Assembly (NCBI GenBank): GCA_029252555.1
Contig: JAQXBF010000039.1
Coordinates: forward strand, 62,001 to 126,000
Origin: Porticoccaceae bacterium
GTDB taxonomy: Bacteria > Pseudomonadota > Gammaproteobacteria > Pseudomonadales > Porticoccaceae
Length of the DNA stretch: 64,000 nt
Direction of reading: 5' to 3'
Shown: positions 1-64,000 of the stretch, piece after piece
Layout of the letters: the number at the start of each line of letters is the position of its first letter
Numbering within the stretch: the first letter of the stretch is position 1
Notes under the pieces: model-generated
What the model was told of the DNA's origin: nothing
The model's input: only the letters and a program-made list of their open reading frames with translations
The model's database searches: none
Program-made: the position numbers and the translations under genes

Positions 1-941
1 TTGGTCAGTGCCACGACTAATGAGTACAGAGATAATGAACAGCCCCCAAATAGGAAGACCAGCCCGTATAGCCGGATTGAGGCCTCGGATTCACGGCTGA
101 TCATAAGAGCAAAGGCCACGGCAAATAAACAGGCAAAGCCCATCACCCAACGGCGGTCGATCATATCGGAGAGTTTACCGATGGGGTATTGCAAAATCAT
201 GCCACCGGCCATCATGGCACCCATAAAGTTGGCCACCTGATAAACCGTGAAACCGAGTTTAGTGGCATAGACTGCGCCCATGCCAAACAAAATACTCGAT
301 ACCCATTGGGAGAGAACAATACCGGTGACGCCCATGGGTGTGCGATACCACAGGTGGCGCATGGTAACCCGCTCAGTCTCTTCAATAGCGGGGGTGGTAA
401 TCACTGATAATAAAATGGGTACGGCAGCCACGCTGACCATCACTGAGATCAGAATAAATAAGGTGAACTCTCTGGGGTTGGCCACATTGAGCATAAACTG
501 CCCGGCGCAAATACCGGCCAGCAGAATGGCTGTATAAAGAGAGAGTATCTGCCCGCGATTGGTATTGTTGGAGGCCTGATTTAACCAGCTTTCGGACACC
601 ACATAAATCGTTGAAAAGGCAAAGCCCGTGAGCAGACGCATCAGTGCCCAGGCCCAGGGGTTTACATAGATTGAATGCACCAGAATAGTGACGGATGCCA
701 CCGCAGACAGTGCGGCAAAAATACGGATATGCCCTACCCGTTGAATCATCTTGGGGGTCAGCAGTGACCCGGCTAAAAAGCCGGCAAAATAGCAGGACAT
801 CAGCAGGCCAATCAGGTAGTCGTCAAAGCCTTCGATTTCTGCGCGCACACCAAGCAAACTGCCCTGCACACCAACGGCGAGGCCAATTAGGGAGAGGCCT
901 GCAAACAGCGGCCAGATGCTGACAATAGTTCTAACGGGCAT
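1..941 (-). CDS. MFS transporter, partial (C-terminus beyond window)
   Basis: Reading the minus strand from the ATG at 939-941 gives an open frame that runs off the left edge of the window, so about 313 N-terminal residues are present. The protein is almost entirely hydrophobic with repeated membrane spans and begins MPVRTIVSIWPLFAGLSLIG. It resembles the YcaD-like branch of the major facilitator superfamily, which are inner-membrane secondary transporters. Features seen are a short charged loop (GHIR) after the second span and a long first half ending in a cytoplasmic loop. The substrate cannot be told from sequence. It appears to have its own promoter region (942-1046) and is transcribed in the same direction as yaeQ. 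Confidence 0.8.
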   Translation of the reverse strand, partial: MPVRTIVSIWPLFAGLSLIGLAVGVQGSLLGVRAEIEGFDDYLIGLLMSCYFAGFLAGSLLTPKMIQRVGHIRIFAALSAVASVTILVHSIYVNPWAWALMRLLTGFAFSTIYVVSESWLNQASNNTNRGQILSLYTAILLAGICAGQFMLNVANPREFTLFILISVMVSVAAVPILLSVITTPAIEETERVTMRHLWYRTPMGVTGIVLSQWVSSILFGMGAVYATKLGFTVYQVANFMGAMMAGGMILQYPIGKLSDMIDRRWVMGFACLFAVAFALMISRESEASIRLYGLVFLFGGCSLSLYSLVVALT

Positions 942-1046
942 AATAACCGACCGTATTTTAAAGGTCGCCAGCGTACACCCAGATTGGAAAAGTTCAAAGC
1001 AAAATTAATCACATTTAAGCGATATTTTTACTGTCCAATTTGTACC

Positions 1047-1583
1047 CTAAAGTTTAACGCCTGGAGTGAATATTAGGGGTGTCTGATCAGTATCCCAGGT
1101 GACTTCAGAATCCTGAATACTGACCTGAATATCGAGATTGCGCTGCATGCCTTTGGCCAGCTTTTTGGTGATATCTGTGTCGAGATGGCGAACACTAAGA
1201 TTTTTAAATCTAGCCAGTTGGGGCTGCATCTCTTTCCACCATTGTTCGGCAGAGCCGGTGCCATAGGTGTAAACAATAACCTGCTGGGCGCGGCCACAGG
1301 CTTTTTTGAGGCGCTTCTCACTGGGTAAGCCCAACTCGACCCATAACTCAATTTCATCGCTCAGGCTTTTTTGCCAAAGATCTGGTTCATCGTCGGTACT
1401 CAGGCCTTTGGTAAAGCGCAGTAAGTCACTGGCGTGCAATGCAAAGACGAGCAGCCGTATCATTAGGCGCTCATCAGTCTCCGAGGGGTGCTGAGCCAGA
1501 GTCAAACTATGCTGTTGATAATAATGTCGATCCATGTCGACAATATTGAGTTCTGCTTTGAAGATGGTTGCGCCTAGAGCCAT
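1047..1583 (-). CDS. yaeQ: YaeQ family protein
   Basis: The 178-residue product closely follows E. coli YaeQ (181 aa). It has the N-terminal MALGATIFKAELNIVDMDRH, the HPSETDERLM segment, the DDEPDLW stretch and the ELGLPSEKRLKKAC core. YaeQ proteins have a PD-(D/E)XK nuclease-like fold and an unproven cellular role. An upstream in-frame ATG at 1619 would add 12 residues with no counterpart in the family, so the internal ATG at 1583 is preferred. The gene is divergent from the GH3 gene across a 349-nt gap. Family assignment is firm; function is unknown. Confidence 0.88.
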   Translation of the reverse strand: MALGATIFKAELNIVDMDRHYYQQHSLTLAQHPSETDERLMIRLLVFALHASDLLRFTKGLSTDDEPDLWQKSLSDEIELWVELGLPSEKRLKKACGRAQQVIVYTYGTGSAEQWWKEMQPQLARFKNLSVRHLDTDITKKLAKGMQRNLDIQVSIQDSEVTWDTDQTPLIFTPGVKL

Positions 1584-1932
1584 TAGGGTTAGTAGCCTAT
1601 TTTTAAGAAGGGCCATCATACGTTAGTTGGCCGTTGATAGCTGGCTATAAAAAAGCGGTAGTGAATATTCACTCTCTACAGAGCTTTTCATCTGCAGTTC
1701 TTCCCAGCTTCAGTACTTACTTACTACGGTACTCTGACCTAGAGGCGAACCCTAGGAAACGTCCCCAAACCATATCTCAGTCATAGAGTGTTTTTTAGGG
1801 GTAATTCAAACTAATCAATCTAAAAGGTGATTTAAGTAGCTCATCTTCAAGGAAATAGGCCAACAGACCTTGTATAGCTGCGTGCAAACCAAAAATATTG
1901 CCAGTAGAATTGTCAAAAAAGAAGGACGTACC
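1584..1932. other. Intergenic region between yaeQ and GH3 gene
   Basis: This 349-nt divergent spacer holds no convincing gene or RNA. It contains a perfect 14-bp palindrome, AGTGAATATTCACT, at 1660-1673, a possible dimer-binding operator. A clear ribosome-binding site (GAAGGA) lies about 7 nt before the GH3 start at 1933. No strong sigma-70 promoter stood out by eye. Confidence 0.4.
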
Positions 1933-3882
1933 ATGAAAAAAATCCTCAAAATCACAGGGCAAATTCTGGCCACGCTTCTTGGTATAGCTGTGCTTTGGCT
2001 GATCAATTTGCTCTTCCAGCCTTTTGACAATATTAGAATCTATTTTGCCCTTGGCCCAGAGCCACAGGTATTGGTCGATGGCCAGTTTGGATACCGCGAT
2101 CTCAATAAAAACCAGCGTTTAGATGTTTACGAGGATAGTCGCCAGCCTGCGGAAGCGCGGGCCGATAATTTAATCAGCCAGATGAGCCTTGAGGAAAAAG
2201 TCGGCCAGATGTTTCATCCGGCTATTACTATTGAGCCCGACTTTACTTTGCTGGCCTTTCATCTGGCCATGGGCCGTGTGGATATAGATGCTGCCGATAT
2301 TCTTGATAAACATATCAGTCACTTTAATTTCTATGGCAAGCCTACGCCGGGGGAGATAGCAGCCAAACTCAATAGTTTGCAAAAAGTGGCCGCGAGAACC
2401 AGATTGGGCATTCCCCTGACCATTAGCTCTGATCCACTCCATGAAGCCTCAAGGGGCGGTGGTATTGCGGCATTTTCTGTAGATGGGTTTTCTGCCTGGC
2501 CTTCACAGCTAGGCTTTGCGGCGGCAAGAGATATTGAGCTGACGCGACAATTTGGTGAAATAGCCGCGGCTGAGTATCGCGCAGTTGGGCTGCGTACGGC
2601 CCTGCATCCGATGGCTGATCTAGCCACAGAGCCGCGCTGGCCGCGCAACTTTGGCACCTTTGGCTCCGATGCGGACCTGTCCAGTGAACTGACCACTGCT
2701 TATATGCTGGGCTTCCAGGGTGAATCTCTGGATAAGAATTCGGTGTTATCGATGGTTAAGCATTTTCCCGGCGGAGGCCCCCAAGAGCTGGGTCTGGACC
2801 CCCATCTCCCCAGCGGCAAACGCCAGATTTACCCCGGGGATAACTTTGACTATCACCTGAAGCCCTTTAAGAAGGCGATCGATAATGGCCTGCGAGTGAT
2901 TATGCCGTACTACGGTATTCCCATTGATCAGACCGACGAAAATGTGGCTATGGGCTTTAATAAAATGATTCTGACCGATTTGCTGAGGCATGAGCTGGGT
3001 TTTACCGGTGTGGTTTGTGCAGACTGGGGTATTGTTTCCAGTCGTGCCTGGGGCGTCGAAAATCTAAGCATAAAAGAGCGGTATAAAAAGTCTCTTGATG
3101 CGGGTATAGATCAATACGGTGGCGAGAGTGATACCCAGTCGGTGGTTGAGTTAGTGCAGGAAGGTCTGATCTCTGAGGCGCGAATTAACCTGTCGGTGAA
3201 GCGTATTTTGGTTAATAAGTTTGAGTTGGGCCTGTTTGAGCAGTCTCTGGCTGACGAACAGGCCTTACCAAGCCTGGTCAATACCAAAGAATATATTGCG
3301 GCCGGCCTTCAGGCCCAGCGCAAGTCTATGGTGCTGCTTAGTAATAACAAGCCTGGCAGCATTGGTCAGACTCTACCATTGGCTAAGGGGATCAAAATTT
3401 TTGTCGATGGTTTAGGTGCTGAAGAGGCGAGCCAATACGGCACTTTAGCTGACAGCCCCGAGGAGGCAGACGCGATTATTTTATATCTGGATACTGTATT
3501 TAATGGCAATCAAATTGCGGGGTCTGAAGAGCTGATAGATCAGCTACTTAGCGGTATTTTACCTGACGGTAATCTGAACTTTGATAGCAGCATATTGGCT
3601 AAGGTAGAGCGCTATTCCCAGCACAAAAACCTAATTACGGTAGTAGATCTAAATCGCCCCGCTATTTTAACCGAGCTCAATCAACAGAGCGATGCTTTGA
3701 TTGGTACCTTTGGGGTGTATGATTCGGTGATTTTTGAAATGATCTTTGGAGCGTTTAATCCTCAGGGCAAGCTGCCATTTGAGATCCCTTCCTCTATGGA
3801 GGCGGTGTCAGAGCAGCAGGAAGATATGCCGGATGATTCTCTGCGACCAACATTTGTGATGGGCCATGGCTTGACCTACTAA
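1933..3882 (+). CDS. Glycoside hydrolase family 3, membrane-anchored
   Basis: This 649-residue protein is a GH3 beta-glycosidase-type enzyme, which removes sugar units from the non-reducing end by a retaining mechanism. Residues about 5-30 form a hydrophobic anchor (ILATLLGIAVLWLINLLF) with no obvious cleavage site, so the enzyme probably faces the periplasm tethered to the inner membrane. GH3 signatures are KHFPGGGPQ and GFTGVVCADWG; Asp364 in the latter matches the catalytic nucleophile. The second domain follows to the C-terminus (ending VMGHGLTY). The start was chosen for the GAAGGA ribosome-binding site and the anchor; an upstream in-frame start at 1870 lacks both. No transporter or SusC-like partner adjoins it. 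Substrate is unknown. Confidence 0.9.
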   Translation: MKKILKITGQILATLLGIAVLWLINLLFQPFDNIRIYFALGPEPQVLVDGQFGYRDLNKNQRLDVYEDSRQPAEARADNLISQMSLEEKVGQMFHPAITIEPDFTLLAFHLAMGRVDIDAADILDKHISHFNFYGKPTPGEIAAKLNSLQKVAARTRLGIPLTISSDPLHEASRGGGIAAFSVDGFSAWPSQLGFAAARDIELTRQFGEIAAAEYRAVGLRTALHPMADLATEPRWPRNFGTFGSDADLSSELTTAYMLGFQGESLDKNSVLSMVKHFPGGGPQELGLDPHLPSGKRQIYPGDNFDYHLKPFKKAIDNGLRVIMPYYGIPIDQTDENVAMGFNKMILTDLLRHELGFTGVVCADWGIVSSRAWGVENLSIKERYKKSLDAGIDQYGGESDTQSVVELVQEGLISEARINLSVKRILVNKFELGLFEQSLADEQALPSLVNTKEYIAAGLQAQRKSMVLLSNNKPGSIGQTLPLAKGIKIFVDGLGAEEASQYGTLADSPEEADAIILYLDTVFNGNQIAGSEELIDQLLSGILPDGNLNFDSSILAKVERYSQHKNLITVVDLNRPAILTELNQQSDALIGTFGVYDSVIFEMIFGAFNPQGKLPFEIPSSMEAVSEQQEDMPDDSLRPTFVMGHGLTY

Positions 3883-3897
3883 GCAGGTTTACTGGCC

Positions 3898-4086
3898 TTA
3901 GAACCCCAAATCTTCTTGGGTTACCTGCACTGAAATAGGATCGCCGTCCACCTCTGTGCAAACTAAAATGGGCCGACAGCAGACAAAACAGTCCTCGGTG
4001 TAGGTCTGAGATTCTGATGGGTCGACAAATAAGGTAATCGACTCCCAGCAGTAAGGGCAGGTTATCTCTTCTTCATAGAGTGCCAC
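3898..4086 (-). CDS. CPXCG-motif cysteine-rich small protein
   Basis: This 62-residue acidic protein has two cysteine pairs, CPYC near residue 10 and CFVCC near residue 33, typical of the small CPXCG/Cys_rich family thought to bind a metal. The C-terminal half carries [12 protein letters not shown]. It lies 15 nt from the convergent GH3 stop and 8 nt downstream of the HIBCH-like gene on the same strand, so it is probably co-transcribed with it. Function is unknown. Confidence 0.8.
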
Positions 4087-4094
4087 TGGGCTAC

Positions 4095-5210
4095 CTAACT
4101 TAAATCTGCTAAGGGGTGCTCCTCAGCAGACCACGGGCTGATAAAGAATGGTGCAACCATATCTGGAGTCACTTGTTCGATGCTGCCTGGGTTCCATTTA
4201 GGGCTGTGGTCTTTATCGACGGCCAGAGCGCGAATACCTTCAACAGTTTCGCTGGTCAGCCCAGAGCGGTGCAGATGCTTGGTATAGAAACAGTGGCGCA
4301 CTAAATCGCGCTCCATGCGCAGATCATTTGCCAAACTCATTTCACGGCCCCGACGAATCTGTTCCAGCACCACATGCAGCATCAGCGGTGAGCGTTTGCG
4401 CAGCGCAGCTATGCAGTTGTTGGCCCATTCAGAGTTTTGCTCGGCCAGAGAGTCAAAAATCTCACCCACACTGGCCTTTGCGAAGCAGAAATCAATGCTT
4501 TTATCCAGCCAACTGGGCTGATGATCGACGGGTGTAGAAGCGGCTAAATTGCGTTTTAAGGCCTCTAGCCTATCAGCTATGGACAGGCCTGGGTTGGTTG
4601 TCAAATCGCTCCACAGGGATTCAATATCAGCACTGTCGGCCAGTGTATCGGCCAGCCCAAGACTTAAAGCGTCGGCGCCGATTAGCATTTGCCCGGTCAG
4701 GGCAAGATATTCACCGCTGGCGCCGGGGCAGCGACTTAGGAAGTAGCCGCCACCAACATCGGGAAACAGGCCTATATTGGTCTCTGGCATGGCCAGTTTG
4801 CTGCGTTCGGTGACAATTCTGATTGAGGCTCCCTGGGAAATTCCCATACCGCCACCCATAACAATACCGTCCATAAAAGCGATATAGGGCTTGGAGTAGT
4901 TAAAAATCAGATGGTTTAGGCGATACTCTTCAGTAAAAAAGTCTTCCAGTTGCTGTTTTTCTTCCTCTGCTTGGGCAATGCCTGCGCTGTGGAAAAAACG
5001 TATATCACCACCGGCGCAAAAGGCGCCAAATGGCCCTTCTTTATTGGAACCGCGAATAGCCACGGCGTCGACTGCGGGGTTATCACGCCAGTCGGTTAAA
5101 AGAGTGTAGAGGTCGCGCACCATATTCAGAGACAGGGCATTGAGAGCGTCTGGGCGGTCCAGGGTAATCAACCCCATACCTGCGGTTATTTCACTACGAA
5201 TATTGGACAA
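4095..5210 (-). CDS. 3-hydroxyisobutyryl-CoA hydrolase (crotonase superfamily)
   Basis: The 371-residue product fits HIBCH, which releases 3-hydroxyisobutyrate from its CoA ester in valine breakdown. The crotonase oxyanion-hole segment is FCAGGDI (64-70), followed by GGGMGIS (about 119-125) and [19 protein letters not shown] (142-160), a signature of HIBCH rather than of plain enoyl-CoA hydratases. Glu143 and Asp151 sit at the catalytic positions of that family. Length agrees with the family (about 350-380 aa). The gene stands upstream of the CPXCG protein. The acyl-CoA theme recurs in the window with IcmF at 56-59 kb, though the two are not linked. Confidence 0.88.
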
Positions 5211-5291
5211 GAGAATTTTCCATTTGACTGTTTTGCTGCGATTTAACCAGCCCCTGTGAACCCTGTCTACAGGAGCTATTAATAATGAGAA

Positions 5292-5876
5292 TTAGGCAAA
5301 GTCTGCAATGAGTGCAGCGCGCACCGGGTCTTGGATTTGAACAGAATTAGGCTGAATGTGAGGGCTATCTACGCCCATGCTGAATGCTGCACCAGCGCGC
5401 AGGCCGGCAATATCCTCGGCGCTAAACTCGTAGCGCAAAAAATGTACGCTGGAGGTTTTTTCGTCGTTTTCACGCTCCATGTCTTCATCGGCAAAGGGCA
5501 CAATGCGCGGGCGGTCTCCCACCTGAGCCCAAATTTGGCGCTCGACTCCTTTAAGGTTTTGCAGCATAACTTTGCGCTCGTCGATATCATCGTACTCAAG
5601 CATAAATGTTGCCTTGAGGTTTTGCCCCTCGGGTAGCAGTGGGTTGTAGCTGTCTAGTTCTTCCTGAATACCCTCGGCTTCAAAAATACGCTCTACTCGC
5701 AGCATTTCCTGAATTTGATAGCGAATGGTCGTTTCATCTTCAAAGCACAGGCGGGCGTTGTTACCAATGCAAACCTCTCTGGTCTTTTTATGGGCCATCA
5801 CCTGGGTGCGGAACTCTGGGCGCTTCTCTGCGTACTGTTCTAAGGGCCACAGGTCTGCTCTGGTTAAGTCTGCCAT
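5292..5876 (-). CDS. DUF3501 family protein
   Basis: This 194-residue soluble protein matches the DUF3501 family (begins MADLTRADLWPLEQYAEKRP; basic segment AHKKTREVCIG; C-terminal FSAEDIAGLRAGAAFSMGVD). No catalytic motif is known for the family. It is the last gene of a three-gene minus-strand operon after rubrerythrin and a GlpC-like iron-sulfur protein, and starts 12 nt after the latter ends. From memory these three genes occur together in many proteobacteria, which suggests one redox or peroxide-defence function, but no role is established. Confidence 0.85.
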   Translation of the reverse strand: MADLTRADLWPLEQYAEKRPEFRTQVMAHKKTREVCIGNNARLCFEDETTIRYQIQEMLRVERIFEAEGIQEELDSYNPLLPEGQNLKATFMLEYDDIDERKVMLQNLKGVERQIWAQVGDRPRIVPFADEDMERENDEKTSSVHFLRYEFSAEDIAGLRAGAAFSMGVDSPHIQPNSVQIQDPVRAALIADFA

Positions 5877-5888
5877 TTTGACTATTCC

Positions 5889-7244
5889 TTAAATTTGATA
5901 GGCCTTGCGCAGCAAGGTCATTGGATGTTCCGGTTGCTCAATTTTTTCCGACAGGTTGCCAATATGAGTGGCGGCCATGGGGCAGTCACTGATAAAGAAA
6001 TCCGGGTCTTGTTCATTGACCTTGCGCACCACCGGGCGGGCAATTTTGACAGACTTGTCATGGGTCTCGGTTTTCACTGCGTAGGTGCCATCGTGGCCAG
6101 AGCAGCGTTCGATTGCATGAACATTGGTCTCTGGAACCAGATTTAAAATATCTCGGGTTTTTAGGCCGATATTTTGCACTCTCAGATGGCAGGCCACCTG
6201 ATAGCTAATATCCCCTAGAGACTGTTTGAAATCGGTATTAAAAGCACCGGCTTTATGGCGCAGATGCAGATATTCGAACGGGTCGTAAAAAGCTTGCTGT
6301 ACTTTGATTACATTCGGGTCATCTGGGAACATTAGCGGTAGTTCCTGTTTGTACATCAGTACACAGGAGGGAATCGGTGCAATCAGATCGTAGCCCTCGT
6401 CCACCAACTTGGCCAAGACCGGAATATTGGCTTCTTTAAGTTTGGCCACGGCCTGCAAGTCGCCCAGTTCCAATTTGGGCATACCACAGCACTGCTCTTT
6501 GGGCACCAGGTCAATATGGATACCGTTGTGGGTAAACACATTGTAGAAATCTTCGCCTAAATGAGGGCTGTTGTAATTGCCGTAGCAGGTCACATACAAA
6601 GCAACTTTACCTGTGGTATTACTGACGGCGGTGGGCTGCTCAATGGTCTCGCTTTGCTCATTTAACTGACTTGCCACTAAAGGCGCGACGCGCTTGCGCA
6701 TTGTTTTATTGTGATATTCGGGTACGGGCGCTTGATGGTGCACGCCTAAGCCCTTATCCAGCGCTTTGCGGAACGTATTATTCTTATTCAGCGCATTAAC
6801 CGTGATATCCACCAGAGGGATTGTTGCCAATTTGCCCACTGTATCTGTGCTGGTCAGTATTCTGTCGCGCAACGGGGCACCAATTTTGGTGAACTTGATC
6901 GCTTTAGCGCGCAGCATTAGATGGGGGAAATCGACATTCCAATCGTGGGGAGGTGTGTAAGGGCACTTGGCCATGTAACACATATCGCACATATAGCACT
7001 GGTCCGACACTTTGACATAGTCGGCTTTATCTACGCCATCGACTTCAAAGGTGTCAGATTCGTCTATCAGGTCAAATAATGTTGGGAAGGCGTCACACAG
7101 GCTAACGCAGCGGCGGCAACCGTGGCAGATATCAAAGACCCGCTCTAATTCTTGGTTGAGGCTATCTTCATTGTAAAAATCATCAGACTGCCAATCTAGA
7201 GGGTGACGAGTCGGTGCTTGCAGATTTCCTTCGCGTTGCGCCAT
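5889..7244 (-). CDS. GlpC-like (Fe-S)-binding / heterodisulfide reductase-related protein
   Basis: This 451-residue protein has two N-terminal four-cysteine clusters for [4Fe-4S] centres, Cys40/43/46/50 and Cys83/86/89/94. Two CCG-type domains follow: a clear one with CCGMPK at 252-257, and a later one whose motif has become CSGHDG. This is the architecture of the electron-transfer subunit of anaerobic glycerol-3-phosphate dehydrogenase (GlpC) and of heterodisulfide reductases, but no catalytic GlpA/GlpB partner is present. Its neighbours are rubrerythrin upstream and DUF3501 downstream. AAGGAG lies 7 nt before the start. It probably passes electrons from an unknown donor, perhaps to rubrerythrin; this is inference. 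Confidence 0.88.
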   Translation of the reverse strand: MAQREGNLQAPTRHPLDWQSDDFYNEDSLNQELERVFDICHGCRRCVSLCDAFPTLFDLIDESDTFEVDGVDKADYVKVSDQCYMCDMCYMAKCPYTPPHDWNVDFPHLMLRAKAIKFTKIGAPLRDRILTSTDTVGKLATIPLVDITVNALNKNNTFRKALDKGLGVHHQAPVPEYHNKTMRKRVAPLVASQLNEQSETIEQPTAVSNTTGKVALYVTCYGNYNSPHLGEDFYNVFTHNGIHIDLVPKEQCCGMPKLELGDLQAVAKLKEANIPVLAKLVDEGYDLIAPIPSCVLMYKQELPLMFPDDPNVIKVQQAFYDPFEYLHLRHKAGAFNTDFKQSLGDISYQVACHLRVQNIGLKTRDILNLVPETNVHAIERCSGHDGTYAVKTETHDKSVKIARPVVRKVNEQDPDFFISDCPMAATHIGNLSEKIEQPEHPMTLLRKAYQI

Positions 7245-7329
7245 GATTTGACTCCTTTTCTGAGCAAATAAAAATCTGGGGTGAAAAACACACCCCAGAT
7301 TCTCAGATTACATAACCTTAGGCTGTTGC

Positions 7330-7749
7330 TTAGTCGTCTAAAGTATCCAGCGCCTTTTGGAAACGATTGGCGTGGCTGCGCTCGGCTTTGGCTAGTGTTT
7401 CAAACCAGTCTGCAACTTCATCGAAGCCTTCTTCGCGGGCTGTCTTAGCCATACCTGGGTACATATCGGTGTACTCATGGGTCTCACCGGCAATGGCGCT
7501 CTCAAGGTTGGCTTTGGTGCCACCAAAAGGCATTCCGGTAGCTGGGTCACCAGTTTCTTCGAGATATTCCAAATGTCCGTGAGCGTGGCCTGTCTCGCCT
7601 TCGGCGGTCGAGCGGAATACTGCGGCTACATCGTTGTAACCTTCAACGTCTGCTTTTGAGGCGAAGTAAAGATAACGGCGGTTAGCCTGTGATTCACCGG
7701 CGAATGCGGCTTTTAAGCTCTCTTCGGTTTTTGATCCTGCTAATGACAT
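7330..7749 (-). CDS. Rubrerythrin (diiron erythrin, no rubredoxin domain)
   Basis: The 139-residue product is a four-helix ferritin-like diiron protein. Expected metal ligands lie in [12 protein letters not shown] (about residues 15-26), [20 protein letters not shown] and [11 protein letters not shown]. The C-terminal rubredoxin domain of classical rubrerythrin is absent, so an outside electron donor is needed; the Fe-S protein encoded next is the obvious candidate. Rubrerythrins reduce hydrogen peroxide to water. The start at 7749 has an AAAGGAG ribosome-binding site; the upstream in-frame start at 7788 adds residues not seen in the family. It is the first gene of the triad. Confidence 0.9.
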
Positions 7750-7785
7750 ATCAAAGCTCCTTTCGTTAGTTATTCTATAACCACC

Positions 7786-7814
7786 CAATACCCCTATAAA
7801 AAAAGGTGGTATTG
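7786..7814. other. Hairpin in the leader upstream of rubrerythrin
   Basis: CAATACC at 7786-7792 pairs with GGTATTG at 7808-7814, with two further CC/GG pairs inside. It lies between the end of the carotenoid operon and the rubrerythrin start, both on the minus strand. It has no following T-run, so it is either a weak end signal for the crt operon or a leader structure of the rubrerythrin mRNA. Confidence 0.35.
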
Positions 7815-7894
7815 CAGTGTAGGATAGTTTTTCTGTTAGGGCCTAATAGTTTTCATTCATCGCGCTAATAGATTTTACCATTAGTTTGACAGGG

Positions 7895-8896
7895 TTATTG
7901 TATTGGCGCTTTGCGCAGGTCTGAGATGTCTTGGCTGCCAGTCAGAAACATGGCCCAGCGCAACTGCTCCTGAAGGGTCGACATTTTCTCCACAACGGCC
8001 TCCGCAGACTCCAGCGCAGGGGCTAAAAACGGCTGTGCCAACGCGGTCATCTGTGCTCCCAGACGAATACAGCGAGCGATATCCAGGCCATGGCGTACAC
8101 CGCCGGAACCAATAAGCCCCAGTGAAGGGCAGGCTGCGTGCACTGCGGGCAGTAGCTCTATGGTGTCCATGCCCCAATCAATAAAGGGTGCGGCAATTTC
8201 CCGCTCGCGCTCAGACCCATTGCGATCCAGCTCAATACTTGCCCAGCTAGTGCCGCCGCGGCCAGCTACTTCGACCCAGTTTACGCCAGCATCCATCAGC
8301 TTTTTGGCGCTGGCAGGGCCTATTCCGGCACCCACTTCTTTAACAATAATCGGCACCTCAAGCTCGACAGCGCAGTGTTGAATGGCCTCTAACACGAGGT
8401 TCCAGTCTCTGTCTCCATTGGGCTGTATCAGTTCTTGCAGGGGATTAAGATGGATCATCAGCCCGTTGGCCTGCACTGAATCTACCGCTCTCTTGGCTAA
8501 GTCGAGCCCCTGCTGTTGTATCTGTGTGGCCCCCAGATTGCCCAGTAAAATAGCCGTGGGTGCCCAGCGCCGAACATTCTGCGCGAGCCCCTGTTCGAGA
8601 GCAGCTCGCTGGGAACCCAGCGCCATAGGAATAGCGCAAGCCTGAGCGGCCTCGGCCAGATGCTGATTAATCAAATCACCATTGTCGCAACCGCCGGTCA
8701 TAGCGCCAATTAAAAAAGGCGCGGCAACTGCTTGATCGAGGAATTGGCTGCCGAGGTTAATATCTTCCAGCGCCATTTGTGGCAGTGGGTTAGGCTCAAA
8801 GCGCAGACGATCAAAACCTGAGCTCTGCTGAGCCTGATGCTTCGGCTGCAAAGCCAGGGCAATATGGTCCGCTTTACGGTTTCTTATATCTGTCAT
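7895..8896 (-). CDS. fni: Type 2 isopentenyl-diphosphate delta-isomerase (FMN-dependent)
   Basis: This 333-residue TIM-barrel flavoprotein interconverts isopentenyl and dimethylallyl diphosphate, feeding the carotenoid pathway. Characteristic segments are RKADHIALAL near the N-terminus, FLIGAMTGG (about 80-88), IVKEVGAGIG and the family hallmark VEVAGRGGTSWASIE, plus LIGSGGVRHG for FMN phosphate. The isomerase is of the type 2 kind, which uses reduced FMN and NAD(P)H, rather than the zinc/magnesium type 1. It is the last gene of crtE-I-B-Y-blh-idi and overlaps blh by 4 nt, so translation is probably coupled. Length is typical (about 340 aa). Confidence 0.93.
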   Translation of the reverse strand: MTDIRNRKADHIALALQPKHQAQQSSGFDRLRFEPNPLPQMALEDINLGSQFLDQAVAAPFLIGAMTGGCDNGDLINQHLAEAAQACAIPMALGSQRAALEQGLAQNVRRWAPTAILLGNLGATQIQQQGLDLAKRAVDSVQANGLMIHLNPLQELIQPNGDRDWNLVLEAIQHCAVELEVPIIVKEVGAGIGPASAKKLMDAGVNWVEVAGRGGTSWASIELDRNGSEREREIAAPFIDWGMDTIELLPAVHAACPSLGLIGSGGVRHGLDIARCIRLGAQMTALAQPFLAPALESAEAVVEKMSTLQEQLRWAMFLTGSQDISDLRKAPIQ

Positions 8897-9699
8897 GGCA
8901 ACGCCTCCTCTTTTTTATTTTTCTTGTCGGCGTAATCGACCAGCAACATATGAGGCAATGTCAGTGCTGCGAGGCCGATAAAGGTTAACTGTACCAATGA
9001 TGTGGCCGTTGAGCCCTGTAAATAATAAAAAATAAATCCTGCGGCAATCCAGGAAGCTGCTGTGTAGAACATAGCTTCGCGAAAGGTTCGTTGGCGCTCG
9101 CTTTGCTCCAGACTGCGCCACAGACGCAGCATATGGCCGCGGCTGTGCCAGAGACAGAAGTACAGAGCAAAGCTGATTAACGGCGGCAAGACGCTGACCA
9201 ACCCCGCCAGTATCAGTAGGCTGATTGATGATTTGCGGTACTGGATCTTTAAGCAGGCGTAACCGCAATAGCCAAGTATGCTAACCACCCAGGGTAAAAA
9301 CAGATTGGCTATGCCAGCCATTAGCAGGCTAGCATTTTCGGCACCCACAAGAATGGCAAAAATAGGCTCTACTAGCGCGGGTTGCAGGCTTGGAATACCA
9401 ATACATATTAACCCCCCATGGGCCACCCAAGGCAGCCAATCACTGCCAATATCAGCGATATCACTGGCACCAAAATGCAGGGCGGAAATGAGCAGAAATA
9501 GGCTCAAGCTTGGCAGTGGGAAGAGCCACCACAGCAGTGCAACCAAGACGGCTAAGCTAACATAGGCGAGGTGGAAGCCAAACCATGACATAAGCCCCGT
9601 GGGCCAGCCGATACGCCTTGCCACGGCACCATCAAGGCCCCCATGAGGCACACCCAACAGTAAAACTGCGGCAATGGCCAGCATATCCAAGCTGTTCAT
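8893..9699 (-). CDS. blh: Brp/Blh beta-carotene 15,15'-dioxygenase
   Basis: This 268-residue integral membrane protein splits beta-carotene into two retinal molecules, supplying the proteorhodopsin chromophore. The conserved histidines of the Brp/Blh family are in GVPHGGLDG (about 17-25), SALHFGASD (about 72-80), the following AHGG, and CLWHSRGH (about 183-190). Seven or so hydrophobic spans alternate with short loops. It lies between crtY and idi2 with 4-nt overlaps on both sides. The combination with opsin and crtY makes the assignment firm. Confidence 0.94.
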   Translation of the reverse strand: MNSLDMLAIAAVLLLGVPHGGLDGAVARRIGWPTGLMSWFGFHLAYVSLAVLVALLWWLFPLPSLSLFLLISALHFGASDIADIGSDWLPWVAHGGLICIGIPSLQPALVEPIFAILVGAENASLLMAGIANLFLPWVVSILGYCGYACLKIQYRKSSISLLILAGLVSVLPPLISFALYFCLWHSRGHMLRLWRSLEQSERQRTFREAMFYTAASWIAAGFIFYYLQGSTATSLVQLTFIGLAALTLPHMLLVDYADKKNKKEEALP

Positions 9700-10814
9700 G
9701 GGCGCAGCACCTGTTTGAGAAAAGGGGCTTTGGGCATTGCCAGGATAACTTTGGCCCAGTCTGTAAGAGTAGCGGAGCCCAGCATAAAGCGCGCAAAGCC
9801 ATTAGCATCTAATGCCTTGGCGGTGCGCATCATAATAGAGACTCCCAGCTCAGGCTGCGCCAATAACACGCGATTAAATATTTTATCCATACGGATCAAT
9901 GCTGGTGATATAGGGGTGGGCACTGAATACTCTCCAGCATGGATACCGTTGGCTAGTTTGGTCATCTGCGCCTGAATAGCGCTAAAAGCATAGCCTGAGG
10001 ACAGGCGCACTGCACCGCTGGCTGCGCCGATACTGGCAATGTCGCTATCTAATGGGGCCACTGTTTCCATGGGGATTACCCCGGCTTCCTCCCCCAGTGT
10101 TTCTTCTATCCCAATATTTTGCTGATCTAGCCACTGACCAATAGCCTGCCGATACCAGTCTTTATCTTCCAAATTGGCGGATATCATGGTCGACTCGATC
10201 AGTAGCCTGCGATCGGAAAAGGGCAGTACATAGATAAAGTGCAGCCCGCGGGACTGGTCCACGCGAAAATCCATCAGGGTGGCAATGTCTGGATCATCAA
10301 TTGGCGTTTTTGTGCGAACGTCCCAACCTAGAAAGTGTTGCTTAAGGCCGTGCTCGGCTATTTTTGGAGGTCGGCTATCGTAGAGCTGGGCTGCACTGTA
10401 ATGCTGATGAGCGGCAGTGAATGAGCCGCCATTACCTCTGGCGACAATATTCTCTGCGGCCGCTCGGATAACATTGACCCCTTCTGCCAGGCTAGCTTCA
10501 CATTGTTCCATGTACTGGGCTGAACTCAGGCTGGTATAGCGATACTGATCACTGCTGTGGAGCACCTCAGAATAGTCATCTACCAAGCGCCATTGTTTCC
10601 AGCTGCCCTTGGTGGCGGGGGCAAGTTGTTGTTGTTGTGCTGGGTTGGCCCATAGAGCCCAGCTACAGTCCCGCTCGGCGGGGCTGTGGGGCTCTACCAC
10701 CAAAGCGGAACAATTATTTAGTTTAGCGGCCAGGCTGATACCGGCACTGCCACCACCAATAATAGCGATATCCACTTCAGGAACCTGGAGGGCGCTGTTA
10801 TTAGCCTTTGACAC
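9696..10814 (-). CDS. crtY: Lycopene beta-cyclase
   Basis: The 372-residue product converts lycopene to beta-carotene. It starts with a dinucleotide-binding motif, DIAIIGGGSAGISLAAKL (about 16-33), and has the CrtY-type segments DFRVDQSRGLHFIYVLPFS and RLLIESTMIS. Length fits bacterial CrtY (about 380 aa). It overlaps crtB by 14 nt and blh by 4 nt. The enzyme is a peripheral membrane flavoprotein in this family. With crtE, crtI and crtB it completes beta-carotene synthesis from isoprenoid precursors. Confidence 0.92.
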   Translation of the reverse strand: MSKANNSALQVPEVDIAIIGGGSAGISLAAKLNNCSALVVEPHSPAERDCSWALWANPAQQQQLAPATKGSWKQWRLVDDYSEVLHSSDQYRYTSLSSAQYMEQCEASLAEGVNVIRAAAENIVARGNGGSFTAAHQHYSAAQLYDSRPPKIAEHGLKQHFLGWDVRTKTPIDDPDIATLMDFRVDQSRGLHFIYVLPFSDRRLLIESTMISANLEDKDWYRQAIGQWLDQQNIGIEETLGEEAGVIPMETVAPLDSDIASIGAASGAVRLSSGYAFSAIQAQMTKLANGIHAGEYSVPTPISPALIRMDKIFNRVLLAQPELGVSIMMRTAKALDANGFARFMLGSATLTDWAKVILAMPKAPFLKQVLRP

Positions 10815-11715
10815 CAGCTAACCCCTTAAGATGTTGGTGCAGCTCTTTTTTGTGGGCTGGCACTGTAATAGGTTTTAAGTCCCTTAGGCTGCGCAAACTT
10901 AGCAGAACTTTTTCTGGTTTGCTGACATAAACACGGCCCCGCCACCAGCGCAGGCTGTGGCGTTTCAATAACCAGCCAATCTGCCGGTAGACACGCAGCG
11001 CCACTGTAATGGCAAATCGCGAGCGAAAAGGCAGTAAATGAATGCCCAGTAGAGCACTTTGGTAATAGTCTTCAGCAAGGTTAAGCATGCGCTCCGCGGC
11101 TTTGGCCACCGGCAGGCGACAGGGGATACCGGCCTCAGCAATCTCAGAGGGAGGCAGGTCTACCCAGCTTGCGGGCAAATAACGACGCCCCATTTTGGCA
11201 TCTTCCAGAACATCGCGAGAGATATTGGTCAGCTGCATGGCAATACCTAAATCAATGGCAAAGCTATCAGCGCGACTATGCTCACAGTTGAGAACCCTGC
11301 ACATCATCAGGCCGACGGTACCGGCTACGGCATGACAGTAGCGCAGTAATTCCGCTTCATCTTTTACCTCGGTGGGCTGTTGATCTTTCAGCATGCCGTC
11401 GAGTAACTCGCGAGCTGCTATTACAGGGATATTATTATCTGTTGCGAACTGGATAAACGCTTCTATTTCTGGGCCCGCTACTGTGTTACCGCCATCCAGG
11501 CGAGCACGGATATCTTCAAGAGATTCCTTGCGGTCAGGCAGGTCACCATCAGCCAGATCATCCACAAAGCGACAAAATTGGTAGAGTTGTGCTGCGCGTT
11601 CTGCGAGTTGGCCACCTAGAAACAGGCTGGCCCAATAAAATGATTTGCCGTGGCGCGCCAGTATTTGTTTGGGTGGTGGAGACAAGGATGAAGACTCTGG
11701 CGGTAAATTTTCCAT
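10801..11715 (-). CDS. crtB: Phytoene synthase
   Basis: This 304-residue trans-isoprenyl diphosphate synthase condenses two geranylgeranyl diphosphates head to head into phytoene. The first aspartate-rich motif is DDLAD at 52-56 and the second is DVLED within NISRDVLEDAKMGRRYLP. Length and motifs are standard. It starts 3 nt after crtI ends and runs 14 nt into crtY. The N-terminus (MENLPPESSSLSPPPK) is an unstructured proline/serine stretch before the conserved HGKSFYWASLFL. Confidence 0.94.
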   Translation of the reverse strand: MENLPPESSSLSPPPKQILARHGKSFYWASLFLGGQLAERAAQLYQFCRFVDDLADGDLPDRKESLEDIRARLDGGNTVAGPEIEAFIQFATDNNIPVIAARELLDGMLKDQQPTEVKDEAELLRYCHAVAGTVGLMMCRVLNCEHSRADSFAIDLGIAMQLTNISRDVLEDAKMGRRYLPASWVDLPPSEIAEAGIPCRLPVAKAAERMLNLAEDYYQSALLGIHLLPFRSRFAITVALRVYRQIGWLLKRHSLRWWRGRVYVSKPEKVLLSLRSLRDLKPITVPAHKKELHQHLKGLAGVKG

Positions 11716-11718
11716 TTT

Positions 11719-13221
11719 CTATCCCCCGGAGCCCACCTCAACACCAGTGAGCAATTCCTCTACCACTTTGGCAGAGCTGACGACCCCCGGAAGGCCAGCA
11801 CCGGGATGGGTGCCCGCGCCGACAAAAAAGAGATTTGAGATGGCGCTATCGCGGTTGTGAAAGCGAAACCAGGCCGACTGAGTAAGCCGCGGTTCAATAG
11901 AAAAACCGGCCCCGTGCATAGAGCGATAGTCACTGGCAAAATCTTCTGGTGTCATCCAAAACACCTCTTCAATTACTGATGAGAGTTCTGGCAGTATAGT
12001 CTCCTCGAGAGCATCGATAATTCGGTCGCGCAATATTTCCCCTTCAACACTCCAGTCCACATTGCCCTGCAGGTTAGGCACGGGGCAGAGCACATAGAAG
12101 GATTCGCAGCCGTCGGGGGCAAAGCTTGTGTCCGTGGCCGTTGGGCGATGTACATAGAGACTGAAATCTTCACTCATGTGTTTGGCATCAAAAATCTCCG
12201 AGAGCAGCTCTTTAAATCGAGGCCCCATCCAAATACTGTGGTGGGCGACATCTGGATACAGCTTCTTGGTGCCGAAATACAGGACATAGAGCCCCATACT
12301 GTATTGTTTCTTGATACTCCGCGGCAGGCTGAGTTTACTCTTGGGCAGCAGGTGCTGGTAGCAGGTCTCGGGATCTCCACCAAAAACCACCAGATCTGCA
12401 TCCATTGTTTCGTTATTACTCAGTCGCACGCCGGTGGCAGTTTTGTTGGCGACGATAATTTTATCCACATCGGCGTTAAGCACAATATTGACACCCTGGC
12501 GTTCCATCAGGGCACCTAATTCTTGCACCAACTTTCCGGTGCCACCCATACAGAAAAATACGCCCCAGCGTCGTTCAAGGTAGTGAATCAAAGTGTAGAT
12601 AGCGGTGGTTTTAAATGGGTTTCCACCCACCAATAAAGGGTGAATAGAAAAGGCCTGACGAATTAGCGGGTGCTTTAGGTGGCTATTTACCATCTGTGAC
12701 ACAGTTTTATAGCACTTAAGTATCAGCAGCGCTGGAACCTGTTTGACCATATCCCAGACCCGAGTAAATGGCCTATGAACAAGCTGCTTAAAACCTACGT
12801 CATAGACTTTTTTAGACTTCTCCAAAAGCTTTAAATAGCCATCTGCATCCTCTGGATTGAAACGTCGAATTTCGGTCAATGTGTCTTCAATACTGGCGCG
12901 ATAGTCAAATTGGCTGCCGTCAGCAAAGTGAAAGCGATAGAAGGGGTCTAGGGGAACAAAGTCTAGATGGTCTTCAAGGTTCTCATCGAACAACTCAAAT
13001 AATTCGTCAAACAGAAAAGGCGCGGTAATAACGGTGGGCCCGGCGTCGTGGCGATAGCCGCCGCGCTCAAATACTTGAGCCCGACCGCCCAGGCTATCAA
13101 GGCGTTCAAGCAAGGTGACCTTGCATCCGAGGGCTCTGAGTCTTAATGCTGTAGCTATACCGGCGAAGCCTGCGCCGATCACTACTACTGTTTTACCGTC
13201 TACCAATGTGTTTGAGGTCAA
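11719..13221 (-). CDS. crtI: Phytoene desaturase
   Basis: The 500-residue product introduces the double bonds that turn phytoene into lycopene. The FAD-binding signature GAGFAG is at residues 16-21, followed by a Glu-containing LLERLDSLGGRAQVFE and HDAGPTVITAP. The C-terminal CrtI signature is seen in FFVGAGTHPGAGLPGVVSSA. Length fits CrtI. It overlaps crtE by 4 nt and precedes crtB by 3 nt in the same operon. Confidence 0.95.
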   Translation of the reverse strand: MTSNTLVDGKTVVVIGAGFAGIATALRLRALGCKVTLLERLDSLGGRAQVFERGGYRHDAGPTVITAPFLFDELFELFDENLEDHLDFVPLDPFYRFHFADGSQFDYRASIEDTLTEIRRFNPEDADGYLKLLEKSKKVYDVGFKQLVHRPFTRVWDMVKQVPALLILKCYKTVSQMVNSHLKHPLIRQAFSIHPLLVGGNPFKTTAIYTLIHYLERRWGVFFCMGGTGKLVQELGALMERQGVNIVLNADVDKIIVANKTATGVRLSNNETMDADLVVFGGDPETCYQHLLPKSKLSLPRSIKKQYSMGLYVLYFGTKKLYPDVAHHSIWMGPRFKELLSEIFDAKHMSEDFSLYVHRPTATDTSFAPDGCESFYVLCPVPNLQGNVDWSVEGEILRDRIIDALEETILPELSSVIEEVFWMTPEDFASDYRSMHGAGFSIEPRLTQSAWFRFHNRDSAISNLFFVGAGTHPGAGLPGVVSSAKVVEELLTGVEVGSGG

Positions 13222-14195
13222 GCGATCCGCCCTTGGCGTTTAATGATTGATTGCTCTTTTACGGAAGCAACTAGCCCCTGGGCCACAGGTTGAAGTTGAA
13301 CCGGTAATGTAATCACCAATTGATCTGCTTGTATCAGCCAGTAGTCCACTGATTGATTGGCCTGCAGGATCACATCGCTTGATGCGATACGGCGCTGCCA
13401 ATGGGATACCTGGATGTTGTCTTCCGATTGATACCAAGTATTGAAATCATCGCTACCAATGCCTTGCTGGGCAAATAAGCTAATCACCAAATTAGGCTTG
13501 CGGCCATCCAGATCACTGGAGCGGTGGCTTGAGGGGATAATATCATCAATATCGTTGCGGCCCTGATAGGCCAGGCCACAGAGGCCCACAAGCTGTTCGA
13601 GACTTCCTTGAGGCTCAAGGCTATGAATATTCTTATCCAGCCCTGCGGCTATGGCGGCACCTTTAATTGGCGCTATTAGCAGCGGAGCAGTTTTACCTTT
13701 GGCGATTCGCTGCCACTCTTCTAATTCGGCACATTGACGCTGGGTAATGTCTGAAATTTGGCCACTACAGGTCTCTTGCATGGCCCGCGCCAGCAGCGCG
13801 GTGAGCACGCCCCCATGGAGGCTGTTTCTGGCGGATAACTCAAAGGCTTTGGCCACCATCCAATCACCGAGACAAAGGGCCATATCTGAGCCAAAGTGCT
13901 CGTGAATACTTTCTTGCCCTCGCCTGTGGGTGCTGGCATCGCTGATATCATCATGTATCAGTGAGGCGTTGTGCAGCAGCTCGCAGGCTGCCGCCCAATG
14001 TAAATTATCTTGCTCGTTTAAACCTAGTGCTGAGCCACTAGATAGCGCGAGCAGTGCTCTAAAAGATTTCCCAGGATTCTTGAAATGATAGCTGGCTGCT
14101 TGAGCCAAGCTGCTATCTGATTGGGGCATTTCCCGCTGGTATAAGGAATCCAACGCTTTCAATGCTTGCATGTGACTTAGTCTTGATGGGGACAT
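13218..14195 (-). CDS. crtE: Geranylgeranyl diphosphate synthase
   Basis: This 325-residue polyprenyl synthase builds the C20 precursor for phytoene. The first aspartate-rich motif is DDISD (Asp82, Asp83, Asp86) and the second is represented by NDIDD in YQGRNDIDDIIP, where the usual leading Asp is Asn. The altered second motif is unusual but the context leaves little doubt. AAGGG lies about 8 nt before the start. It is the first gene of the carotenoid operon and is separated from the proteorhodopsin stop by 113 nt that include a hairpin terminator, so it may be transcribed from its own promoter or by read-through. Confidence 0.92.
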   Translation of the reverse strand: MSPSRLSHMQALKALDSLYQREMPQSDSSLAQAASYHFKNPGKSFRALLALSSGSALGLNEQDNLHWAAACELLHNASLIHDDISDASTHRRGQESIHEHFGSDMALCLGDWMVAKAFELSARNSLHGGVLTALLARAMQETCSGQISDITQRQCAELEEWQRIAKGKTAPLLIAPIKGAAIAAGLDKNIHSLEPQGSLEQLVGLCGLAYQGRNDIDDIIPSSHRSSDLDGRKPNLVISLFAQQGIGSDDFNTWYQSEDNIQVSHWQRRIASSDVILQANQSVDYWLIQADQLVITLPVQLQPVAQGLVASVKEQSIIKRQGRIA

Positions 14196-14261
14196 TGAAA
14201 GTACCCTTTAAATGCGTAACTTATGATTAGCTACTTTATTATTTTTATATTTTTTTAAATA

Positions 14262-14288
14262 GAAAGAGCCAGCATCGCTGGCCCTTTC
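14262..14288 (-). terminator. Terminator hairpin after proteorhodopsin
   Basis: On the minus strand GAAAGGGCCAGC and GCTGGCTCTTTC form a stem with a GAT loop and one mismatch, 20 nt after the proteorhodopsin stop, followed by an A/T-rich tract starting TCTATTT. This would let the opsin mRNA accumulate separately from the carotenoid mRNA. Confidence 0.7.
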
Positions 14289-14308
14289 AGTCTTACCAGC
14301 AGAGTAGC

Positions 14309-14998
14309 TTATTCCGAATCGGCTACTGCGGCTGACCAGATAACGATACCGAAACCAATCTTGTTCCAGAAGTCAGCCAGGTTGTAGATGAGGTTCATAG
14401 TACCAGCATCTGCTCCACCACCCAGATAACCTAAGAAGTAACCTAATGGGTAAATAGCCCAACCAAAAGTTACAAGGATAGTCATGGTTTTGTATGCTTT
14501 CTGAACATTAGGGTTTGCCAAGCTAGCATTAACCTGACTTGCTTCACCTTTAATAATGTACCAGATTACATATAGCCATGCTGCCATTGATAGAGCGAAC
14601 GCAAGGCCCACACCCATCGAGCCAGTTTCACCCATGTATCCGAAGATCAGCATTACAGTGGTACCGCCTAATAGGTTCCAGAAAACACGACCTGGTACCT
14701 TACCTACCGCTGACATAATTAAGTAGAACTCAACCATCAACAGTGGCACGGTCAAGAGCCAGTCGATATAGCGGAATTCTGTTGGAGATGTGCCGGTTGC
14801 TACCCACACGTCACGCATGTAGAAATAATGTACTGCTGCGATCAGTGTAACCAAGCCTGAAACTGTCAGAGAAGTCTTCCACTTGCCCGCAACACGGTCT
14901 CGCTCAAGGAAGAAGAAAGCTGTGGCAGCAACAAGTGCCATAGATATTAACCAAAAGGACATGCCGACATAATCGCCGGACGCTAGATTGTTTGTCAT
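14309..14998 (-). CDS. Proteorhodopsin, green-absorbing proton pump
   Basis: The 229-residue seven-helix protein is a retinal-binding light-driven proton pump of the inner membrane. Residues matching the marine green proteorhodopsin set are Asp79 (proton acceptor, 97 in GPR), His57 (75), Glu90 (proton donor, 108) and Lys213 (retinal Schiff base, 231). The spectral tuning position is Leu87 (105), which predicts green absorption. The constant offset of 18 shows that the cleavable N-terminal signal sequence of GPR is missing; an in-frame stop four codons upstream rules out a longer start. A ribosome-binding AGGGG precedes the ATG. The retinal biosynthesis operon follows directly. Confidence 0.97.
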   Translation of the reverse strand: MTNNLASGDYVGMSFWLISMALVAATAFFFLERDRVAGKWKTSLTVSGLVTLIAAVHYFYMRDVWVATGTSPTEFRYIDWLLTVPLLMVEFYLIMSAVGKVPGRVFWNLLGGTTVMLIFGYMGETGSMGVGLAFALSMAAWLYVIWYIIKGEASQVNASLANPNVQKAYKTMTILVTFGWAIYPLGYFLGYLGGGADAGTMNLIYNLADFWNKIGFGIVIWSAAVADSE

Positions 14999-15011
14999 GT
15001 GTAACCCCTAC

Positions 15012-15027
15012 TAATAAAGCTTTATTA
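15012..15027. repeat. 16-bp perfect palindrome in the proteorhodopsin leader
   Basis: TAATAAAGCTTTATTA reads the same on both strands and ends 13 nt before the proteorhodopsin ATG, within the predicted mRNA leader. It could be an operator or a leader hairpin. Its function is unknown. Confidence 0.5.
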
Positions 15028-15341
15028 TTATTGTGTCAGCCTGTTTTTCGGAAGAACAACATGCGACACTCCACGTACAGCTGCTCCAACTTGGTTCTAA
15101 TGAACTTCACCGGAAACCTAAATTTAGACTCTTTTTGATATAAGTGCAAATAACTTATTAGATAGTAAACTAAGTGTTAACTTATCATTTAGGGTAATTT
15201 TTACTCGTTGATAGATAGCAAGAGGATTACTTATCCAAATAACTTTGAATTTTTAAATTCGCAACATTAGAACGTTTTGTAAATACCGTTATAAAGCAGA
15301 GTTTTTTTATAACCATAATAATAATTATTACGAGGGACTCA
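15028..15341. other. Divergent intergenic region, proteorhodopsin / serine hydrolase
   Basis: The A/T-rich spacer between the two divergent genes carries the predicted proteorhodopsin promoter and, on the plus strand, a weaker candidate pair TTGAAT (15245-15250) and TAGAAC (15268-15273) spaced by 17 nt for the serine hydrolase gene. No coding or RNA gene was recognised. Confidence 0.4.
15121..15149 (-). promoter_or_regulatory. Predicted sigma-70 promoter of proteorhodopsin
   Basis: On the minus strand TTGCAC (15144-15149) and TAAATT (15121-15126) are separated by 17 nt, a good sigma-70 arrangement. Transcription would begin near 15113, giving a leader of about 115 nt that holds the palindrome at 15012-15027. 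Confidence 0.5.
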
Positions 15342-16577
15342 ATGAAGAATCCATATACAGATGTCTGTTTCGAACGGGTATCTGCGCTTCTATCAATAAC
15401 ACTTCTATGCGTTAGCCTTACTGCCCAGTCAGATGAAACGTTGGCTCTGCATTACCCCAACGATGAATGGGGCCAAGTCACTGCTGCGGAAGTTAATTTG
15501 GATCAAACAAAAATTAATCACCTGTTTGATTTGTCCTTTAAAGACGATGCGACTCAGGGTGTTGCCTTTTTTAAGAATGGTTTACTGATAGGAGAGCGGT
15601 ATGCCAAGGGCTACGATAAAAATAGTCATGGCACATCTTGGTCTATGGCGAAAAGCTTTTACGCTGCCCTAATAGGTATATCTATTGATCGGGGAGAAAT
15701 AGAAAGTCTTGATGACCCAGTGGCTAAATACCTTGAGTACTTCAATGATGAGCGCCGTGATATTACCATTCGTCAGCTTTTGAATATGACTAGTGGCTTG
15801 GAAATGCCATCCCATGAACATGAGAATATGTTTTTCTCTTCAGACCATTTAGCCTATGCCAAGGCCGTTGGGGTAGAGCAAAAAGCCGGGCAGGTTTTTG
15901 AGTACAACAATGTTAATTCAATGCTGTTGGCAGATATATTATTTGAGGTGACTGGTACCGCGGCAGATAAATTATTGGCGGACAGAATCTTTAATAAAAT
16001 AGGGCTCGACGATGTTGTTCTCTGGCAGGACGGCGCTGGCAACCCTTTGACCTACTGCTGTGTTGATACCACCGTGCGCCAGTATTCACGATTTGGCTTA
16101 CTCTTTGCGCGCAATGGGAACTGGAATGGTGAACAGATTATTTCCTCAGACTATGTGGACGAAACATTTTCCAAAGTTTGGGACAGCCTGAATAGCTCCA
16201 CGATTAATCAGAACCGGGGTTACTCATTGCACTGGTGGATTTCTAATCACGATGAAAGGGCGGTTATTTTTAATGCCAGCGGTAAATTTGGCCAGTATGT
16301 TTTTGTCGATCGCGACAATGATGTAGTTTTTACCCGTATCACTAAATATCATTCCACCGGCGGTTTGAAACAGGATTGGGGCATTTTAAAATATATTAAC
16401 TGGTTTGGTTCTGTTAATTTCCGCATTGCACTGGCGCAGATTTTAGATTCGGTAGGCTTGGTCAAGATACAGGGCAATGTTAAGTCACCAGTTACCCTTG
16501 AAGATGGTATTTCTGACGAATTTTATAGGGACTACAGTTCAATCATTGACGCGCTGATAGAGGCTAGCAACCCTTAA
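15342..16577 (+). CDS. Serine hydrolase, beta-lactamase class C / PBP-like
   Basis: This 411-residue protein belongs to the serine beta-lactamase/penicillin-binding-protein-like family. The catalytic SxxK is SMAK at 101-104 and the YxN motif is YNN at 188-190. A hydrophobic N-terminal stretch (ALLSITLLCVSLTAQ, about 15-29) looks like a signal peptide, placing it in the periplasm. Members include esterases and D-aminopeptidases as well as lactamases, so resistance should not be assumed. It stands alone between the opsin and the photolyase operon, divergent from the former and convergent with the latter. Confidence 0.85.
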   Translation: MKNPYTDVCFERVSALLSITLLCVSLTAQSDETLALHYPNDEWGQVTAAEVNLDQTKINHLFDLSFKDDATQGVAFFKNGLLIGERYAKGYDKNSHGTSWSMAKSFYAALIGISIDRGEIESLDDPVAKYLEYFNDERRDITIRQLLNMTSGLEMPSHEHENMFFSSDHLAYAKAVGVEQKAGQVFEYNNVNSMLLADILFEVTGTAADKLLADRIFNKIGLDDVVLWQDGAGNPLTYCCVDTTVRQYSRFGLLFARNGNWNGEQIISSDYVDETFSKVWDSLNSSTINQNRGYSLHWWISNHDERAVIFNASGKFGQYVFVDRDNDVVFTRITKYHSTGGLKQDWGILKYINWFGSVNFRIALAQILDSVGLVKIQGNVKSPVTLEDGISDEFYRDYSSIIDALIEASNP

Positions 16578-16638
16578 AATAACGCTAGGTGCTGGGAGCT
16601 TCGGCTTCAGCGCCCCAGAGGACCAGTAATTGGGGGGG

Positions 16639-18192
16639 TTACAGATTTTCGATATTTTCTAAGCAGTATTCTCCCCGCTGCAGGAGCTGGCTTTTCACCT
16701 CTGAATCCATTTTATCCCAGCTGCGATAGGCCATTGCGGTTCTTGGGTTGCGAGAGAATCGGTCCCCATGGCGCTGCATAAAATGCCAGTACAGGCTATT
16801 GAATGGGCAGGCCTGTTCGGTGAAGCGCTCTTTGACATTATAAAAACAGTCGCCGCAATAATCGCTCATTTTATTAATATAACTACCACTGGCGGCATAG
16901 GGTTTGGTGGCAATTAAACCACCGTCTGCAAATTGGCTCATGCCTCTGGTGTTCGGCATCTCTACCCATTCAACTGCGTCGATATAGATGCCCAGGTACC
17001 AATTATCGACCTGATCAGGATTAATGCCTGCGAGCATGGCAAAATTTCCTGTCACCATAAGGCGCTGAATATGATGAGCGTAGGCATAGTCTAACGATTG
17101 ATTTATGGCCTGCTGCATGCAGGACATTCTTGTTTCACCAGTCCAGAAAAATTGCGGCAAATTACGCTGGGCATCAAGGGAGTTGCGCTCAGCGTAGTCT
17201 GGCATATTGACCCAGTAAACAGCACGCACATATTCTCGCCAACCTAAGATCTGGCGAACAAACCCTTCAATCTGCGCCAGATCAATGGTGGATTTCCCCG
17301 CTTCGAAATGAGCGATGGCAGCCTCAATAACCTGCATAGGATGCAGTAACTTACTATTGAGAGCGAAAGATAAACGAGAGTGATAGAGAGTCCAGCGGTT
17401 CTCCCCATGCTTCGTCATTGCATCTTGAAAGCGACCAAAGTTGGGTAGGCAGTGTTGGCAAAAGAAATCCAGCAATTGCAGAGACTGCTGTTCGTTAATC
17501 GGCCAAAGTAATTGCTCGGTTGCTGTGCCCAGAGATTCGACACCATGTTTGTCGAGACGCTTTAGAATTGCGCTGACATCGTTACCAAATATCAGAGGCT
17601 CGGGTATTTCCGCAAGGTCGGCGGCTTTTAATTTTTGCCTGTTTTCACCGTCAAAATTCCAGCGATCACCCCTGGGTTGATCTCCTTCCATTAACACATT
17701 AAAACGTTTGCGCATTTTCCGATAGAAAGACTCCATGCGGTTATGCAAGCCCTGATTGATGTATTGGGCAATTTCATTTTTGGGGAGCAAAAAATGTTCA
17801 GTGTCCCAGCAGCTTATCTGTATCTCTGGCCCCAACTCCAAGCCTTGCATCTGTTGTGATAATCTAAATTCATCTGGTGCCTGGTAGGCAAAGTTTTGTA
17901 CATTGTGTTGCTGGCAGAGCGAGCCAATCATATGGGCGAGATTCTCGTATTTGGCACTATCGTCCAGATTGTAATAGCTAACCTGATGACCTTCGGTTTT
18001 GAGTAATTCTGCAAACTCAGCCATGGCCGCAAAAAAGCTGCACAGTTTTTGAATGTGATGTTTGACGTAAACTGCTTCCTGATGCAATTCAGCTATAACG
18101 TAAAGCACCCCATCATCTTTTTGTTTGTACCAGGTATGTTGGCGGTTAAGTTGATCCCCCAGAATAAGCCTGATGCTGTGAAACTGAGTCAT
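16639..18192 (-). CDS. Fe-S bacterial (6-4) photolyase / cryptochrome (FeS-BCP)
   Basis: The 517-residue product belongs to the photolyase-related family of Agrobacterium PhrB, which repairs (6-4) photoproducts using light and FAD. Four cysteines, Cys358, Cys446, Cys449 and Cys462, keep exactly the spacing of the PhrB [4Fe-4S] ligands (350, 438, 441, 454). The N-terminal LILGDQLNRQHTW and the segments GWREYVRAVYW and MVTGNFAMLAGINPDQV are typical. In this family the antenna is 6,7-dimethyl-8-ribityllumazine, the RibH product, and ribH is also in this window. It overlaps the Cry-DASH gene by 4 nt, forming a two-gene operon. Confidence 0.93.
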   Translation of the reverse strand: MTQFHSIRLILGDQLNRQHTWYKQKDDGVLYVIAELHQEAVYVKHHIQKLCSFFAAMAEFAELLKTEGHQVSYYNLDDSAKYENLAHMIGSLCQQHNVQNFAYQAPDEFRLSQQMQGLELGPEIQISCWDTEHFLLPKNEIAQYINQGLHNRMESFYRKMRKRFNVLMEGDQPRGDRWNFDGENRQKLKAADLAEIPEPLIFGNDVSAILKRLDKHGVESLGTATEQLLWPINEQQSLQLLDFFCQHCLPNFGRFQDAMTKHGENRWTLYHSRLSFALNSKLLHPMQVIEAAIAHFEAGKSTIDLAQIEGFVRQILGWREYVRAVYWVNMPDYAERNSLDAQRNLPQFFWTGETRMSCMQQAINQSLDYAYAHHIQRLMVTGNFAMLAGINPDQVDNWYLGIYIDAVEWVEMPNTRGMSQFADGGLIATKPYAASGSYINKMSDYCGDCFYNVKERFTEQACPFNSLYWHFMQRHGDRFSRNPRTAMAYRSWDKMDSEVKSQLLQRGEYCLENIENL

Positions 18193-19526
18193 GATTTTGC
18201 TGCCATATTAGAGTCTGAGATCGGCCAGTCAGCGGCATCAATGGAGTCTAGTACCTTTGAGCAGTCGTCCCCAGCCCAGCTGTTGATAAACTCATTGTTT
18301 GGGTCGTAGATATCTGTCTGTTTGGCTAAATCAAAACGGCGGTGCCCACGGGGGTCGGCACCTACTCCGGCCAGATATTGCCAATTACCCCAGTTTGAGG
18401 CGACGTCATAATCAATTAGCTGTTGCTCCAAATAAGAAGCACCGTAACGCCAATCGAGATTGAGCTCATGGACAAAGCAGCTGGCAACTAACTGGCGGCC
18501 GCGATTGGACATATAGCCTGTGCTATTAAGTTGTTTCATACAAGCATTAACGATGGGGTAGGGTGTATTCCCCTGGCACCATTTTTGGTAGCGTTCAGGG
18601 TAAAAACTGGTATTGGTTTTTTTGTTTTTAGAGCCAGTATGGGTAAAAAGGCGCGCCCCATATTTTTGCCCATACCACTGGAAATACTCTCGCCAAAGCA
18701 GTTCAAAATATATCCAGTAGGTTGAATCATTCTGCTCCACATCTCGTTCGTACTGGTTGAGGGCTTGCATAATTGTTCTTGGTGACAGACTGCCCGCTGC
18801 CAGCCAGGGGCTGAACTTTGTCGAGTAATCCATGCCATCAAGTCCATTGCGCGTCTCTTTGTAGGTACTGGCCAGCCCCCTGGAAAAATAGCGGTGCAGG
18901 TGCTTACTTGCTTGAGCCTCTCCCCCTCGAAATAATGGTTTTGTGTTTGGGGTGAATGCTGGGAACTGCTGCCGCCACAGGCTAGCGGCTACTTTTGGCG
19001 GGGGCGGAGGTATTGAGTCAGGTGCTGCGGTGGGGGTTTTGATTTCCAGGGGTTCTACCTTGCGCCGAAACTTGGAAAAGGTATCGGGCAGATCCTGCAC
19101 ATCAAAAGGCAATTGGATAGTATCAAATAAAAAACTGCTCTCGGTTTGCTCAAAGCTGATCATGGCGTAGCGTTGCTTCAATATTTTCCACACAGTGTTG
19201 ACGTAATAGTCTGCACTGGCACTAGAGTAAATTTTGGCAATATCATGCTGGGTGATCAGTCGTGAAATAGTTTGTAGAGGGGGTTCGTAATAAACCTCAA
19301 GCTTCTGGGAATACCTTTCGAGGCTATTATCTAGGTCTATTAGATTTTCTTGCAGAAACTGCAGACGCTGAGACGATAGCGCATTGGGGCTTTTGTGCCC
19401 GCTGGCGTAAGGAGGCAGGCAGTAGATGCAGATCAGACGGTCCACTTCTGCGGTGGCCTGATTGAGCGCTGGGTTGTCTACCAAGCGTAAATCGTTATGA
19501 AAACAAAAAAGGCCAACCTGACGCAT
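18189..19526 (-). CDS. Cryptochrome DASH
   Basis: This 445-residue flavoprotein has the photolyase N-terminal antenna domain (VGLFCFHNDLRLVDNPAL) and a C-terminal FAD domain with LWREYFQWYGQKYG, NACMKQLNSTGYMSNRGRQ and GNWQYLAGVGADPRGHR, the last being characteristic of Cry-DASH. Cry-DASH proteins repair CPD lesions in single-stranded DNA and may sense blue light. The ATG at 19526 is preferred over the GTG three codons earlier. It is the first gene of the photolyase operon, with a sigma-E-like promoter predicted 50 nt upstream. Confidence 0.92.
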   Translation of the reverse strand: MRQVGLFCFHNDLRLVDNPALNQATAEVDRLICIYCLPPYASGHKSPNALSSQRLQFLQENLIDLDNSLERYSQKLEVYYEPPLQTISRLITQHDIAKIYSSASADYYVNTVWKILKQRYAMISFEQTESSFLFDTIQLPFDVQDLPDTFSKFRRKVEPLEIKTPTAAPDSIPPPPPKVAASLWRQQFPAFTPNTKPLFRGGEAQASKHLHRYFSRGLASTYKETRNGLDGMDYSTKFSPWLAAGSLSPRTIMQALNQYERDVEQNDSTYWIYFELLWREYFQWYGQKYGARLFTHTGSKNKKTNTSFYPERYQKWCQGNTPYPIVNACMKQLNSTGYMSNRGRQLVASCFVHELNLDWRYGASYLEQQLIDYDVASNWGNWQYLAGVGADPRGHRRFDLAKQTDIYDPNNEFINSWAGDDCSKVLDSIDAADWPISDSNMAAKS

Positions 19527-19578
19527 AAACCCCACTTGTTGTGAAAATTGGTATTGATAGTCTCAAAGTAATAGCAAT

Positions 19579-19608
19579 TGATTACGCCCTCAAAATAGCT
19601 TTGGATCG
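19579..19608 (-). promoter_or_regulatory. Candidate sigma-E (RpoE/ChrR) promoter of the photolyase operon
   Basis: On the minus strand CGATCC (19603-19608) and TAATCA (19579-19584) are separated by 18 nt. The spacing equals that of TGATCC-N18-TAAAGG before the ECF sigma gene at 41.6 kb, and five of six -35 bases agree. Transcription would start about 46 nt before the Cry-DASH ATG. This is a motif match only. Confidence 0.45.
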
Positions 19609-19708
19609 GTTTGTAGCGAATCTAAGCTGGCAGCTACGCCGTATTAACAAAACCATTCTAGCCTCCACAGAGCTAGCGTTAATAACAACATTCTCTAGGC
19701 TCATATGT

Positions 19709-20218
19709 ATGAGTAGCTCCTCCCTTATCAAATCCCTTGGCTACGCAGGGCTAATTCCCTTTTTGGTGCCTGTTTACCTCATGGGACAGGGCTTTTTGTC
19801 CGCTGATGGTTTACAGAGTGCAGCAGTTTTTGGGCTCTACGCCCCCTATGTGTTTATCGCCTACAGCGCTGTTATTTTGAGTTTTTTAAGTGGCACATTA
19901 TGGGCCCATGCCAGCCAGGCGCAAGAGTTTCCTGGCGATGAATCTCTTGGTGAAGGGGCTCTGTTAAAAGGCGCTATCGTTTTCAGTAACCTGCTGGCGC
20001 TATCAGCCTGGATGTCCCTACTGCTCATTTACATTGCGCCAATCATGACCCTATTTGCGGTTTGCCTGCTACTCTCCGGTTACCTTGGGCTGATGCTGGT
20101 CGAGCGCCTTGTAAGTGTGCAACAGGATCGGAGTTATTGGCAAATGCGTATTCAGCTTACCGCTGTTGTTGCCATCGCTCATCTGGCTCTAATGGTAATG
20201 ATGATGACGGAGCTTTGA
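19709..20218 (+). CDS. DUF3429 membrane protein
   Basis: The 169-residue product has about four to five hydrophobic spans (LGYAGLIPFLVPVYLM; YVFIAYSAVILSFLSGTLWA; LLALSAWMSLLLIYIAPIM; AVVAIAHLALMVMMM) and matches DUF3429. The FLSGTLWA segment is a hallmark of the family. The open frame extends upstream to a GTG at 19541, but the ATG at 19709 begins exactly where family homology begins. It is divergent from Cry-DASH and is the first gene of a DUF3429-DCC-SDR run. Function is unknown; proximity suggests a link to photoprotection. Confidence 0.8.
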   Translation: MSSSSLIKSLGYAGLIPFLVPVYLMGQGFLSADGLQSAAVFGLYAPYVFIAYSAVILSFLSGTLWAHASQAQEFPGDESLGEGALLKGAIVFSNLLALSAWMSLLLIYIAPIMTLFAVCLLLSGYLGLMLVERLVSVQQDRSYWQMRIQLTAVVAIAHLALMVMMMTEL

Positions 20219-20221
20219 TTG

Positions 20222-20620
20222 ATGGCCCAACTAACCATTTTTTATGACGCAGGCTGCCCGCTTTGCGTGACTGAGATAGAGCACCTAATGCGCTTAAATA
20301 GCGAAGCCAAGCTCGCCTTTGAAAACATTTATGCACAGAACTTTAATCAACAGTTTCCCCATATAGATCAGCAGGCCGCCGATCTTGTGCTGCACGGCCA
20401 GCTTGAGAATGGCGCCATGATATTCGGCCTTGATGTTACCTACGAAGCCTGGGCTCTGGTGGGTAAACGCCGCTGGGTTGCGATTCTGCGCTGGCCGTGG
20501 TTTAAACAATGTGCAGAGGTTGGGTACCGCTTCTTCGCCAAACACCGGCACCGTATTTCGAGATTACTTATGGGCAAAGCCCGCTGTGACCGCTGTGCTG
20601 TGTCACGGAGGTCGGTATGA
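20222..20620 (+). CDS. Thiol-disulfide oxidoreductase DCC family protein (DUF393)
   Basis: This 132-residue protein starts LTIFYDAGCPLC and so has the DxxCPxC active-site motif of the DCC family, a thioredoxin-like group of unknown substrate. A WP-rich middle (VAILRWPWFKQC) and C-terminal cysteines (KARCDRCAVS) are also seen. The ATG at 20222 follows the DUF3429 stop by 3 nt and the gene overlaps the SDR gene by 4 nt, so the three are an operon. Confidence 0.85.
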   Translation: MAQLTIFYDAGCPLCVTEIEHLMRLNSEAKLAFENIYAQNFNQQFPHIDQQAADLVLHGQLENGAMIFGLDVTYEAWALVGKRRWVAILRWPWFKQCAEVGYRFFAKHRHRISRLLMGKARCDRCAVSRRSV

Positions 20621-21369
20621 GCCAGTCCAAACCAAATAACGTGTTGGTTCTAGGCGCTGGCGGCGGTTTGGGTCAGGCCATGATTGCGAGGTTTCTGACC
20701 GACCCCGAGGTTGACCATGTAATCGCCGTTAGCCGTAACGGACAACCTCAAGATCTTTCTGCGCCCTGGATAGCTCACAGTAGGCTGGTTTGGATTGAAT
20801 CCGAATACGACCAACAGAGTATGCTCAACGTCATCGGGCAACTTGCGCCCTTTGCGGGGGAGATTGGCCGTGTCTGTATTTGCCACGGTATTCTCCACGA
20901 TGACCATTTTTGGCCAGAGAAGCGTTTTGAGGATATTGATTCGAGTGCGATGCATGAGATTTTCCAGGCCAATACTATTATCCCAACTCTGTGGTTAAAA
21001 TTGCTGCATAAAACCTTGGCGGGCAAAGCGCCCTGTATAGTGGCGGTGTTTAGTGCCCGCGTCGGCAGCACGTCAGATAACCGGCTGGGCGGCTGGTATT
21101 CCTATCGAGCTTCTAAGGCTGCGCTTAATAGCTTGTTGAAATCTTTTGCGGTGGAATATGCCCGCCGCTTAAAAAACGTTAAATTAATCGCCTTTCACCC
21201 GGGCACTGTCGATACCGACCTATCCAAGCCTTTTCAGGCTTCTGTGCCTGAACAAAACCTGTTCTCGCCAGCATTCGTTGCAGATCAGTTGGCGAAAATT
21301 ATGGCAAATGCAGAGGTGGATGGGCAGCTCTCCTATCTTGATTGGGAGGGCAAAGCTATCCAGTTTTGA
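20617..21369 (+). CDS. Short-chain dehydrogenase/reductase (SDR)
   Basis: The 250-residue product has an N-terminal NAD(P)-binding motif LGAGGGLGQAM (about 12-22), the central CHGILHDDHFWPEK segment and the catalytic YSYRASKAAL (YxxxK). FHPGTVDTDLSKPF near the end is typical of CsgA-like SDRs. The substrate is unknown. It closes the DUF3429-DCC-SDR operon and is convergent with the YceI lipoprotein gene. From memory, SDRs of this type often lie near photolyase genes in marine gammaproteobacteria. Confidence 0.88.
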   Translation: MSQSKPNNVLVLGAGGGLGQAMIARFLTDPEVDHVIAVSRNGQPQDLSAPWIAHSRLVWIESEYDQQSMLNVIGQLAPFAGEIGRVCICHGILHDDHFWPEKRFEDIDSSAMHEIFQANTIIPTLWLKLLHKTLAGKAPCIVAVFSARVGSTSDNRLGGWYSYRASKAALNSLLKSFAVEYARRLKNVKLIAFHPGTVDTDLSKPFQASVPEQNLFSPAFVADQLAKIMANAEVDGQLSYLDWEGKAIQF

Positions 21370-21392
21370 GCTGGCTATGTGTGATAGAAAAG

Positions 21393-22103
21393 TTATTTGG
21401 GTTTCTGTGCCTGTAACCGGAAGGTCAGCACAAGCTCGTCTTGCACCTTGATCAGGCCGTTCATAATAGAGAACGGCTCTATTCCAAAGTCGCTCTGCAA
21501 AATTGAAAACTCACCACTGAGGGCCAACTGCCCTAGGGCAGGCTGTTGCGTTGCAACAGCTAGCTGCACAGCCTGAGTCACCCCATGAATATTCAACTCT
21601 GCTGATACTGGCCTACTTGAGAGAGACCCTGTGCAGTCTGAGCTTTGCAGCAGGGCAAAGGGAAACGCTATGGCTTCTATGCTTTTCAGCATATTGCTTT
21701 TGGTGCCAGCTATATCTGCGGCCGATGGTTCGGTCGTCATCGCTGCTGCCGCCCTGAGTTCGATATTATCGACTTCCAGGGCATTGAGGGGCACGAAGAT
21801 ATCCGCCGTACACTGCTGGTTTTCCCCGTCTAGGTAGATAAAGCCCTGAACATGATTGCTGGCGACAATATGATCATGCCCCAGCCTTGCCATAAGGCCA
21901 CCGCGCCGCACTGTCACAATAATTTGCGATAGCTCGCTATTAATCTTGTAGACATGGTTGGGGTCTGCTGTTAGATAGTCGCCACTGGGAAAGTTTGTCG
22001 GCTGCAACTGATCGGAAGAGCTTGGGGAATAATTGCTGCAACCTGACATAACGACTGTCGCTAAAAAAAGTGCTGCCAACTGCAAAGAGGCTGCCCTAGT
22101 CAT
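21393..22103 (-). CDS. YceI-domain lipoprotein
   Basis: This 236-residue protein starts with a lipoprotein signal (MTRAASLQLAALFLATVVMSGC), whose lipobox ends at Cys22, so it is probably tethered in the periplasm or outer membrane. The rest is a YceI-like lipocalin-fold domain that in characterised members binds isoprenoid quinone-like lipids. Its start overlaps the stop of the upstream YceI gene by 8 nt (ATGACTAG), which fixes the start; the longer frame from 22196 would run into that gene. It is the third gene of cytochrome b561-YceI-YceI. Confidence 0.83.
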   Translation of the reverse strand: MTRAASLQLAALFLATVVMSGCSNYSPSSSDQLQPTNFPSGDYLTADPNHVYKINSELSQIIVTVRRGGLMARLGHDHIVASNHVQGFIYLDGENQQCTADIFVPLNALEVDNIELRAAAAMTTEPSAADIAGTKSNMLKSIEAIAFPFALLQSSDCTGSLSSRPVSAELNIHGVTQAVQLAVATQQPALGQLALSGEFSILQSDFGIEPFSIMNGLIKVQDELVLTFRLQAQKPK

Positions 22104-22692
22104 CGGCAATTTCCAAAACCAGCTCAAACCATACCCTGACAGCCAAGCCAATTTGATCGCCACTGGCCCACTCCCCAGTGCCAATGGCAAAATCATGGCG
22201 ACCTAGTGCCAGTTCGCCAACCATGCTTATATTGTTGTGGTTGGATGCCTGCCAGCTAAAGGGCACCTCAATGGTTTTTTTCATGCCTTTTAGTTGCAAT
22301 AGACCTGTTGCAATAAATTGGTTTTCTGCCTGCCCCATTGCTATATCCTCACTGGCGAAGCTGGCCTCAGCAAAGGTTTCACTATCGAACCAATCGACCA
22401 TCTGAATTGCCTCATTGAGATCACTGCTACCTAGATCTGCACTGGCAATCTGTACCTGCACATTGAGAGATTGGGGCTGTTTTTGGTCAGCGATCACTCC
22501 GACGGTGAACCGTTTAAAAGCGCCATTAATGGGTAGTTCTTCGAAGCTAGGGGCAAAATATAAATGACTCTTAGCACCGTTGGCCTTCCATTTTTCAGTA
22601 GGCTGCTGAACCAAATGCCCAGCCACATGTTCAGCACTGGCATGACTGGCCAGCAGAGAGATTAACAGCACTTGGATTAATGTCTTCACCAT
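22096..22692 (-). CDS. YceI family periplasmic protein
   Basis: The 198-residue product has a signal peptide (MVKTLIQVLLISLLASHASA) followed by a YceI domain with KSHLYFAPSF, TVGVIADQKQPQ and ALGRHDFAIGTGEWASGDQIG. YceI proteins carry or store polyisoprenoid lipids in the periplasm. AAGGAGG lies just before the ATG at 22692; an upstream ATG at 22719 would spoil the signal peptide. It is next to cytochrome b561, a pairing seen in many bacteria and suggesting quinone-linked electron transfer. Confidence 0.87.
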   Translation of the reverse strand: MVKTLIQVLLISLLASHASAEHVAGHLVQQPTEKWKANGAKSHLYFAPSFEELPINGAFKRFTVGVIADQKQPQSLNVQVQIASADLGSSDLNEAIQMVDWFDSETFAEASFASEDIAMGQAENQFIATGLLQLKGMKKTIEVPFSWQASNHNNISMVGELALGRHDFAIGTGEWASGDQIGLAVRVWFELVLEIADD

Positions 22693-22709
22693 AGCCTCCT
22701 TAGGCTCGT

Positions 22710-23246
22710 TTAAAACCACATTCGCTTCAGCGCGCTATCACCCAGCATAAAATGATGTCTGAGTGCGGCACCTATATGCACGACTAAAATAGCGATTAAA
22801 ACAAAGACACATATCTCATGCACTTCTGCCGCGATGGACTTTAAGCCATCATCGGGGCCCACAATAGGGGGCAGAGGTATTAGCCAAAATAATTTCACGG
22901 GAAAATTAGCAGCTGCGGACGTTATCCAGCCTGACAGGGGCAATGCCAGCATTAGCAGGTAAAGGACACCATGGGCGGCAGACGCCAGCAGTTTTTCCAG
23001 CCTGCTCGTCGCTAGGGCTATAGGTATGGTGATCTTTATGCGCCATAGTAAACGCACAATAACCAACAGCAGTACTAGCATGCCCAGAGATTTGTGCCAG
23101 ATGAAGACATCTATTTTTAATGGCGATAGCCTGAGGCTTTCCGCGTAAAACCCAAGAGGAATTTGGATAAAAATAAGAAGCGCAGTGGCCCAATGAAATA
23201 CTTTACTCAACCAGCCCCAGCGCGCCTGAGTATTTTTTATGGTCAT
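22710..23246 (-). CDS. Cytochrome b561 family protein
   Basis: This 178-residue membrane protein has four hydrophobic helices and well-placed histidines for two b hemes: KVFHWATALL (about residue 18), IWHKSLGMLV (about 50), SAAHGVLYLL and VEVHEICVFVLIAILVVHIGAALRHH. The family oxidises quinol or delivers electrons in the inner membrane. It leads the b561-YceI-YceI operon. Length (about 180 aa) is typical. Confidence 0.9.
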   Translation of the reverse strand: MTIKNTQARWGWLSKVFHWATALLIFIQIPLGFYAESLRLSPLKIDVFIWHKSLGMLVLLLVIVRLLWRIKITIPIALATSRLEKLLASAAHGVLYLLMLALPLSGWITSAAANFPVKLFWLIPLPPIVGPDDGLKSIAAEVHEICVFVLIAILVVHIGAALRHHFMLGDSALKRMWF

Positions 23247-23397
23247 CAGTGAATTCCTTAGCTGCTGTTCCCAAAATGAATTATCCAGCTTTACCGCTGT
23301 GATGTAAATTTACTTCAAGCTGTGATTCATGTCTCGGGTTGAATGTGTAGATCTGCTAATATCGCGGCCGATCCCAACAATTAAAAATGGCAAACCC

Positions 23398-24720
23398 ATG
23401 AGCGAGAAACAAACCCTCAGCTGCGAGGTGATTGACCTGAGTCACGATGGCCGTGGAGTGGCACGTATTGATGGTAAGGCGTGCTTTATTCAGGGCGCTC
23501 TGCCAAATGAGACTATTAGATTTCGCTATAACAACCGCAAGCGCAACTACGATGAGGGACGCGTCACAGACATTATCCAAGTCTCCGATGACCGGGTTGA
23601 GCCTGACTGCAAGCATTTTTCCCGCTGTGGTGGCTGCAGTTTGCAGCATCTTGACCATGGCAAGCAGGTAGAGTTTAAACAACAGCAACTGCTGGCTAGC
23701 CTGCGCCGCGGTGGCATTGAAGCTGAAACGCTATTACCCGCCCTTAGCGCACCCCATTGGGGTTATCGGCGCCGCGCGCGATTAGCGGTGCAGCGTGCGA
23801 AAGATGGCAAATTTTTAATTGGTTTCCGCAATGCAGGTAGCCGCAGAATTGAACCTATTACCCAATGCCCGGTGCTGACAGAACCGCTACCCACGGCCGT
23901 TGAGTTACTGCCCGCTTGGCTGGCCTGCCTACCAGGGGATATTCGAGTGTTTGAAGTTGAGCTTACCTCTGGGGATAACAGTATCGCAATTGCGGTTGAG
24001 GCCAGTCGTTTTCCGGCAGACGAAGAAGTGCCAGCCATGCTTGGCTCTCTGGAGAACGAAGCTCAGGGTCCAGTGCAGCTTTGGTGGAAAGCAGGTAAGC
24101 AGGCGCGATTTACCCGGCTCGACACTGGCACTGATAACCTATGCTTTGCGGTTACCGATAACATCAGCCTTAACTTTGAGCCGGGCCAATTTATTCAGGT
24201 GAATGGCCAAATTAATCGCGAGATGATCGCGCAGATGCTTAGCTTACTGCCTGAAAAGGGTGGCACTGCGGTCGATCTGTACTGCGGTACTGGCAATTTA
24301 TCCTTGCCTTTAACTCAGCGATTTAACCACGTTATTGGAATTGAGGGGCTTCCAGATCTAGTTAAGGGCGCGGCCGAAAACGCGCGCCAAAATAATATTA
24401 CCAATGTTGAATTCGCCGTGGCAGATTTAAGCCGTGGCATTGGTTTGACTAATATTGGCCTGGCTAACCCACCAACCGCTGATACTGGTATCGATCTGGT
24501 GCTGTTGGACCCTCCCCGCAATGGAGCTTTTGGGGTAATGCCTTGGGTGGCCCAGTCTGGTGCGAAGCAGGTGGTCTATATTTCCTGTCACCCATCGGCA
24601 ATGATCAGAGATGCGGCAGTGCTTGCTGAGGCCGGTTATAGACTTAAGGCGGTGGGGGTGATGGATATGTTTCCCCACACAACGCATATTGAGGCTATGG
24701 CTCTCTTTGACAAAGCCTAA
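23398..24720 (+). CDS. rlmD: 23S rRNA (uracil-1939-C5)-methyltransferase RlmD
   Basis: The 440-residue product has an N-terminal TRAM domain (CEVIDLSHDGRGVARIDGK), iron-sulfur cysteines Cys71, Cys77 and Cys80 (CKHFSRCGGC) with a fourth in ITQCPVL, an AdoMet domain with DLYCGTGNLSLPL and LLDPPRNG, and the catalytic-cysteine motif YISCHPS, where E. coli RlmD has Asn after the Cys. It methylates U1939 of 23S rRNA. The ATG at 23398 is chosen because residues from the upstream ATG (23329) have no family counterpart. Confidence 0.88.
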   Translation: MSEKQTLSCEVIDLSHDGRGVARIDGKACFIQGALPNETIRFRYNNRKRNYDEGRVTDIIQVSDDRVEPDCKHFSRCGGCSLQHLDHGKQVEFKQQQLLASLRRGGIEAETLLPALSAPHWGYRRRARLAVQRAKDGKFLIGFRNAGSRRIEPITQCPVLTEPLPTAVELLPAWLACLPGDIRVFEVELTSGDNSIAIAVEASRFPADEEVPAMLGSLENEAQGPVQLWWKAGKQARFTRLDTGTDNLCFAVTDNISLNFEPGQFIQVNGQINREMIAQMLSLLPEKGGTAVDLYCGTGNLSLPLTQRFNHVIGIEGLPDLVKGAAENARQNNITNVEFAVADLSRGIGLTNIGLANPPTADTGIDLVLLDPPRNGAFGVMPWVAQSGAKQVVYISCHPSAMIRDAAVLAEAGYRLKAVGVMDMFPHTTHIEAMALFDKA

Positions 24721-24905
24721 TTTCCCCTGCTTTTAATGTCTAAAGGCGATTGAGAGCTAAAGTCTTTTTGATCGCTTGAGGCTTTGCAAGCGTAGAAAAA
24801 AATCTCGCATTACCGTTTGATCTTTGACTGTAAGCAGAGGCTGTTTTCGGGTACAATTTCTCCCTTAAAAATCATCTCGTTAATACCCCAAGGAATTCTT
24901 ATCCT

Positions 24906-26165
24906 ATGTTTGATCAAGACCAGACAATTGCATCGTTTGATGCCGAGCTATGGCAGGCCATTCGGCAGGAAGACCAGCGCCAAGAGCAGCATATTGAGCT
25001 AATTGCTTCGGAAAATTACACCAGTCCAGCGGTAATGGAAGCCCAGGGCGGCAAGATGACTAACAAATATGCCGAAGGTTATCCTGGCAAGCGCTACTAC
25101 GGCGGTTGTGAATATGTTGATGTGGCTGAAGAGTTAGCTATTGAGCGTCTAAAGAGCCTATATAACGCAGACTTTGCCAACGTGCAGCCCCATTCTGGCT
25201 CTCAGGCTAACAGTGCAGTGTTTTTAGCGCTGATCAAAGGTGGCGATACTATTTTGGGTATGAGCTTGGCCGATGGTGGTCACTTAACCCACGGGGCCAA
25301 ACCGAATTTCTCTGGCAAGCTCTACAATGCTGTGCAATATGGGCTCGATGCCCAGACCGGCTTGATTGACTACGATCAGGTTGAAGCACTGGCAATAGAA
25401 CACAAGCCGGCTATGATTATCGCCGGTTTCTCTGCCTATTCAGGCATTATGGACTGGGCTCGTTTCCGCGAGATTGCAGATAGTGTGGGTGCTTACCTGA
25501 TGGTTGATATGGCCCATGTCTCTGGTTTGATTGCCGCAGGCGTTTACCCAAGCCCTGTGCCTCACGCCCATGTGGTGACTTCAACAACCCACAAGACGCT
25601 GCGTGGCCCTCGCGGCGGTATTATTCTGACTAACCATGAAGATATCGCTAAGAAGTGTAACTCAGCGCTGTTTCCTGGAAGCCAGGGTGGCCCTCTCTGT
25701 CATGTGATTGCGGCTAAAGCTGTTGCTTTTAAAGAAGCGGCCAGCGATGAGTTTGTTGCTTATCAAAAGCAAGTAGTGGCCAATGCAAAAGCTATGGCTG
25801 CGACCTTTATGGAGCGCGGTATTAATATCGTCTCCAATGGCACTCAAAATCACCTTATGCTGGTTAGCCTGATTGGCAAGGAATACACTGGTACCGATGC
25901 CGACAGCGCTATGAGCGAGGCTTTTATTACAGTGAACAAAAATGCGGTCCCCAATGACCCCCGTTCACCTTTTGTCACCTCTGGCCTAAGGGTCGGAACC
26001 CCTGCCATTACCACTCGCGGTTTTGGTCTTGATGAGACCGTGCAGCTAACCCATTGGATGTGCGATATTCTTGACAGCTTGGAGAGCGGTACATCGGAGC
26101 AGGTCATTCCTCAGGTTAAGGAGCAGGTGCTGGCTATTTGCAAACGCTTCCCCGTTTACGGATAA
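24906..26165 (+). CDS. glyA: Serine hydroxymethyltransferase
   Basis: This 419-residue PLP enzyme converts serine and tetrahydrofolate into glycine and methylene-THF. The PLP lysine is Lys230 in [14 protein letters not shown], and the N-terminal [17 protein letters not shown] and [10 protein letters not shown] match GlyA. Length is standard (417-420 aa). A strong terminator follows at 26183. A TACAAT box at 24852-24857 may be the -10 element, but no good -35 was found. Confidence 0.97.
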
Positions 26166-26182
26166 GCTTTGCCAAGCAGTGT

Positions 26183-26213
26183 AAAAAGCCCCAATATGAT
26201 GGGGCTTTTTTTT
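26183..26213 (+). terminator. Rho-independent terminator of glyA
   Basis: AAAAAGCCCC and GGGGCTTTTT form a perfect 10-bp stem around an AATATGAT loop, ending in eight T residues, 18 nt after the glyA stop. Confidence 0.92.
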
Positions 26214-26239
26214 GTTCTCTTATTTTTGGAGTGAGATAA

Positions 26240-26947
26240 ATGACTGATCCTCAGCTGCGCTTGGCGGCCACGGTCGTGTTATTGCGCGATACTGAACAGG
26301 GTTTGGAAACACTATTGCTGCGACGCAATGCTAAGTTAGCTTTTGCTGCCGGTGCTTGGGTTTTCCCTGGCGGTGCAATAGATAAGCCAGAAATTGAGGC
26401 CGCAGAGACAGAACTGCAGGCGGCAAGGGTGGCCGCTGTTAGGGAGGTGCAGGAAGAATGTGGGCTGAATGTCGCTGAGGAAGAGCTGGTGCATTTCTGC
26501 AACTGGACCACACCAGAGGGCGAGAGCCGCCGCTTTGCCACCTGGTTTTTTGTCGCTGAGGCCCAGCGCACTTCGGCAGATGTTGTTATTGATGATGGCG
26601 AAATACACGAGTTTCAATGGCTGACACCCCAGCAGGCGTTGGATAGGCACTATGCAGGGGAGCTGAATATGATGCCTCCCACTTACTTATCAATGCGCCT
26701 GATTGCCCATTACCAAACAGTGGCTGAAGCCTGCGAGCGCCTAAAAACGCGCAAGCCCTATGAGGTGACTCCCGTAATTTGTCAGTCTGATGAGGGTATC
26801 CTGTGTCTGTATCCGGGAGATGCTGGCTATAACATTATTGATCCTGAGTTGCCCGGCCCACGTCATCGCACATTGTTTACTAAGCAGGGCACGCAATATA
26901 TTCACTCAGGTCCGGATGTCTCTGAACCGGCAATGGATCTGCCCTGA
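26240..26947 (+). CDS. Nudix hydrolase with extended Nudix box
   Basis: The 235-residue product has AAVREVQEECGL, the metal-binding half of the Nudix box, after WVFPGGAID. The distance from the second glycine to the Arg is 23 residues rather than the usual 14, so the box carries an insertion like that of the NUDT7/NUDT19 group of CoA or nucleotide diphosphatases. Such enzymes split a nucleoside diphosphate linked to another moiety. The substrate is unknown. It lies between glyA and nrdR and is preceded by TTTGGAGTGAGATAA. Confidence 0.82.
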   Translation: MTDPQLRLAATVVLLRDTEQGLETLLLRRNAKLAFAAGAWVFPGGAIDKPEIEAAETELQAARVAAVREVQEECGLNVAEEELVHFCNWTTPEGESRRFATWFFVAEAQRTSADVVIDDGEIHEFQWLTPQQALDRHYAGELNMMPPTYLSMRLIAHYQTVAEACERLKTRKPYEVTPVICQSDEGILCLYPGDAGYNIIDPELPGPRHRTLFTKQGTQYIHSGPDVSEPAMDLP

Positions 26948-27043
26948 GATCAGCGCTACAGGCAGCAAAATCCGGTAGTTTAAGAGAGCTTTACTCGCTG
27001 TAGTTTGTGATAGAATGCGCCACCAAATTTTTGATGTGCTGCT

Positions 27044-27517
27044 ATGTATTGTCCGTTCTGTAATGCTGATGACACTAAGGTTGTAGATTCACGACTAGTC
27101 GCCGATGGCGGGCAGGTGCGTCGTCGCCGTGAATGTGTTGAATGCAGCGAACGTTTTACCACCTATGAGCTAGCTGAATTAGTTATGCCAAGGGTGATTA
27201 AAACCGATGGCAGCCGCGAATCATTTGATGAAAACAAGCTGCGAGCGGGCTTGCAGCGAGCGCTGGAAAAGCGCCCTGTCTCTATCGAAAATATCGAAGT
27301 ATCCCTCTCTCAGATCAAACATTTCTTGCAGGTTACTGGCGAGCGAGAGGTCTCATCGCGCATTATCGGTGAAGAGGTTATGCGCCAGTTACGCGAGTTA
27401 GATGAGGTGGCCTATGTGCGTTTTGCCTCGGTCTATCGCAGCTTTCAGGACCTCAGCGAATTCCAAGACGAACTCAATCGCCTCACCGCTAAAAAACCGA
27501 CTGGGGCTGATAAGTAA
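27044..27517 (+). CDS. nrdR: Ribonucleotide reductase repressor NrdR
   Basis: This 157-residue regulator has a zinc ribbon with Cys3, Cys6, Cys31 and Cys34 and an ATP-cone domain beginning [19 protein letters not shown]. NrdR represses nrd genes when dATP is high. Length fits (about 150-160 aa). The stop codon shares bases with the ribD start (TAATG), starting the nrdR-ribD pair that is common in gammaproteobacteria. Confidence 0.96.
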
Positions 27518-28632
27518 TGGGCACTGTTGATCGCGAAATGATGTCGCGAGCCCTGCAGTTAGCTGCCAAGGGCCGCTACACCACTGCACCCAACCCGGCG
27601 GTTGGTTGTGTAATTGCAATTGACGGTGCTGTTATTGGAGAGGGTTACACCAGACCTGCTGGTGGCAATCATGCTGAAGTCGAAGCATTGGATTCTTCGT
27701 CGAATACCTCTGGTGCAACAGCCTATGTCACTTTGGAGCCCTGCAGCCATGAGGGCAAAACCGGCCCCTGTGCCGATGCATTGATCGCCGCAGGCATTGC
27801 CCGTGTCGTGATTGCCTGTGAAGACCCCAACCCGGAAGTAGCCGGTGCCGGCATCAAAAAACTACAGGATGCTGGCATTGAGGTTGAGCTGGGTCTGCTC
27901 GAAGATCAGGCCAGAGATATAAACAAAGGCTTTATAAAACGCCACGAACATGGCACGCCTTGGGTGACGGTCAAAATGGCCGCTAGTCTGGATGGCAGAA
28001 CGGCCATGGCCAGTGGCCAAAGCCAATGGATTACCACCCCGGCCGCCCGACAGGATGTGCAGCGTTTGCGTGCAACTTGCTGTGCAATCATTACCGGAAT
28101 TGGCACCCAGTTAATGGACGATCCATCTCTTACTGTGCGTATAACCAACGCCGATTTGGGCGTAGAAGACCCCATGAGGCAGCCACTGCGAGTGGTTGTG
28201 GACTCACAGTTGCAGATGTCCCCGGAGGCACGCATGTTTAGCCAGCCCGGTGATACGCTGGTGGCCACTTTAGATGACGCGGCTCAGCGTGAAAAAGCCA
28301 GCGCTTTAAACGCTGCTGGTGCCGAGGTGATTTTTTTGCCAGCGCTAGGAGAGCACATTGATCTGCAGGCGTTGTTAGTCGAGTTGGCTGGCCGTGGATG
28401 CAATAAGGTTTTGGTCGAGGCTGGTGCTGGGCTTGCCGGCGCGTTTATTGCTGAAGGTCTGCTGGATGAATTGGTGTGCTATTGGGCGCCCAAGCTATTT
28501 GGTAACGAAGCGCGGCCAATGTTTAATTTGCCTATCCAGACTATTGATGCACATTTGGCGTTGTCGATTCAGGATATACGACGGATTGCTGAGGATATTC
28601 GGGTGACTTTGAGGCCGGATAAGGATTATTGA
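27517..28632 (+). CDS. ribD: Bifunctional riboflavin deaminase/reductase RibD
   Basis: The 371-residue product catalyses the second and third steps of riboflavin synthesis. The N-terminal cytidine-deaminase-like domain has zinc ligands His52, Cys76 and Cys85 (HAEVEAL; PCSHEGKTGPC). The C-terminal reductase domain starts near WVTVKMAASLDGRTAM and includes VLVEAGAGLAGAFI. It is translationally coupled to nrdR. It is followed by a 348-nt gap holding an inverted-repeat element rather than directly by ribE. Confidence 0.95.
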   Translation: MGTVDREMMSRALQLAAKGRYTTAPNPAVGCVIAIDGAVIGEGYTRPAGGNHAEVEALDSSSNTSGATAYVTLEPCSHEGKTGPCADALIAAGIARVVIACEDPNPEVAGAGIKKLQDAGIEVELGLLEDQARDINKGFIKRHEHGTPWVTVKMAASLDGRTAMASGQSQWITTPAARQDVQRLRATCCAIITGIGTQLMDDPSLTVRITNADLGVEDPMRQPLRVVVDSQLQMSPEARMFSQPGDTLVATLDDAAQREKASALNAAGAEVIFLPALGEHIDLQALLVELAGRGCNKVLVEAGAGLAGAFIAEGLLDELVCYWAPKLFGNEARPMFNLPIQTIDAHLALSIQDIRRIAEDIRVTLRPDKDY

Positions 28633-28980
28633 TAGCCTGCTCGATACTTGATCTGTCGTTCTGAGTGTATTGAAGAATTTCTGGTGAGTGGGCGAGAAAA
28701 TTTTTGGGTTTTTAGGGGGTGGAGAGAGAAAAGTCCTTTGATTAACTGTTGCGACACGCTGTAGTTATGGCCGTGTATGCCCCTGAGCAGCTGCTAATCA
28801 TAAGACCTTCCTTGAGGACTATTTTTGTTAGGGGTCGGTATTTGTTGATTGTGGCGCTGAGATCTCTCGCTGCGCTCAAGATGACAGAAATTTTAGGATG
28901 GTACTCAATTGAGAATACCTAAGTTAGATTAAGGCTATCGGCCACCGTATTGAATTAAAGTAGATTGAAAGGGTTATACA
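28633..28980. repeat. MITE-like inverted-repeat element in the ribD-ribE gap
   Basis: The left arm (about 28652-28681, CTGTCGTTCTGAG core) and right arm (about 28858-28888, CTCAAGATGACAG core) are diverged inverted repeats about 180 nt apart. They resemble the dispersed repeat with the core CTGTCATCCTGAGCG seen in many bacterial genomes. A shorter inner inverted pair (AGTCCT at 28732-28737, AGGACT at 28815-28820) would extend the stem. No ORF with support lies inside, and no FMN riboswitch was recognised. The ribE-ribH genes therefore probably need their own promoter. Confidence 0.5.
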
Positions 28981-29589
28981 ATGTTTACAGGAATCATCAG
29001 CGCCATTGGCAATATCGTGCATCTAGAACAGCGTGGTGGAGACGTGCGGTTAACTATTTGCAGCGGCAACCTCAGTTTGGCCGATGTTCAACTGGGTGAC
29101 AGTATTGCCTGCAACGGCGCTTGCCTAACTGCTGTTGAATTAACCGGCGAAGGCTTTGTAGCGGACGTATCAGTAGAGACATTAAACCTGACCACCATAG
29201 CTAACTGGAAAACTGGCAGCCGTATCAATATGGAAAAAGCCATGCAGGCCAATGATCGTTTTGGTGGCCATATAGTGTCTGGTCATGTCGACGGAATAGG
29301 TGAAGTAGTCTCATTGAGTGAAGATGCAAGATCATGGCGCTTCCGTATTCGCGCACCACGTGATTTAGCGAAATATATTGCTCACAAAGGCTCAATTACA
29401 GTAGACGGCACCAGCCTGACCATAAATAAAGTCGAAGGCTCAGAGTTTGAACTCAATATAGTGCCCCATACCATGACCCACACAGTGATGAGTGATTATG
29501 AGGTGGGTACCAAGGTCAATTTAGAAGTAGATTTGGTTGCTCGTTATCTAGAGCGACTATTGTTGGGTGACAAAGCCGCCGACGAATAA
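28981..29589 (+). CDS. ribE: Riboflavin synthase alpha subunit
   Basis: The 202-residue product begins MFTGIISAIGNI and has two lumazine-binding repeats, each with a CNGACLT/VDGTSLT-type segment (GDSIACNGACLTAV; GSITVDGTSLTINKV). It dismutates two 6,7-dimethyl-8-ribityllumazine molecules to give riboflavin. Length is standard. It opens the ribE-ribBX-ribH-nusB-thiL-pgpA run. Confidence 0.95.
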   Translation: MFTGIISAIGNIVHLEQRGGDVRLTICSGNLSLADVQLGDSIACNGACLTAVELTGEGFVADVSVETLNLTTIANWKTGSRINMEKAMQANDRFGGHIVSGHVDGIGEVVSLSEDARSWRFRIRAPRDLAKYIAHKGSITVDGTSLTINKVEGSEFELNIVPHTMTHTVMSDYEVGTKVNLEVDLVARYLERLLLGDKAADE

Positions 29590-29631
29590 GCATTATTTAG
29601 TAATACGTATTACAGGGGAAGAGAAGAGAAA

Positions 29632-30750
29632 ATGGTACTAAACACAGTAGAAGAATTACTCGAAGATATTCGTCAGGGCAAAATGGTCATCCTGATGGAT
29701 GATGAAGATCGCGAGAATGAAGGGGATCTGGTGATGGCAGCGCCAATGGTGCGCCCCCAAGACATTAACTTTATGGCCACCTTTGCCCGTGGTTTGATCT
29801 GCCTGACCCTGAATGAGCTACGCTGTAAGCAGCTTGAACTGGGAATGATGGTAGAAAACGATAGCAATCAATCCAGCCATAGTACGCCCTTCACATTATC
29901 AATTGAAGCCGCTGAGGGAGTCACTACCGGTATTTCTGCAGCTGATCGTGCCCGCACAGTGCAGGCCGCAGTTGCCAGCAATGCTCGCCCAGAAGATATT
30001 GTGCAGCCTGGCCACATTTTCCCCCTAAAAGCCCAGCCTGGTGGTGTGCTAAGCCGTGCAGGACACACCGAAGCTGGTTGTGATCTGGCACGTATTGCAG
30101 GCTTTGAGCCCTCAGCCGTTATCGTCGAGATAATGAATGAAGACGGCACCATGGCTCGCCGCGACGATTTAGAAATCTTTGCCGAAAAGCATCAACTCAA
30201 GATTGGCACCATTGCCGACCTTATTCACTACCGACTGGTGACAGAGAAAACCACCCAGTGCATTAGTGAGCGACAGGTAAACACGCAGTTTGGTGAGTTT
30301 ACCCTCAAGACCTATCTCGATAACGCCCGCAATGAAAAGCATTTTGCCCTAGTAAAAGGCGATGTCACTGGTGAAGAAGCACCGTTGGTACGTGTGCATA
30401 TCAACCGCTCAGCTCGAGATCTGCTGGCACTTGAATCTGATTCAGGCTTTAACACCTGGTCATTTCACAAGGCAATGGCGGCGATTTCTGAAGAGGGTCG
30501 CGGTGTTTTAGTACTGCTTTACTACCCTGAGAGCGCAGAAGATTTAGACCACAGTATCGAAATGATAATGAACCCCAACAGTGGCAAACCACAGCCTGCT
30601 AGCGAAGTGGTTTATCAGCAGGTAGGTACAGGCTCGCAGATTCTGATGGATCTGGGAGTCCACAAAATGCGCCTGCTTAGTGCGCCTTTCAAATTTACCG
30701 GTATCTCCGGCTTCGATCTCGAAGTTGTGGAATACGTCGACTGCAAATAG
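29632..30750 (+). CDS. ribB: 3,4-dihydroxy-2-butanone-4-phosphate synthase with degenerate GTP cyclohydrolase II domain (RibBX)
   Basis: The N-terminal half (about residues 1-200) is RibB, with the metal and substrate motif [10 protein letters not shown] at 23-32 and [14 protein letters not shown]. The C-terminal half aligns with GTP cyclohydrolase II but lacks the zinc ligands CxxGD...CDC; the matching place reads [15 protein letters not shown]. It is therefore unlikely to have cyclohydrolase activity and fits the RibBX variant described in Proteobacteria. The missing activity is supplied by the separate ribA at 38.8 kb. It sits between ribE and ribH. Confidence 0.92.
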
Positions 30751-30768
30751 CGTAATCAGGAATTAACA

Positions 30769-31251
30769 ATGAGTGAATTTAGGCCTGAAGAAGGCAAGTT
30801 TAATCTGGGCGATGTGCGCATTGCAGTCATTGCTGCACGCTGGAATGCTGAAATAACCGATGGCCTTTTAAATGGCGCAGTGCGTGCCCTGGCTCGCCAC
30901 AATATCAGTGGAGATGCGGTAGAAGAGTATCGTGTGCCAGGAGCATTTGAGTTACCCCTCGCGGCTCAGCGCGCAGCGCGCACAGGTCGTTTCGATGCAA
31001 TTATTACTCTGGGCTGCGTGATCCGGGGCGATACTCCGCATTTTGACTATGTTTGCTCCGAAACCACCCGCGGCATTGGTGAAGTAGGCCTAAACGAAAA
31101 TCTACCCGTTGCCTTTGGCCTGCTGACTACAGATAACCTGCAACAATCATTAGATCGCTCTGGTGATAACGAAGAGAACAAAGGTGAAGAAGCGGCCCTG
31201 ACAATCCTTGAAATGTTGGCAGTCTTTCAGCAGATGCAGGGCACCGAATAA
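30769..31251 (+). CDS. ribH: 6,7-dimethyl-8-ribityllumazine synthase
   Basis: This 160-residue protein condenses the RibBX and RibD products into the lumazine precursor of riboflavin. Typical segments are VIAARWNAEITDGLLNGAV, VPGAFELPLAAQ and GCVIRGDTPHFDYVC, the last with the catalytic His. It is followed after 1 nt by nusB. The lumazine is also the antenna pigment of Fe-S (6-4) photolyases such as the one at 16.6 kb. Confidence 0.95.
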   Translation: MSEFRPEEGKFNLGDVRIAVIAARWNAEITDGLLNGAVRALARHNISGDAVEEYRVPGAFELPLAAQRAARTGRFDAIITLGCVIRGDTPHFDYVCSETTRGIGEVGLNENLPVAFGLLTTDNLQQSLDRSGDNEENKGEEAALTILEMLAVFQQMQGTE

Positions 31252-31252
31252 T

Positions 31253-31693
31253 ATGTCGAAGCCAAAAGAAAAACAGAAAGCTCGCAGGCTATTGGTGCAG
31301 GCACTGTACTCTTGGGATGTGGGCGGTACAGACCTGATCGATATTGAAGCGCAATTTCATGTCGACAACGATATGGCCAAGGTAGATACCAGCCTGTTTC
31401 ATACCATTCTGTTTGGCGTACCTAAGAATTTGGCCGAGATAGATGCAGCCTATGAGCCCTATCTTGATCGGGAAAATAAGGACTTAGATCCGGTTTCAAG
31501 GTCAGTGCTGCGTATTGCCTGCTATGAAATACTGCATAGTATTGAAGTTCCCTATAAAGTGATTATCAATGAAGGGGTTAATCTGGCTAAAACCTATGGT
31601 CCTACCGATGCCTTTAAGTTTATTAATGGCGTAATGGACAAAGTTGCTATTGATAAGCGCGCTATGGAAGTGGCGGCTAATAAACGCAAGTAG
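31253..31693 (+). CDS. nusB: Transcription antitermination factor NusB
   Basis: The 146-residue all-helical RNA-binding protein has KARRLLVQALYSW near the N-terminus, LDPVSRSVLRIACYEIL and VPYKVIINEGVNLAKTYG, all typical of NusB. It acts with NusA/E/G in rRNA antitermination. The ATG at 31253 begins 1 nt after the ribH stop; a longer frame from 31208 inside ribH is not needed. Confidence 0.95.
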   Translation: MSKPKEKQKARRLLVQALYSWDVGGTDLIDIEAQFHVDNDMAKVDTSLFHTILFGVPKNLAEIDAAYEPYLDRENKDLDPVSRSVLRIACYEILHSIEVPYKVIINEGVNLAKTYGPTDAFKFINGVMDKVAIDKRAMEVAANKRK

Positions 31694-31733
31694 CTGCCAG
31701 TGAAAAGTTTTAGACCAGCGAGAGGTAATCAAC

Positions 31734-32723
31734 CTGTCACCGTCAAAGCATAAAGCGTCCAGCGAGTTTGCTTTAATCGCGACCTACTTTAAGGGCCTGA
31801 CGGGCCAGCATGGAGTAGATCTTGGAATTGGGGATGACGCGGCATTACTGAATGTGGCTGCAGGCCAGCAGTTGGTTGTTGCTACAGACACTCTGGTGGA
31901 GTCAGTTCATTTTCCGGCTCAGGCCAGTGCCGAGCAGGTTGCTACTCGCGCACTTTGCGTCAATCTCAGTGATATGGCTGCCATGGGAGCCAGGCCCAAG
32001 TGGTTTACGATGGCTCTGACAATCCCCACAGCCATGGCCAATGACCATTGGTTTGAGGGCTTTAGTCGCGGTCTGGCTCAGGTCTCCCGGGAGTTCAATA
32101 TTGCTTTGGTGGGGGGTGATACCACCGCTGGGCCGTTGACCATTAGCATTACTTTGCTGGCTGAATTACCCATTGGCCAAGCTCTGCAGCGGGATGGCGC
32201 AGGGGCGGGGGATGCTGTCTATGTGACGGGTACCCTAGGGGATGGTGCTGCGGCACTAGACTTAATCACTAGAAAGTGCGTAACGGTTAAAAATAGTAAG
32301 CGGTTACTAACTCGGTTTTATAGTCCTCAGCCTCAGATAGAGGCCGGGATTAAATTGCGCACTATCGCCAGCGCCTGCATCGATATATCGGATGGGTTGA
32401 TAGCGGATCTTGGTCATATCTGCCAAGCCAGTGGTGTCTGTGCGAATCTGGATAGCAAATTGTTACCGGTGCATCTCGACCTGCTGGAGGCATGGCCGCA
32501 ACAATATTTGCGCTGGGCCCTCGCTGGTGGCGATGATTACCAGCTTTGCTTTACAGTTCCACAGGGCCATCGTCAGGCCGTTGACCTTTGGATTGAGAGC
32601 GGTGAACTTAACGCTGCACTGGTGGGTCAGTTACGGCCGTCGGATAATACTGGCGATCTTATTACAGTAGATGGCCGTTCAATTACAGACTTTGATAGAG
32701 GATTTGATCATTTCAGCCGTTAA
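31734..32723 (+). CDS. thiL: Thiamine-monophosphate kinase, probable CTG start
   Basis: ThiL phosphorylates thiamine monophosphate to the diphosphate. The conserved N-terminus (SSEFALIATYF...GIGDDAALL) lies upstream of the first GTG (31854), so the gene must begin earlier. Between the in-frame stop at 31701 and that motif there is no ATG, GTG or TTG in frame. The best start is CTG at 31734, 8 nt after GAGAGG, giving 329 residues against 325 in E. coli. Later motifs are VNLSDMAAMGA, GGDTTAGP, ISDGLIADLGH and LAGGDDYQLCF. It overlaps the start of pgpA. Confidence 0.85.
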   Translation: MSPSKHKASSEFALIATYFKGLTGQHGVDLGIGDDAALLNVAAGQQLVVATDTLVESVHFPAQASAEQVATRALCVNLSDMAAMGARPKWFTMALTIPTAMANDHWFEGFSRGLAQVSREFNIALVGGDTTAGPLTISITLLAELPIGQALQRDGAGAGDAVYVTGTLGDGAAALDLITRKCVTVKNSKRLLTRFYSPQPQIEAGIKLRTIASACIDISDGLIADLGHICQASGVCANLDSKLLPVHLDLLEAWPQQYLRWALAGGDDYQLCFTVPQGHRQAVDLWIESGELNAALVGQLRPSDNTGDLITVDGRSITDFDRGFDHFSR

Positions 32724-33198
32724 TCCCAGCTTTTTAGATCTTATGCGCTCCCCCAGTCTGCTACTGGCCTTTGGGTTTGGCAGCGGCCTATCGCCCAAAG
32801 CACCAGGCACCATGGGTACCATCGCGGCTATCCCTCTATGGCTACTGCTAGCGGAGTTATCCCAAATTAATTATATTTTTCTGGTAGCCATCTCTGCTGT
32901 TGCAGGGATTTCTATCTGCGGAAGAGCGGCAGAAAAATTAGCGGTGCATGACCATGGCGGCATTGTATGGGACGAATTTGTCGGGTTTTGGATTGCAATG
33001 GCCTTTTTACCTGTCAATTTCGTATCTCTGATATTAGGTTTTACACTTTTTCGACTGATTGATATTTTGAAACCCTGGCCTATTAGCTGGATTGATAAGA
33101 ATATCGGGGGTGGTCTGGGAATTATGATCGATGATGTGGTTGCGGGTTTGGCGGCAGGAGCCTGTGGTTGGCTGATTCTCGGGTTTTTTGTCAGCTAA
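32671..33198 (+). CDS. pgpA: Phosphatidylglycerophosphatase A
   Basis: This 175-residue membrane protein dephosphorylates phosphatidylglycerophosphate. The PgpA signature is FGFGSGLSPKAPGTMGT, with VHDHGGIVWDEFVG and GIMIDDVVAG following. The start is uncertain: ATG 32671 overlaps thiL by 53 nt, while ATG 32743, after the thiL stop, would give 151 residues and begin RSPSLLLAFGFG right before the conserved core. The family usually has 10-20 residues before that core, which favours a start between the two. Confidence 0.9.
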   Translation: MAVQLQTLIEDLIISAVNPSFLDLMRSPSLLLAFGFGSGLSPKAPGTMGTIAAIPLWLLLAELSQINYIFLVAISAVAGISICGRAAEKLAVHDHGGIVWDEFVGFWIAMAFLPVNFVSLILGFTLFRLIDILKPWPISWIDKNIGGGLGIMIDDVVAGLAAGACGWLILGFFVS

Positions 33199-33256
33199 AT
33201 CTTGTGGTCAGCGTTACATTTAAACAAACAATAATAAAAATGGAAGGAACAGTTGA

Positions 33257-34432
33257 GTGAAAGATAAGTTGAAAGCCCTAGCAGTGGTTTTGGTCGCGAT
33301 ATTTTTAGCCGTGATGATGAATGTTTTAAAGCCCGACACTGCCAAGTCTCCCCAACCAGAAGCAGCGATTGCGGTTAAAACTGCCATAGTTAATGCCGCT
33401 CAGCTAGAAATGCGGGTCGAGTCGCAGGGTATCGTTAAACCAAGAACTAGGACCTCTTTGATATCAGAAGTGTCAGGTGCTGTGCTAGAGGTGTCTGACG
33501 CCTTTGTGGTGGGTGGCACATTTGAGGCAGGCGATATGCTGATGACAGTGGACCCAACCGACTATGAGGTTGCGCTCCAGCGTGCAGAGGCCAGATTAAT
33601 TAGCTCTAAAGCTAAAATGGAACTGGAACAAGCGCGGTCATCCCAAGCTGAAAAAGAATGGGCCATTACCGGACGTCCCAAATCAGAAGCGCCTTCGCTA
33701 CTTATTCGCCGGCCCTATCTGCTAGAGGCAGAAGCCAACCTGCTGCAGGCGGAAGCGGAGGTGAGACAGGCCAACATCAAGTTGCTCAAGACGGTAATCA
33801 GGGCCCCTTATCCAGGAATGGTCTCCAAAAAGCTCGCCGATGTGGGCCAGTTTGTTGGCACAGGCACACCTATTGGTGAGACCTTTGCTATTGATTTTGT
33901 CGAAGTGCGATTGCCGCTTACCGAGCGCGATCTCACCATGATGGACGGCCTGTCATCTGCCGGTAATTTGACCGACAAGACGGTAATTCTCAGCGGTACT
34001 GTCGATGGCCAGAACGCCTCCTGGACAGCTGGTGTAGAGCGCTCTGAAGGGGTGGTAGATGAGCTTAACCGCTCGCAGTATATAGTGGTGAGAGTGGCTG
34101 ACCCCTATGGTCTTGCCTCAAGCAGTGCCAGTGAAAGTGCGCCTCTTCGTGTAGGCACTTTCGTCAAAGCCTCCATTGAAGGCAAGGTGCTCGATAACGT
34201 ATTTAAGGTGCCTCGCAGTTCCCTGCTTGAGGGCTCAAGGGTCGGCTTGGTGGACAGCAATGACTTACTGAGAATTATCTCCGTGGAAGTAGCCTCTGCT
34301 GATGACAGTTACTACTACATAGCCAGTGGGCTGAAAAATGGCGATGAGGTTGTCTCCAGCGCACTGGGAACGCCCATTGAAGGTCTGAGATTGAGAGTGA
34401 AAAACAACCTTGATGCGGGAGTAGCCCAGTGA
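33257..34432 (+). CDS. RND efflux periplasmic adaptor (membrane fusion protein)
   Basis: The 391-residue product has an N-terminal membrane anchor (ALAVVLVAIFLAVMMNV), a lipoyl/hairpin region (ESQGIVKPRTRTSLISEVSGAV; long helical stretch about 110-190) and a beta-barrel and MP domain to the C-terminus. It bridges an inner-membrane pump to an outer-membrane TolC-like channel, which is not in the window. It starts at GTG, 7 nt after AAGGAAC, and overlaps the RND pump gene by 4 nt. A decayed relative lies downstream at 37.9 kb. Confidence 0.9.
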   Translation: MKDKLKALAVVLVAIFLAVMMNVLKPDTAKSPQPEAAIAVKTAIVNAAQLEMRVESQGIVKPRTRTSLISEVSGAVLEVSDAFVVGGTFEAGDMLMTVDPTDYEVALQRAEARLISSKAKMELEQARSSQAEKEWAITGRPKSEAPSLLIRRPYLLEAEANLLQAEAEVRQANIKLLKTVIRAPYPGMVSKKLADVGQFVGTGTPIGETFAIDFVEVRLPLTERDLTMMDGLSSAGNLTDKTVILSGTVDGQNASWTAGVERSEGVVDELNRSQYIVVRVADPYGLASSSASESAPLRVGTFVKASIEGKVLDNVFKVPRSSLLEGSRVGLVDSNDLLRIISVEVASADDSYYYIASGLKNGDEVVSSALGTPIEGLRLRVKNNLDAGVAQ

Positions 34433-37400
34433 TAGATAAAATTAATGGCGGGCTGATTGGCTGGTTTACTAAAAACCCCGTAGCCGCCAACCTGGTGATG
34501 ATTTTGACATTTTGTGCCGGAGCACTGGCGCTTACCAATATCAGTAAGGAGATGTTTCCCCGTACTGAGGTTCGTATGATCAGTGTCACAGCCCCTTATC
34601 CTGGTGCAGCGCCAGTAGAGGTTGAGAAAGGCGTGATCCTGCCTATGGAGTCCGCCCTTGAAGGATTGCAAGGGATCAAAAAGATTCGTTCTGACGCCAA
34701 CCGTGACTTCGCCCGCATTAGTTTGGAAATCGAGCCAAACGAAGATATCAACGAAGTAATGACCCTGGTCGAAAACCGTATCGACGGCATTACCAACCTT
34801 CCCGATGACCTTGAAAAGCCCACGGTCAAGCGCGCGAAGCGCAATTTATGGGCTCTGGGTATTTCAGTTTACGGCGATATGACCGAACGACAAAAGAAAC
34901 TGCTGGGGGATGAAATTCATGATGAAGTTCTGGCCCTTGGCCCGGTAAAAGAAGTTTCGCTTTGGGGTGCAGGTCGCTATGAAATCTCAATTGAGGTGCG
35001 AGAAGACCGTCTTAAGGAATTAAACCTGACCCTTAGTGAAGTGGCCTCAGCGGTTCGCTCCTCATCTCTGGATCTGCCCGCTGGAATGATCAGAACCGAA
35101 AGTGGCAATGTGCTGGTTCGAACTGAGGGTAAATCCTACTACGGCAGTGACTTTGAAAATATTGTTGTCAGGAGTGACCGAGATGGCACACAGCTACTAC
35201 TGTCGGATGTTGCCAATGTGCGAGATGAGTTTACTGAAAGCATCTACACCAACCGTTTTGACCGAAAAAGTGCCTTCACAGTAGGTGTATTTTCCCTAGA
35301 GGGCCAAAACCTTCTGGATATCAGTGAAGCTGCCCACCAATATGTTGATAAAAAAGCAGATAGCCTTCCTGAGGGTGTCAGCATTGCAGTGTTTAACGAC
35401 GAAGCCTACTACCTAAACGGCCGGCTCACTATGATGTCCGAAAACCTATTGATGGGAGGTTTTCTGGTGGCCCTCGTGCTGGGAATGTTCCTCAATCTCA
35501 AGGTGGCTTTTTGGGTGATTCTGGGTATCCCTGTGAGTTTTGCCGGTGCCTTTTGGCTCATGCCTTTTGGCGGCGTTACCGTGAATATCATGAGTCTGTT
35601 TGCCTTTATTATGGTGCTCGGCATTGTGGTTGATGACGCCATTGTTATTGGCGAAAGTGTCTACAGTGAAGTGAAGGCAGATTTCAAACGAGTCAGTGCC
35701 TCGGGGCAATTAAACGGTGGAGTCTATCAAGCGCCTGTTGATACGGTGATCCGAGGGGTCAAGCGGGTGGCGACACCATCAACCATTGGTGTACTGACCA
35801 CTATGGCCGCCTTTGCGCCAATTATTTTTATTGGTGGCAGTTTCGACGGCTTCACACGAGCCATTGGTATCGTGGTAATCCTGTGTCTGACCTTTTCATT
35901 AATTGAATCCAAACTGATTTTGCCCGCCCATCTGGTGGGCCTGAAATTTGGTGAGCAGAGCAAAGGGCTGGTTGGCAAGATCAACGGCTACCAGCGTTCT
36001 ATTGCCAGTCGCCTCGAGAGCTTTATTGAGAATACCTACAGGCCCGGCCTGCAAAAAGCTCTGGTTAATCGCTATGTCACTCTGGCTGGATTCCTGGGCG
36101 TATTGATCATTGTACTGGGTGCTGTTAGCAGTGGCGTGGCGCGATTTGAATTCTTCCCCAACGTTCCCGGCGATGATGTTCGCGCCAATATAGTGATGCA
36201 GGACGGCGCTTCAGCCGAGAGCCTTAACGAAACCGTAGATATTATCGAGCGCTCGATTATTGATATTGACGAGCAGTATCGACAGGGAAACCCGGACTCT
36301 CAGGGCTTGGTTGAGCATGTGAGCTTCTTTGTGCGCGACGATACCAATGTCAGCTTCAGATTGGTGCTGACCAAATCTGAATTTCGCTCGGTGAGTGCGG
36401 TCGACATTGCCCAGCAGTGGCGGGAAGACGTAGGTCTTTTGCCCGATGTGCGCGAGCAGCGCTACTCTGCCACTGATGGCCCCTCCGGCGCCAAGATAAG
36501 TCTCTCGCTATCCGGCTCCAATCCTGAGCAGTTAACCAATGCAGGCATTGAGTTGCAGCAGTATTTAACTCAGTTCCCCGGGGTATATGATATTTATAAT
36601 TCTCAGGGATCGGGCAGCAAAGAGGTGCTGATCAAACTTAAACCTTACGCCAGTCAGGTAGGTGTCAGTTTAAGAGACGTAGCCGTGCAGGTGCGCCAGG
36701 CATTCTATGGTGAGGAAGTGCAGCGTGTTCAGCGTGACTCTGATACGGTAAAAGTGATGGTTAGATACCCTATAGAAGACCGTCGTTCTATTGCCACTCT
36801 TGAGAATATGCTGATTAGAACCGCCAATGGCCAGGCCATAGAAATAGGCCAGGTTGCGGATATTAGCCTAGGTTTGGGGCTGACATCCATTGACAGGCTG
36901 GACCGTAAGCGCACAGTGACAATCACTGCAGATGTTGAGGAAGACAAGGTGCAGAGCGGCGATGTTGTCCGAGATGCCCGAACAAAATTTATTCCCCAGT
37001 TAATGGAAAAGTACCCCAGCGTAGGCTTCAGGCTCAGCGGCGGTACCCAGGAGCAAAGTGAATATTACGTCAAGATGGGCGTTGGTTTCCTACTAGCACT
37101 GTTTATGATCTATGGTCTGCTGGCAGTGCCTCTGCGCTCCTATCTTCAGCCCATTGTGATTATGTCAGTGATTCCATTTGGCTTTATTGGTGCGGTGATT
37201 GGTCATATTCTGTTTGGCATGTCGGTCAATATGTTGTCGATTTTCGGCATTATCGCTCTGGCCGGAGTAGTCGTTAATGACAGCCTGATTTTGGTGGAGT
37301 TTGCCAACCGCGGCAGGGCGGAAGGCCTAAGTGCGGAAGAGGCTATTGTAAATGCCGGGACCAAGCGATTCCGCGCTATCCTTCTAACCACATTGACTAC

Positions 37401-37767
37401 ATTTGTTGGTCTGTTGCCGCTGTTATTTGAAACCAGTGTGCAGGCGCAGTTTGTTATTCCAATGGCGTTGTCATTGAGTTTCGGTATTCTTTTTGCTTCT
37501 TCGATAACACTCCTGCTGATTCCCTGCCTGTATTTGGTGGTTGAGAAAAATCATCGGTTTGTCAGTGTAATACTACTCGTGCCTCTAATGATCGCTGCAA
37601 GCTACTTTCTGGTATTTGTTGGAATTATGTCAATGGCGCTATTTTTAGCCATCGCTATCCTGCTGTTTATTATCGGCGTGGTGCTATTTGTGGCCAAATT
37701 CTTTGGCTATTTCCCTGAGCCTCAGTCAGTCACTGTTAGTCAGGGGGCTTTTGAGGGAGCTAACTAG
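34429..37767 (+). CDS. RND family efflux transporter permease
   Basis: This 1112-residue protein has the RND layout of twelve membrane helices and two large periplasmic loops (about residues 35-330 and 560-870). Conserved segments include AAPVEVEKGVILPMESAL, GIVVDDAIVIGES in the fourth helix with the proton-relay acidic pair, and GVVVNDSLILVEFANRGRAEG. It is of the AcrB/MexB-like hydrophobic and amphiphilic efflux type (multidrug, bile salts or other). Substrates cannot be predicted. It has a GTG start overlapping the adaptor stop, and an imperfect hairpin terminator follows. Confidence 0.93.
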   Translation: MIDKINGGLIGWFTKNPVAANLVMILTFCAGALALTNISKEMFPRTEVRMISVTAPYPGAAPVEVEKGVILPMESALEGLQGIKKIRSDANRDFARISLEIEPNEDINEVMTLVENRIDGITNLPDDLEKPTVKRAKRNLWALGISVYGDMTERQKKLLGDEIHDEVLALGPVKEVSLWGAGRYEISIEVREDRLKELNLTLSEVASAVRSSSLDLPAGMIRTESGNVLVRTEGKSYYGSDFENIVVRSDRDGTQLLLSDVANVRDEFTESIYTNRFDRKSAFTVGVFSLEGQNLLDISEAAHQYVDKKADSLPEGVSIAVFNDEAYYLNGRLTMMSENLLMGGFLVALVLGMFLNLKVAFWVILGIPVSFAGAFWLMPFGGVTVNIMSLFAFIMVLGIVVDDAIVIGESVYSEVKADFKRVSASGQLNGGVYQAPVDTVIRGVKRVATPSTIGVLTTMAAFAPIIFIGGSFDGFTRAIGIVVILCLTFSLIESKLILPAHLVGLKFGEQSKGLVGKINGYQRSIASRLESFIENTYRPGLQKALVNRYVTLAGFLGVLIIVLGAVSSGVARFEFFPNVPGDDVRANIVMQDGASAESLNETVDIIERSIIDIDEQYRQGNPDSQGLVEHVSFFVRDDTNVSFRLVLTKSEFRSVSAVDIAQQWREDVGLLPDVREQRYSATDGPSGAKISLSLSGSNPEQLTNAGIELQQYLTQFPGVYDIYNSQGSGSKEVLIKLKPYASQVGVSLRDVAVQVRQAFYGEEVQRVQRDSDTVKVMVRYPIEDRRSIATLENMLIRTANGQAIEIGQVADISLGLGLTSIDRLDRKRTVTITADVEEDKVQSGDVVRDARTKFIPQLMEKYPSVGFRLSGGTQEQSEYYVKMGVGFLLALFMIYGLLAVPLRSYLQPIVIMSVIPFGFIGAVIGHILFGMSVNMLSIFGIIALAGVVVNDSLILVEFANRGRAEGLSAEEAIVNAGTKRFRAILLTTLTTFVGLLPLLFETSVQAQFVIPMALSLSFGILFASSITLLLIPCLYLVVEKNHRFVSVILLVPLMIAASYFLVFVGIMSMALFLAIAILLFIIGVVLFVAKFFGYFPEPQSVTVSQGAFEGAN

Positions 37768-37782
37768 TTTCTTGTTGATCAG

Positions 37783-37839
37783 GCCCTCCTAGAGTTATAG
37801 CGGTTGCCCGTGCAGCTGCTATAGCTAGTTCAGGGCTTT
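37783..37839 (+). terminator. Imperfect hairpin after RND pump
   Basis: GCCCT-CCTAG-TTATAG at the start pairs with CTATAG-CTAG-AGGGC at the end, with mismatches, followed by TTTAA. It begins about 16 nt after the RND stop and separates the pump from the adaptor pseudogene. Confidence 0.45.
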
Positions 37840-37914
37840 AATCAGAAAACCTGCGTATTAAATCACTGTGTTCAGGATTCGGACGCAAAATAACCCAAGG
37901 ACAGGAACTCCCTC

Positions 37915-38646
37915 TTGAAAAGGAACTTTAAGACCTTATTGCCAATTGCGATTATTGGCGTCGCGGTTGTTATCTCAATCGTTATGAATTTACTCAAGCC
38001 ACCGCCCATTAAGGCCGAATCACCAGATACAGCTCTGGTGGTAAAAACTCAGATTTTAAATCGAACTGAGGCGGTTCTCTCGGTGGAATCTCAGGGTACG
38101 GTATTGCCACGCACCCAAACCTCATTGGTCTCTGGAGTATCGGGCACTGCTTTGCAGGTGTCGCCACAGTTTGTTGTTGGCGGCACTTTTAAGGCTGGCG
38201 ACCTGTCACTTCAGATCGACCCCACCGACTACCAAGTGGCCCTGCAAAGAGCCAAAGCTAAATTGATCAGCATGAACGCCCAGTTGACCTTTGAGCGGGC
38301 CCGCGCAACACAGGCTGAACAGGAATGGGCTATAACTGGCCGTCCCGCTGAAGAGGCACCTTTATTAGCGCTGCGCAAACCCTATTTAGAAGAAGCTCGC
38401 GCCAATGTGCTGCAGGCCGAGGCCGAAGTGACTCAGGCGCAACTCAAGCTGGAGCGAACAACCATCCGAGTACCTTACACAGGCATGGTGGCCTAGAAAT
38501 TAGTGGATCTGGGCCAATATGTGACCCTAGGCGCAAATTTGGGGCAGACCTTTGCTATTGATTTTCCCGAGGTGCGATTGCCTCTGACAAAGCGTGATCT
38601 TTCTATGATGAACAGTTTTTCAATTCAGGGCGATTTTCTGAAACAA
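37915..38646 (+). pseudogene. Degraded RND adaptor pseudogene (internal amber stop)
   Basis: The frame begins with TTG at 37915 and reads an adaptor very like the one at 33.3 kb (anchor TLLPIAIIGVAVVISIVMNL; ESQGTVLPRTQTSLVSGVSG; EEAPLLALRKPYLEEARANVLQAE). A TAG codon at 38494-38496 falls where the paralogue has a lysine codon (PYTGMVA-stop-KLVDLGQYV). Homology resumes in the same frame and ends near 38646; the last half of the gene is missing. No RND pump follows. It is most likely a dead tandem copy, unless the TAG is a sequencing error, in which case it would still be truncated. Confidence 0.85.
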
Positions 38647-38791
38647 CCAAAATGCAATCCTCAGACACAATCGAGAGTAAAGCCAGCCACAAGCAATGGG
38701 CTAACTGATGAAAACAGCCGTAAAAACCTGCACACAGAACAGGTTGCGGCTACAATAGCGCTTCGCTATTTAATCAATCGCCGGAGTTTGT

Positions 38792-39388
38792 TTGGTGCTT
38801 CGCTTTATCGAATCTTCAAAGTTACCCACCCGCTGGGGCACCTTTGATATCCATGGCTTTGAAGACCCTTTTAAGGGTAAAGAGCATATTGCCATTACCA
38901 TGGGAAACTGTGCTGCAGATGAGCCCCTGCTGATTAGAATCCACTCTGAATGCCTCACCGGCGATGCGCTGGGTAGCTTGCGTTGTGATTGTGGAGAGCA
39001 GTTGCAAGAAGCAATGAAGCGTATTTCTGAGTTGGGTCGCGGCGCTATTTTATATCTGCGCCAAGAGGGCCGTGGCATCGGTTTGGTCAATAAGATCCGC
39101 GCTTACAATCTTCAGGACCAGGGTGCGGACACGGTTGAAGCCAATGAGCGATTGGGTTTTGGTGCTGATATGCGTGATTATTCTATCTGTGCCCCTATGC
39201 TAGAGCACCTGGGTGCCGCTGAAGTTCGTTTGATGACCAATAACCCGCGCAAGATTAAGGCCCTGAAGGAGCTGGGTATTAATGTGGTGGATCGCGAGCC
39301 GATTCAGGCCGACAGCAACCCTCACAATGTTCAGTATCTGTCGACCAAAGCGGGCAAGTTAGGTCATATGTTTAAGGAAGAGAAATGA
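38792..39388 (+). CDS. ribA: GTP cyclohydrolase II
   Basis: This 198-residue enzyme opens GTP to start riboflavin synthesis. The zinc ligands are Cys54, Cys65 and Cys67 in [20 protein letters not shown], followed by [29 protein letters not shown] and [10 protein letters not shown]. Length matches E. coli RibA (196 aa). It starts at TTG or the next GTG after CGGAG and overlaps hisF by 4 nt. It complements the inactive-looking cyclohydrolase domain of RibBX. Confidence 0.95.
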
Positions 39389-40155
39389 GCCTAGCCAAGC
39401 GTATTATTCCCTGTCTGGATGTGGATAAAGGCCGTGTGGTTAAAGGTGTCCAGTTTGTTGATATTCGCGATGCCGGTGACCCTGTTGAGGTGGCTCGCCG
39501 CTACAACGAGCAGGGCGCAGATGAAATTACCTTTCTCGATATTACCGCCAGCCATGAAGACCGCGATACCACATTGCACACGGTGGAACGCATGGCTGGA
39601 GAGGTCTTTATCCCATTGACCGTAGGCGGTGGTGTCCGCGAGTTGCAGGATATTCGCAATCTGTTAAATGCCGGGGCCGATAAAGTGGCTATAAATTCTG
39701 CGGCTATTAAAAACCCGGAGTTTGTCCGTGAGGCCGCCGATAAATTTGGTTCTCAATGCATTGTTGTGGCTATTGATGCCAAGCAGATTAAGCTGGGCGA
39801 TAACGCCCGCTGGGAAATCTTTACCCATGGTGGTCGCAAGCCTACCGGTATTGATGCTATTGAATGGGCAGAGAAAATGACGGCTTATGGTGCAGGCGAA
39901 CTATTGCTAACCAGCATGGATCGCGATGGCACCAAAAATGGTTTTGATCTCAAGCTGACTTCGCGCATAAGTGATGCTGTCAATGTGCCCGTTATCGCCT
40001 CTGGGGGTGTTGGCAATCTGCAGCATCTTGTAGATGGCGTGGTGGAGGGCAAAGCCGATGCTGTTTTGGCGGCCAGTATCTTCCATTTTGGCGAGCACAC
40101 AGTTCCAGAAGCCAAGCAGTATATGGCCGAGCGCGGAATTAATGTTCGTCTCTAA
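39385..40155 (+). CDS. hisF: Imidazole glycerol phosphate synthase subunit HisF
   Basis: The 256-residue TIM barrel makes imidazole glycerol phosphate and AICAR in histidine synthesis, with ammonia from HisH. Asp12 in [15 protein letters not shown] and the Asp of VVAIDAK (about 131) are the catalytic pair. [10 protein letters not shown] and [11 protein letters not shown] bind phosphate. It is separated from any other his gene in this window, which is unusual because hisF normally follows hisA; ribA is its operon partner (4-nt overlap). Confidence 0.95.
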
Positions 40156-40223
40156 CCTATTTGCCTTTTAAATAGGCATAGCTCTACCCTTCTGTTTCCC
40201 CATGAAATTTTTAAGCACGAAAG

Positions 40224-40245
40224 AAACCGCGCTTGCGCACGGTTT
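40224..40245. terminator. Hairpin between hisF and chrR
   Basis: AAACCG and CGGTTT flank GCGC-type inner pairs, with a pyrimidine-rich tail (CTTTCG) on the minus strand, 36 nt after the chrR stop. It may end both convergent transcripts. Confidence 0.4.
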
Positions 40246-40280
40246 ACATAGGGTACTGCTTTTTGAGGCGACCAAAACAC

Positions 40281-40952
40281 TTACATCGGGCTGATTCGCA
40301 ATAACGGTTTCATCAAGAACCCTAGGGGATTTGTTAGCTTAATCGGAGCTTCAAGTGCAGACAGACAAATACATTCGCCGTTTTGGGCACCCATTGGCTG
40401 GTGAACATCACCGGGCTGGCGAGTCAAAAAGTCGCCCTCTTTGTACACTGCCGACTCGTCCGAAAAGCTGCCTTTTAAAACAACCGTGTACTCCAAGCCA
40501 TGGTGATCATGCTTGGGCGTCTTGCCGCCAGCACAGATTCGGTGCAGGGCAACCTCAAAGTCTTTTTGACCGGTTTTAAACCGCGCTATATCAACCGAGG
40601 CAGATAGACGCTTCCAGATGGGAGTGTAGTCTTTGTTCTTGATCAGCTTGCTCACTGCCAGAGGGAAACCTGCCACTGGTTGCTCGCTAACCACTACAGC
40701 CGGCTGCTCGGCCGCCTCGGCATGATCGATCTTGGCCATAACTGTGTCAAACAGCTTGTCGTCTATTATAGCGGGCTCAGCTTCAGTCATTAACTGAGAG
40801 CCAACCTGCTCCAGACGCATTAGCTCGGTGCGGCACTGTTCACAGAAGTGCAGGTGAGCAGAGACACAGATTGATTCTGCTGTGCCAAGGGTGCCGGCAG
40901 CGAATTCTATTAACATTGCTTTGTCTGGATGATGGGTTAGGTGTTTACTCAT
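40281..40952 (-). CDS. chrR: ChrR-type zinc anti-sigma factor
   Basis: This 223-residue protein has an N-terminal zinc anti-sigma motif His33-x3-Cys37-x2-Cys40 and a C-terminal cupin (KHDHHGLEYTVVLKGSFSD with HxHx3E, and GDVHQP). This is the layout of Rhodobacter sphaeroides ChrR, which binds RpoE and releases it under singlet oxygen. It lies directly downstream of and overlaps the sigma gene by 8 nt, as expected for the pair. Length (213 aa in Rhodobacter) agrees. Confidence 0.92.
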   Translation of the reverse strand: MSKHLTHHPDKAMLIEFAAGTLGTAESICVSAHLHFCEQCRTELMRLEQVGSQLMTEAEPAIIDDKLFDTVMAKIDHAEAAEQPAVVVSEQPVAGFPLAVSKLIKNKDYTPIWKRLSASVDIARFKTGQKDFEVALHRICAGGKTPKHDHHGLEYTVVLKGSFSDESAVYKEGDFLTRQPGDVHQPMGAQNGECICLSALEAPIKLTNPLGFLMKPLLRISPM

Positions 40953-41607
40953 GGGTTAACTCGTCTTGGTATTCTGGGGAGACAAGAATCTGCATCTTTT
41001 GCAGAGCTAGTCGAACTCTTGATTTAACAGTTCCCAGCGGTAAGCCAAGCTCTTCCGAGGCTTCGGCGTGGGATTTTCCTTCCAGATAGACCTTACGCAG
41101 AATCTCATCCTGCTCTTTTGGCAGCTGCGAAAGCGACTCTTGAACCTTGCTCTCGCTGCGTTTTTGTCTCAGCAGAGAAACCGGCGTGTCTTCGTCCGGT
41201 TCATGCCAATAGTCTTCATTTTCTAGAGGGAGGTGTTGGGTGTTACTCTTGCGGCGTAACATATCAATGCGGCAGTTTCGCGCTACGGTATAAATCCAGG
41301 TCGTTGCCGATGCTTTCTCTGAATTATAACCGGCGGCCTTCTGCCACACTTTAATCATTACTTCCTGCACAAGATCTTCGCTTAATCCAGGAAACCAGCC
41401 TTGATGGCGGTTGGCCTGGGCAAAGCTTTTGAGTAAGGGTGCAAAATGATTAAAAAGCTGAGCAAAGGCCTGACGATCGCGATCTTCACCCACAGAAATC
41501 AAAAGAAGACTCCACTCGTCTGAGCGCTTCTCAGGGGCATTTAAAACTGCGACTTTGCCAGTCACCTGATTATTGTTATCTACGATATCGACGGTTTTTC
41601 TCAACAT
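40945..41607 (-). CDS. rpoE: ECF sigma factor, RpoE/ChrR type
   Basis: The 220-residue product has sigma region 2 (RQAFAQLFNHFAPLLKSF, EDLVQEVMIKVWQKA, TWIYTVARNCRIDMLRR) and region 4 (LSQLPKEQDEILRKVYLEGKSHAEASEELGLPLGTVKSRVRLALQ). It belongs with the ECF factors whose anti-sigma is ChrR, which respond to singlet oxygen. A TGATCC-N18-TAAAGG element precedes it, indicating autoregulation. The N-terminal about 30 residues are extra to the core and the true start could be a little later. Confidence 0.9.
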   Translation of the reverse strand: MLRKTVDIVDNNNQVTGKVAVLNAPEKRSDEWSLLLISVGEDRDRQAFAQLFNHFAPLLKSFAQANRHQGWFPGLSEDLVQEVMIKVWQKAAGYNSEKASATTWIYTVARNCRIDMLRRKSNTQHLPLENEDYWHEPDEDTPVSLLRQKRSESKVQESLSQLPKEQDEILRKVYLEGKSHAEASEELGLPLGTVKSRVRLALQKMQILVSPEYQDELTHE

Positions 41608-41634
41608 GCTTTCAATCCTTCTGCTACCTTAACA

Positions 41635-41664
41635 CCTTTACGAGGCTTTGGGCCTTTTGGATCA
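41635..41664 (-). promoter_or_regulatory. Predicted sigma-E autoregulatory promoter of rpoE-chrR
   Basis: On the minus strand TGATCC (41659-41664) and TAAAGG (41635-41640) are separated by exactly 18 nt, ending 27 nt before the sigma gene ATG. TGATCC is the -35 element known for RpoE/ChrR-controlled genes in Rhodobacter. Confidence 0.65.
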
Positions 41665-41743
41665 CCCAAACTGCTCTGCCTAGACAGTTTCAATGTGCTG
41701 ATAACACTGTATTATCGAGGGCATCAAAAAAAACGAGCCTGAA

Positions 41744-42667
41744 ATGTCCAGAAAACTGCCGCCTCTCAATGCACTGCGCACCTTTGAAGCCGCTGCACGC
41801 CTGTCCAGTTTTACCAGTGCTGCCGAAGAGCTGTGTGTTACCCACGGGGCTGTGAGCCAGCAAATTAAAACCCTGGAAGACTATTTTGGTCAGCCCTTAT
41901 TTGACCGAGTTCAGGGTAAGGTGGTGCTCAACAGTGCCGGGATCGATTTGCTGCCGGCTATCAGTAGCAGCTTGGATCGCATTGAAACTGCCAGTTCAAA
42001 AATTAGTCTGGGCAGCGAGTCTGAAATATTAACGGTTAATTTAACGACCACCTTTGCCTCTAATTGGCTTATTACTCGATTGCGTGATTTCCAGCAGCGG
42101 CATTCGGATATTGTGGTGCATCTGGCACCCTCCCCAACCTTTCCCGACAGCTTGGGCAGGGGTGTCGATGTGGCGATTCGCTGGGGAGCCACTAATGTGG
42201 CCAATGTGAAAGTGGAGAAGTTAATTGACGTAGATACCTTTGTCGCCTGTGCCCCGAGCCTGATAAATGGTGAAAAGCCATTGCGCAGGCCCAAAGATTT
42301 ACTTGATCACAGTTTGATCCATGATGACGATGGGCAGGCCTGGCAGATTTTATTGCAGGAGCTTGGGGTGGAGGGGCCTAAGGTGGCCAAAGGCCTGTTC
42401 TATGCAGACTCTGGTCTGGCGCTTCAAGAAGCGGTTGAGGGTAATGGGTTAATCGTAGCCGGGAGCCTGTTAGCAGCGCAGGATTTGGAGGCTGGCCGTC
42501 TGGTGATTCCGTTTGACTGTTTTATCCCCCATCGCAAAGACTACCATCTCTATTATCCCGCGCACTCTGCCAGCCAGCGCAAGGTGGCTCTTTTTAGTGC
42601 CTGGATCCATGAGCAGGCTGCTAGTTACCAAAATATTCCTAATGATTATGGCCGTTTTATGGTTTGA
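41744..42667 (+). CDS. LysR-type regulator, GcvA-like
   Basis: This 307-residue protein has an N-terminal winged helix-turn-helix (LPPLNALRTFEAAARLSSFTSAAEELCVTHGAVSQQIKTLE) and a LysR effector domain. The N-terminus is very like GcvA, the glycine-cleavage regulator, but many GcvA-like paralogues control unrelated catabolic genes. It is divergent from rpoE-chrR and lies upstream, in the same direction, of the aminotransferase-BKACE locus, whose likely regulator it is. A palindrome at 42750-42764 may be its operator. Confidence 0.88.
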   Translation: MSRKLPPLNALRTFEAAARLSSFTSAAEELCVTHGAVSQQIKTLEDYFGQPLFDRVQGKVVLNSAGIDLLPAISSSLDRIETASSKISLGSESEILTVNLTTTFASNWLITRLRDFQQRHSDIVVHLAPSPTFPDSLGRGVDVAIRWGATNVANVKVEKLIDVDTFVACAPSLINGEKPLRRPKDLLDHSLIHDDDGQAWQILLQELGVEGPKVAKGLFYADSGLALQEAVEGNGLIVAGSLLAAQDLEAGRLVIPFDCFIPHRKDYHLYYPAHSASQRKVALFSAWIHEQAASYQNIPNDYGRFMV

Positions 42668-42749
42668 GGGCTGTTTGCTGGGCTTATAGGTCGAATGCTT
42701 TTTCTTGCTTTCGCTGGATCAAGATAGCGGTTCTTTATATTGATGCTAT

Positions 42750-42764
42750 GTTAGAAATTCTAAC
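42750..42764. promoter_or_regulatory. Palindromic operator candidate (GTTAGAAATTCTAAC)
   Basis: The 15-bp sequence is a perfect palindrome around a central A and contains T-N11-A, the core of LysR sites. It lies about 87 nt before the aminotransferase start and 83 nt after the LysR gene. Confidence 0.5.
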
Positions 42765-42850
42765 AAGTTATGCTAAAAATTATCGATTGCTGCAGCCTTT
42801 GTGCTGGTATTAAGCTAACAGCCTAATATCGTTAATGAGATACCAGATAA

Positions 42851-44203
42851 ATGTTGCAGTCCCCAAGTCGTATTTTCCACCGCAATCTAAAGTCTAATCT
42901 ACCTGTTGCCAAGGCAGGTGATGGGGTTTATATCCTTGATCAACAGGGTAACCGTTACTTGGATGCCTGCGGTGGTGCTGCGGTTTCTTGTCTGGGCCAC
43001 GGTCACCCCAGGGTGATTGGCTCAATCAAGCGTCAGCTTGATTCTATGGCCTATGCTCACAGCGGCTTTTTTACTTCGGAACCCGGTGAAGAGCTAGCCG
43101 AGTTTTTGGCCCAGCGGGCACCAGAGGGCATTGAGCATGTCTATTTTCTTTCTGGTGGCTCTGAAGCAGTGGAAGCGGCGCTTAAAATGGCGCGGCAGTA
43201 TTTTCTTGAGGCCGATCAGCCCAGTAAACAAAAGTTTATTGCCCGCCGACAAAGCTATCACGGCAATACATTGGGTGCTCTAGGTGTCAGTGGCAACAAA
43301 TGGCGCCGTCAGCAGTTTGAACCATTATTGATGGATGTTGATCATATTAGCCCCTGTTACCCCTATCGTGATCAGCGTGATGGTGAGGCTGAGCGGGACT
43401 ATGGCCTGCGTGTGGCCAATGAGCTCGAGGCTAAAATTGAAGAGATGGGGGCAGAGAATGTAATCGCCTTTATCGCCGAGCCTGTAGTGGGTGCCACCGG
43501 CGGTGTACTGGTTCCGGTGCCTGGCTATTTCAAGCGTATCCGCGAGATATGTGATCGTCACGATATTCTTTTAATACTGGATGAAGTGATGTGTGGCATG
43601 GGCCGCACCGGCTCATTGTTTGCCTGTGAACAGGAGGGGGTACGCCCTGATATTATCACTCTGGCTAAAGGGTTGGCCGGGGGTTATCAGCCTATTGGCG
43701 CGACTCTCTGCTCTAATCAAATCTACAGCCAGTTCCGTGACGGCTCCGGTGCGTTTCAGCATGGTCACACCTATGTGGGCCATGCTACGGCGTGCGCTGC
43801 CGCGCTGGCTGTACAGCAGACTATCGAAGATGAAAACCTGCTAGAAAATATCAATCGCATGGGGGAGGCTCTTAATCTAGCGCTGCATGAGCGCTTTGGT
43901 GAACACCCATTTATCGGCGATATCCGCGGGCGCGGCCTGTTCCAGGGTTTGGAATTGGTGGCGGACCGCGGCACTAAAGAGCCGCTGTCGCACCAGTTAT
44001 CTGTTGCCGCCGCGATTAAGCGACACGGCATGGCCCAAGGTCTGGCCTGTTATCCCAACAGCGGAACTATCGATGGTCTGCGCGGTGATCATATATTGCT
44101 GGCACCGCCGTACATTATCGAACACAGTCATATTGAAGAGATGACCGAGAAGCTTGGCATGGCATTGGACAGTGCATTAAAAGAGGTGGGAGTGATGGTT
44201 TGA
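42851..44203 (+). CDS. Class III (omega-type) PLP aminotransferase
   Basis: The 450-residue fold-type I enzyme has YLDACGGAAVSCLGHGHP, SGGSEAVEAALKMARQ, RRQSYHGNTLGALG, LILDEVMCGMGRTGS and ITLAKGLAGGYQP with PLP lysine Lys273. This places it among omega-amino acid/aspartate aminotransferase family proteins that act on amines away from the alpha carbon or on dialkyl amino acids. The exact substrate is not predictable. It overlaps the BKACE gene by 4 nt, suggesting that its keto product or amino substrate is a beta-keto or beta-amino acid handled by BKACE. Confidence 0.9.
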   Translation: MLQSPSRIFHRNLKSNLPVAKAGDGVYILDQQGNRYLDACGGAAVSCLGHGHPRVIGSIKRQLDSMAYAHSGFFTSEPGEELAEFLAQRAPEGIEHVYFLSGGSEAVEAALKMARQYFLEADQPSKQKFIARRQSYHGNTLGALGVSGNKWRRQQFEPLLMDVDHISPCYPYRDQRDGEAERDYGLRVANELEAKIEEMGAENVIAFIAEPVVGATGGVLVPVPGYFKRIREICDRHDILLILDEVMCGMGRTGSLFACEQEGVRPDIITLAKGLAGGYQPIGATLCSNQIYSQFRDGSGAFQHGHTYVGHATACAAALAVQQTIEDENLLENINRMGEALNLALHERFGEHPFIGDIRGRGLFQGLELVADRGTKEPLSHQLSVAAAIKRHGMAQGLACYPNSGTIDGLRGDHILLAPPYIIEHSHIEEMTEKLGMALDSALKEVGVMV

Positions 44204-45021
44204 GCTCTTTGACGCCAATGATGATTGCGGTGGCACCCAATGGTGCTCGCACGCAAAAGACTGACCATCAGGCTCTGCCCATCACGCCAGCCGAGTTAGC
44301 AGAGACTGCGGTGCAATGTCGAGATGCGGGTGCCTGCATGATTCATTTACATGTGCGAGATGCGCAGGGTGGGCACTCTCTGGATGTGGGTGCTTACAGG
44401 TTGGCCACCACAGCGGTGCGTGATGCAGTGGGGCAGGAGATGATTATTCAGGTCACCACGGAAGCCGTGGGCATTTATAATGTGGATCAGCAGATCCAGA
44501 CCGTTAAACAGTTAAAGCCTGAGGCTGTTTCACTGGCAATACGTGAGCTATGTGCTGATTCAGGGGACGAAGTTAAAGGCGCTAATTTTTTTAGTTGGTT
44601 GCAGCGAGAGAGAATTAGCCCTCAGTATATTCTTTACTCTTTGGAGGATGTGTTGCGTTTTAATTCGTTGCGGCAGCGGGGAATAATCCCTGGTGACAGA
44701 GTCTCTGTGCTCTATGTGCTTGGTCGCTACAGCGATACAGGCACATCGTCGCCGGAGGAGCTAATGCCTATGTTTCAGGCTACTGACGCTGGTGTGGTTT
44801 GGTCTGTGTGCGGTTTTGGTGCGGCCGAGGGGGCCTGTATGCTTTTGGCGGCGGACCTTGGCGGGCATGCGCGCGTCGGTTTTGAAAATAATATGCAGTT
44901 AGCTAATGGTAAATTAGCGTTAGATAACAGTGCATTAGTTGCCCAGCTTGCTTCGGGCATTGGTGGTTTGCAACGTAGAATTGCTTCGGGTTCAGAGGCT
45001 AGAGTTTTTTTAGGGCTCTGA
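44200..45021 (+). CDS. BKACE (3-keto-5-aminohexanoate cleavage family) enzyme
   Basis: This 273-residue TIM-barrel enzyme condenses acetyl-CoA with a beta-keto acid, giving acetoacetate and a new CoA ester. Zinc ligands are the two His of MIHLHVRDAQ and the Glu of VGFENN. APNGART near the N-terminus is typical. It starts at TTG, overlapping the aminotransferase stop. Different BKACE members accept quite different beta-keto acids, so the name does not mean lysine fermentation here. The aminotransferase-BKACE pair points to breakdown of an unknown amino compound. Confidence 0.9.
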   Translation: MSSLTPMMIAVAPNGARTQKTDHQALPITPAELAETAVQCRDAGACMIHLHVRDAQGGHSLDVGAYRLATTAVRDAVGQEMIIQVTTEAVGIYNVDQQIQTVKQLKPEAVSLAIRELCADSGDEVKGANFFSWLQRERISPQYILYSLEDVLRFNSLRQRGIIPGDRVSVLYVLGRYSDTGTSSPEELMPMFQATDAGVVWSVCGFGAAEGACMLLAADLGGHARVGFENNMQLANGKLALDNSALVAQLASGIGGLQRRIASGSEARVFLGL

Positions 45022-45146
45022 AAGCGTCAAGAGGTGATAAAAAAAGGATGTAGGGAGTGACGAAGGGTTTTTATTCGTCGGATAGAAGAATATGCTGCTT
45101 GAGTAGCATCAAAGTAAAAACAAATACAATTTTTTTGGGGAGTAAC

Positions 45147-47558
45147 ATGACTTATTTTAAAAAAGCCTCGTTAATAGCGGTGGCGATTTCTGGCGTTGTG
45201 GCATCAGCACAACCAGCATTTGCACAGGGTGGAGAGTCTGCCGAATTAGAAGAAGTAGTAGTAATGGGCAGCAGAAGTAACAAGCCTCGTTCTGCCACTG
45301 ATTCAACAGTACCTGTTGATGTATTCTCTGAAGCTGAGTTATCGGCTTTTGGTAATACGGCAGATATCACTGATACATTGAAGGCATTGGTACCTTCTTA
45401 CACTGCCACACCTGCAACTGGCGATGGCAGTGCGTTTATTCGTCCTACTTCTCTGCGTGGTATGGCACCTGACCAAGCATTAGTTTTGGTGAACGGTAAG
45501 CGTCGTCACCGTTCAGCACTGGTGCAGTTCTTCGCTCCAGCAGCAGGTAACGGTGCCCATGGTGTTGATGTGGCTATGATTCCTGGCATTGCACTGAAAA
45601 ATATCGAAGTTCTGCGTGATGGTGCAGCGGCTCAGTACGGTTCTGATGCTATTGCTGGGGTAATGAACCTGCAACTGAAAGATGCCTCTGAAGGGGGTTC
45701 TATTCAGGTTCAGCACGGTGAGTTCTTTGAAGGTGAGCAGTCTACAAGAGTTGCTGCTAACGGCGGTTTTGCTCTGGGTGAAGACGGGTTCTTGAACCTT
45801 AGCTTCGAAAGCGTTGATAACGATGCACTTTCTCGCGGTATCCAGCGTCCTGTTGGTCAGGGCTTGATTGATGCCGGTGTACCCAATGTTGGTGCCGATT
45901 CTCCTTTTGGTGATGCACCTTTTGTGCAGAGTTGGGGCCGTCCGGAAACCAGTGGCGATCGTTTGTTCTTTAACGCTGGCGTAACGGATCCAAACAGCGG
46001 TGTTGAGTTATACGCTCATGGTGGCTACGCAGAGACTGATGGCCGTTACCGTTTCTTCTACCGTGCTGGCTATGACAGCGATTGTACGGCTGGACACAGC
46101 ACCATCAGTGCGCTTTGTCAAGATCCTAACTGGGTACAGGGCACTTTGCGTCAGGGTTACACGCCATACCTGGATGGTGCTCAGACTGATATCACTCTTG
46201 TTGGTGGTATGCGCGGTGAGATGGATTCTGGTATGACCTATGACATCAGCTTGGCTCGTGGTTCTAACGAACTGCGCTACATTCTGAACAACACCACAGC
46301 CCCGAATCAGGGTGTCGCCGCTGATGGTAGCTTCCAGCGTGACTTTAATCTGGGTGGCTATGATCAAGAAGAGGTTAACTTTAATGCCGACTTCAGCAAA
46401 GCTATTGGCTCTGATAAGAATCTTGGCTTTGGTGTTGAATGGCGTGAAGAAACTTTCACTACAGTGCCTGGTGAAGTTGCAGCAATCAACGGCAATACTA
46501 GTGGCATGAGCAGTGTTAAGCCAGCAGATGCCGGTGCATTCTCAAGAGACAATGTGGCTATTTATGCTGATCTAGAGCACGATATTAGCGATGACTTGCT
46601 AATGCAGTACGCGGTGCGTTACGAAGATTTTTCTGATTTCGGCAGCACAGCAAACGGTAAGGTAGCTGGTCGTTACACTGTTAGCGATAGCCTTACATTG
46701 CGTGGTTCTATGTCTACAGGCTTCCATGCACCTACTCCTGGTCAGGCTAATGTAAGTACTGTTATCACCACCTTTGATGGCACGACAGGCTTGCAGGTTG
46801 AAGAAGGTTTGGTACGTCCAACAAGTGCAGCGGCACTTGCGGTAGGTGGAGCTCCTCTGAAAGAGGAAGAGTCATTTAACATAAGCCTTGGTCTTACTAC
46901 TGAACTCAGTGATAACACTACGCTGACCTTTGATATGTATCAGGTTGCGGTTGATGATCGAATCTATCGTACTGGTGACATCCCCAATGGCACTGGTGGT
47001 TCGGTTTCTTTTTATACCAATGCATTGGACGTAGAGCATCAGGGCTTTGATTTGGTTCTGTCTTCTTCGTTCGAAGTTATGGCAGGTATTGAGACAACAG
47101 CTAGCTTGGCCTTTAACCACAACACAATCGAAGTGACTGGTCAGAAGACTATCAATGGCGTTAAGCCAGTGAGAGATTCACTGATTGAAGATATTGAGAA
47201 TAACTACCCAGAAAACCGTTGGGTGCTTAATACCATGACCAATATCAGCGATGATCTGAGCCTAATGGCCCGCCTGAATTTCTATGGCGAGCACTATGAT
47301 GAGCGTGGCACTATTGGTGCAGATTCGTCTCCATCGGCGCTCATTGATAGCATTGTCTACTTGGATATCGAACTGGGTTATGATGTCAACGACAACCTGC
47401 GAATCACTGCTGGTGGCTCTAATATCCTCGACGAGTACGTTGATGAGATTGGCGCACCCAATGCCAACCGTATGAGTGTGGGCCTGCAATACCCACGTCG
47501 TACCGCGGCAAACTACGAAGGTGGTTCTTGGTATTTGCGAGCTAACTACAGCTTCTAA
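45147..47558 (+). CDS. TonB-dependent outer-membrane receptor
   Basis: The 803-residue product has a signal peptide (MTYFKKASLIAVAISGVVAS...FA), a TonB-box-like ELEEVVVMGSRS, a plug domain (IEVLRDGAAAQYGSDAIAGVMN) and a beta barrel ending in NYSF. GGGG-AG precedes the ATG at 45147; the frame upstream from 45057 has no signal peptide. Such receptors import large substrates, iron complexes, peptides or glycans. Its neighbours (aminotransferase, BKACE, symporter, peptidase) suggest import of a nitrogen-containing compound. Confidence 0.92.
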   Translation: MTYFKKASLIAVAISGVVASAQPAFAQGGESAELEEVVVMGSRSNKPRSATDSTVPVDVFSEAELSAFGNTADITDTLKALVPSYTATPATGDGSAFIRPTSLRGMAPDQALVLVNGKRRHRSALVQFFAPAAGNGAHGVDVAMIPGIALKNIEVLRDGAAAQYGSDAIAGVMNLQLKDASEGGSIQVQHGEFFEGEQSTRVAANGGFALGEDGFLNLSFESVDNDALSRGIQRPVGQGLIDAGVPNVGADSPFGDAPFVQSWGRPETSGDRLFFNAGVTDPNSGVELYAHGGYAETDGRYRFFYRAGYDSDCTAGHSTISALCQDPNWVQGTLRQGYTPYLDGAQTDITLVGGMRGEMDSGMTYDISLARGSNELRYILNNTTAPNQGVAADGSFQRDFNLGGYDQEEVNFNADFSKAIGSDKNLGFGVEWREETFTTVPGEVAAINGNTSGMSSVKPADAGAFSRDNVAIYADLEHDISDDLLMQYAVRYEDFSDFGSTANGKVAGRYTVSDSLTLRGSMSTGFHAPTPGQANVSTVITTFDGTTGLQVEEGLVRPTSAAALAVGGAPLKEEESFNISLGLTTELSDNTTLTFDMYQVAVDDRIYRTGDIPNGTGGSVSFYTNALDVEHQGFDLVLSSSFEVMAGIETTASLAFNHNTIEVTGQKTINGVKPVRDSLIEDIENNYPENRWVLNTMTNISDDLSLMARLNFYGEHYDERGTIGADSSPSALIDSIVYLDIELGYDVNDNLRITAGGSNILDEYVDEIGAPNANRMSVGLQYPRRTAANYEGGSWYLRANYSF

Positions 47559-47622
47559 TTTTCAATAAGAAATAGCTGAGCAGGCTCATATAAGTTTCTC
47601 TTTATAGCGATAAGGTTAAATT

Positions 47623-48906
47623 ATGAGTCTGACTCAGCGAATAGTGACAGCAATGCTTTTGGGCCTGCTGATGGGGGCCCTTCTTAATTTTCTCTCCAGT
47701 GGAAATCTACTTTCGGCTGGGCTGCTAAGCTGGCTTGATCAATATCTGGTCAATGGCTTATTCGATACCGTCGGGCAAATCTTTGTTCGCTCATTAAAGC
47801 TTCTGGTAGTGCCTCTGGTCTTTGTCTCACTGATTTGCGGTGTCTCGGCTCTTGGCAATAACTCGCGCATGGGCGCTGTTGCCTCCAAGACTGTGGCCCT
47901 GTATATGACCACCACTGCGGTGGCTATTGCACTGGCGATTTTTGTCGCTGTGATTGTCCAGCCCGGAGTCGGTATTGACCTGGCTTTGGCAACCGAATTT
48001 GTCGCAAAAGAAGCACCGCCTCTTAAAACCACCATTATTAATATTTTCCCCAGCAACCCTATTCAGTCAATGGCAGAGGGAAGTATTCTTCAAGTTATCG
48101 TGTTCTCGCTGTTGATGGGCTTTGCTATATCCAAAAGTGGAGAGCAGGGTGAGCGGGTAGCGACTTTCTTCAATGATGTAAATGAAGTCATCATGAAGAT
48201 GGTCATGTTTTTGATGAACCTGGCCCCGTACGGCATTTTTTGCCTGCTGGCGAAACTGTTTGCTGGTGTGGGTATAGCAATGATTCTTAGTCTCGCCAAA
48301 TACTTCTTTACCGTTTTCTTTGTGCTGCTGGTGCACAGCTTTGGTGTCTACTCATTTATTTTAAAAAGCTTTACTGGACTCAGTGTGCGGACTTTTCTCA
48401 GCAAAATGCGCTCGGCACTGATGTTTGGTTTCAGTACCGCCTCCAGTGGTGCGACCCTGCCCGTAACCCTGCGCACGGTTGAGAAAAGACTGGGGGTCAA
48501 TAATAGTGTGGCTTCATTCACTGTGCCCCTGGGTGCGACTATCAATATGGATGGCACCGCGATTATGCAGGGTGTCGCCACGGTATTTATCGCTCAGGCC
48601 TACAATATTGGTTTGGGCTTGGATGGTTATCTAACTGTTGTTTTGACCGCGACACTTGCCTCTATCGGCACAGCTGCTGTGCCTGGCGTTGGCTTGGTTA
48701 TGCTGGTGATGGTGCTTAACCAAGTAGGGTTGCCGGTTGAAGGCATTGGCCTGATTATCGGCGTAGATCGCCTCTTGGATATGACCAGAACAGCCACCAA
48801 TATCACTGGCGATGCCATGGTGACAACCGTGGTAGCCAACAGCGAAGGCTTGCTCGATAGGGATATTTTTAATGACCCTGAAGCAGGTATTATTAGAGAG
48901 GTCTAG
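47623..48906 (+). CDS. Dicarboxylate/amino acid:cation symporter (DAACS family)
   Basis: This 427-residue inner-membrane transporter has about eight helices and two re-entrant loops with FSTASSGATLPVTLRTVEK and GATINMDGTAIMQGVATVFIAQ, the substrate and cation motif of GltP/DctA-type carriers. It imports an amino acid or dicarboxylate with sodium or protons. It sits between the TonB receptor and the dipeptidase, so it probably takes up a product of the same pathway. The exact substrate is not predictable. Confidence 0.92.
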   Translation: MSLTQRIVTAMLLGLLMGALLNFLSSGNLLSAGLLSWLDQYLVNGLFDTVGQIFVRSLKLLVVPLVFVSLICGVSALGNNSRMGAVASKTVALYMTTTAVAIALAIFVAVIVQPGVGIDLALATEFVAKEAPPLKTTIINIFPSNPIQSMAEGSILQVIVFSLLMGFAISKSGEQGERVATFFNDVNEVIMKMVMFLMNLAPYGIFCLLAKLFAGVGIAMILSLAKYFFTVFFVLLVHSFGVYSFILKSFTGLSVRTFLSKMRSALMFGFSTASSGATLPVTLRTVEKRLGVNNSVASFTVPLGATINMDGTAIMQGVATVFIAQAYNIGLGLDGYLTVVLTATLASIGTAAVPGVGLVMLVMVLNQVGLPVEGIGLIIGVDRLLDMTRTATNITGDAMVTTVVANSEGLLDRDIFNDPEAGIIREV

Positions 48907-48968
48907 GCTGAATATTGGTGCTATGCTTAGGTTTGATTTGAACCATAGTATTCAGGGTATAGCGCACG

Positions 48969-50345
48969 ATGAACCAGTTTCAACCAATCGACAGACAGCT
49001 CTCAAGGGCAAATCCGACTGCCTATGGCAATGAAATAGCATTGCTCTACCAGCGCCATATCGCTGAAAAAATGTCGCGCTTTCAAGGCATTCTGGAGGCC
49101 ACCGGTTATCAAGAGCTTTTGCTTGGGTCCGGTGAAACCAAAATGCAATTTCAAGATGATATGGCTTACTCGTTTAAAGCCAATCCTTACTTTCGTGAGT
49201 GGGTGCCTCTGGCTACCAGAGCGGGCTGTTACTTGCAGATTTCCGCTGGTGCCAGCAAGCCGCGATTATTTCTGCTAACCGTGGAAGATATCTGGCATAC
49301 GGCGCCAGAGAGCTTGCCCGCGGGGTTTGAACAGGCCTTTGAGATCATTGAATATGCCAGTATTGACGAGGTTAAGAAGTATCTCGACGGTGTGGGTGTG
49401 GCATTTATTAATGAAACCAATGAGCTTGAGGCTATAGCTGAAGACTGGAACCCCCCAGCTGTTATCCATCAAGTTGATTATCAACGCAGGGGTAAAACCC
49501 CCTACGAACAGGAGGCTATCCGTGAGGCTAATCGACGCGCTGCGCCGGCCCATCGAGCTGCCCAGCAAGCCTTTATGGAGGGGGCTTCTGAAGTGCAAAT
49601 TGCCGCGGCCTATCTTGCCGCTTGCGACTGCCGAGAGAGTGAAATGCCCTATGGGATTATCGCAGGGGTAAATGAGCATGCAGCGGTATTGCATCACCAT
49701 AATTTATTCAAGCAGCCCCAGACACCGCGCAGCTTTTTGATTGATGCAGGGGTGGAAGTCTATGGCTACGCCTCAGATATTACCCGTACCTATGCCTATG
49801 ACTCGGGCTGCGATTTTGCCGCCATGATCGAGTTGATGGATAAGAAACAGCTAGAGCTCTGTGCTGAGGGTGGTATTGGCAAAAGCCCAGTGGATATCCA
49901 TGTGCGTTCCCAGCACAAGATTGCCGAGATATTAATTGAATTTGATGTGCTAAAAATGTCACCAGAAGAAGCGGTTGCGAATGATATTGCGTCTTCTTTT
50001 TACCCCCATGGGTTAGGGCACCACCTTGGCTGTAATGTGCATGATAAAGGTGGTCAGCTCGCCAACCCTCAGGGTGATATTCTGCCGCCACCAGAAAAAT
50101 ATCCCAAGCTTCGTTCCGGCGCACCTATGGTAGCTAATCAAATTCATACGGTGGAGCCCGGGCTGTATTTTATCCCTGCCTATTTGGAGAAACTCAAAGC
50201 GGGCGAGCATGCCAATTCAATCAATTGGTCGCGGGTCGATGAGTTTGTGCCCTATGGCGGTATTCGCATTGAAGATAATATTGTTGTGCATGCCGATGGC
50301 TCATTGGAGAACCTGACTCGTGATGCCTTTGCGGGAAGCCCTTAA
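48969..50345 (+). CDS. pepQ: M24 metallopeptidase, Xaa-Pro dipeptidase (PepQ-like)
   Basis: The 458-residue product has the M24 pita-bread fold with metal ligands in FLIDAGVEVYGYASDITRTY (two Asp), HGLGHHLG (His), VEPGLYF (Glu) and GIRIEDNI (Glu). The N-terminal domain and length match PepQ, which cleaves dipeptides with C-terminal proline and can in some marine bacteria also hydrolyse organophosphates. It shares the stop/start (TAATG) with the short asparaginase-like gene downstream. Confidence 0.88.
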   Translation: MNQFQPIDRQLSRANPTAYGNEIALLYQRHIAEKMSRFQGILEATGYQELLLGSGETKMQFQDDMAYSFKANPYFREWVPLATRAGCYLQISAGASKPRLFLLTVEDIWHTAPESLPAGFEQAFEIIEYASIDEVKKYLDGVGVAFINETNELEAIAEDWNPPAVIHQVDYQRRGKTPYEQEAIREANRRAAPAHRAAQQAFMEGASEVQIAAAYLAACDCRESEMPYGIIAGVNEHAAVLHHHNLFKQPQTPRSFLIDAGVEVYGYASDITRTYAYDSGCDFAAMIELMDKKQLELCAEGGIGKSPVDIHVRSQHKIAEILIEFDVLKMSPEEAVANDIASSFYPHGLGHHLGCNVHDKGGQLANPQGDILPPPEKYPKLRSGAPMVANQIHTVEPGLYFIPAYLEKLKAGEHANSINWSRVDEFVPYGGIRIEDNIVVHADGSLENLTRDAFAGSP

Positions 50346-50830
50346 TGAAGCTGCAGATCATTACCACTGGAGGCACCATTGATAAGCTCTATTTTGATGC
50401 ACTCAGTGAATTTCAAATTGGCGAGCCAGTGGTAGATGACCTGCTTCAGAGAATGAATGTGGGTTTTGATTATTCTGTTCAGCCATTGCTGCGGCTGGAT
50501 AGTTTAGATATGACGGATGACCACCGCCGTCAGATTCAGCAGGCTGTAGAGTATGCTGAAGCGGATAAAATTCTGATTACCCACGGTACAGATGGCATGG
50601 TTGAGACTGCTAAATGGCTAGTGGATATCAAAGGCAAATGTATTTTTCTGACTGGTGCCTTGCAGCCTGCCGCATTCTCCTTCACTGATGCCGTATTTAA
50701 TATTGGCTGTGCGATTGGCGGCTTGCAGTCCAAGCCGCCCGGAGTTTATATCGCCATGAGTGGCCAGGTATTTGTCGCCGACCAGGTGGTTAAGAATCAC
50801 GCTGAAAGCCGGTTTGAAGCTGTAAATTAG
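50345..50830 (+). CDS. Short asparaginase-domain protein
   Basis: The 161-residue product matches only the N-terminal domain of type I/II asparaginases. Both catalytic threonine motifs are present, TTGGTID (about 7-13) and THGTDGM (about 79-85), but the C-terminal domain (another about 170 residues) is missing. Short asparaginase-domain proteins of this size are known as a family, so it may be functional rather than truncated. It overlaps the convergent acyl-CoA ligase by 4 nt. Confidence 0.82.
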   Translation: MKLQIITTGGTIDKLYFDALSEFQIGEPVVDDLLQRMNVGFDYSVQPLLRLDSLDMTDDHRRQIQQAVEYAEADKILITHGTDGMVETAKWLVDIKGKCIFLTGALQPAAFSFTDAVFNIGCAIGGLQSKPPGVYIAMSGQVFVADQVVKNHAESRFEAVN

Positions 50831-52500
50831 GGTTCTATATTTAGCGCTGCCAGTGCTTGCTGTTTTATCTGTAACTTATAAATTTTTTCTGACGCTGTTC
50901 TTGGCAATGCTGTATCGGAGACTTGAATATATCTGGGTATTTTAAACCTGGCGACTCTGGCGGCTAAAAACCCCCGCAACTCTGCGTCGTCGATATTTGC
51001 ACCATTGCAGTAAATAGTGCTTCCGACTTCTTCGCCTAGGCGTTGGTCCGGCACTGAGTAGACTGCAGCCTCACGTATTTGCGGGTGTTCTAGCAGAGCA
51101 GCTTCAACTTCACCGCAACCAATATTTTCGCCACCGCGAATAACCATATCTTTAATGCGGTCGACGATAAATAAATAGTCCTCCTCATCCAGATAGCCTA
51201 CATCGCCAGTTTTAAACCAACCATCAATGTGAGAGTTAGCGGTGGCGTCTGGGTTGTTCCAATAGCCGCGGAACATACTGGCACCGCGAATTTGGACTTC
51301 GCCGCGCTCTCCAGGAGCCAAAATATTGCCCTCTTCGTCGGCAATGCGAATATCCAATACTGCTGCTGGTTGCCCTGAACTGCCTGGACGTTCCAGATAG
51401 TTTTCGCCTGCTATAGTCGTGCCTATAGCATTGGTCTCAGTCATGCCCCAGCCTGTGTTGGGCATGGCGTTATCAAATACCGCATCAATACCTCGCACCT
51501 GCTCGGGCGAGCGGGCTGCGCCACCACCGCCCACCATCGCCAGGGATGACAGATCATGGCCTCCCTGCTGGGCGCGATAAACTAGGTCGGCAGTCATGGC
51601 AGAGGGCGCGGTAAATGAACTGACTCTCTCTCGTTCAATTAATTGGGCTGCCAGTTGAGGCTCCCATTTGCGCATGAGTACTAGCTTGGTCTGGGAGCGA
51701 AATGCCATCAGGAACATGGCGTGACATCCGGTTACATGAAACAGGGGTACTGCCAGTAAACCGGCAGGCTGAAAGGTAGGGGGCTGCGGCGTTTCACTGC
51801 TCATTAGAATCCAACTCATGATGGTCACTTCCCAGCTCAGCAGGGCACTCATTATCGCTAGATTGCTGGAGACCACGCCTTTAGGGCGCCCAGTGGAACC
51901 TGAGGTATACAAAATAATGGCATCATCCATGGGGGTAATATCTACCGCTGGCATCGTACTACCGGCAAACTTTTTCAGTAGTTGCTCCCAGTGGGGCAAG
52001 TCAGTACTCTGGTCTCCGCGGGTCAATAAACTCTCACAGCTAAGCTTCATTCCAGCCTGCAATATCAGATCAATACGCTCCTGGTCAGCAATCAACAGCT
52101 TGCAGCCACTATTTTGCAGGCCGTAGTCAATTTCCTCTGCCTGCCACAACGAATTCATAGCGACGGCAATGGCACCTACTGAGGTGATAGCCTCAAAGGC
52201 GATAATCCATTCAGGGTAATTGCGCATACAGATGGCCACGCGATCCCCTTTTTGTATATCGTAGTCTGAAACCAGTCCCTGCCCAATCGCACTGGCAATA
52301 CCCCAGATATCGTTGAAGCTATATCGTTCGTCCTCAAATACAACAAAGCTCTCATCGCTCAGGTTCTGTTGAAAGAGTTCACACAGACTGGCAGGGGCAT
52401 TCTTATATGTGCGGCAGTTAGCTCCGTAGACTTCAGTTTCCACTATTTCAAGAGGCTGGCCGGGGGCGGAGAGTGTGGCTAATACTTCGTTGCGATCCAT
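50827..52500 (-). CDS. AMP-forming acyl-CoA synthetase
   Basis: This 557-residue adenylate-forming enzyme has the phosphate motif IILYTSGSTGRPKG (about residues 190-203), GWGMTETNAIG, GWFKTGDVGYLDEEDYLF and VDRIKDMVIRGGENI. It activates a carboxylic acid as the CoA ester. The acid is unknown; the family includes fatty, aromatic and cholesterol-chain acids. It is the only gene in this transcript that clearly belongs to acyl metabolism and lies downstream of a ferredoxin/reductase pair separated by a terminator. Confidence 0.88.
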   Translation of the reverse strand: MDRNEVLATLSAPGQPLEIVETEVYGANCRTYKNAPASLCELFQQNLSDESFVVFEDERYSFNDIWGIASAIGQGLVSDYDIQKGDRVAICMRNYPEWIIAFEAITSVGAIAVAMNSLWQAEEIDYGLQNSGCKLLIADQERIDLILQAGMKLSCESLLTRGDQSTDLPHWEQLLKKFAGSTMPAVDITPMDDAIILYTSGSTGRPKGVVSSNLAIMSALLSWEVTIMSWILMSSETPQPPTFQPAGLLAVPLFHVTGCHAMFLMAFRSQTKLVLMRKWEPQLAAQLIERERVSSFTAPSAMTADLVYRAQQGGHDLSSLAMVGGGGAARSPEQVRGIDAVFDNAMPNTGWGMTETNAIGTTIAGENYLERPGSSGQPAAVLDIRIADEEGNILAPGERGEVQIRGASMFRGYWNNPDATANSHIDGWFKTGDVGYLDEEDYLFIVDRIKDMVIRGGENIGCGEVEAALLEHPQIREAAVYSVPDQRLGEEVGSTIYCNGANIDDAELRGFLAARVARFKIPRYIQVSDTALPRTASEKIYKLQIKQQALAALNIEP

Positions 52501-52615
52501 TGTTGTTTTTATCCTAGTCGAAATTTTATTATTTTTATCAGCCTACTATAGCCTGATTAGCAGGGGAGTTGTGTCATAGAGTTTACAGTCTTGCCAGTGC
52601 TTTTTATCGAGGCAT

Positions 52616-52642
52616 AAAAAAGGCCCCTTTGAGGCGCCTTTT
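52616..52642 (-). terminator. Rho-independent terminator after ferredoxin gene
   Basis: On the minus strand AAAAGG...CC TTTT arms with inner GGC/GCC pairs form a hairpin, followed by a T-run, 46 nt after the ferredoxin stop. Confidence 0.7.
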
Positions 52643-52687
52643 GTGGCTATTTAATAGCAAGCCATTTAATGAGAAGCAGCTTAACCC

Positions 52688-53008
52688 CTAGTACTGAGAC
52701 TCTGGTAGTCGAACAATCATGCCTTCCATCGCTGAGGTGACTTTAACCTGGCAGCTAAGACGGCTATTTTCCTCTCTGACATCAAGCATTTCCAATAACT
52801 CGGATTCATCTGCTGCGGCTATGCCCGCGGCCTCACTCCAAGCTGGGTCAATCATGCAGTGGCAGGTACAGCACACGCAGCATCCGCCACATTCTGCAAC
52901 AATGCCGTCAATCATATTATCCAGCGCGCCCTGCATCAGGCTAACACCCTCCGCTACATTGACGCTATATTCTTTGCCATCGAATTCGATATAGTTTATT
53001 AGGGGCAT
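52688..53008 (-). CDS. 2Fe-2S ferredoxin, adrenodoxin/putidaredoxin-like
   Basis: The 106-residue product has the adrenodoxin-type cluster motif Cys-x5-Cys-x2-Cys in ECGGCCVCCTCHC and a fourth Cys in SRLSCQVKV. The motif is unusually rich in extra cysteines. It begins 1 nt after the reductase stop, giving a two-component electron chain. Such pairs usually feed a cytochrome P450 or a Rieske oxygenase, but neither is present in the window. Confidence 0.9.
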   Translation of the reverse strand: MPLINYIEFDGKEYSVNVAEGVSLMQGALDNMIDGIVAECGGCCVCCTCHCMIDPAWSEAAGIAAADESELLEMLDVREENSRLSCQVKVTSAMEGMIVRLPESQY

Positions 53009-53009
53009 T

Positions 53010-54239
53010 CTAGGACTCCATTATTAATGTCTTTAGTTCAATTGTTTCGTCGGCAAGGCTTTGGCCTTCAGTGGAGGTACCCTGCAATATCAGCTTCTTT
53101 GCCAACATAAAATCTTTTGGTCGGTTGATGCAGTCAGCGGCCAGTATATTGTTATCTTTTAAATAAAACACAGTGAAACTGCGGCTAGCTTTATCTCCTC
53201 TAACCACAGCATCTGTATAGCCTTGGTTCATACCAGCAATCTGAAGTTTGACATCATACTGGTCAGACCAGAACCACGGTAGCTCAGCATATGGCTTTTT
53301 CAGGCCGCAGATGCTGGCAGCCGCCGCCTTTGCTTGCTCGATAGCATTGGGCACAGACTCCAGACGCAGAGTTGTTTGAAGAATCGTATTTGGGTGGTTG
53401 GTACAGTCGCCCGCGGAGACGATATCCGGGTGGCTTGTCTGGGCAAATTCATTGACCAGAATACCATTGTCTACATTGAGTCCTGCTTCCGAGGCCAACT
53501 CTGTATTAGGAATAACACCGATGCCGATAATCACCATATCAGCAGAAACTATATTGCCATCAGAGCACATAACTCCGCTCACTGAACCCTCGCCCTCAAT
53601 AGCAGAGGCTTGAGTATTGAGTTTAATGGCAACGCCCTGTTCCTGATGCAGGCGTAGATAAAACTCGGAGGTAGTTTCTGATGCGACTCTCTGAAGCAGG
53701 CGCGATTCTGTTTCCAATAGGGTGACAGAGAGACCCAGTTTGGTCAGTGACGCCGCGGTTTCTAAGCCTATATAGCCGCCACCAATAATCACGGCAGTTT
53801 TTGCAGAAGCGGCTGATTGCTGAATGCCTTTAACATCATCCATGGTGCGCAGATAATGGACACTCTCAAGGTCAGCACCTGGAATAGGTAATGGGCGAGC
53901 TCTGGCGCCGGTGCAAAGAGCGAGTTTGTTAAAGCTAATCGTTTCTCCATTATCAAGATTTAGCTGATGATTTTGTGTGTCTATCGAAGTCACGCGCACC
54001 CCAAGCTTAAAAGTCACATCAATCTTTTCATAAGCGCCAGCAGCTCGCAGAGCTAATTTATCTTCGCTTGAGTCGCCGGCTAAATAGGCTTTAGAGAGAG
54101 GTGGGCGCTGGTAGGGCATATGGGGTTCGTCACTGATGACAGTGATATTCCCTTCCCAGCCACATTGCCGCAAACTGATCACTAGTTGCACTGCGGCATG
54201 GCTGCCGCCGATAACGACAGTGGATTGATCGTTGGTCAT
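53010..54239 (-). CDS. FAD-dependent ferredoxin reductase
   Basis: This 409-residue flavoprotein has an N-terminal FAD motif VVIGGSHAAVQLVISL, a second dinucleotide motif AVIIGGGYIGLETAASL (NADH) and SAGDCTNHPN near residue 270. It matches the putidaredoxin/rubredoxin reductase group. Electrons pass from NAD(P)H through FAD to the adjacent ferredoxin. It is divergent from the Hsp70-like gene. Confidence 0.9.
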   Translation of the reverse strand: MTNDQSTVVIGGSHAAVQLVISLRQCGWEGNITVISDEPHMPYQRPPLSKAYLAGDSSEDKLALRAAGAYEKIDVTFKLGVRVTSIDTQNHQLNLDNGETISFNKLALCTGARARPLPIPGADLESVHYLRTMDDVKGIQQSAASAKTAVIIGGGYIGLETAASLTKLGLSVTLLETESRLLQRVASETTSEFYLRLHQEQGVAIKLNTQASAIEGEGSVSGVMCSDGNIVSADMVIIGIGVIPNTELASEAGLNVDNGILVNEFAQTSHPDIVSAGDCTNHPNTILQTTLRLESVPNAIEQAKAAAASICGLKKPYAELPWFWSDQYDVKLQIAGMNQGYTDAVVRGDKASRSFTVFYLKDNNILAADCINRPKDFMLAKKLILQGTSTEGQSLADETIELKTLIMES

Positions 54240-54405
54240 ACAAAATATCTCTGCTTTATGATTTGGCAGGCAGTGTAGTCGTAATCGCCTTTTAGGAAAA
54301 CGGCAACATTAAAAATAATCACCCCGCTAGCCCCTGACACAGTTTAAACCGATGAAAATAGTTTAGAATAGGGTTATCGTTCAAACGTTTTCTAGTGACC
54401 TTCCC

Positions 54406-55836
54406 ATGCAGGACAATTCACCACCGCAGAGTGCCAGACTGGGCATTGGTATTGACTTTGGTACCAGTAATAGCGCGGCCGCCGTTTTTGACGGCCAGCA
54501 GCTTACGCTGGTTAAGTTGGCCTCGCCCGAAAGCATCATGCCGTCGGCTAACTATATTGATAAGCAGTACGTCTCGGCAATTGGCCAGAAGGCGATTAAT
54601 GACTATATCAGTGGTAATAGGGGGCGAAAGGTCGAGCTCAGTGCCGAGCTGCTTGGTGAAGCGCGCAGCGGCACTGGTGGTGGTGAGAGCGCCATGGGTG
54701 GTGCCGGTGAGTCTGATACCAATAAGGTGTATGGCCAAGCCTTTAATGATGCCAGTTTGCCGGGGCGGCTTTTCCGGGGTACCAAAAGGCTATTGGGCAA
54801 TACCTTGAATGACCGCATTGCTATCTTCGACCGCTCATTCCGCTTAGTGGCACTGGTCACGCCTATTCTGGTGGGTATTCGTCAAGCGCTGGAGGCAGCC
54901 ATTGGTAAATCTGCCAATCATGCCTGTATTGGTCATCCGGTTAATTTTGAAGGCAGAGGGTCTGGCCGCAATAATATTGCGCTGGAACGGCTGGGTGAAT
55001 CCTATGGCCATGCGGGTATTACGCAGCAATCATTTTGCCCGGAGCCCACAGCGGCCACAATTAGCTATCTGCATAATCACCCGCAGAGCAATGATGAATT
55101 AGTACTCACTGTCGATTTTGGTGGCGGTACACTGGACTTCAGTGTGCTGCGTCGCAGGGGCTCAAACTTTGAAGTAGAGGCGACCCACGGTATTGCTCTG
55201 GGTGGAGACCGGATAGACCAGACTATTTTCCGCGAGTTGGTATTCCCTCTCCTGGGCAGGGGCGAGCGTTGGAGCCGCGTGGTAGATGGCTCGGAAGTCG
55301 ACACCCTATTTCCCTTTGGCGAGTATGAGGACCTGCTGATTAACTGGCCGATTAGCTATATGCTTAACCAAAATAAATATACTGCGCCAGTGATGCAGCG
55401 TATGGCCCAGCCCGACGAAGCAGCGAATAAATTCAAACGACTCTATGATCTGATTCAGCAGAATTATAGCTACCAGATATTTGAGGCGATCAAGGCCTTT
55501 AAGGCAGAGTTATCGATGCGAAATGCTGCGCTGCTGGATATCCCAGAAGTTGATATTCAGGTAGAGGTTGAGCTGTGGGAATTTGAAGCGATGATTTCAC
55601 CGCTGCTGTTTGAGTTTGAACAGGCGATTACGCGAATTCTCCACAAAGCTGGCTATCAGGCCGGAGATATTGATCTGGTGCTGCGCACCGGTGGTTCTTC
55701 ATTAATCCCAGCGGTCAAAGATATTCTCGATAATCAATTTGCAGGCAAGGTAGTGGAGCATGACCCCTTCACCAGTGTTGCAGCCGGTCTTGCGATTGCA
55801 GACTATTATGAATATGCAGAGGCCGAATTAAGTTGA
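54406..55836 (+). CDS. Hsp70 family protein, YegD-like
   Basis: The 476-residue product starts with the actin-fold ATP motif GIGIDFGTSNSAAAVFDG and has HPVNFEGRG, FCPEPTAATISYL and LTVDFGGGTLDFSVL, like E. coli YegD. It lacks the long C-terminal substrate-binding domain of DnaK. The role of YegD-type proteins is not established. A glycine/serine-rich loop (about residues 85-105, GTGGGESAMGGAGESD) interrupts the domain. It lies upstream of icmF, same strand, 125 nt away. Confidence 0.85.
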   Translation: MQDNSPPQSARLGIGIDFGTSNSAAAVFDGQQLTLVKLASPESIMPSANYIDKQYVSAIGQKAINDYISGNRGRKVELSAELLGEARSGTGGGESAMGGAGESDTNKVYGQAFNDASLPGRLFRGTKRLLGNTLNDRIAIFDRSFRLVALVTPILVGIRQALEAAIGKSANHACIGHPVNFEGRGSGRNNIALERLGESYGHAGITQQSFCPEPTAATISYLHNHPQSNDELVLTVDFGGGTLDFSVLRRRGSNFEVEATHGIALGGDRIDQTIFRELVFPLLGRGERWSRVVDGSEVDTLFPFGEYEDLLINWPISYMLNQNKYTAPVMQRMAQPDEAANKFKRLYDLIQQNYSYQIFEAIKAFKAELSMRNAALLDIPEVDIQVEVELWEFEAMISPLLFEFEQAITRILHKAGYQAGDIDLVLRTGGSSLIPAVKDILDNQFAGKVVEHDPFTSVAAGLAIADYYEYAEAELS

Positions 55837-55961
55837 GGTATTTTTTTGGCCCCAAAAGATACTTGCATGCAGCAAGCAAGATTATTAGAATGCAGCTCAA
55901 CTAACAGGATTTACGGCGCCCGCGCCTTTTTATAGGCCAATAGCGAAATATTGGAGACCCC

Positions 55962-58900
55962 ATGAACAAGCCCTCAGCCACAACTAAGAGAGTAGCCAAA
56001 GCATCGGCACCTAATTCGAAGTCTGCAGAAGGTAAAACACCACTGCGCTTTGTTACCGCTGCCAGCCTTTTTGATGGCCACGATGCCTCAATTAATATTA
56101 TGCGTCGCATCCTTCAGGGTGCCGGAGTAGAGGTGATTCATCTGGCCCACAATCGCTCGGTCGCTGAGGTGGTTGAAACTGCCCTGCAAGAAGATGCTCA
56201 GGCAATTGCCATAAGCTCTTATCAGGGTGGCCATGTCGAGTACTTTAAATATGCTATCGATCTACTGAAAGAAGCTGGTGCAGAGCATATTCGCGTATTT
56301 GGTGGGGGCGGTGGTGTAATTGTGCCGACAGAGATTGCAGAGCTGCATGACTATGGGGTTGAGCGTATTTACTCACCCTATGACGGTCAGAATATTGGCT
56401 TGGTAGGCATGATTAACGATATGATTGAGCGCACCGAGCTGCATTCTGGTTCCCCAGTTACAGTGCAATCCAAGGACCTCAATATTGCTGATGGCGGGCT
56501 GCGCAATCTGGCCACTTTAATAACGGCTATTGAACGGGCCGAACTTAACGAGCAGGAGTTAGGTGCTCTACGAGAGCAGGCGCAATTTCTGACCAATACT
56601 GTGCCAGTGCTGGGTATTACCGGGACTGGTGGCGCGGGTAAGTCTTCGTTTACGGATGAGCTAATTCGCCGCTTCCGTCAGGACAGCGCAGACAAATTGA
56701 AGATTGCGGTGCTGGCCATCGACCCGACCCGACGCAAAACAGGCGGCGCTCTACTGGGTGACCGCATTCGCATGAATTCTATTTACCACGCCAATATTTA
56801 TATGCGCTCTATAGGTACCAGAGGTGCGGCGGGTGAAGTACCTGAGTCTTTGATCGATATCATCAGCGCGATGCGCCTTGGTGGGTTTGATCTGGTGGTG
56901 GTTGAAACGCCGGGTATTGGTCAGGGCGACGCCGGAATTGTGCCCTATGTGGATGTACCTATCTACGTGATGACCCCAGAATTTGGTGCCCAGAGCCAGT
57001 TGGAAAAAATTGATATGCTCGATTATGCAGAGCTGGCGATTATTAATAAGTTTGACCGCAAAGGTAGTGAAGACGCCTACAGAGATGTCTGCAAGCAGAT
57101 GCAACGCAATCGCGAGGCCTTTATGGAGCCGCCAGAGGCCATGCCTGTAATTGGTACTATCGCTTCAAGATTTAGCGATGATGGCGTTACTGCGGCTTAT
57201 CAGGAACTGGTCAAACTATTGCAGGCTGTGGGCCTTGGTCAATTTGAGCAGCATTTGCCCAAAGTGGCTACTCGTATGTCGTCAGAAAAAGCCGTGATTG
57301 TGCCAGCTGATCGCCAGCGTTATTTGGCAGAAATCGCCGGTGTGGTGCGCAATTATCATCGCCATGTGGCTGTGCAGGCTAATCTTGCTCGGGAACAGCA
57401 GCAGTTGGAGGCAGCTAAGTCTATGCTCAGAGATTCGGGCGCACAGGCACCAGCAGAAATGGACCAGCTGATTGCTGCTCGCGAAAAGACCATAGATGGC
57501 AGCGCTGCTGAGCTATTGGCAAATTGGCCAGCCGTGGTTGAGGCCTATTCTGGAGATGAAAAAATTGATGTGCTGCCTAATGGTAAGCAGATCACCACCA
57601 AGCTAAATACTCTATCGCTGTCGGGCAATAAGGTCTCGAGAGTGGCGCTACCACGAACTGAAGAACACGGAGAATTATTAAAGTGGCTCATGTTGGAGAA
57701 TCTGCCAGGAGAATTTCCCTACACAGCTGGGGTGTTTCCATTTAAGCGCGAGGGGGAGGATCCCGCTCGTATGTTTGCCGGTGAAGGCGATGCATTTAAA
57801 ACCAATCGCCGTTTTAAAGCTCTTTCGGAATACAGCGAGGCCAAACGACTATCTACTGCGTTTGATTCTGTGACCCTATATGGCTGGGATCCCGGTGAAC
57901 GTCCAGATATTTATGGAAAGGTGGGTAATGCGGGGGTTTCTATCTGCACCCTGGATGATATGAAAGCTCTCTATGATGGCTTTGATCTCTGCAACCCCAT
58001 GACCTCGGTGTCCATGACTATTAATGGCCCCGCACCCACTATTTTGGCAATGTTCCTTAATACCGCGATTGATCAGCAGGTCGATAAGTTTGCCGCGGAA
58101 CACAGCCGTCAGCCCAACGATAAAGAGTACTCAGAGTTGCACGCCAATGCTTTAACCAGCGTGCGCGGCACAGTGCAGGCAGATATTCTGAAAGAAGATC
58201 AGGGCCAGAATACCTGCATTTTCTCCACAGAATTTAGCCTGCGCATGATGGGTGATATGCAGCAGTATTTTATTGATCAGGCCATTCGCAATTTCTATTC
58301 TGTTTCGATTTCGGGCTACCATATTGCCGAAGCTGGGGCGAATCCGATTTCGCAGTTGGCCTTTACCCTGTCCAATGGCTTTACCTTTGTCGAGGCCTAT
58401 TTGGCGAGAGGTATGCACGTTGACGATTTTGCCCCCAATCTGTCGTTTTTCTTCTCCAATGGTATGGACCCGGAGTACACCGTAATGGGTCGGGTAGCTC
58501 GTCGTATTTGGGCTACGTCTATGCGTGATCGTTACGGAGCCAATGCTCGCAGCCAAAAGCTCAAATACCATATCCAAACCTCTGGCCGCTCGCTGCACGC
58601 CCAGGAAATGAACTTCAATGATATTCGCACCACATTGCAGGCATTGATTGCGATCTACGATAACTGCAACAGCCTGCATACCAATGCCTATGATGAAGCC
58701 ATTACTACACCCACTGAGGAGTCGGTGCGTCGGGCGCTGGCCATCCAGCTGATTATTAATCAGGAATGGGGCTTGGCGAAAAACGAAAACCCCAGTCAGG
58801 GCGCGTTTATTATTGATGAGCTTACAGACCTGGTGGAAGAGCAGGTATTACAGGAGTTTGAGAAAATTTCTGATCGCGGTGGCGTATTGGGAGCCATGGA

Positions 58901-59261
58901 AACTGGTTATCAGCGCGGTAAGATTCAGGAGGAATCACTGTTCTATGAACACAAAAAGCACGACGGCTCTCTGCCTATCGTGGGCGTGAATACCTTTATC
59001 AGTGATACAGAAGAAGCCGATGTTGAAATTGAGTTGGCGCGCTCGACCGATGATGAGAAGAAAAGCCAGATTCTGCGGTTGAGAGAATTTCAGGCTGAGC
59101 ATGCAGATTCATCTGAATTGATGCTTAAAAGACTTCAGGATGCGGTGCGACAGGGTGATAATGGTTTTGAAGTCCTGATGGAAGCAGTGCGTTGCTGTTC
59201 ATTGGGGCAAATAACCAATGCTTTGTTTGATGTTGGCGGCCAGTATCGCCGCAATATGTAA
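55962..59261 (+). CDS. icmF: Fused isobutyryl-CoA mutase IcmF (B12-dependent)
   Basis: The 1099-residue protein fuses a B12-binding domain ([19 protein letters not shown] at 38-41; SSYQGGH), a MeaB/ArgK-like GTPase (Walker A GTGGAGKS at 221-228) and the large acyl-CoA mutase domain (about 560-1090; [41 protein letters not shown]). It interconverts isobutyryl- and butyryl-CoA, and family members also isomerise related acyl-CoAs. It is followed 26 nt later by a TetR gene. Confidence 0.93.
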
Positions 59262-59287
59262 CCGCTAGACAGATAGGAATTTATACC

Positions 59288-59911
59288 ATGGCTAAAGCCC
59301 TTCGCCTCACTCAGGTTGAGCGCAAAGAAATCTCCGATGCCAAAATGCTGGAAGCCGCCATCGATTTAATTGTCGAGCGCGGTGCGGAGCAGGCCACGTT
59401 GAAAGATGTGGGCGAGAAAGCCGGATATTCGCGGGGCTTGGCTGGGTACCGGTTTGGCAATAAAACTGGGTTATTCGACTTTGTACTGCGTTCTGTTGGC
59501 GATGAATGGCTAGCTGAATTAACCGGAGTGACCCACGGTAAAAGTGGTTATGAAGCCATGGCAGCGGCACTGGATGCCCATATTGCATTCTGTGAGGAGG
59601 CTCCAAAGCATGTTGAGGCTTTTTACCGACTGTGGTTCGAATCATTAACACCAGAATCTCCCCTGCAGCCAGTGATTTTGGGTATTCATGAGCGTCGCCG
59701 TGCCGACGTAATTAGCTGGGTTGAAGACTGCATTGCTCAGGAGACTGTCTCTGCAGCGGTTTCCGCAGAGCTTATCGCTGACCAATACTGTGCGTCCGTT
59801 ATCGGGATTGTTTACCACTGGATCAGTGACCCGGAGAATCTGGATGAAATGCGCGCCCGACATAATGGCCTTAAGAAAGTCATGAGAGTGATGCTCGTAG
59901 ATGACAAATAG
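59288..59911 (+). CDS. TetR family regulator
   Basis: This 207-residue protein has an N-terminal helix-turn-helix (ATLKDVGEKAGYSRGLAGYRFGNKTGLFDFVL, about residues 39-70) and a ligand-binding C-terminal domain. It follows icmF directly and may respond to an acyl-CoA and control icmF. GGAAT lies before the ATG. Confidence 0.85.
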   Translation: MAKALRLTQVERKEISDAKMLEAAIDLIVERGAEQATLKDVGEKAGYSRGLAGYRFGNKTGLFDFVLRSVGDEWLAELTGVTHGKSGYEAMAAALDAHIAFCEEAPKHVEAFYRLWFESLTPESPLQPVILGIHERRRADVISWVEDCIAQETVSAAVSAELIADQYCASVIGIVYHWISDPENLDEMRARHNGLKKVMRVMLVDDK

Positions 59912-60060
59912 AGCTGTCTCCCCACAAAGGCGATAAAACACCGCTATCTTGCGACCAAACAGCCAGCTTCAAGTAATCATTTGTTGCATGGACAGCCCTG
60001 CCAAATTAACCTTGTCTAAAATCAAAAATATAACTATTTCACAATATCTAGGGGGTTAGC

Positions 60061-61287
60061 ATGTCCGGTTCGACTTCGGGAAATTCAACAGCAACAGCGG
60101 TGGGTGGCCAGGAGGCGGGAACACAGACCTTTGCGTTTATTGCAATGACCTGTCTGTTTTTCTTCTGGGGCTTTATTACTGTTCTCAATGATATTTTAAT
60201 CCCGTTCTTAAAAGAGTCGTTTGACCTCAACTATACACAGGCTATGTTGGTGCAGTTCTGCTTCTTTGGGGCGTACTTTATTGTTTCACCGTTTGCTGGC
60301 AAATTAATTGATAAAGTTGGTTACCAGCAGGGTATTGTCCTCGGGCTGTTAACTACAGCGACCGGTTGTGTGCTGTTTTACCCCTCAGCCAGCCTCAATG
60401 TTTATGCTCTGTTCCTGTTCTCGTTTTTTGTTCTTGCCAGCGGTATTACTATTTTGCAGGTTGCGGCCAATCCCTATGTGGCAGCCTTGGGGTCTGAGAG
60501 CACCGCGGCGAGCCGTCTTAACTTAGCTCAGGCAGCTAACTCTCTTGGTACCACTGTTGGGCCGATTCTAGGAGCAGCCCTTATTCTGGGAGCAGTTGCG
60601 GCAGACGCCTCGGCGGTTCAGGGCCCATACCTTATGATTGCTGGCTTGTTAGTCTTAGCGGCTCTGGTTTTCCGACGTATTAAACTCCCTGTGCTGGCTC
60701 ATGTTGAAGCCACAGAAGACGTGTCAGGAGAGAGTGTTTGGAATCGACGCTCATTGGTATTAGGTGCACTGGCCATCTTCCTCTATGTGGGTGGTGAGGT
60801 ATCTATTGGCAGCTTCCTGGTTAATTATTTCACTGAGAGTTCTATTGCCGGTATGAGTGCTGTCGATGCAGGGGAAATGGTTGCCTATTACTGGGGTGCA
60901 GCTATGGTGGGCCGCCTAGTGGGTGCCGCACTGATGAACTACATTGCCTCTACTAAGTATTTGGCCATTAATTCAGCGCTTGCTGTTGTAATGATTATTG
61001 TCAGCATGAACAGCTCTGGCGATATGGCCATGTGGTCTATCCTGGCCGTTGGCTTCTTTAACTCTATTATGTTCCCCACTATCTTTACTCTGGCGGTTAA
61101 GGGGCTGGGTTCATTGACCAGTAAAGGTTCTGGCTTGGTTTGTCAGGCGATTGTGGGTGGCGCGCTGATCCCATTGATACAGGGTGCAGCCGCAGATAGC
61201 ATCGGTATCCAGCTGAGCTTTATAGTGCCAATGCTTTGCTATATTTACATCGGTTGGTATGCCCTTAGAGGCGCAGACCAGAGCTAA
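60061..61287 (+). CDS. Sugar MFS transporter, FucP-like
   Basis: The 408-residue protein has twelve predicted spans and the FucP-family signatures CLFFFWGFITVLNDILIPFLK, QFCFFGAYFIVSPFAGKL, VAANPYVAALG and LNLAQAANSLGTTVGP. It is probably a sugar:proton symporter (fucose, glucose, galactose or N-acetylglucosamine type). No sugar-catabolic genes adjoin it. A strong hairpin terminator follows. Confidence 0.9.
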   Translation: MSGSTSGNSTATAVGGQEAGTQTFAFIAMTCLFFFWGFITVLNDILIPFLKESFDLNYTQAMLVQFCFFGAYFIVSPFAGKLIDKVGYQQGIVLGLLTTATGCVLFYPSASLNVYALFLFSFFVLASGITILQVAANPYVAALGSESTAASRLNLAQAANSLGTTVGPILGAALILGAVAADASAVQGPYLMIAGLLVLAALVFRRIKLPVLAHVEATEDVSGESVWNRRSLVLGALAIFLYVGGEVSIGSFLVNYFTESSIAGMSAVDAGEMVAYYWGAAMVGRLVGAALMNYIASTKYLAINSALAVVMIIVSMNSSGDMAMWSILAVGFFNSIMFPTIFTLAVKGLGSLTSKGSGLVCQAIVGGALIPLIQGAAADSIGIQLSFIVPMLCYIYIGWYALRGADQS

Positions 61288-61307
61288 CAGCGCGGTAACA
61301 AGTGATT

Positions 61308-61337
61308 GGCAGGCCTGATAGTAACTGCGGGCCTGCC
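61308..61337 (+). terminator. Rho-independent terminator of sugar transporter
   Basis: GGCAGGCC and GGCCTGCC form an 8-bp GC-rich stem, followed by TATTTTCTCC, 20 nt after the stop. Confidence 0.75.
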
Positions 61338-61541
61338 TATTTTCTCCTCTCCTTTCCCGCACAGGCACAATCTGTGCCGATTCACATAACCCTAGGTCGT
61401 TATCGCTGTTGATGTAACACTGGGAACGCTGTACTGTCTATCTTCTGGGGTTTCCAGCTTATCAGCACTATCTAAAACTCACTGGTTGCCAATAATAAAG
61501 ATGTAGCAGACATCTCAATAATATAAAGGGGAACCTGGGTA

Positions 61542-63140
61542 GTGGCGTCCAATCAATCCGTAACCATCAAAACAGAAGAATCTGGCTTTTATCAGGGCTT
61601 CAATATCAATGTCGCCGCTGTACCCAAGGTACTTATTGTTGCCTTAATTCTCTGGGTCGGGCTGTCACCAGAGCGTGCTGGTGAGCAGTTACTGGCCATG
61701 CAAATCTGGTCAACTTCCTCCTTTGGTGGCTGGTATGTCTATGTTACTGCCTTCTTTACCCTGGCTTGCATGCTGTTAGCTCTGTGGCCACGTACTGGTA
61801 AAGTGGTGCTGGGTGTGGAGGGAGAAGCGCCAGAATTCTCCATGTTTACCTGGCTGTCGATGATGTTTGGAGCTGGTATTGGCGTAGGTATGCTGACGTA
61901 TTCCACCGCGGAACCGATCTTTCACTTTGCCAGTAACCCAGACACTATTCAGGGTTTTAGCACCGGTTTGGATGCTGACAATGTGCGCAATGCCTACAAG
62001 TGGGCGTTGTTACATTATGGTTTAACCCCATGGGCCTGCTACGGGGTGGTGGGTATCTCTCTGGGGTATCTATGTTATAGCCGCGGCTTGCCGCTGACTA
62101 TCCGCACTGGTTTGCAGCCTCTGTTTGGCAGTTCTATGTCAGGAGCTCTCGGGCATCTGGTGGATATCGCCGCCATTTTAGCGACCTTGATTGGTCTGGG
62201 CGTGACCATAGGCTACGGTGTTTCTCAGTTTGCGTCTGGTTTGTTTAACATTAGTGGCATGCAATGGATTGTCGATGAGGCTGGGAAACCTACCCTGATG
62301 GCCCAGGTAATGGGGCTGATTATTATTGTTGGGGCATCTTGCCTGTCGGCACTCTCCGGTTTGCAGAGGGGTATCAAATGGCTGTCCAATATCAATATGG
62401 GCCTGTCAATTTTTCTGGTGCTGTTTTTTGTTCTGTTTGGCGCCACGGTTTTTGCGATTAAATCTTTTGGTTATGCCATTTGGGACTATCTAATGGCGCT
62501 GCCAGCCATGTCTACCACCGTATGGAACAACCCTGAGACCGAGACTGGTGCTGCGTTGCAGAGCTGGCAGGGTGCGTGGAATATTTTCTACTGGGCCTGG
62601 TGGATTGCGTTTGCGCCTTTTGTCGGGCTATTTTTGGCTCGGGTGTCGAGGGGCCGAACCGTGAGAGAATACGTGGTGGGCGCGATGATTGTGCCCTCGT
62701 TGATCTGCTTGACCTGGTTTACCTTTGTTGGTGCAACCGCGATTGATCTTGAACTTTCGGGTGTGGCTCAGGGTGCGATTGTCGGTGCAGATATCTCTGC
62801 CCAGTTATTTCAAACCATCAACCTGATGTTGTCGCCAGATATGGCAGTGGCACTATCGGTAGTGGTGGTGACTCTGCTGTTGACCTTTTTGGTGACCTCG
62901 GCCGATTCTGGCATTTTGATTATCAATACCCTGGCCTCTGGGGGTGATCAGAGCCAAAAGGGGCCAGCCCATGTGATTATATGGGGTGTGATCTTTGCTG
63001 TGTTGGTGGCGGTGTTGTTGGCCGCTGGCGGTATGGATGCACTGCGCTCGGCGATGATTATTGGCGCACTGCCTTTTTCGTTGGTGATGGCTTTAATGAC
63101 GATCTCTTTGGTGAAGGCGCTGGTTTTTGATAGACATTAA
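61542..63140 (+). CDS. BCCT family transporter
   Basis: This 532-residue, twelve-helix carrier has the betaine/carnitine/choline transporter signature WNIFYWAWWIAFAPFVGLFLARVSRGRTVREY and AGIGVGMLTYSTAEPIFHF. It imports a quaternary ammonium or sulfonium compound (glycine betaine, DMSP, choline or similar) with sodium or protons, fitting a marine osmolyte user. It starts at GTG after AGGGGAAC. A strong bidirectional terminator separates it from ilvC. Confidence 0.92.
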   Translation: MASNQSVTIKTEESGFYQGFNINVAAVPKVLIVALILWVGLSPERAGEQLLAMQIWSTSSFGGWYVYVTAFFTLACMLLALWPRTGKVVLGVEGEAPEFSMFTWLSMMFGAGIGVGMLTYSTAEPIFHFASNPDTIQGFSTGLDADNVRNAYKWALLHYGLTPWACYGVVGISLGYLCYSRGLPLTIRTGLQPLFGSSMSGALGHLVDIAAILATLIGLGVTIGYGVSQFASGLFNISGMQWIVDEAGKPTLMAQVMGLIIIVGASCLSALSGLQRGIKWLSNINMGLSIFLVLFFVLFGATVFAIKSFGYAIWDYLMALPAMSTTVWNNPETETGAALQSWQGAWNIFYWAWWIAFAPFVGLFLARVSRGRTVREYVVGAMIVPSLICLTWFTFVGATAIDLELSGVAQGAIVGADISAQLFQTINLMLSPDMAVALSVVVVTLLLTFLVTSADSGILIINTLASGGDQSQKGPAHVIIWGVIFAVLVAVLLAAGGMDALRSAMIIGALPFSLVMALMTISLVKALVFDRH

Positions 63141-63164
63141 TCTTTAGTGCCTGTTGTTGGGGAA

Positions 63165-63206
63165 TAAAAAAACCGGATTGTGCTTGAGCAGAATCCGGTT
63201 TTTTTA
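63165..63206. terminator. Bidirectional rho-independent terminator
   Basis: AACCGGATT (63171-63179) and AATCCGGTT (63192-63200) form a perfect 9-bp stem, with an A-run before it and a T-run after it, between the convergent BCCT and ilvC genes. Confidence 0.92.
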
Positions 63207-63245
63207 TATCAGGCCTTTTATTGCCTTTTGAGCATTCTTGGCCTT

Positions 63246-64000
63246 TTAACCGTTCTCGACGATTCGTTTCATATCCGTCATATAGCCGCGCAGCTCGTGA
63301 CCGATAATTTCGACATCATGGTCGCGAATGGCATCGTTGACTTCAATTAGTCGGAGATTATCGACTGCATTAGAGCTGTCGGTTAAACCGCCACCCAGAT
63401 CTTCCAAAGTCAGAGAGCTAGCGTGACCCTGAAGTAATGGCACAGCCGCATGGGTGAACAGGTAGTTGCCATATTCGGCGGTGTCAGAAATAACCACATT
63501 CATCTCGTAGAGCTTATTGCGCGCAATACAGTTAGCAATCAATGGCGTTTCGTGCAGTGATTCGTAGTAGGCAGACTCTTCAATAATGCCTGATGAAACC
63601 ATAGTCTCGAAAGCCAGTTCAACACCGGCTTTAATCATGGCCACTAGGTAGGTGCCTTTGTCATAAAACTCTTGCTCAGTGATCTCAGTGTCACAATCCG
63701 GTGCCTGCTCGAAGGTTGATTCAGCAGTCTGGGCACGCCACTTAAGCAGATTGGCGTCGTCCTTGCCCCAGTCGACCATCATGGTGCGAGAGAATTCACC
63801 TTCAATAATGTCATCCATATGCTTTTCGAAAAGTGGGCGCAATGTGCCCTTGAGCTCTTCAGACATATCAAAAGCTCTGATTTTTGCCGGGTTGCTCAGA
63901 CGATCCATCATATTGGTGATGCCGCCGTGTTTAAGGCCTTCGGTGACAACTTCCCAGCCGTACTGAATCAGCTTGCGAGCATAGCCTGCATCGACACCTA
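63246..64000 (-). CDS. ilvC: Ketol-acid reductoisomerase class II, partial
   Basis: The minus-strand frame runs past the right edge of the window, so only about 250 C-terminal residues are seen. They match the duplicated C-terminal domain of E. coli-type (491-aa) IlvC, with [58 protein letters not shown] and [10 protein letters not shown]. It makes the branched-chain amino acid precursors. The internal ATG at 63911 is not the true start because conserved sequence continues upstream. Confidence 0.95.

Follow-up and report, generated by a model that had tools for sequence, protein, structure and literature searches.

In the CORE cycle module built on BKACE15 of Paracoccus denitrificans (8RIP), a transaminase feeds a BKACE-family enzyme to give acetoacetate, much as we propose for the locus analysed here. 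The study of this module describes beta-alanine:pyruvate transaminase and BKACE working as a route in E. coli, and an E171L substitution that abolishes BKACE15 activity, E171 being the essential catalytic base (PMC11961710). That pairing is engineered and involves malonate semialdehyde, however, and the essential E171 is replaced by Ile in the protein of our window—the whole stretch of 64,000 nucleotides of Porticoccaceae DNA that was analysed. ObcA (4NNC), which is acetyl-CoA-dependent and acetoacetate-forming (PMC12871164), is a related TIM barrel (TM 0.73), but it acts on oxaloacetate, carries an N-terminal extension of ~200 residues and shares 17% identity with the window protein. Kce-type BKACEs share with the latter the PF05853 family, the TIM barrel (TM 0.84-0.88, 29-31% identity), two His and one Glu as metal ligands, and equivalents of Arg226 and Tyr145, whereas E14 is changed to R, S82 to T, G84 to E, T106 to S, E143 to I and D231 to N. 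Among transporters, VcGluP (8S4J) is described as an L-glutamate-specific TAXI-TRAP system (PMC11574862); the set in the window has no TAXI gene. Ectoine degradation (Doe/Eut) also employs a class III transaminase, and in Rhizobium (L166) the eutB and eutC genes neighbour a relative of the window's aminotransferase, although the PepQ of the window is of the Xaa-Pro dipeptidase type and both a deacetylase and an aldehyde dehydrogenase are absent from its seven genes. To our knowledge, no enzyme of the 'NGAR' clade, to which the DUF849 protein of the window belongs, has a known substrate.

All seven same-strand genes described in an initial annotation of this DNA are present, the LysR gene lying upstream of the start at 42851 that it gave, and its assignments to aminotransferase, BKACE, TonB, symporter, peptidase and asparaginase families hold (Pfam; NCBIfam for the aminotransferase AT3, PepQ and LysR). 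These genes and a convergent neighbour are as follows:

41744..42667, + strand: LysR regulator, GcvA-like, core member (GcvA subfamily NCBIfam 299.9, cut-off 288)
42851..44203, + strand: AT3, class III aminotransferase PRK07483 (Aminotran_3), putative beta-amino-acid transaminase (749.1 bits, equivalog cut-off 485)
44200..45021, + strand: DUF849/BKACE-family TIM barrel of the 'NGAR' clade (PF05853, 221.9 bits, cut-off 24.8)
45147..47558, + strand: TonB-dependent receptor (Pfam barrel and plug)
47623..48906, + strand: SDF-family symporter, resident gene of the locus (Pfam SDF)
48969..50345, + strand: PepQ, Xaa-Pro dipeptidase type (M24), near OPAA, resident gene (Peptidase_M24 and PepQ_N; NF010133 457.6, equivalog cut-off 339)
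50345..50830, + strand: short asparaginase, resident gene, often paired with PepQ (Pfam Asparaginase N-terminal)
50827..52500, - strand: acyl-CoA synthetase, convergent, outside the set (Pfam / NCBIfam and genus gene order)

The reading frames of AT3 and BKACE overlap by 4 bases and those of PepQ and asparaginase by one; for the TonB receptor, a start at 45147 is likelier than one at 45057. AT3 belongs to class III, as does, we assume, the beta-alanine:pyruvate transaminase of the engineered route. Residues 3-160 of the 161 in the asparaginase match 8UOO, its nearest solved relative (presumably the short Rhodospirillum rubrum enzyme), and its scores fall below the NCBIfam cut-offs for type I and type II asparaginases. 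The best solved match of the symporter is an aspartate transporter (350 bits); an alignment with the aspartate transporter 9BGZ covers its LLDMTRTATNITGD segment, and its GltP equivalog score of 256.4 does not reach the cut-off of 638. The symporter is probably of the acidic-amino-acid type; in SDF proteins of that type the signature residues would be equivalents of GltPh R397, D394, N401 and D405. The DUF849 protein scored 140.9 with the Kce equivalog NF052387, under the cut-off of 382, and scans of the locus for promoters (10, shuffle mean 11.1) and terminators (14, shuffle mean 11.0) gave no excess.

Within this SAR92-clade genus, the order of the seven genes is kept in two other genomes (L011 and L014) and, minus asparaginase, in a third (L012), and is therefore more than chance. 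LysR stands upstream of AT3 in 6/6 other genus loci whose contig reaches that far (L011-L015, L029). AT3 and BKACE occur together in 6/112 genomes of the family, with neither in 104; AT3 alone and BKACE alone were each found in 1/112, contig ends cutting both cases. At the same chromosomal site, 11 loci have SDF-PepQ(-asparaginase) without LysR-AT3-BKACE-TonB. The TonB receptor, which is present there without AT3 or BKACE in three genomes (G024, G045, G049) and accompanies the core in L045 too (59%), is a usual but not an obligatory companion. The tight core is LysR-AT3-BKACE, and the remaining genes vary independently at the locus. A seven-gene operon with one function was rejected on the grounds of this modularity, as SDF, PepQ and asparaginase are found without the core and TonB without AT3 or BKACE; the gene-neighbourhood comparison shows these four of the seven genes not to be co-conserved, contrary to the initial view of all seven as a single route. 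What survives of the combination of uptake, transaminase and keto-acid enzyme put forward there is the conserved AT3-BKACE pair, with importers accompanying many such pairs elsewhere, but not the seven genes as one route, SDF and PepQ having no tie to the core.

AT3-BKACE pairs recur in Alpha- and Gammaproteobacteria. Two peptide patterns, one of which includes the R of NGAR, retrieved 169 relatives, and our sample of 80 named loci represents the best 80 of these; it comprises 66 clade loci and, as an outgroup from the same scan, 14 Kce-like loci, all carrying Phe where Kce has Tyr145, and its loci are not independent, several coming from one genus. AT3 is present in 40/66 NGA-clade loci of this sample, with a gap to BKACE of <=105 bases in 36/39 measurable loci and of 1.0-1.1 kb in the other three. 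A divergent LysR gene replaces the upstream one in eight loci (Oceanospirillaceae, Vibrio, Cocleimonas), the sole one scanned (L087) having GcvA as its best model, below cut-off, and in many Alphaproteobacteria an RpiR gene stands in place of LysR near the pair. We also hand-picked 23 plasmid stretches with a preference for annotated ones, 5 of them from 20 listed among 98 matching records and the remaining 18 from those listed for matches of 171 and 170 records. BKACE accompanies AT3 in 11 of these stretches and stands alone in L154; the other 11 (13-15 kb each) have AT3 without BKACE, eight with another gene at BKACE's position, L157 with TAXI-TRAP genes, and L162 and L169 with neither.

Judged by similarity, the importers recognised beside the pair are mostly of glutamate type (TAXI-TRAP, Glu/Asp or Gln ABC). 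TAXI/TRAP matches occur in 20/40 AT3-linked loci, in 0/26 clade loci without AT3 and in 0/14 Kce-like loci (best 80 of 169 relatives), and a Neptuniibacter TAXI protein reaches 479.5 bits against 8S4J; TAXI genes are also linked to the pair in Photobacterium (L151), Vibrio (L152) and Haematobacter (L172). A Glu/Asp-type ABC binding protein is encoded in L080 (308.7 bits, under its cut-off of 375), a GlnH over cut-off in L069, and a GlnHPQ importer beside the pair in L153, L156 and L158; 12/40 AT3-linked loci, some of them on short contigs, have none of the importer types searched for. Pair-adjacent TAXI proteins keep Y45, S75, Q93, H123, E125 and G156 of VcGluP in 16/16 fitted rows and depart from it at S40 (Gly in 16/16), D157 (Gln in 13/16), M201 (Thr in 12/16) and Y200 (not Tyr in 7/16)—a comparison drawn from 18 predicted ORFs of 17 loci, with L056_8 and L063_8 dropped as ill-fitting, that leaves out a closer L063 TAXI (67%) and L075, L085 and L091. 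The conserved contacts carry little weight, because all six are shared by the solved TAXI proteins 9OZ4 and 4DDD. Moreover, 78% of TAXI sequences have an equivalent of Y45 and 54% one of Q93, and other acids, e.g., o-phthalate, can be carried (PMC11574862).

From the importers and the chemistry, we infer that LysR-AT3-BKACE would serve the catabolism of a beta-amino dicarboxylic acid resembling glutamate, with beta-glutamate (3-aminoglutarate) the likeliest candidate, and convert it via 3-oxoglutarate to acetoacetate, a reading to which we assign a probability of roughly 0.4; substrate, both reactions and transport roles are all predicted from sequence. Uptake would proceed via the TonB receptor and the neighbouring symporter, although a small amino acid would be an unusual ligand for a TonB receptor, which counts against this step, and an AT3 relative without BKACE in Labrenzia (L169) lies by a TRAP system annotated for C4-dicarboxylates, which counts against beta-glutamate. 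In the AT3 step, the beta-amino group would pass to a keto acid, leaving 3-oxoglutarate, and the NGAR-clade protein would either decarboxylate this intermediate with the assistance of its metal, to acetoacetate and CO2, or cleave it with acetyl-CoA via a relocated catalytic residue, to acetoacetate and malonyl-CoA. The acetoacetate might then be activated by the acetoacetyl-CoA synthetase of the genome and split to acetyl-CoA. An AacS gene (920.6 bits) does lie on the same contig; near the pairs, whole AacS or CoA-transferase genes occur in 3/40 AT3-linked loci and an 85-residue fragment in a fourth, a weak enrichment (4/40, one a fragment, vs 0/40, p 0.12).

The structural model predicted for the DUF849 protein (pLDDT 95.0) finds its best fold match in Kce (2Y7D, TM 0.88). 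The Zn-ligand residues H49, H51 and E229 are kept, Y146 is the Tyr145 equivalent, and R17, E88, I144 and N230 occupy Kce positions E14, G84, E143 and D231. Across the clade, equivalents of His46, His48 and Tyr145 are kept in 67/67 sequences and Arg226 with Glu230 in 64/65 covered rows, the exception (L083) being misaligned there. The E143 position holds Ile in 65 and Val in 2 of 67 clade sequences (Glu in 14/14 Kce-like rows), the G84 position Glu in 67/67, and the D231 position Asn in 65/65 covered rows (L083 again misaligned; Asp in 14/14 Kce-like rows). At the E14 position, 9/67 have G, K, Y or F, and an anion-pocket argument from the change to Arg is biased by the presence of that R in one of the scan patterns. 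Kce E143 corresponds to E171 of BKACE15, as deduced from the equivalence of Tyr173 and Tyr145 (PMC12871164), and BKACE chemistry of the standard kind is made less likely by the loss of both E143 and D231. Of the products named in the initial annotation, acetoacetate is likely, whereas the absence from the protein of the base essential in BKACE15 makes a CoA ester doubtful. The label '3-keto-5-aminohexanoate cleavage protein', which clade members carry in public records, is probably wrong for them, since a residue essential for that chemistry is absent.

A gene of the carboxymuconolactone-decarboxylase (CMD) family takes BKACE's place after AT3 on four rhizobial plasmids (L160, L161, L166, L171; Pfam over cut-off). 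The gene at this position falls below the Pfam cut-off in L159 and L168 and has no Pfam match in L167 and L170, these weak or missing CMD matches being those of Pantoea, an E. coli plasmid and Acinetobacter, so that replacement by CMD is firm for the rhizobial branch only. A normal acetyl-CoA-dependent BKACE, with catalysis shifted to E88 and a CoA ester as product, is a serious candidate that we place somewhat short of even odds. The retained metal ligands, Tyr145 and Arg226, the modelled fold match to Kce and the acetoacetate-activating genes near a few pairs are consistent with it, but the effect of E171L at a position that is Ile or Val throughout the clade, the uniform Asn at D231, the genes found in BKACE's place, and the listing of DUF849 groups that lack BKACE activity, among them a decarboxylating one (PMC4922564), speak against it. 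Because the catalytic base is lost and a CMD-like gene substitutes beside some AT3 relatives, we give decarboxylation and classical acetyl-CoA-dependent cleavage roughly equal odds.

The same logic could serve a substrate other than beta-glutamate: beta-alanine, beta-glutamine or an N-acyl or amide form of it, or a different anionic beta-amino acid, which an amidase (C45, PepQ or asparaginase) would release beforehand. We consider this unlikely. A C45 peptidase gene does accompany GlnHPQ in L153, L156 and L158, where AT3 and BKACE both adjoin, and in L159 and L168, where AT3 stands without BKACE, L069 combines one with its GlnH gene, and asparaginase and PepQ adjoin the core in the window; yet L069 holds the only C45 match among the 66 clade loci, no TAXI-type locus has one, and the asparaginase and PepQ of the window are separable from the core.

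That AT3 is instead a DoeD-like transaminase of the ectoine route, with 2,4-diaminobutyrate as its substrate, the role of the DUF849 protein being unrelated, seems improbable. The AT3 relative of L166 adjoins M24, AsnC, M20, EutB and EutC genes, for which reason AT3 substrates may differ, and M24 genes lie near AT3 in L160, L161 and L171 and beside the pair in Cocleimonas (L093). However, transamination of diaminobutyrate yields no beta-keto acid, the ectoine-linked rhizobial AT3s form one four-row branch with BKACE absent from the stretch seen, and among the 66 clade loci the M24 query matches only L093 (the query itself) and the M20 query only L058 and L073 (about 30%). An ectoine route for the window, linked to ectoine through the AT3 family only, was rejected. 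A gltS gene near the AT3 relative of the E. coli plasmid L167, which also holds a GlnH fragment, was likewise discounted because gltS and a monooxygenase gene, beside an IS4-like transposase, are presumably transposon cargo, and a 2,3-aminomutase gene 2.6 kb from the AT3 relative in R. gallicum (L162), suggestive but sparsely annotated, was set aside.

The original proposal of one seven-gene route, in which a peptide is taken up, hydrolysed, then transaminated and cleaved, would fit the tight same-strand spacing and the gene order shared with L011, L014 and, in part, L012, but is very improbable in view of the 11 loci in which SDF-PepQ(-asparaginase) occurs without the core and the three genomes with TonB but without AT3 or BKACE, and a peptide substrate is not favoured, because the importers recognised beside the pair outside the genus are amino-acid and not peptide systems, mostly of glutamate or glutamine type.

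The initial view that no characterised pathway matches the set agrees with the literature searched, where we found no described pathway. No other identified metabolite of Nitrosopumilus maritimus is as abundant as beta-glutamate (730 mM), whose abundance at depth exceeds that at the surface (PMC8269262). Titles and abstract openings among the matches listed indicated no aerobic pathway by which it is broken down; that check did not extend to the review PMC1224877, where beta-glutamate is mentioned 18 times. Should the beta-glutamate reading be true, the AT3-BKACE pair would be a marker for the breakdown of a major marine osmolyte and common salt-protectant. More tentatively, and with appreciable doubt, the pair may represent a widespread undescribed aerobic beta-glutamate pathway, combining a class III transaminase with a re-wired DUF849 clade—a new catalytic type exchangeable with a CMD-like protein—through which marine bacteria would consume the main osmolyte of ammonia-oxidising archaea. 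Separately, nitrile hydratase genes were seen beside lone BKACE genes (Pfam for L041 and L046), probably as the local synteny of one lineage.

All seven genes of the locus, from LysR to the asparaginase, are present as the initial annotation stated, with families assigned by Pfam and NCBIfam; a start at 45147 is the more likely one for the TonB receptor, and the class III aminotransferase gene (PRK07483, here AT3) overlaps the gene of the DUF849 protein (here BKACE) by 4 bases. The source assembly comprises 2.3 Mb, and the nearest named relative of the window BKACE comes from a Porticoccaceae bacterium of the SAR92 clade. Of the 112 family genomes compared, seven hold a close BKACE, all of them from one genus, and seven hold AT3, with the two together in six; the genomes with one of them alone, G023 and G048, are both broken off by contig ends. 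Two more BKACE matches with 29-30% identity (a second copy in G018, and one in G109) are distant paralogs. The gene-neighbourhood comparison did not bear out the idea of seven genes conserved as one set: LysR, AT3 and BKACE were kept together, whereas the symporter (SDF), Xaa-Pro dipeptidase (PepQ), asparaginase and TonB receptor genes vary. The site is visible on either side of the core as far as PepQ in L011, L012 and L014, and in L015 up to a two-piece SDF match, with no PepQ match. In 11 loci from ten genomes (L017-L027), SDF directly follows an ECF/ChrR pair and precedes PepQ and, in some, asparaginase, with LysR, AT3, BKACE and TonB genes absent between ECF/ChrR and SDF-PepQ; L025 and L026 have a broken or truncated PepQ, and L027 has SDF in two pieces and PepQ at a greater distance. 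A PepQ-asparaginase pair without SDF was found in L032. The TonB receptor occurs in 11 genomes: seven with BKACE, G046 (ending at a contig edge), and G024, G045 and G049, where the genome search found no close AT3 or BKACE; it lies in the HisF-ChrR interval in G024 and G049 and adjoins HisF on a short contig in G045. It also accompanies the core in the distant L045. Because these four genes are separable from it across genomes, LysR-AT3-BKACE is the tight unit, with the TonB receptor as its usual partner. The stretch from ribA-hisF to an Hsp70-like gene (window 38792-55836; L017-L027, L173-L176) is a gene-content hotspot of SAR92-clade genomes, holding ECF/ChrR, TonB receptor, SDF, PepQ, asparaginase and acyl-CoA synthetase genes in varying combinations.

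To follow the pair further, named genomes were scanned with a BKACE alignment, and the best 80 of 169 relatives were kept; the counts in this paragraph refer to these 80. The tree groups 65 loci with the window in a single clade (NGAR; support 100/100) and places outside it 14 rows resembling the reference enzyme Kce; L092 (<200 residues) was left out, though it shows the clade residues. AT3 is present in 40 of the 66 clade loci, counting L075, where it is broken off at a contig end, and the gap to BKACE is at most 105 bases in 36 of 39 measurable loci and 1.0-1.1 kb in L069, L080 and L091. Its presence is clustered yet scattered over the clade (10 changes vs 27.1 when shuffled). A search for AT3 elsewhere in the genome covered 21 of the 26 genomes in which BKACE stands alone: 18 had no relative at E 1e-100, two had a close one (67% and 60%) and one had a 42% relative. 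Nitrile hydratase-like genes, recognized by eye, diverge from lone NGAR-clade BKACE genes in eight gammaproteobacterial MAG loci (L041, L042, L044, L046-L048, L050, L054); Pfam confirmed the alpha subunit in L041 and L046 and the beta subunit in L046.

The initial annotation proposed a beta-keto acid cleavage enzyme giving acetoacetate and a CoA ester, and the active site makes the CoA ester doubtful. Relative to Kce, the window protein has R17 for E14, T86 for S82, E88 for G84, S111 for T106, I144 for the catalytic E143 and N230 for D231. Within the same best 80 of 169 relatives, G84 is replaced by E and E143 by I or V in 67/67 clade rows, and D231 by N in all 65 covered rows (L083 is misaligned there), while the metal-binding His residues are retained in 67/67 and Glu230 in 64/65 covered. 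The 14 Kce-like rows of that sample (L102-L115; Firmicutes, Actinomycetota and others) retain E14, G84, E143 and D231, among them the catalytic Glu and Asp, but carry Phe at Tyr145, a position that PMC12871164 describes as universal in BKACEs. Of 30 paralogs fetched from six genomes, 22 gave a readable row and eight did not; 17 combine G84, E143 and D231, three belong to the NGAR type, and L143 and L144 fit neither pattern. Eight plasmid BKACEs beside AT3 share the window's residues, with T83 changed to S in two. For BKACE15, PMC11961710 describes E171 as the proposed base, with E171L inactive, and an Arg proposed by earlier work; E171 would correspond to Kce E143. Judged by these residues, the window protein is not a standard BKACE. 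PMC4922564 describes DUF849 groups that are not BKACEs, one with decarboxylation, and a group for negatively charged substrates, whose Methylobacterium members are presented as likely beta-ketoadipate enzymes in PMC8963497; BsfD is cited for other chemistry being possible within the family (PMC12871164).

Among the best 80 of 169 relatives, half of the AT3-linked loci (20/40) show TAXI and TRAP-permease matches, against 0/26 without AT3 (p 4e-6) and 0/14 Kce-like loci (p 8e-8 against all 40 others), the loci not being independent. In the same 40, six have a TonB receptor (four of them also SDF), one a Glu/Asp-type ABC protein (L080; 308.7 bits, below the cut-off of 375), one a Gln-type ABC protein (L069; GlnH, 394.2 bits, cut-off 303), and 12 none of the importer types searched for. 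The Neptuniibacter TAXI protein matched 8S4J with 479.5 bits; this is VcGluP, described as L-glutamate-specific, with ligand contacts including Y45, S75, Q93, H123, E125, G156, D157, Y200 and M201 (PMC11574862). Of 18 aligned TAXI rows, 16 fitted, and all 16 retain the first six contacts, with D157 replaced by Q in 13 and Y200 kept in nine. Because the controls 9OZ4 and 4DDD keep those six too, the residues mark the pair-linked proteins as putatively of the general glutamate type and do not indicate the ligand itself. Taken together, TAXI/TRAP, the Glu/Asp- and Gln-type ABC proteins and the window SDF, which among solved structures matches an aspartate transporter best, point towards a substrate similar to glutamate; disagreeing are Sulfitobacter L163 (an adjoining ABC system, substrate unstated), S. 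meliloti L155 (an ABC system ~3 kb away), and Limimaricola L164 and Alloyangia L165, with no importer annotated near the pair. C45 peptidase, GlnHPQ, AT3 and BKACE occur together on Shinella, R. leguminosarum and Paracoccus plasmids. A C45-family peptidase accompanies GlnHPQ and AT3 in L069, L153 (matching the Pfam AAT model), L156, L158, L159 and L168 (rhizobia, Paracoccaceae, Pantoea).

In the simplest reading, the locus core would be a module that handles a beta-amino acid resembling glutamate. That the substrate is some glutamate- or glutamine-like beta-amino compound seems reasonably probable; beta-glutamate itself, converted by AT3 to 3-oxoglutarate and by the DUF849 protein to acetoacetate, is a tentative proposal (probability about 0.4), favoured because importer type, class III transaminase, beta-keto acid logic and the marine occurrence of beta-glutamate described in PMC8269262 all fit. 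The module is not solely marine, since plant-associated and soil hosts carry it too. Acetoacetate fits as a product, obtainable from 3-oxoglutarate by decarboxylation or by cleavage. Downstream of the pair, L087 (both subunits, A and B, over cut-off with the broader 3-oxoacid models), L101 (over cut-off) and L093 carry a whole gene for acetoacetyl-CoA synthetase (AacS) or CoA-transferase, and L089 carries a CoA-transferase fragment; with this fragment counted, such genes occur in 4/40 AT3-linked loci vs 0/40 of the others (p 0.12; best 80 of 169 relatives). In Pantoea L168, CoA-transferase genes lie 1 kb past the C45 gene. In the window's own genome, a single AacS exceeds the cut-off and lies on the window's contig; a CoA-transferase search at E 0.001 found none.

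Between the two routes, decarboxylation would be the simplest common reaction if BKACE and a gene that replaces it perform one step. In 8 of 23 hand-picked plasmid stretches, a small gene directly follows AT3 at BKACE's place, with no BKACE in view; it belongs to the carboxymuconolactone decarboxylase (CMD) family, over the Pfam cut-off, in the rhizobial branch (L160, L161, L166, L171), matches CMD below cut-off in Pantoea (L159, L168) and gives no Pfam CMD match on the plasmids of E. coli and Acinetobacter. Two switches of partner gene are required on the AT3 tree; apart from this gene, Pantoea has the set of the BKACE-bearing rhizobia (GlnHPQ, C45, RpiR). Against this argument, the rhizobial branch has M24 neighbours and L166 ectoine genes as well; peroxidases, too, belong to the CMD family.

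Elsewhere, on an IncFIA plasmid of E. coli obtained from urine (L167), an AT3 relative and an RpiR gene stand amid insertion sequences near aph(3')-Ia. The lone NGAR-clade BKACE of Microvirga (L065:9081-10819) overlaps a gene resembling L-carnitine dehydrogenase (its top model scores under the cut-off), possibly another beta-keto acid source. In Rhizobium gallicum (L162:3176-8323), an AT3 relative is preceded at 2.6 kb by a gene annotated as lysine 2,3-aminomutase, which could encode a glutamate 2,3-aminomutase. Window 55962-59261 encodes a 1099-aa fusion of B12-binding, MeaB and methylmalonyl-CoA-mutase parts, which resembles IcmF-type fused acyl-CoA mutases.
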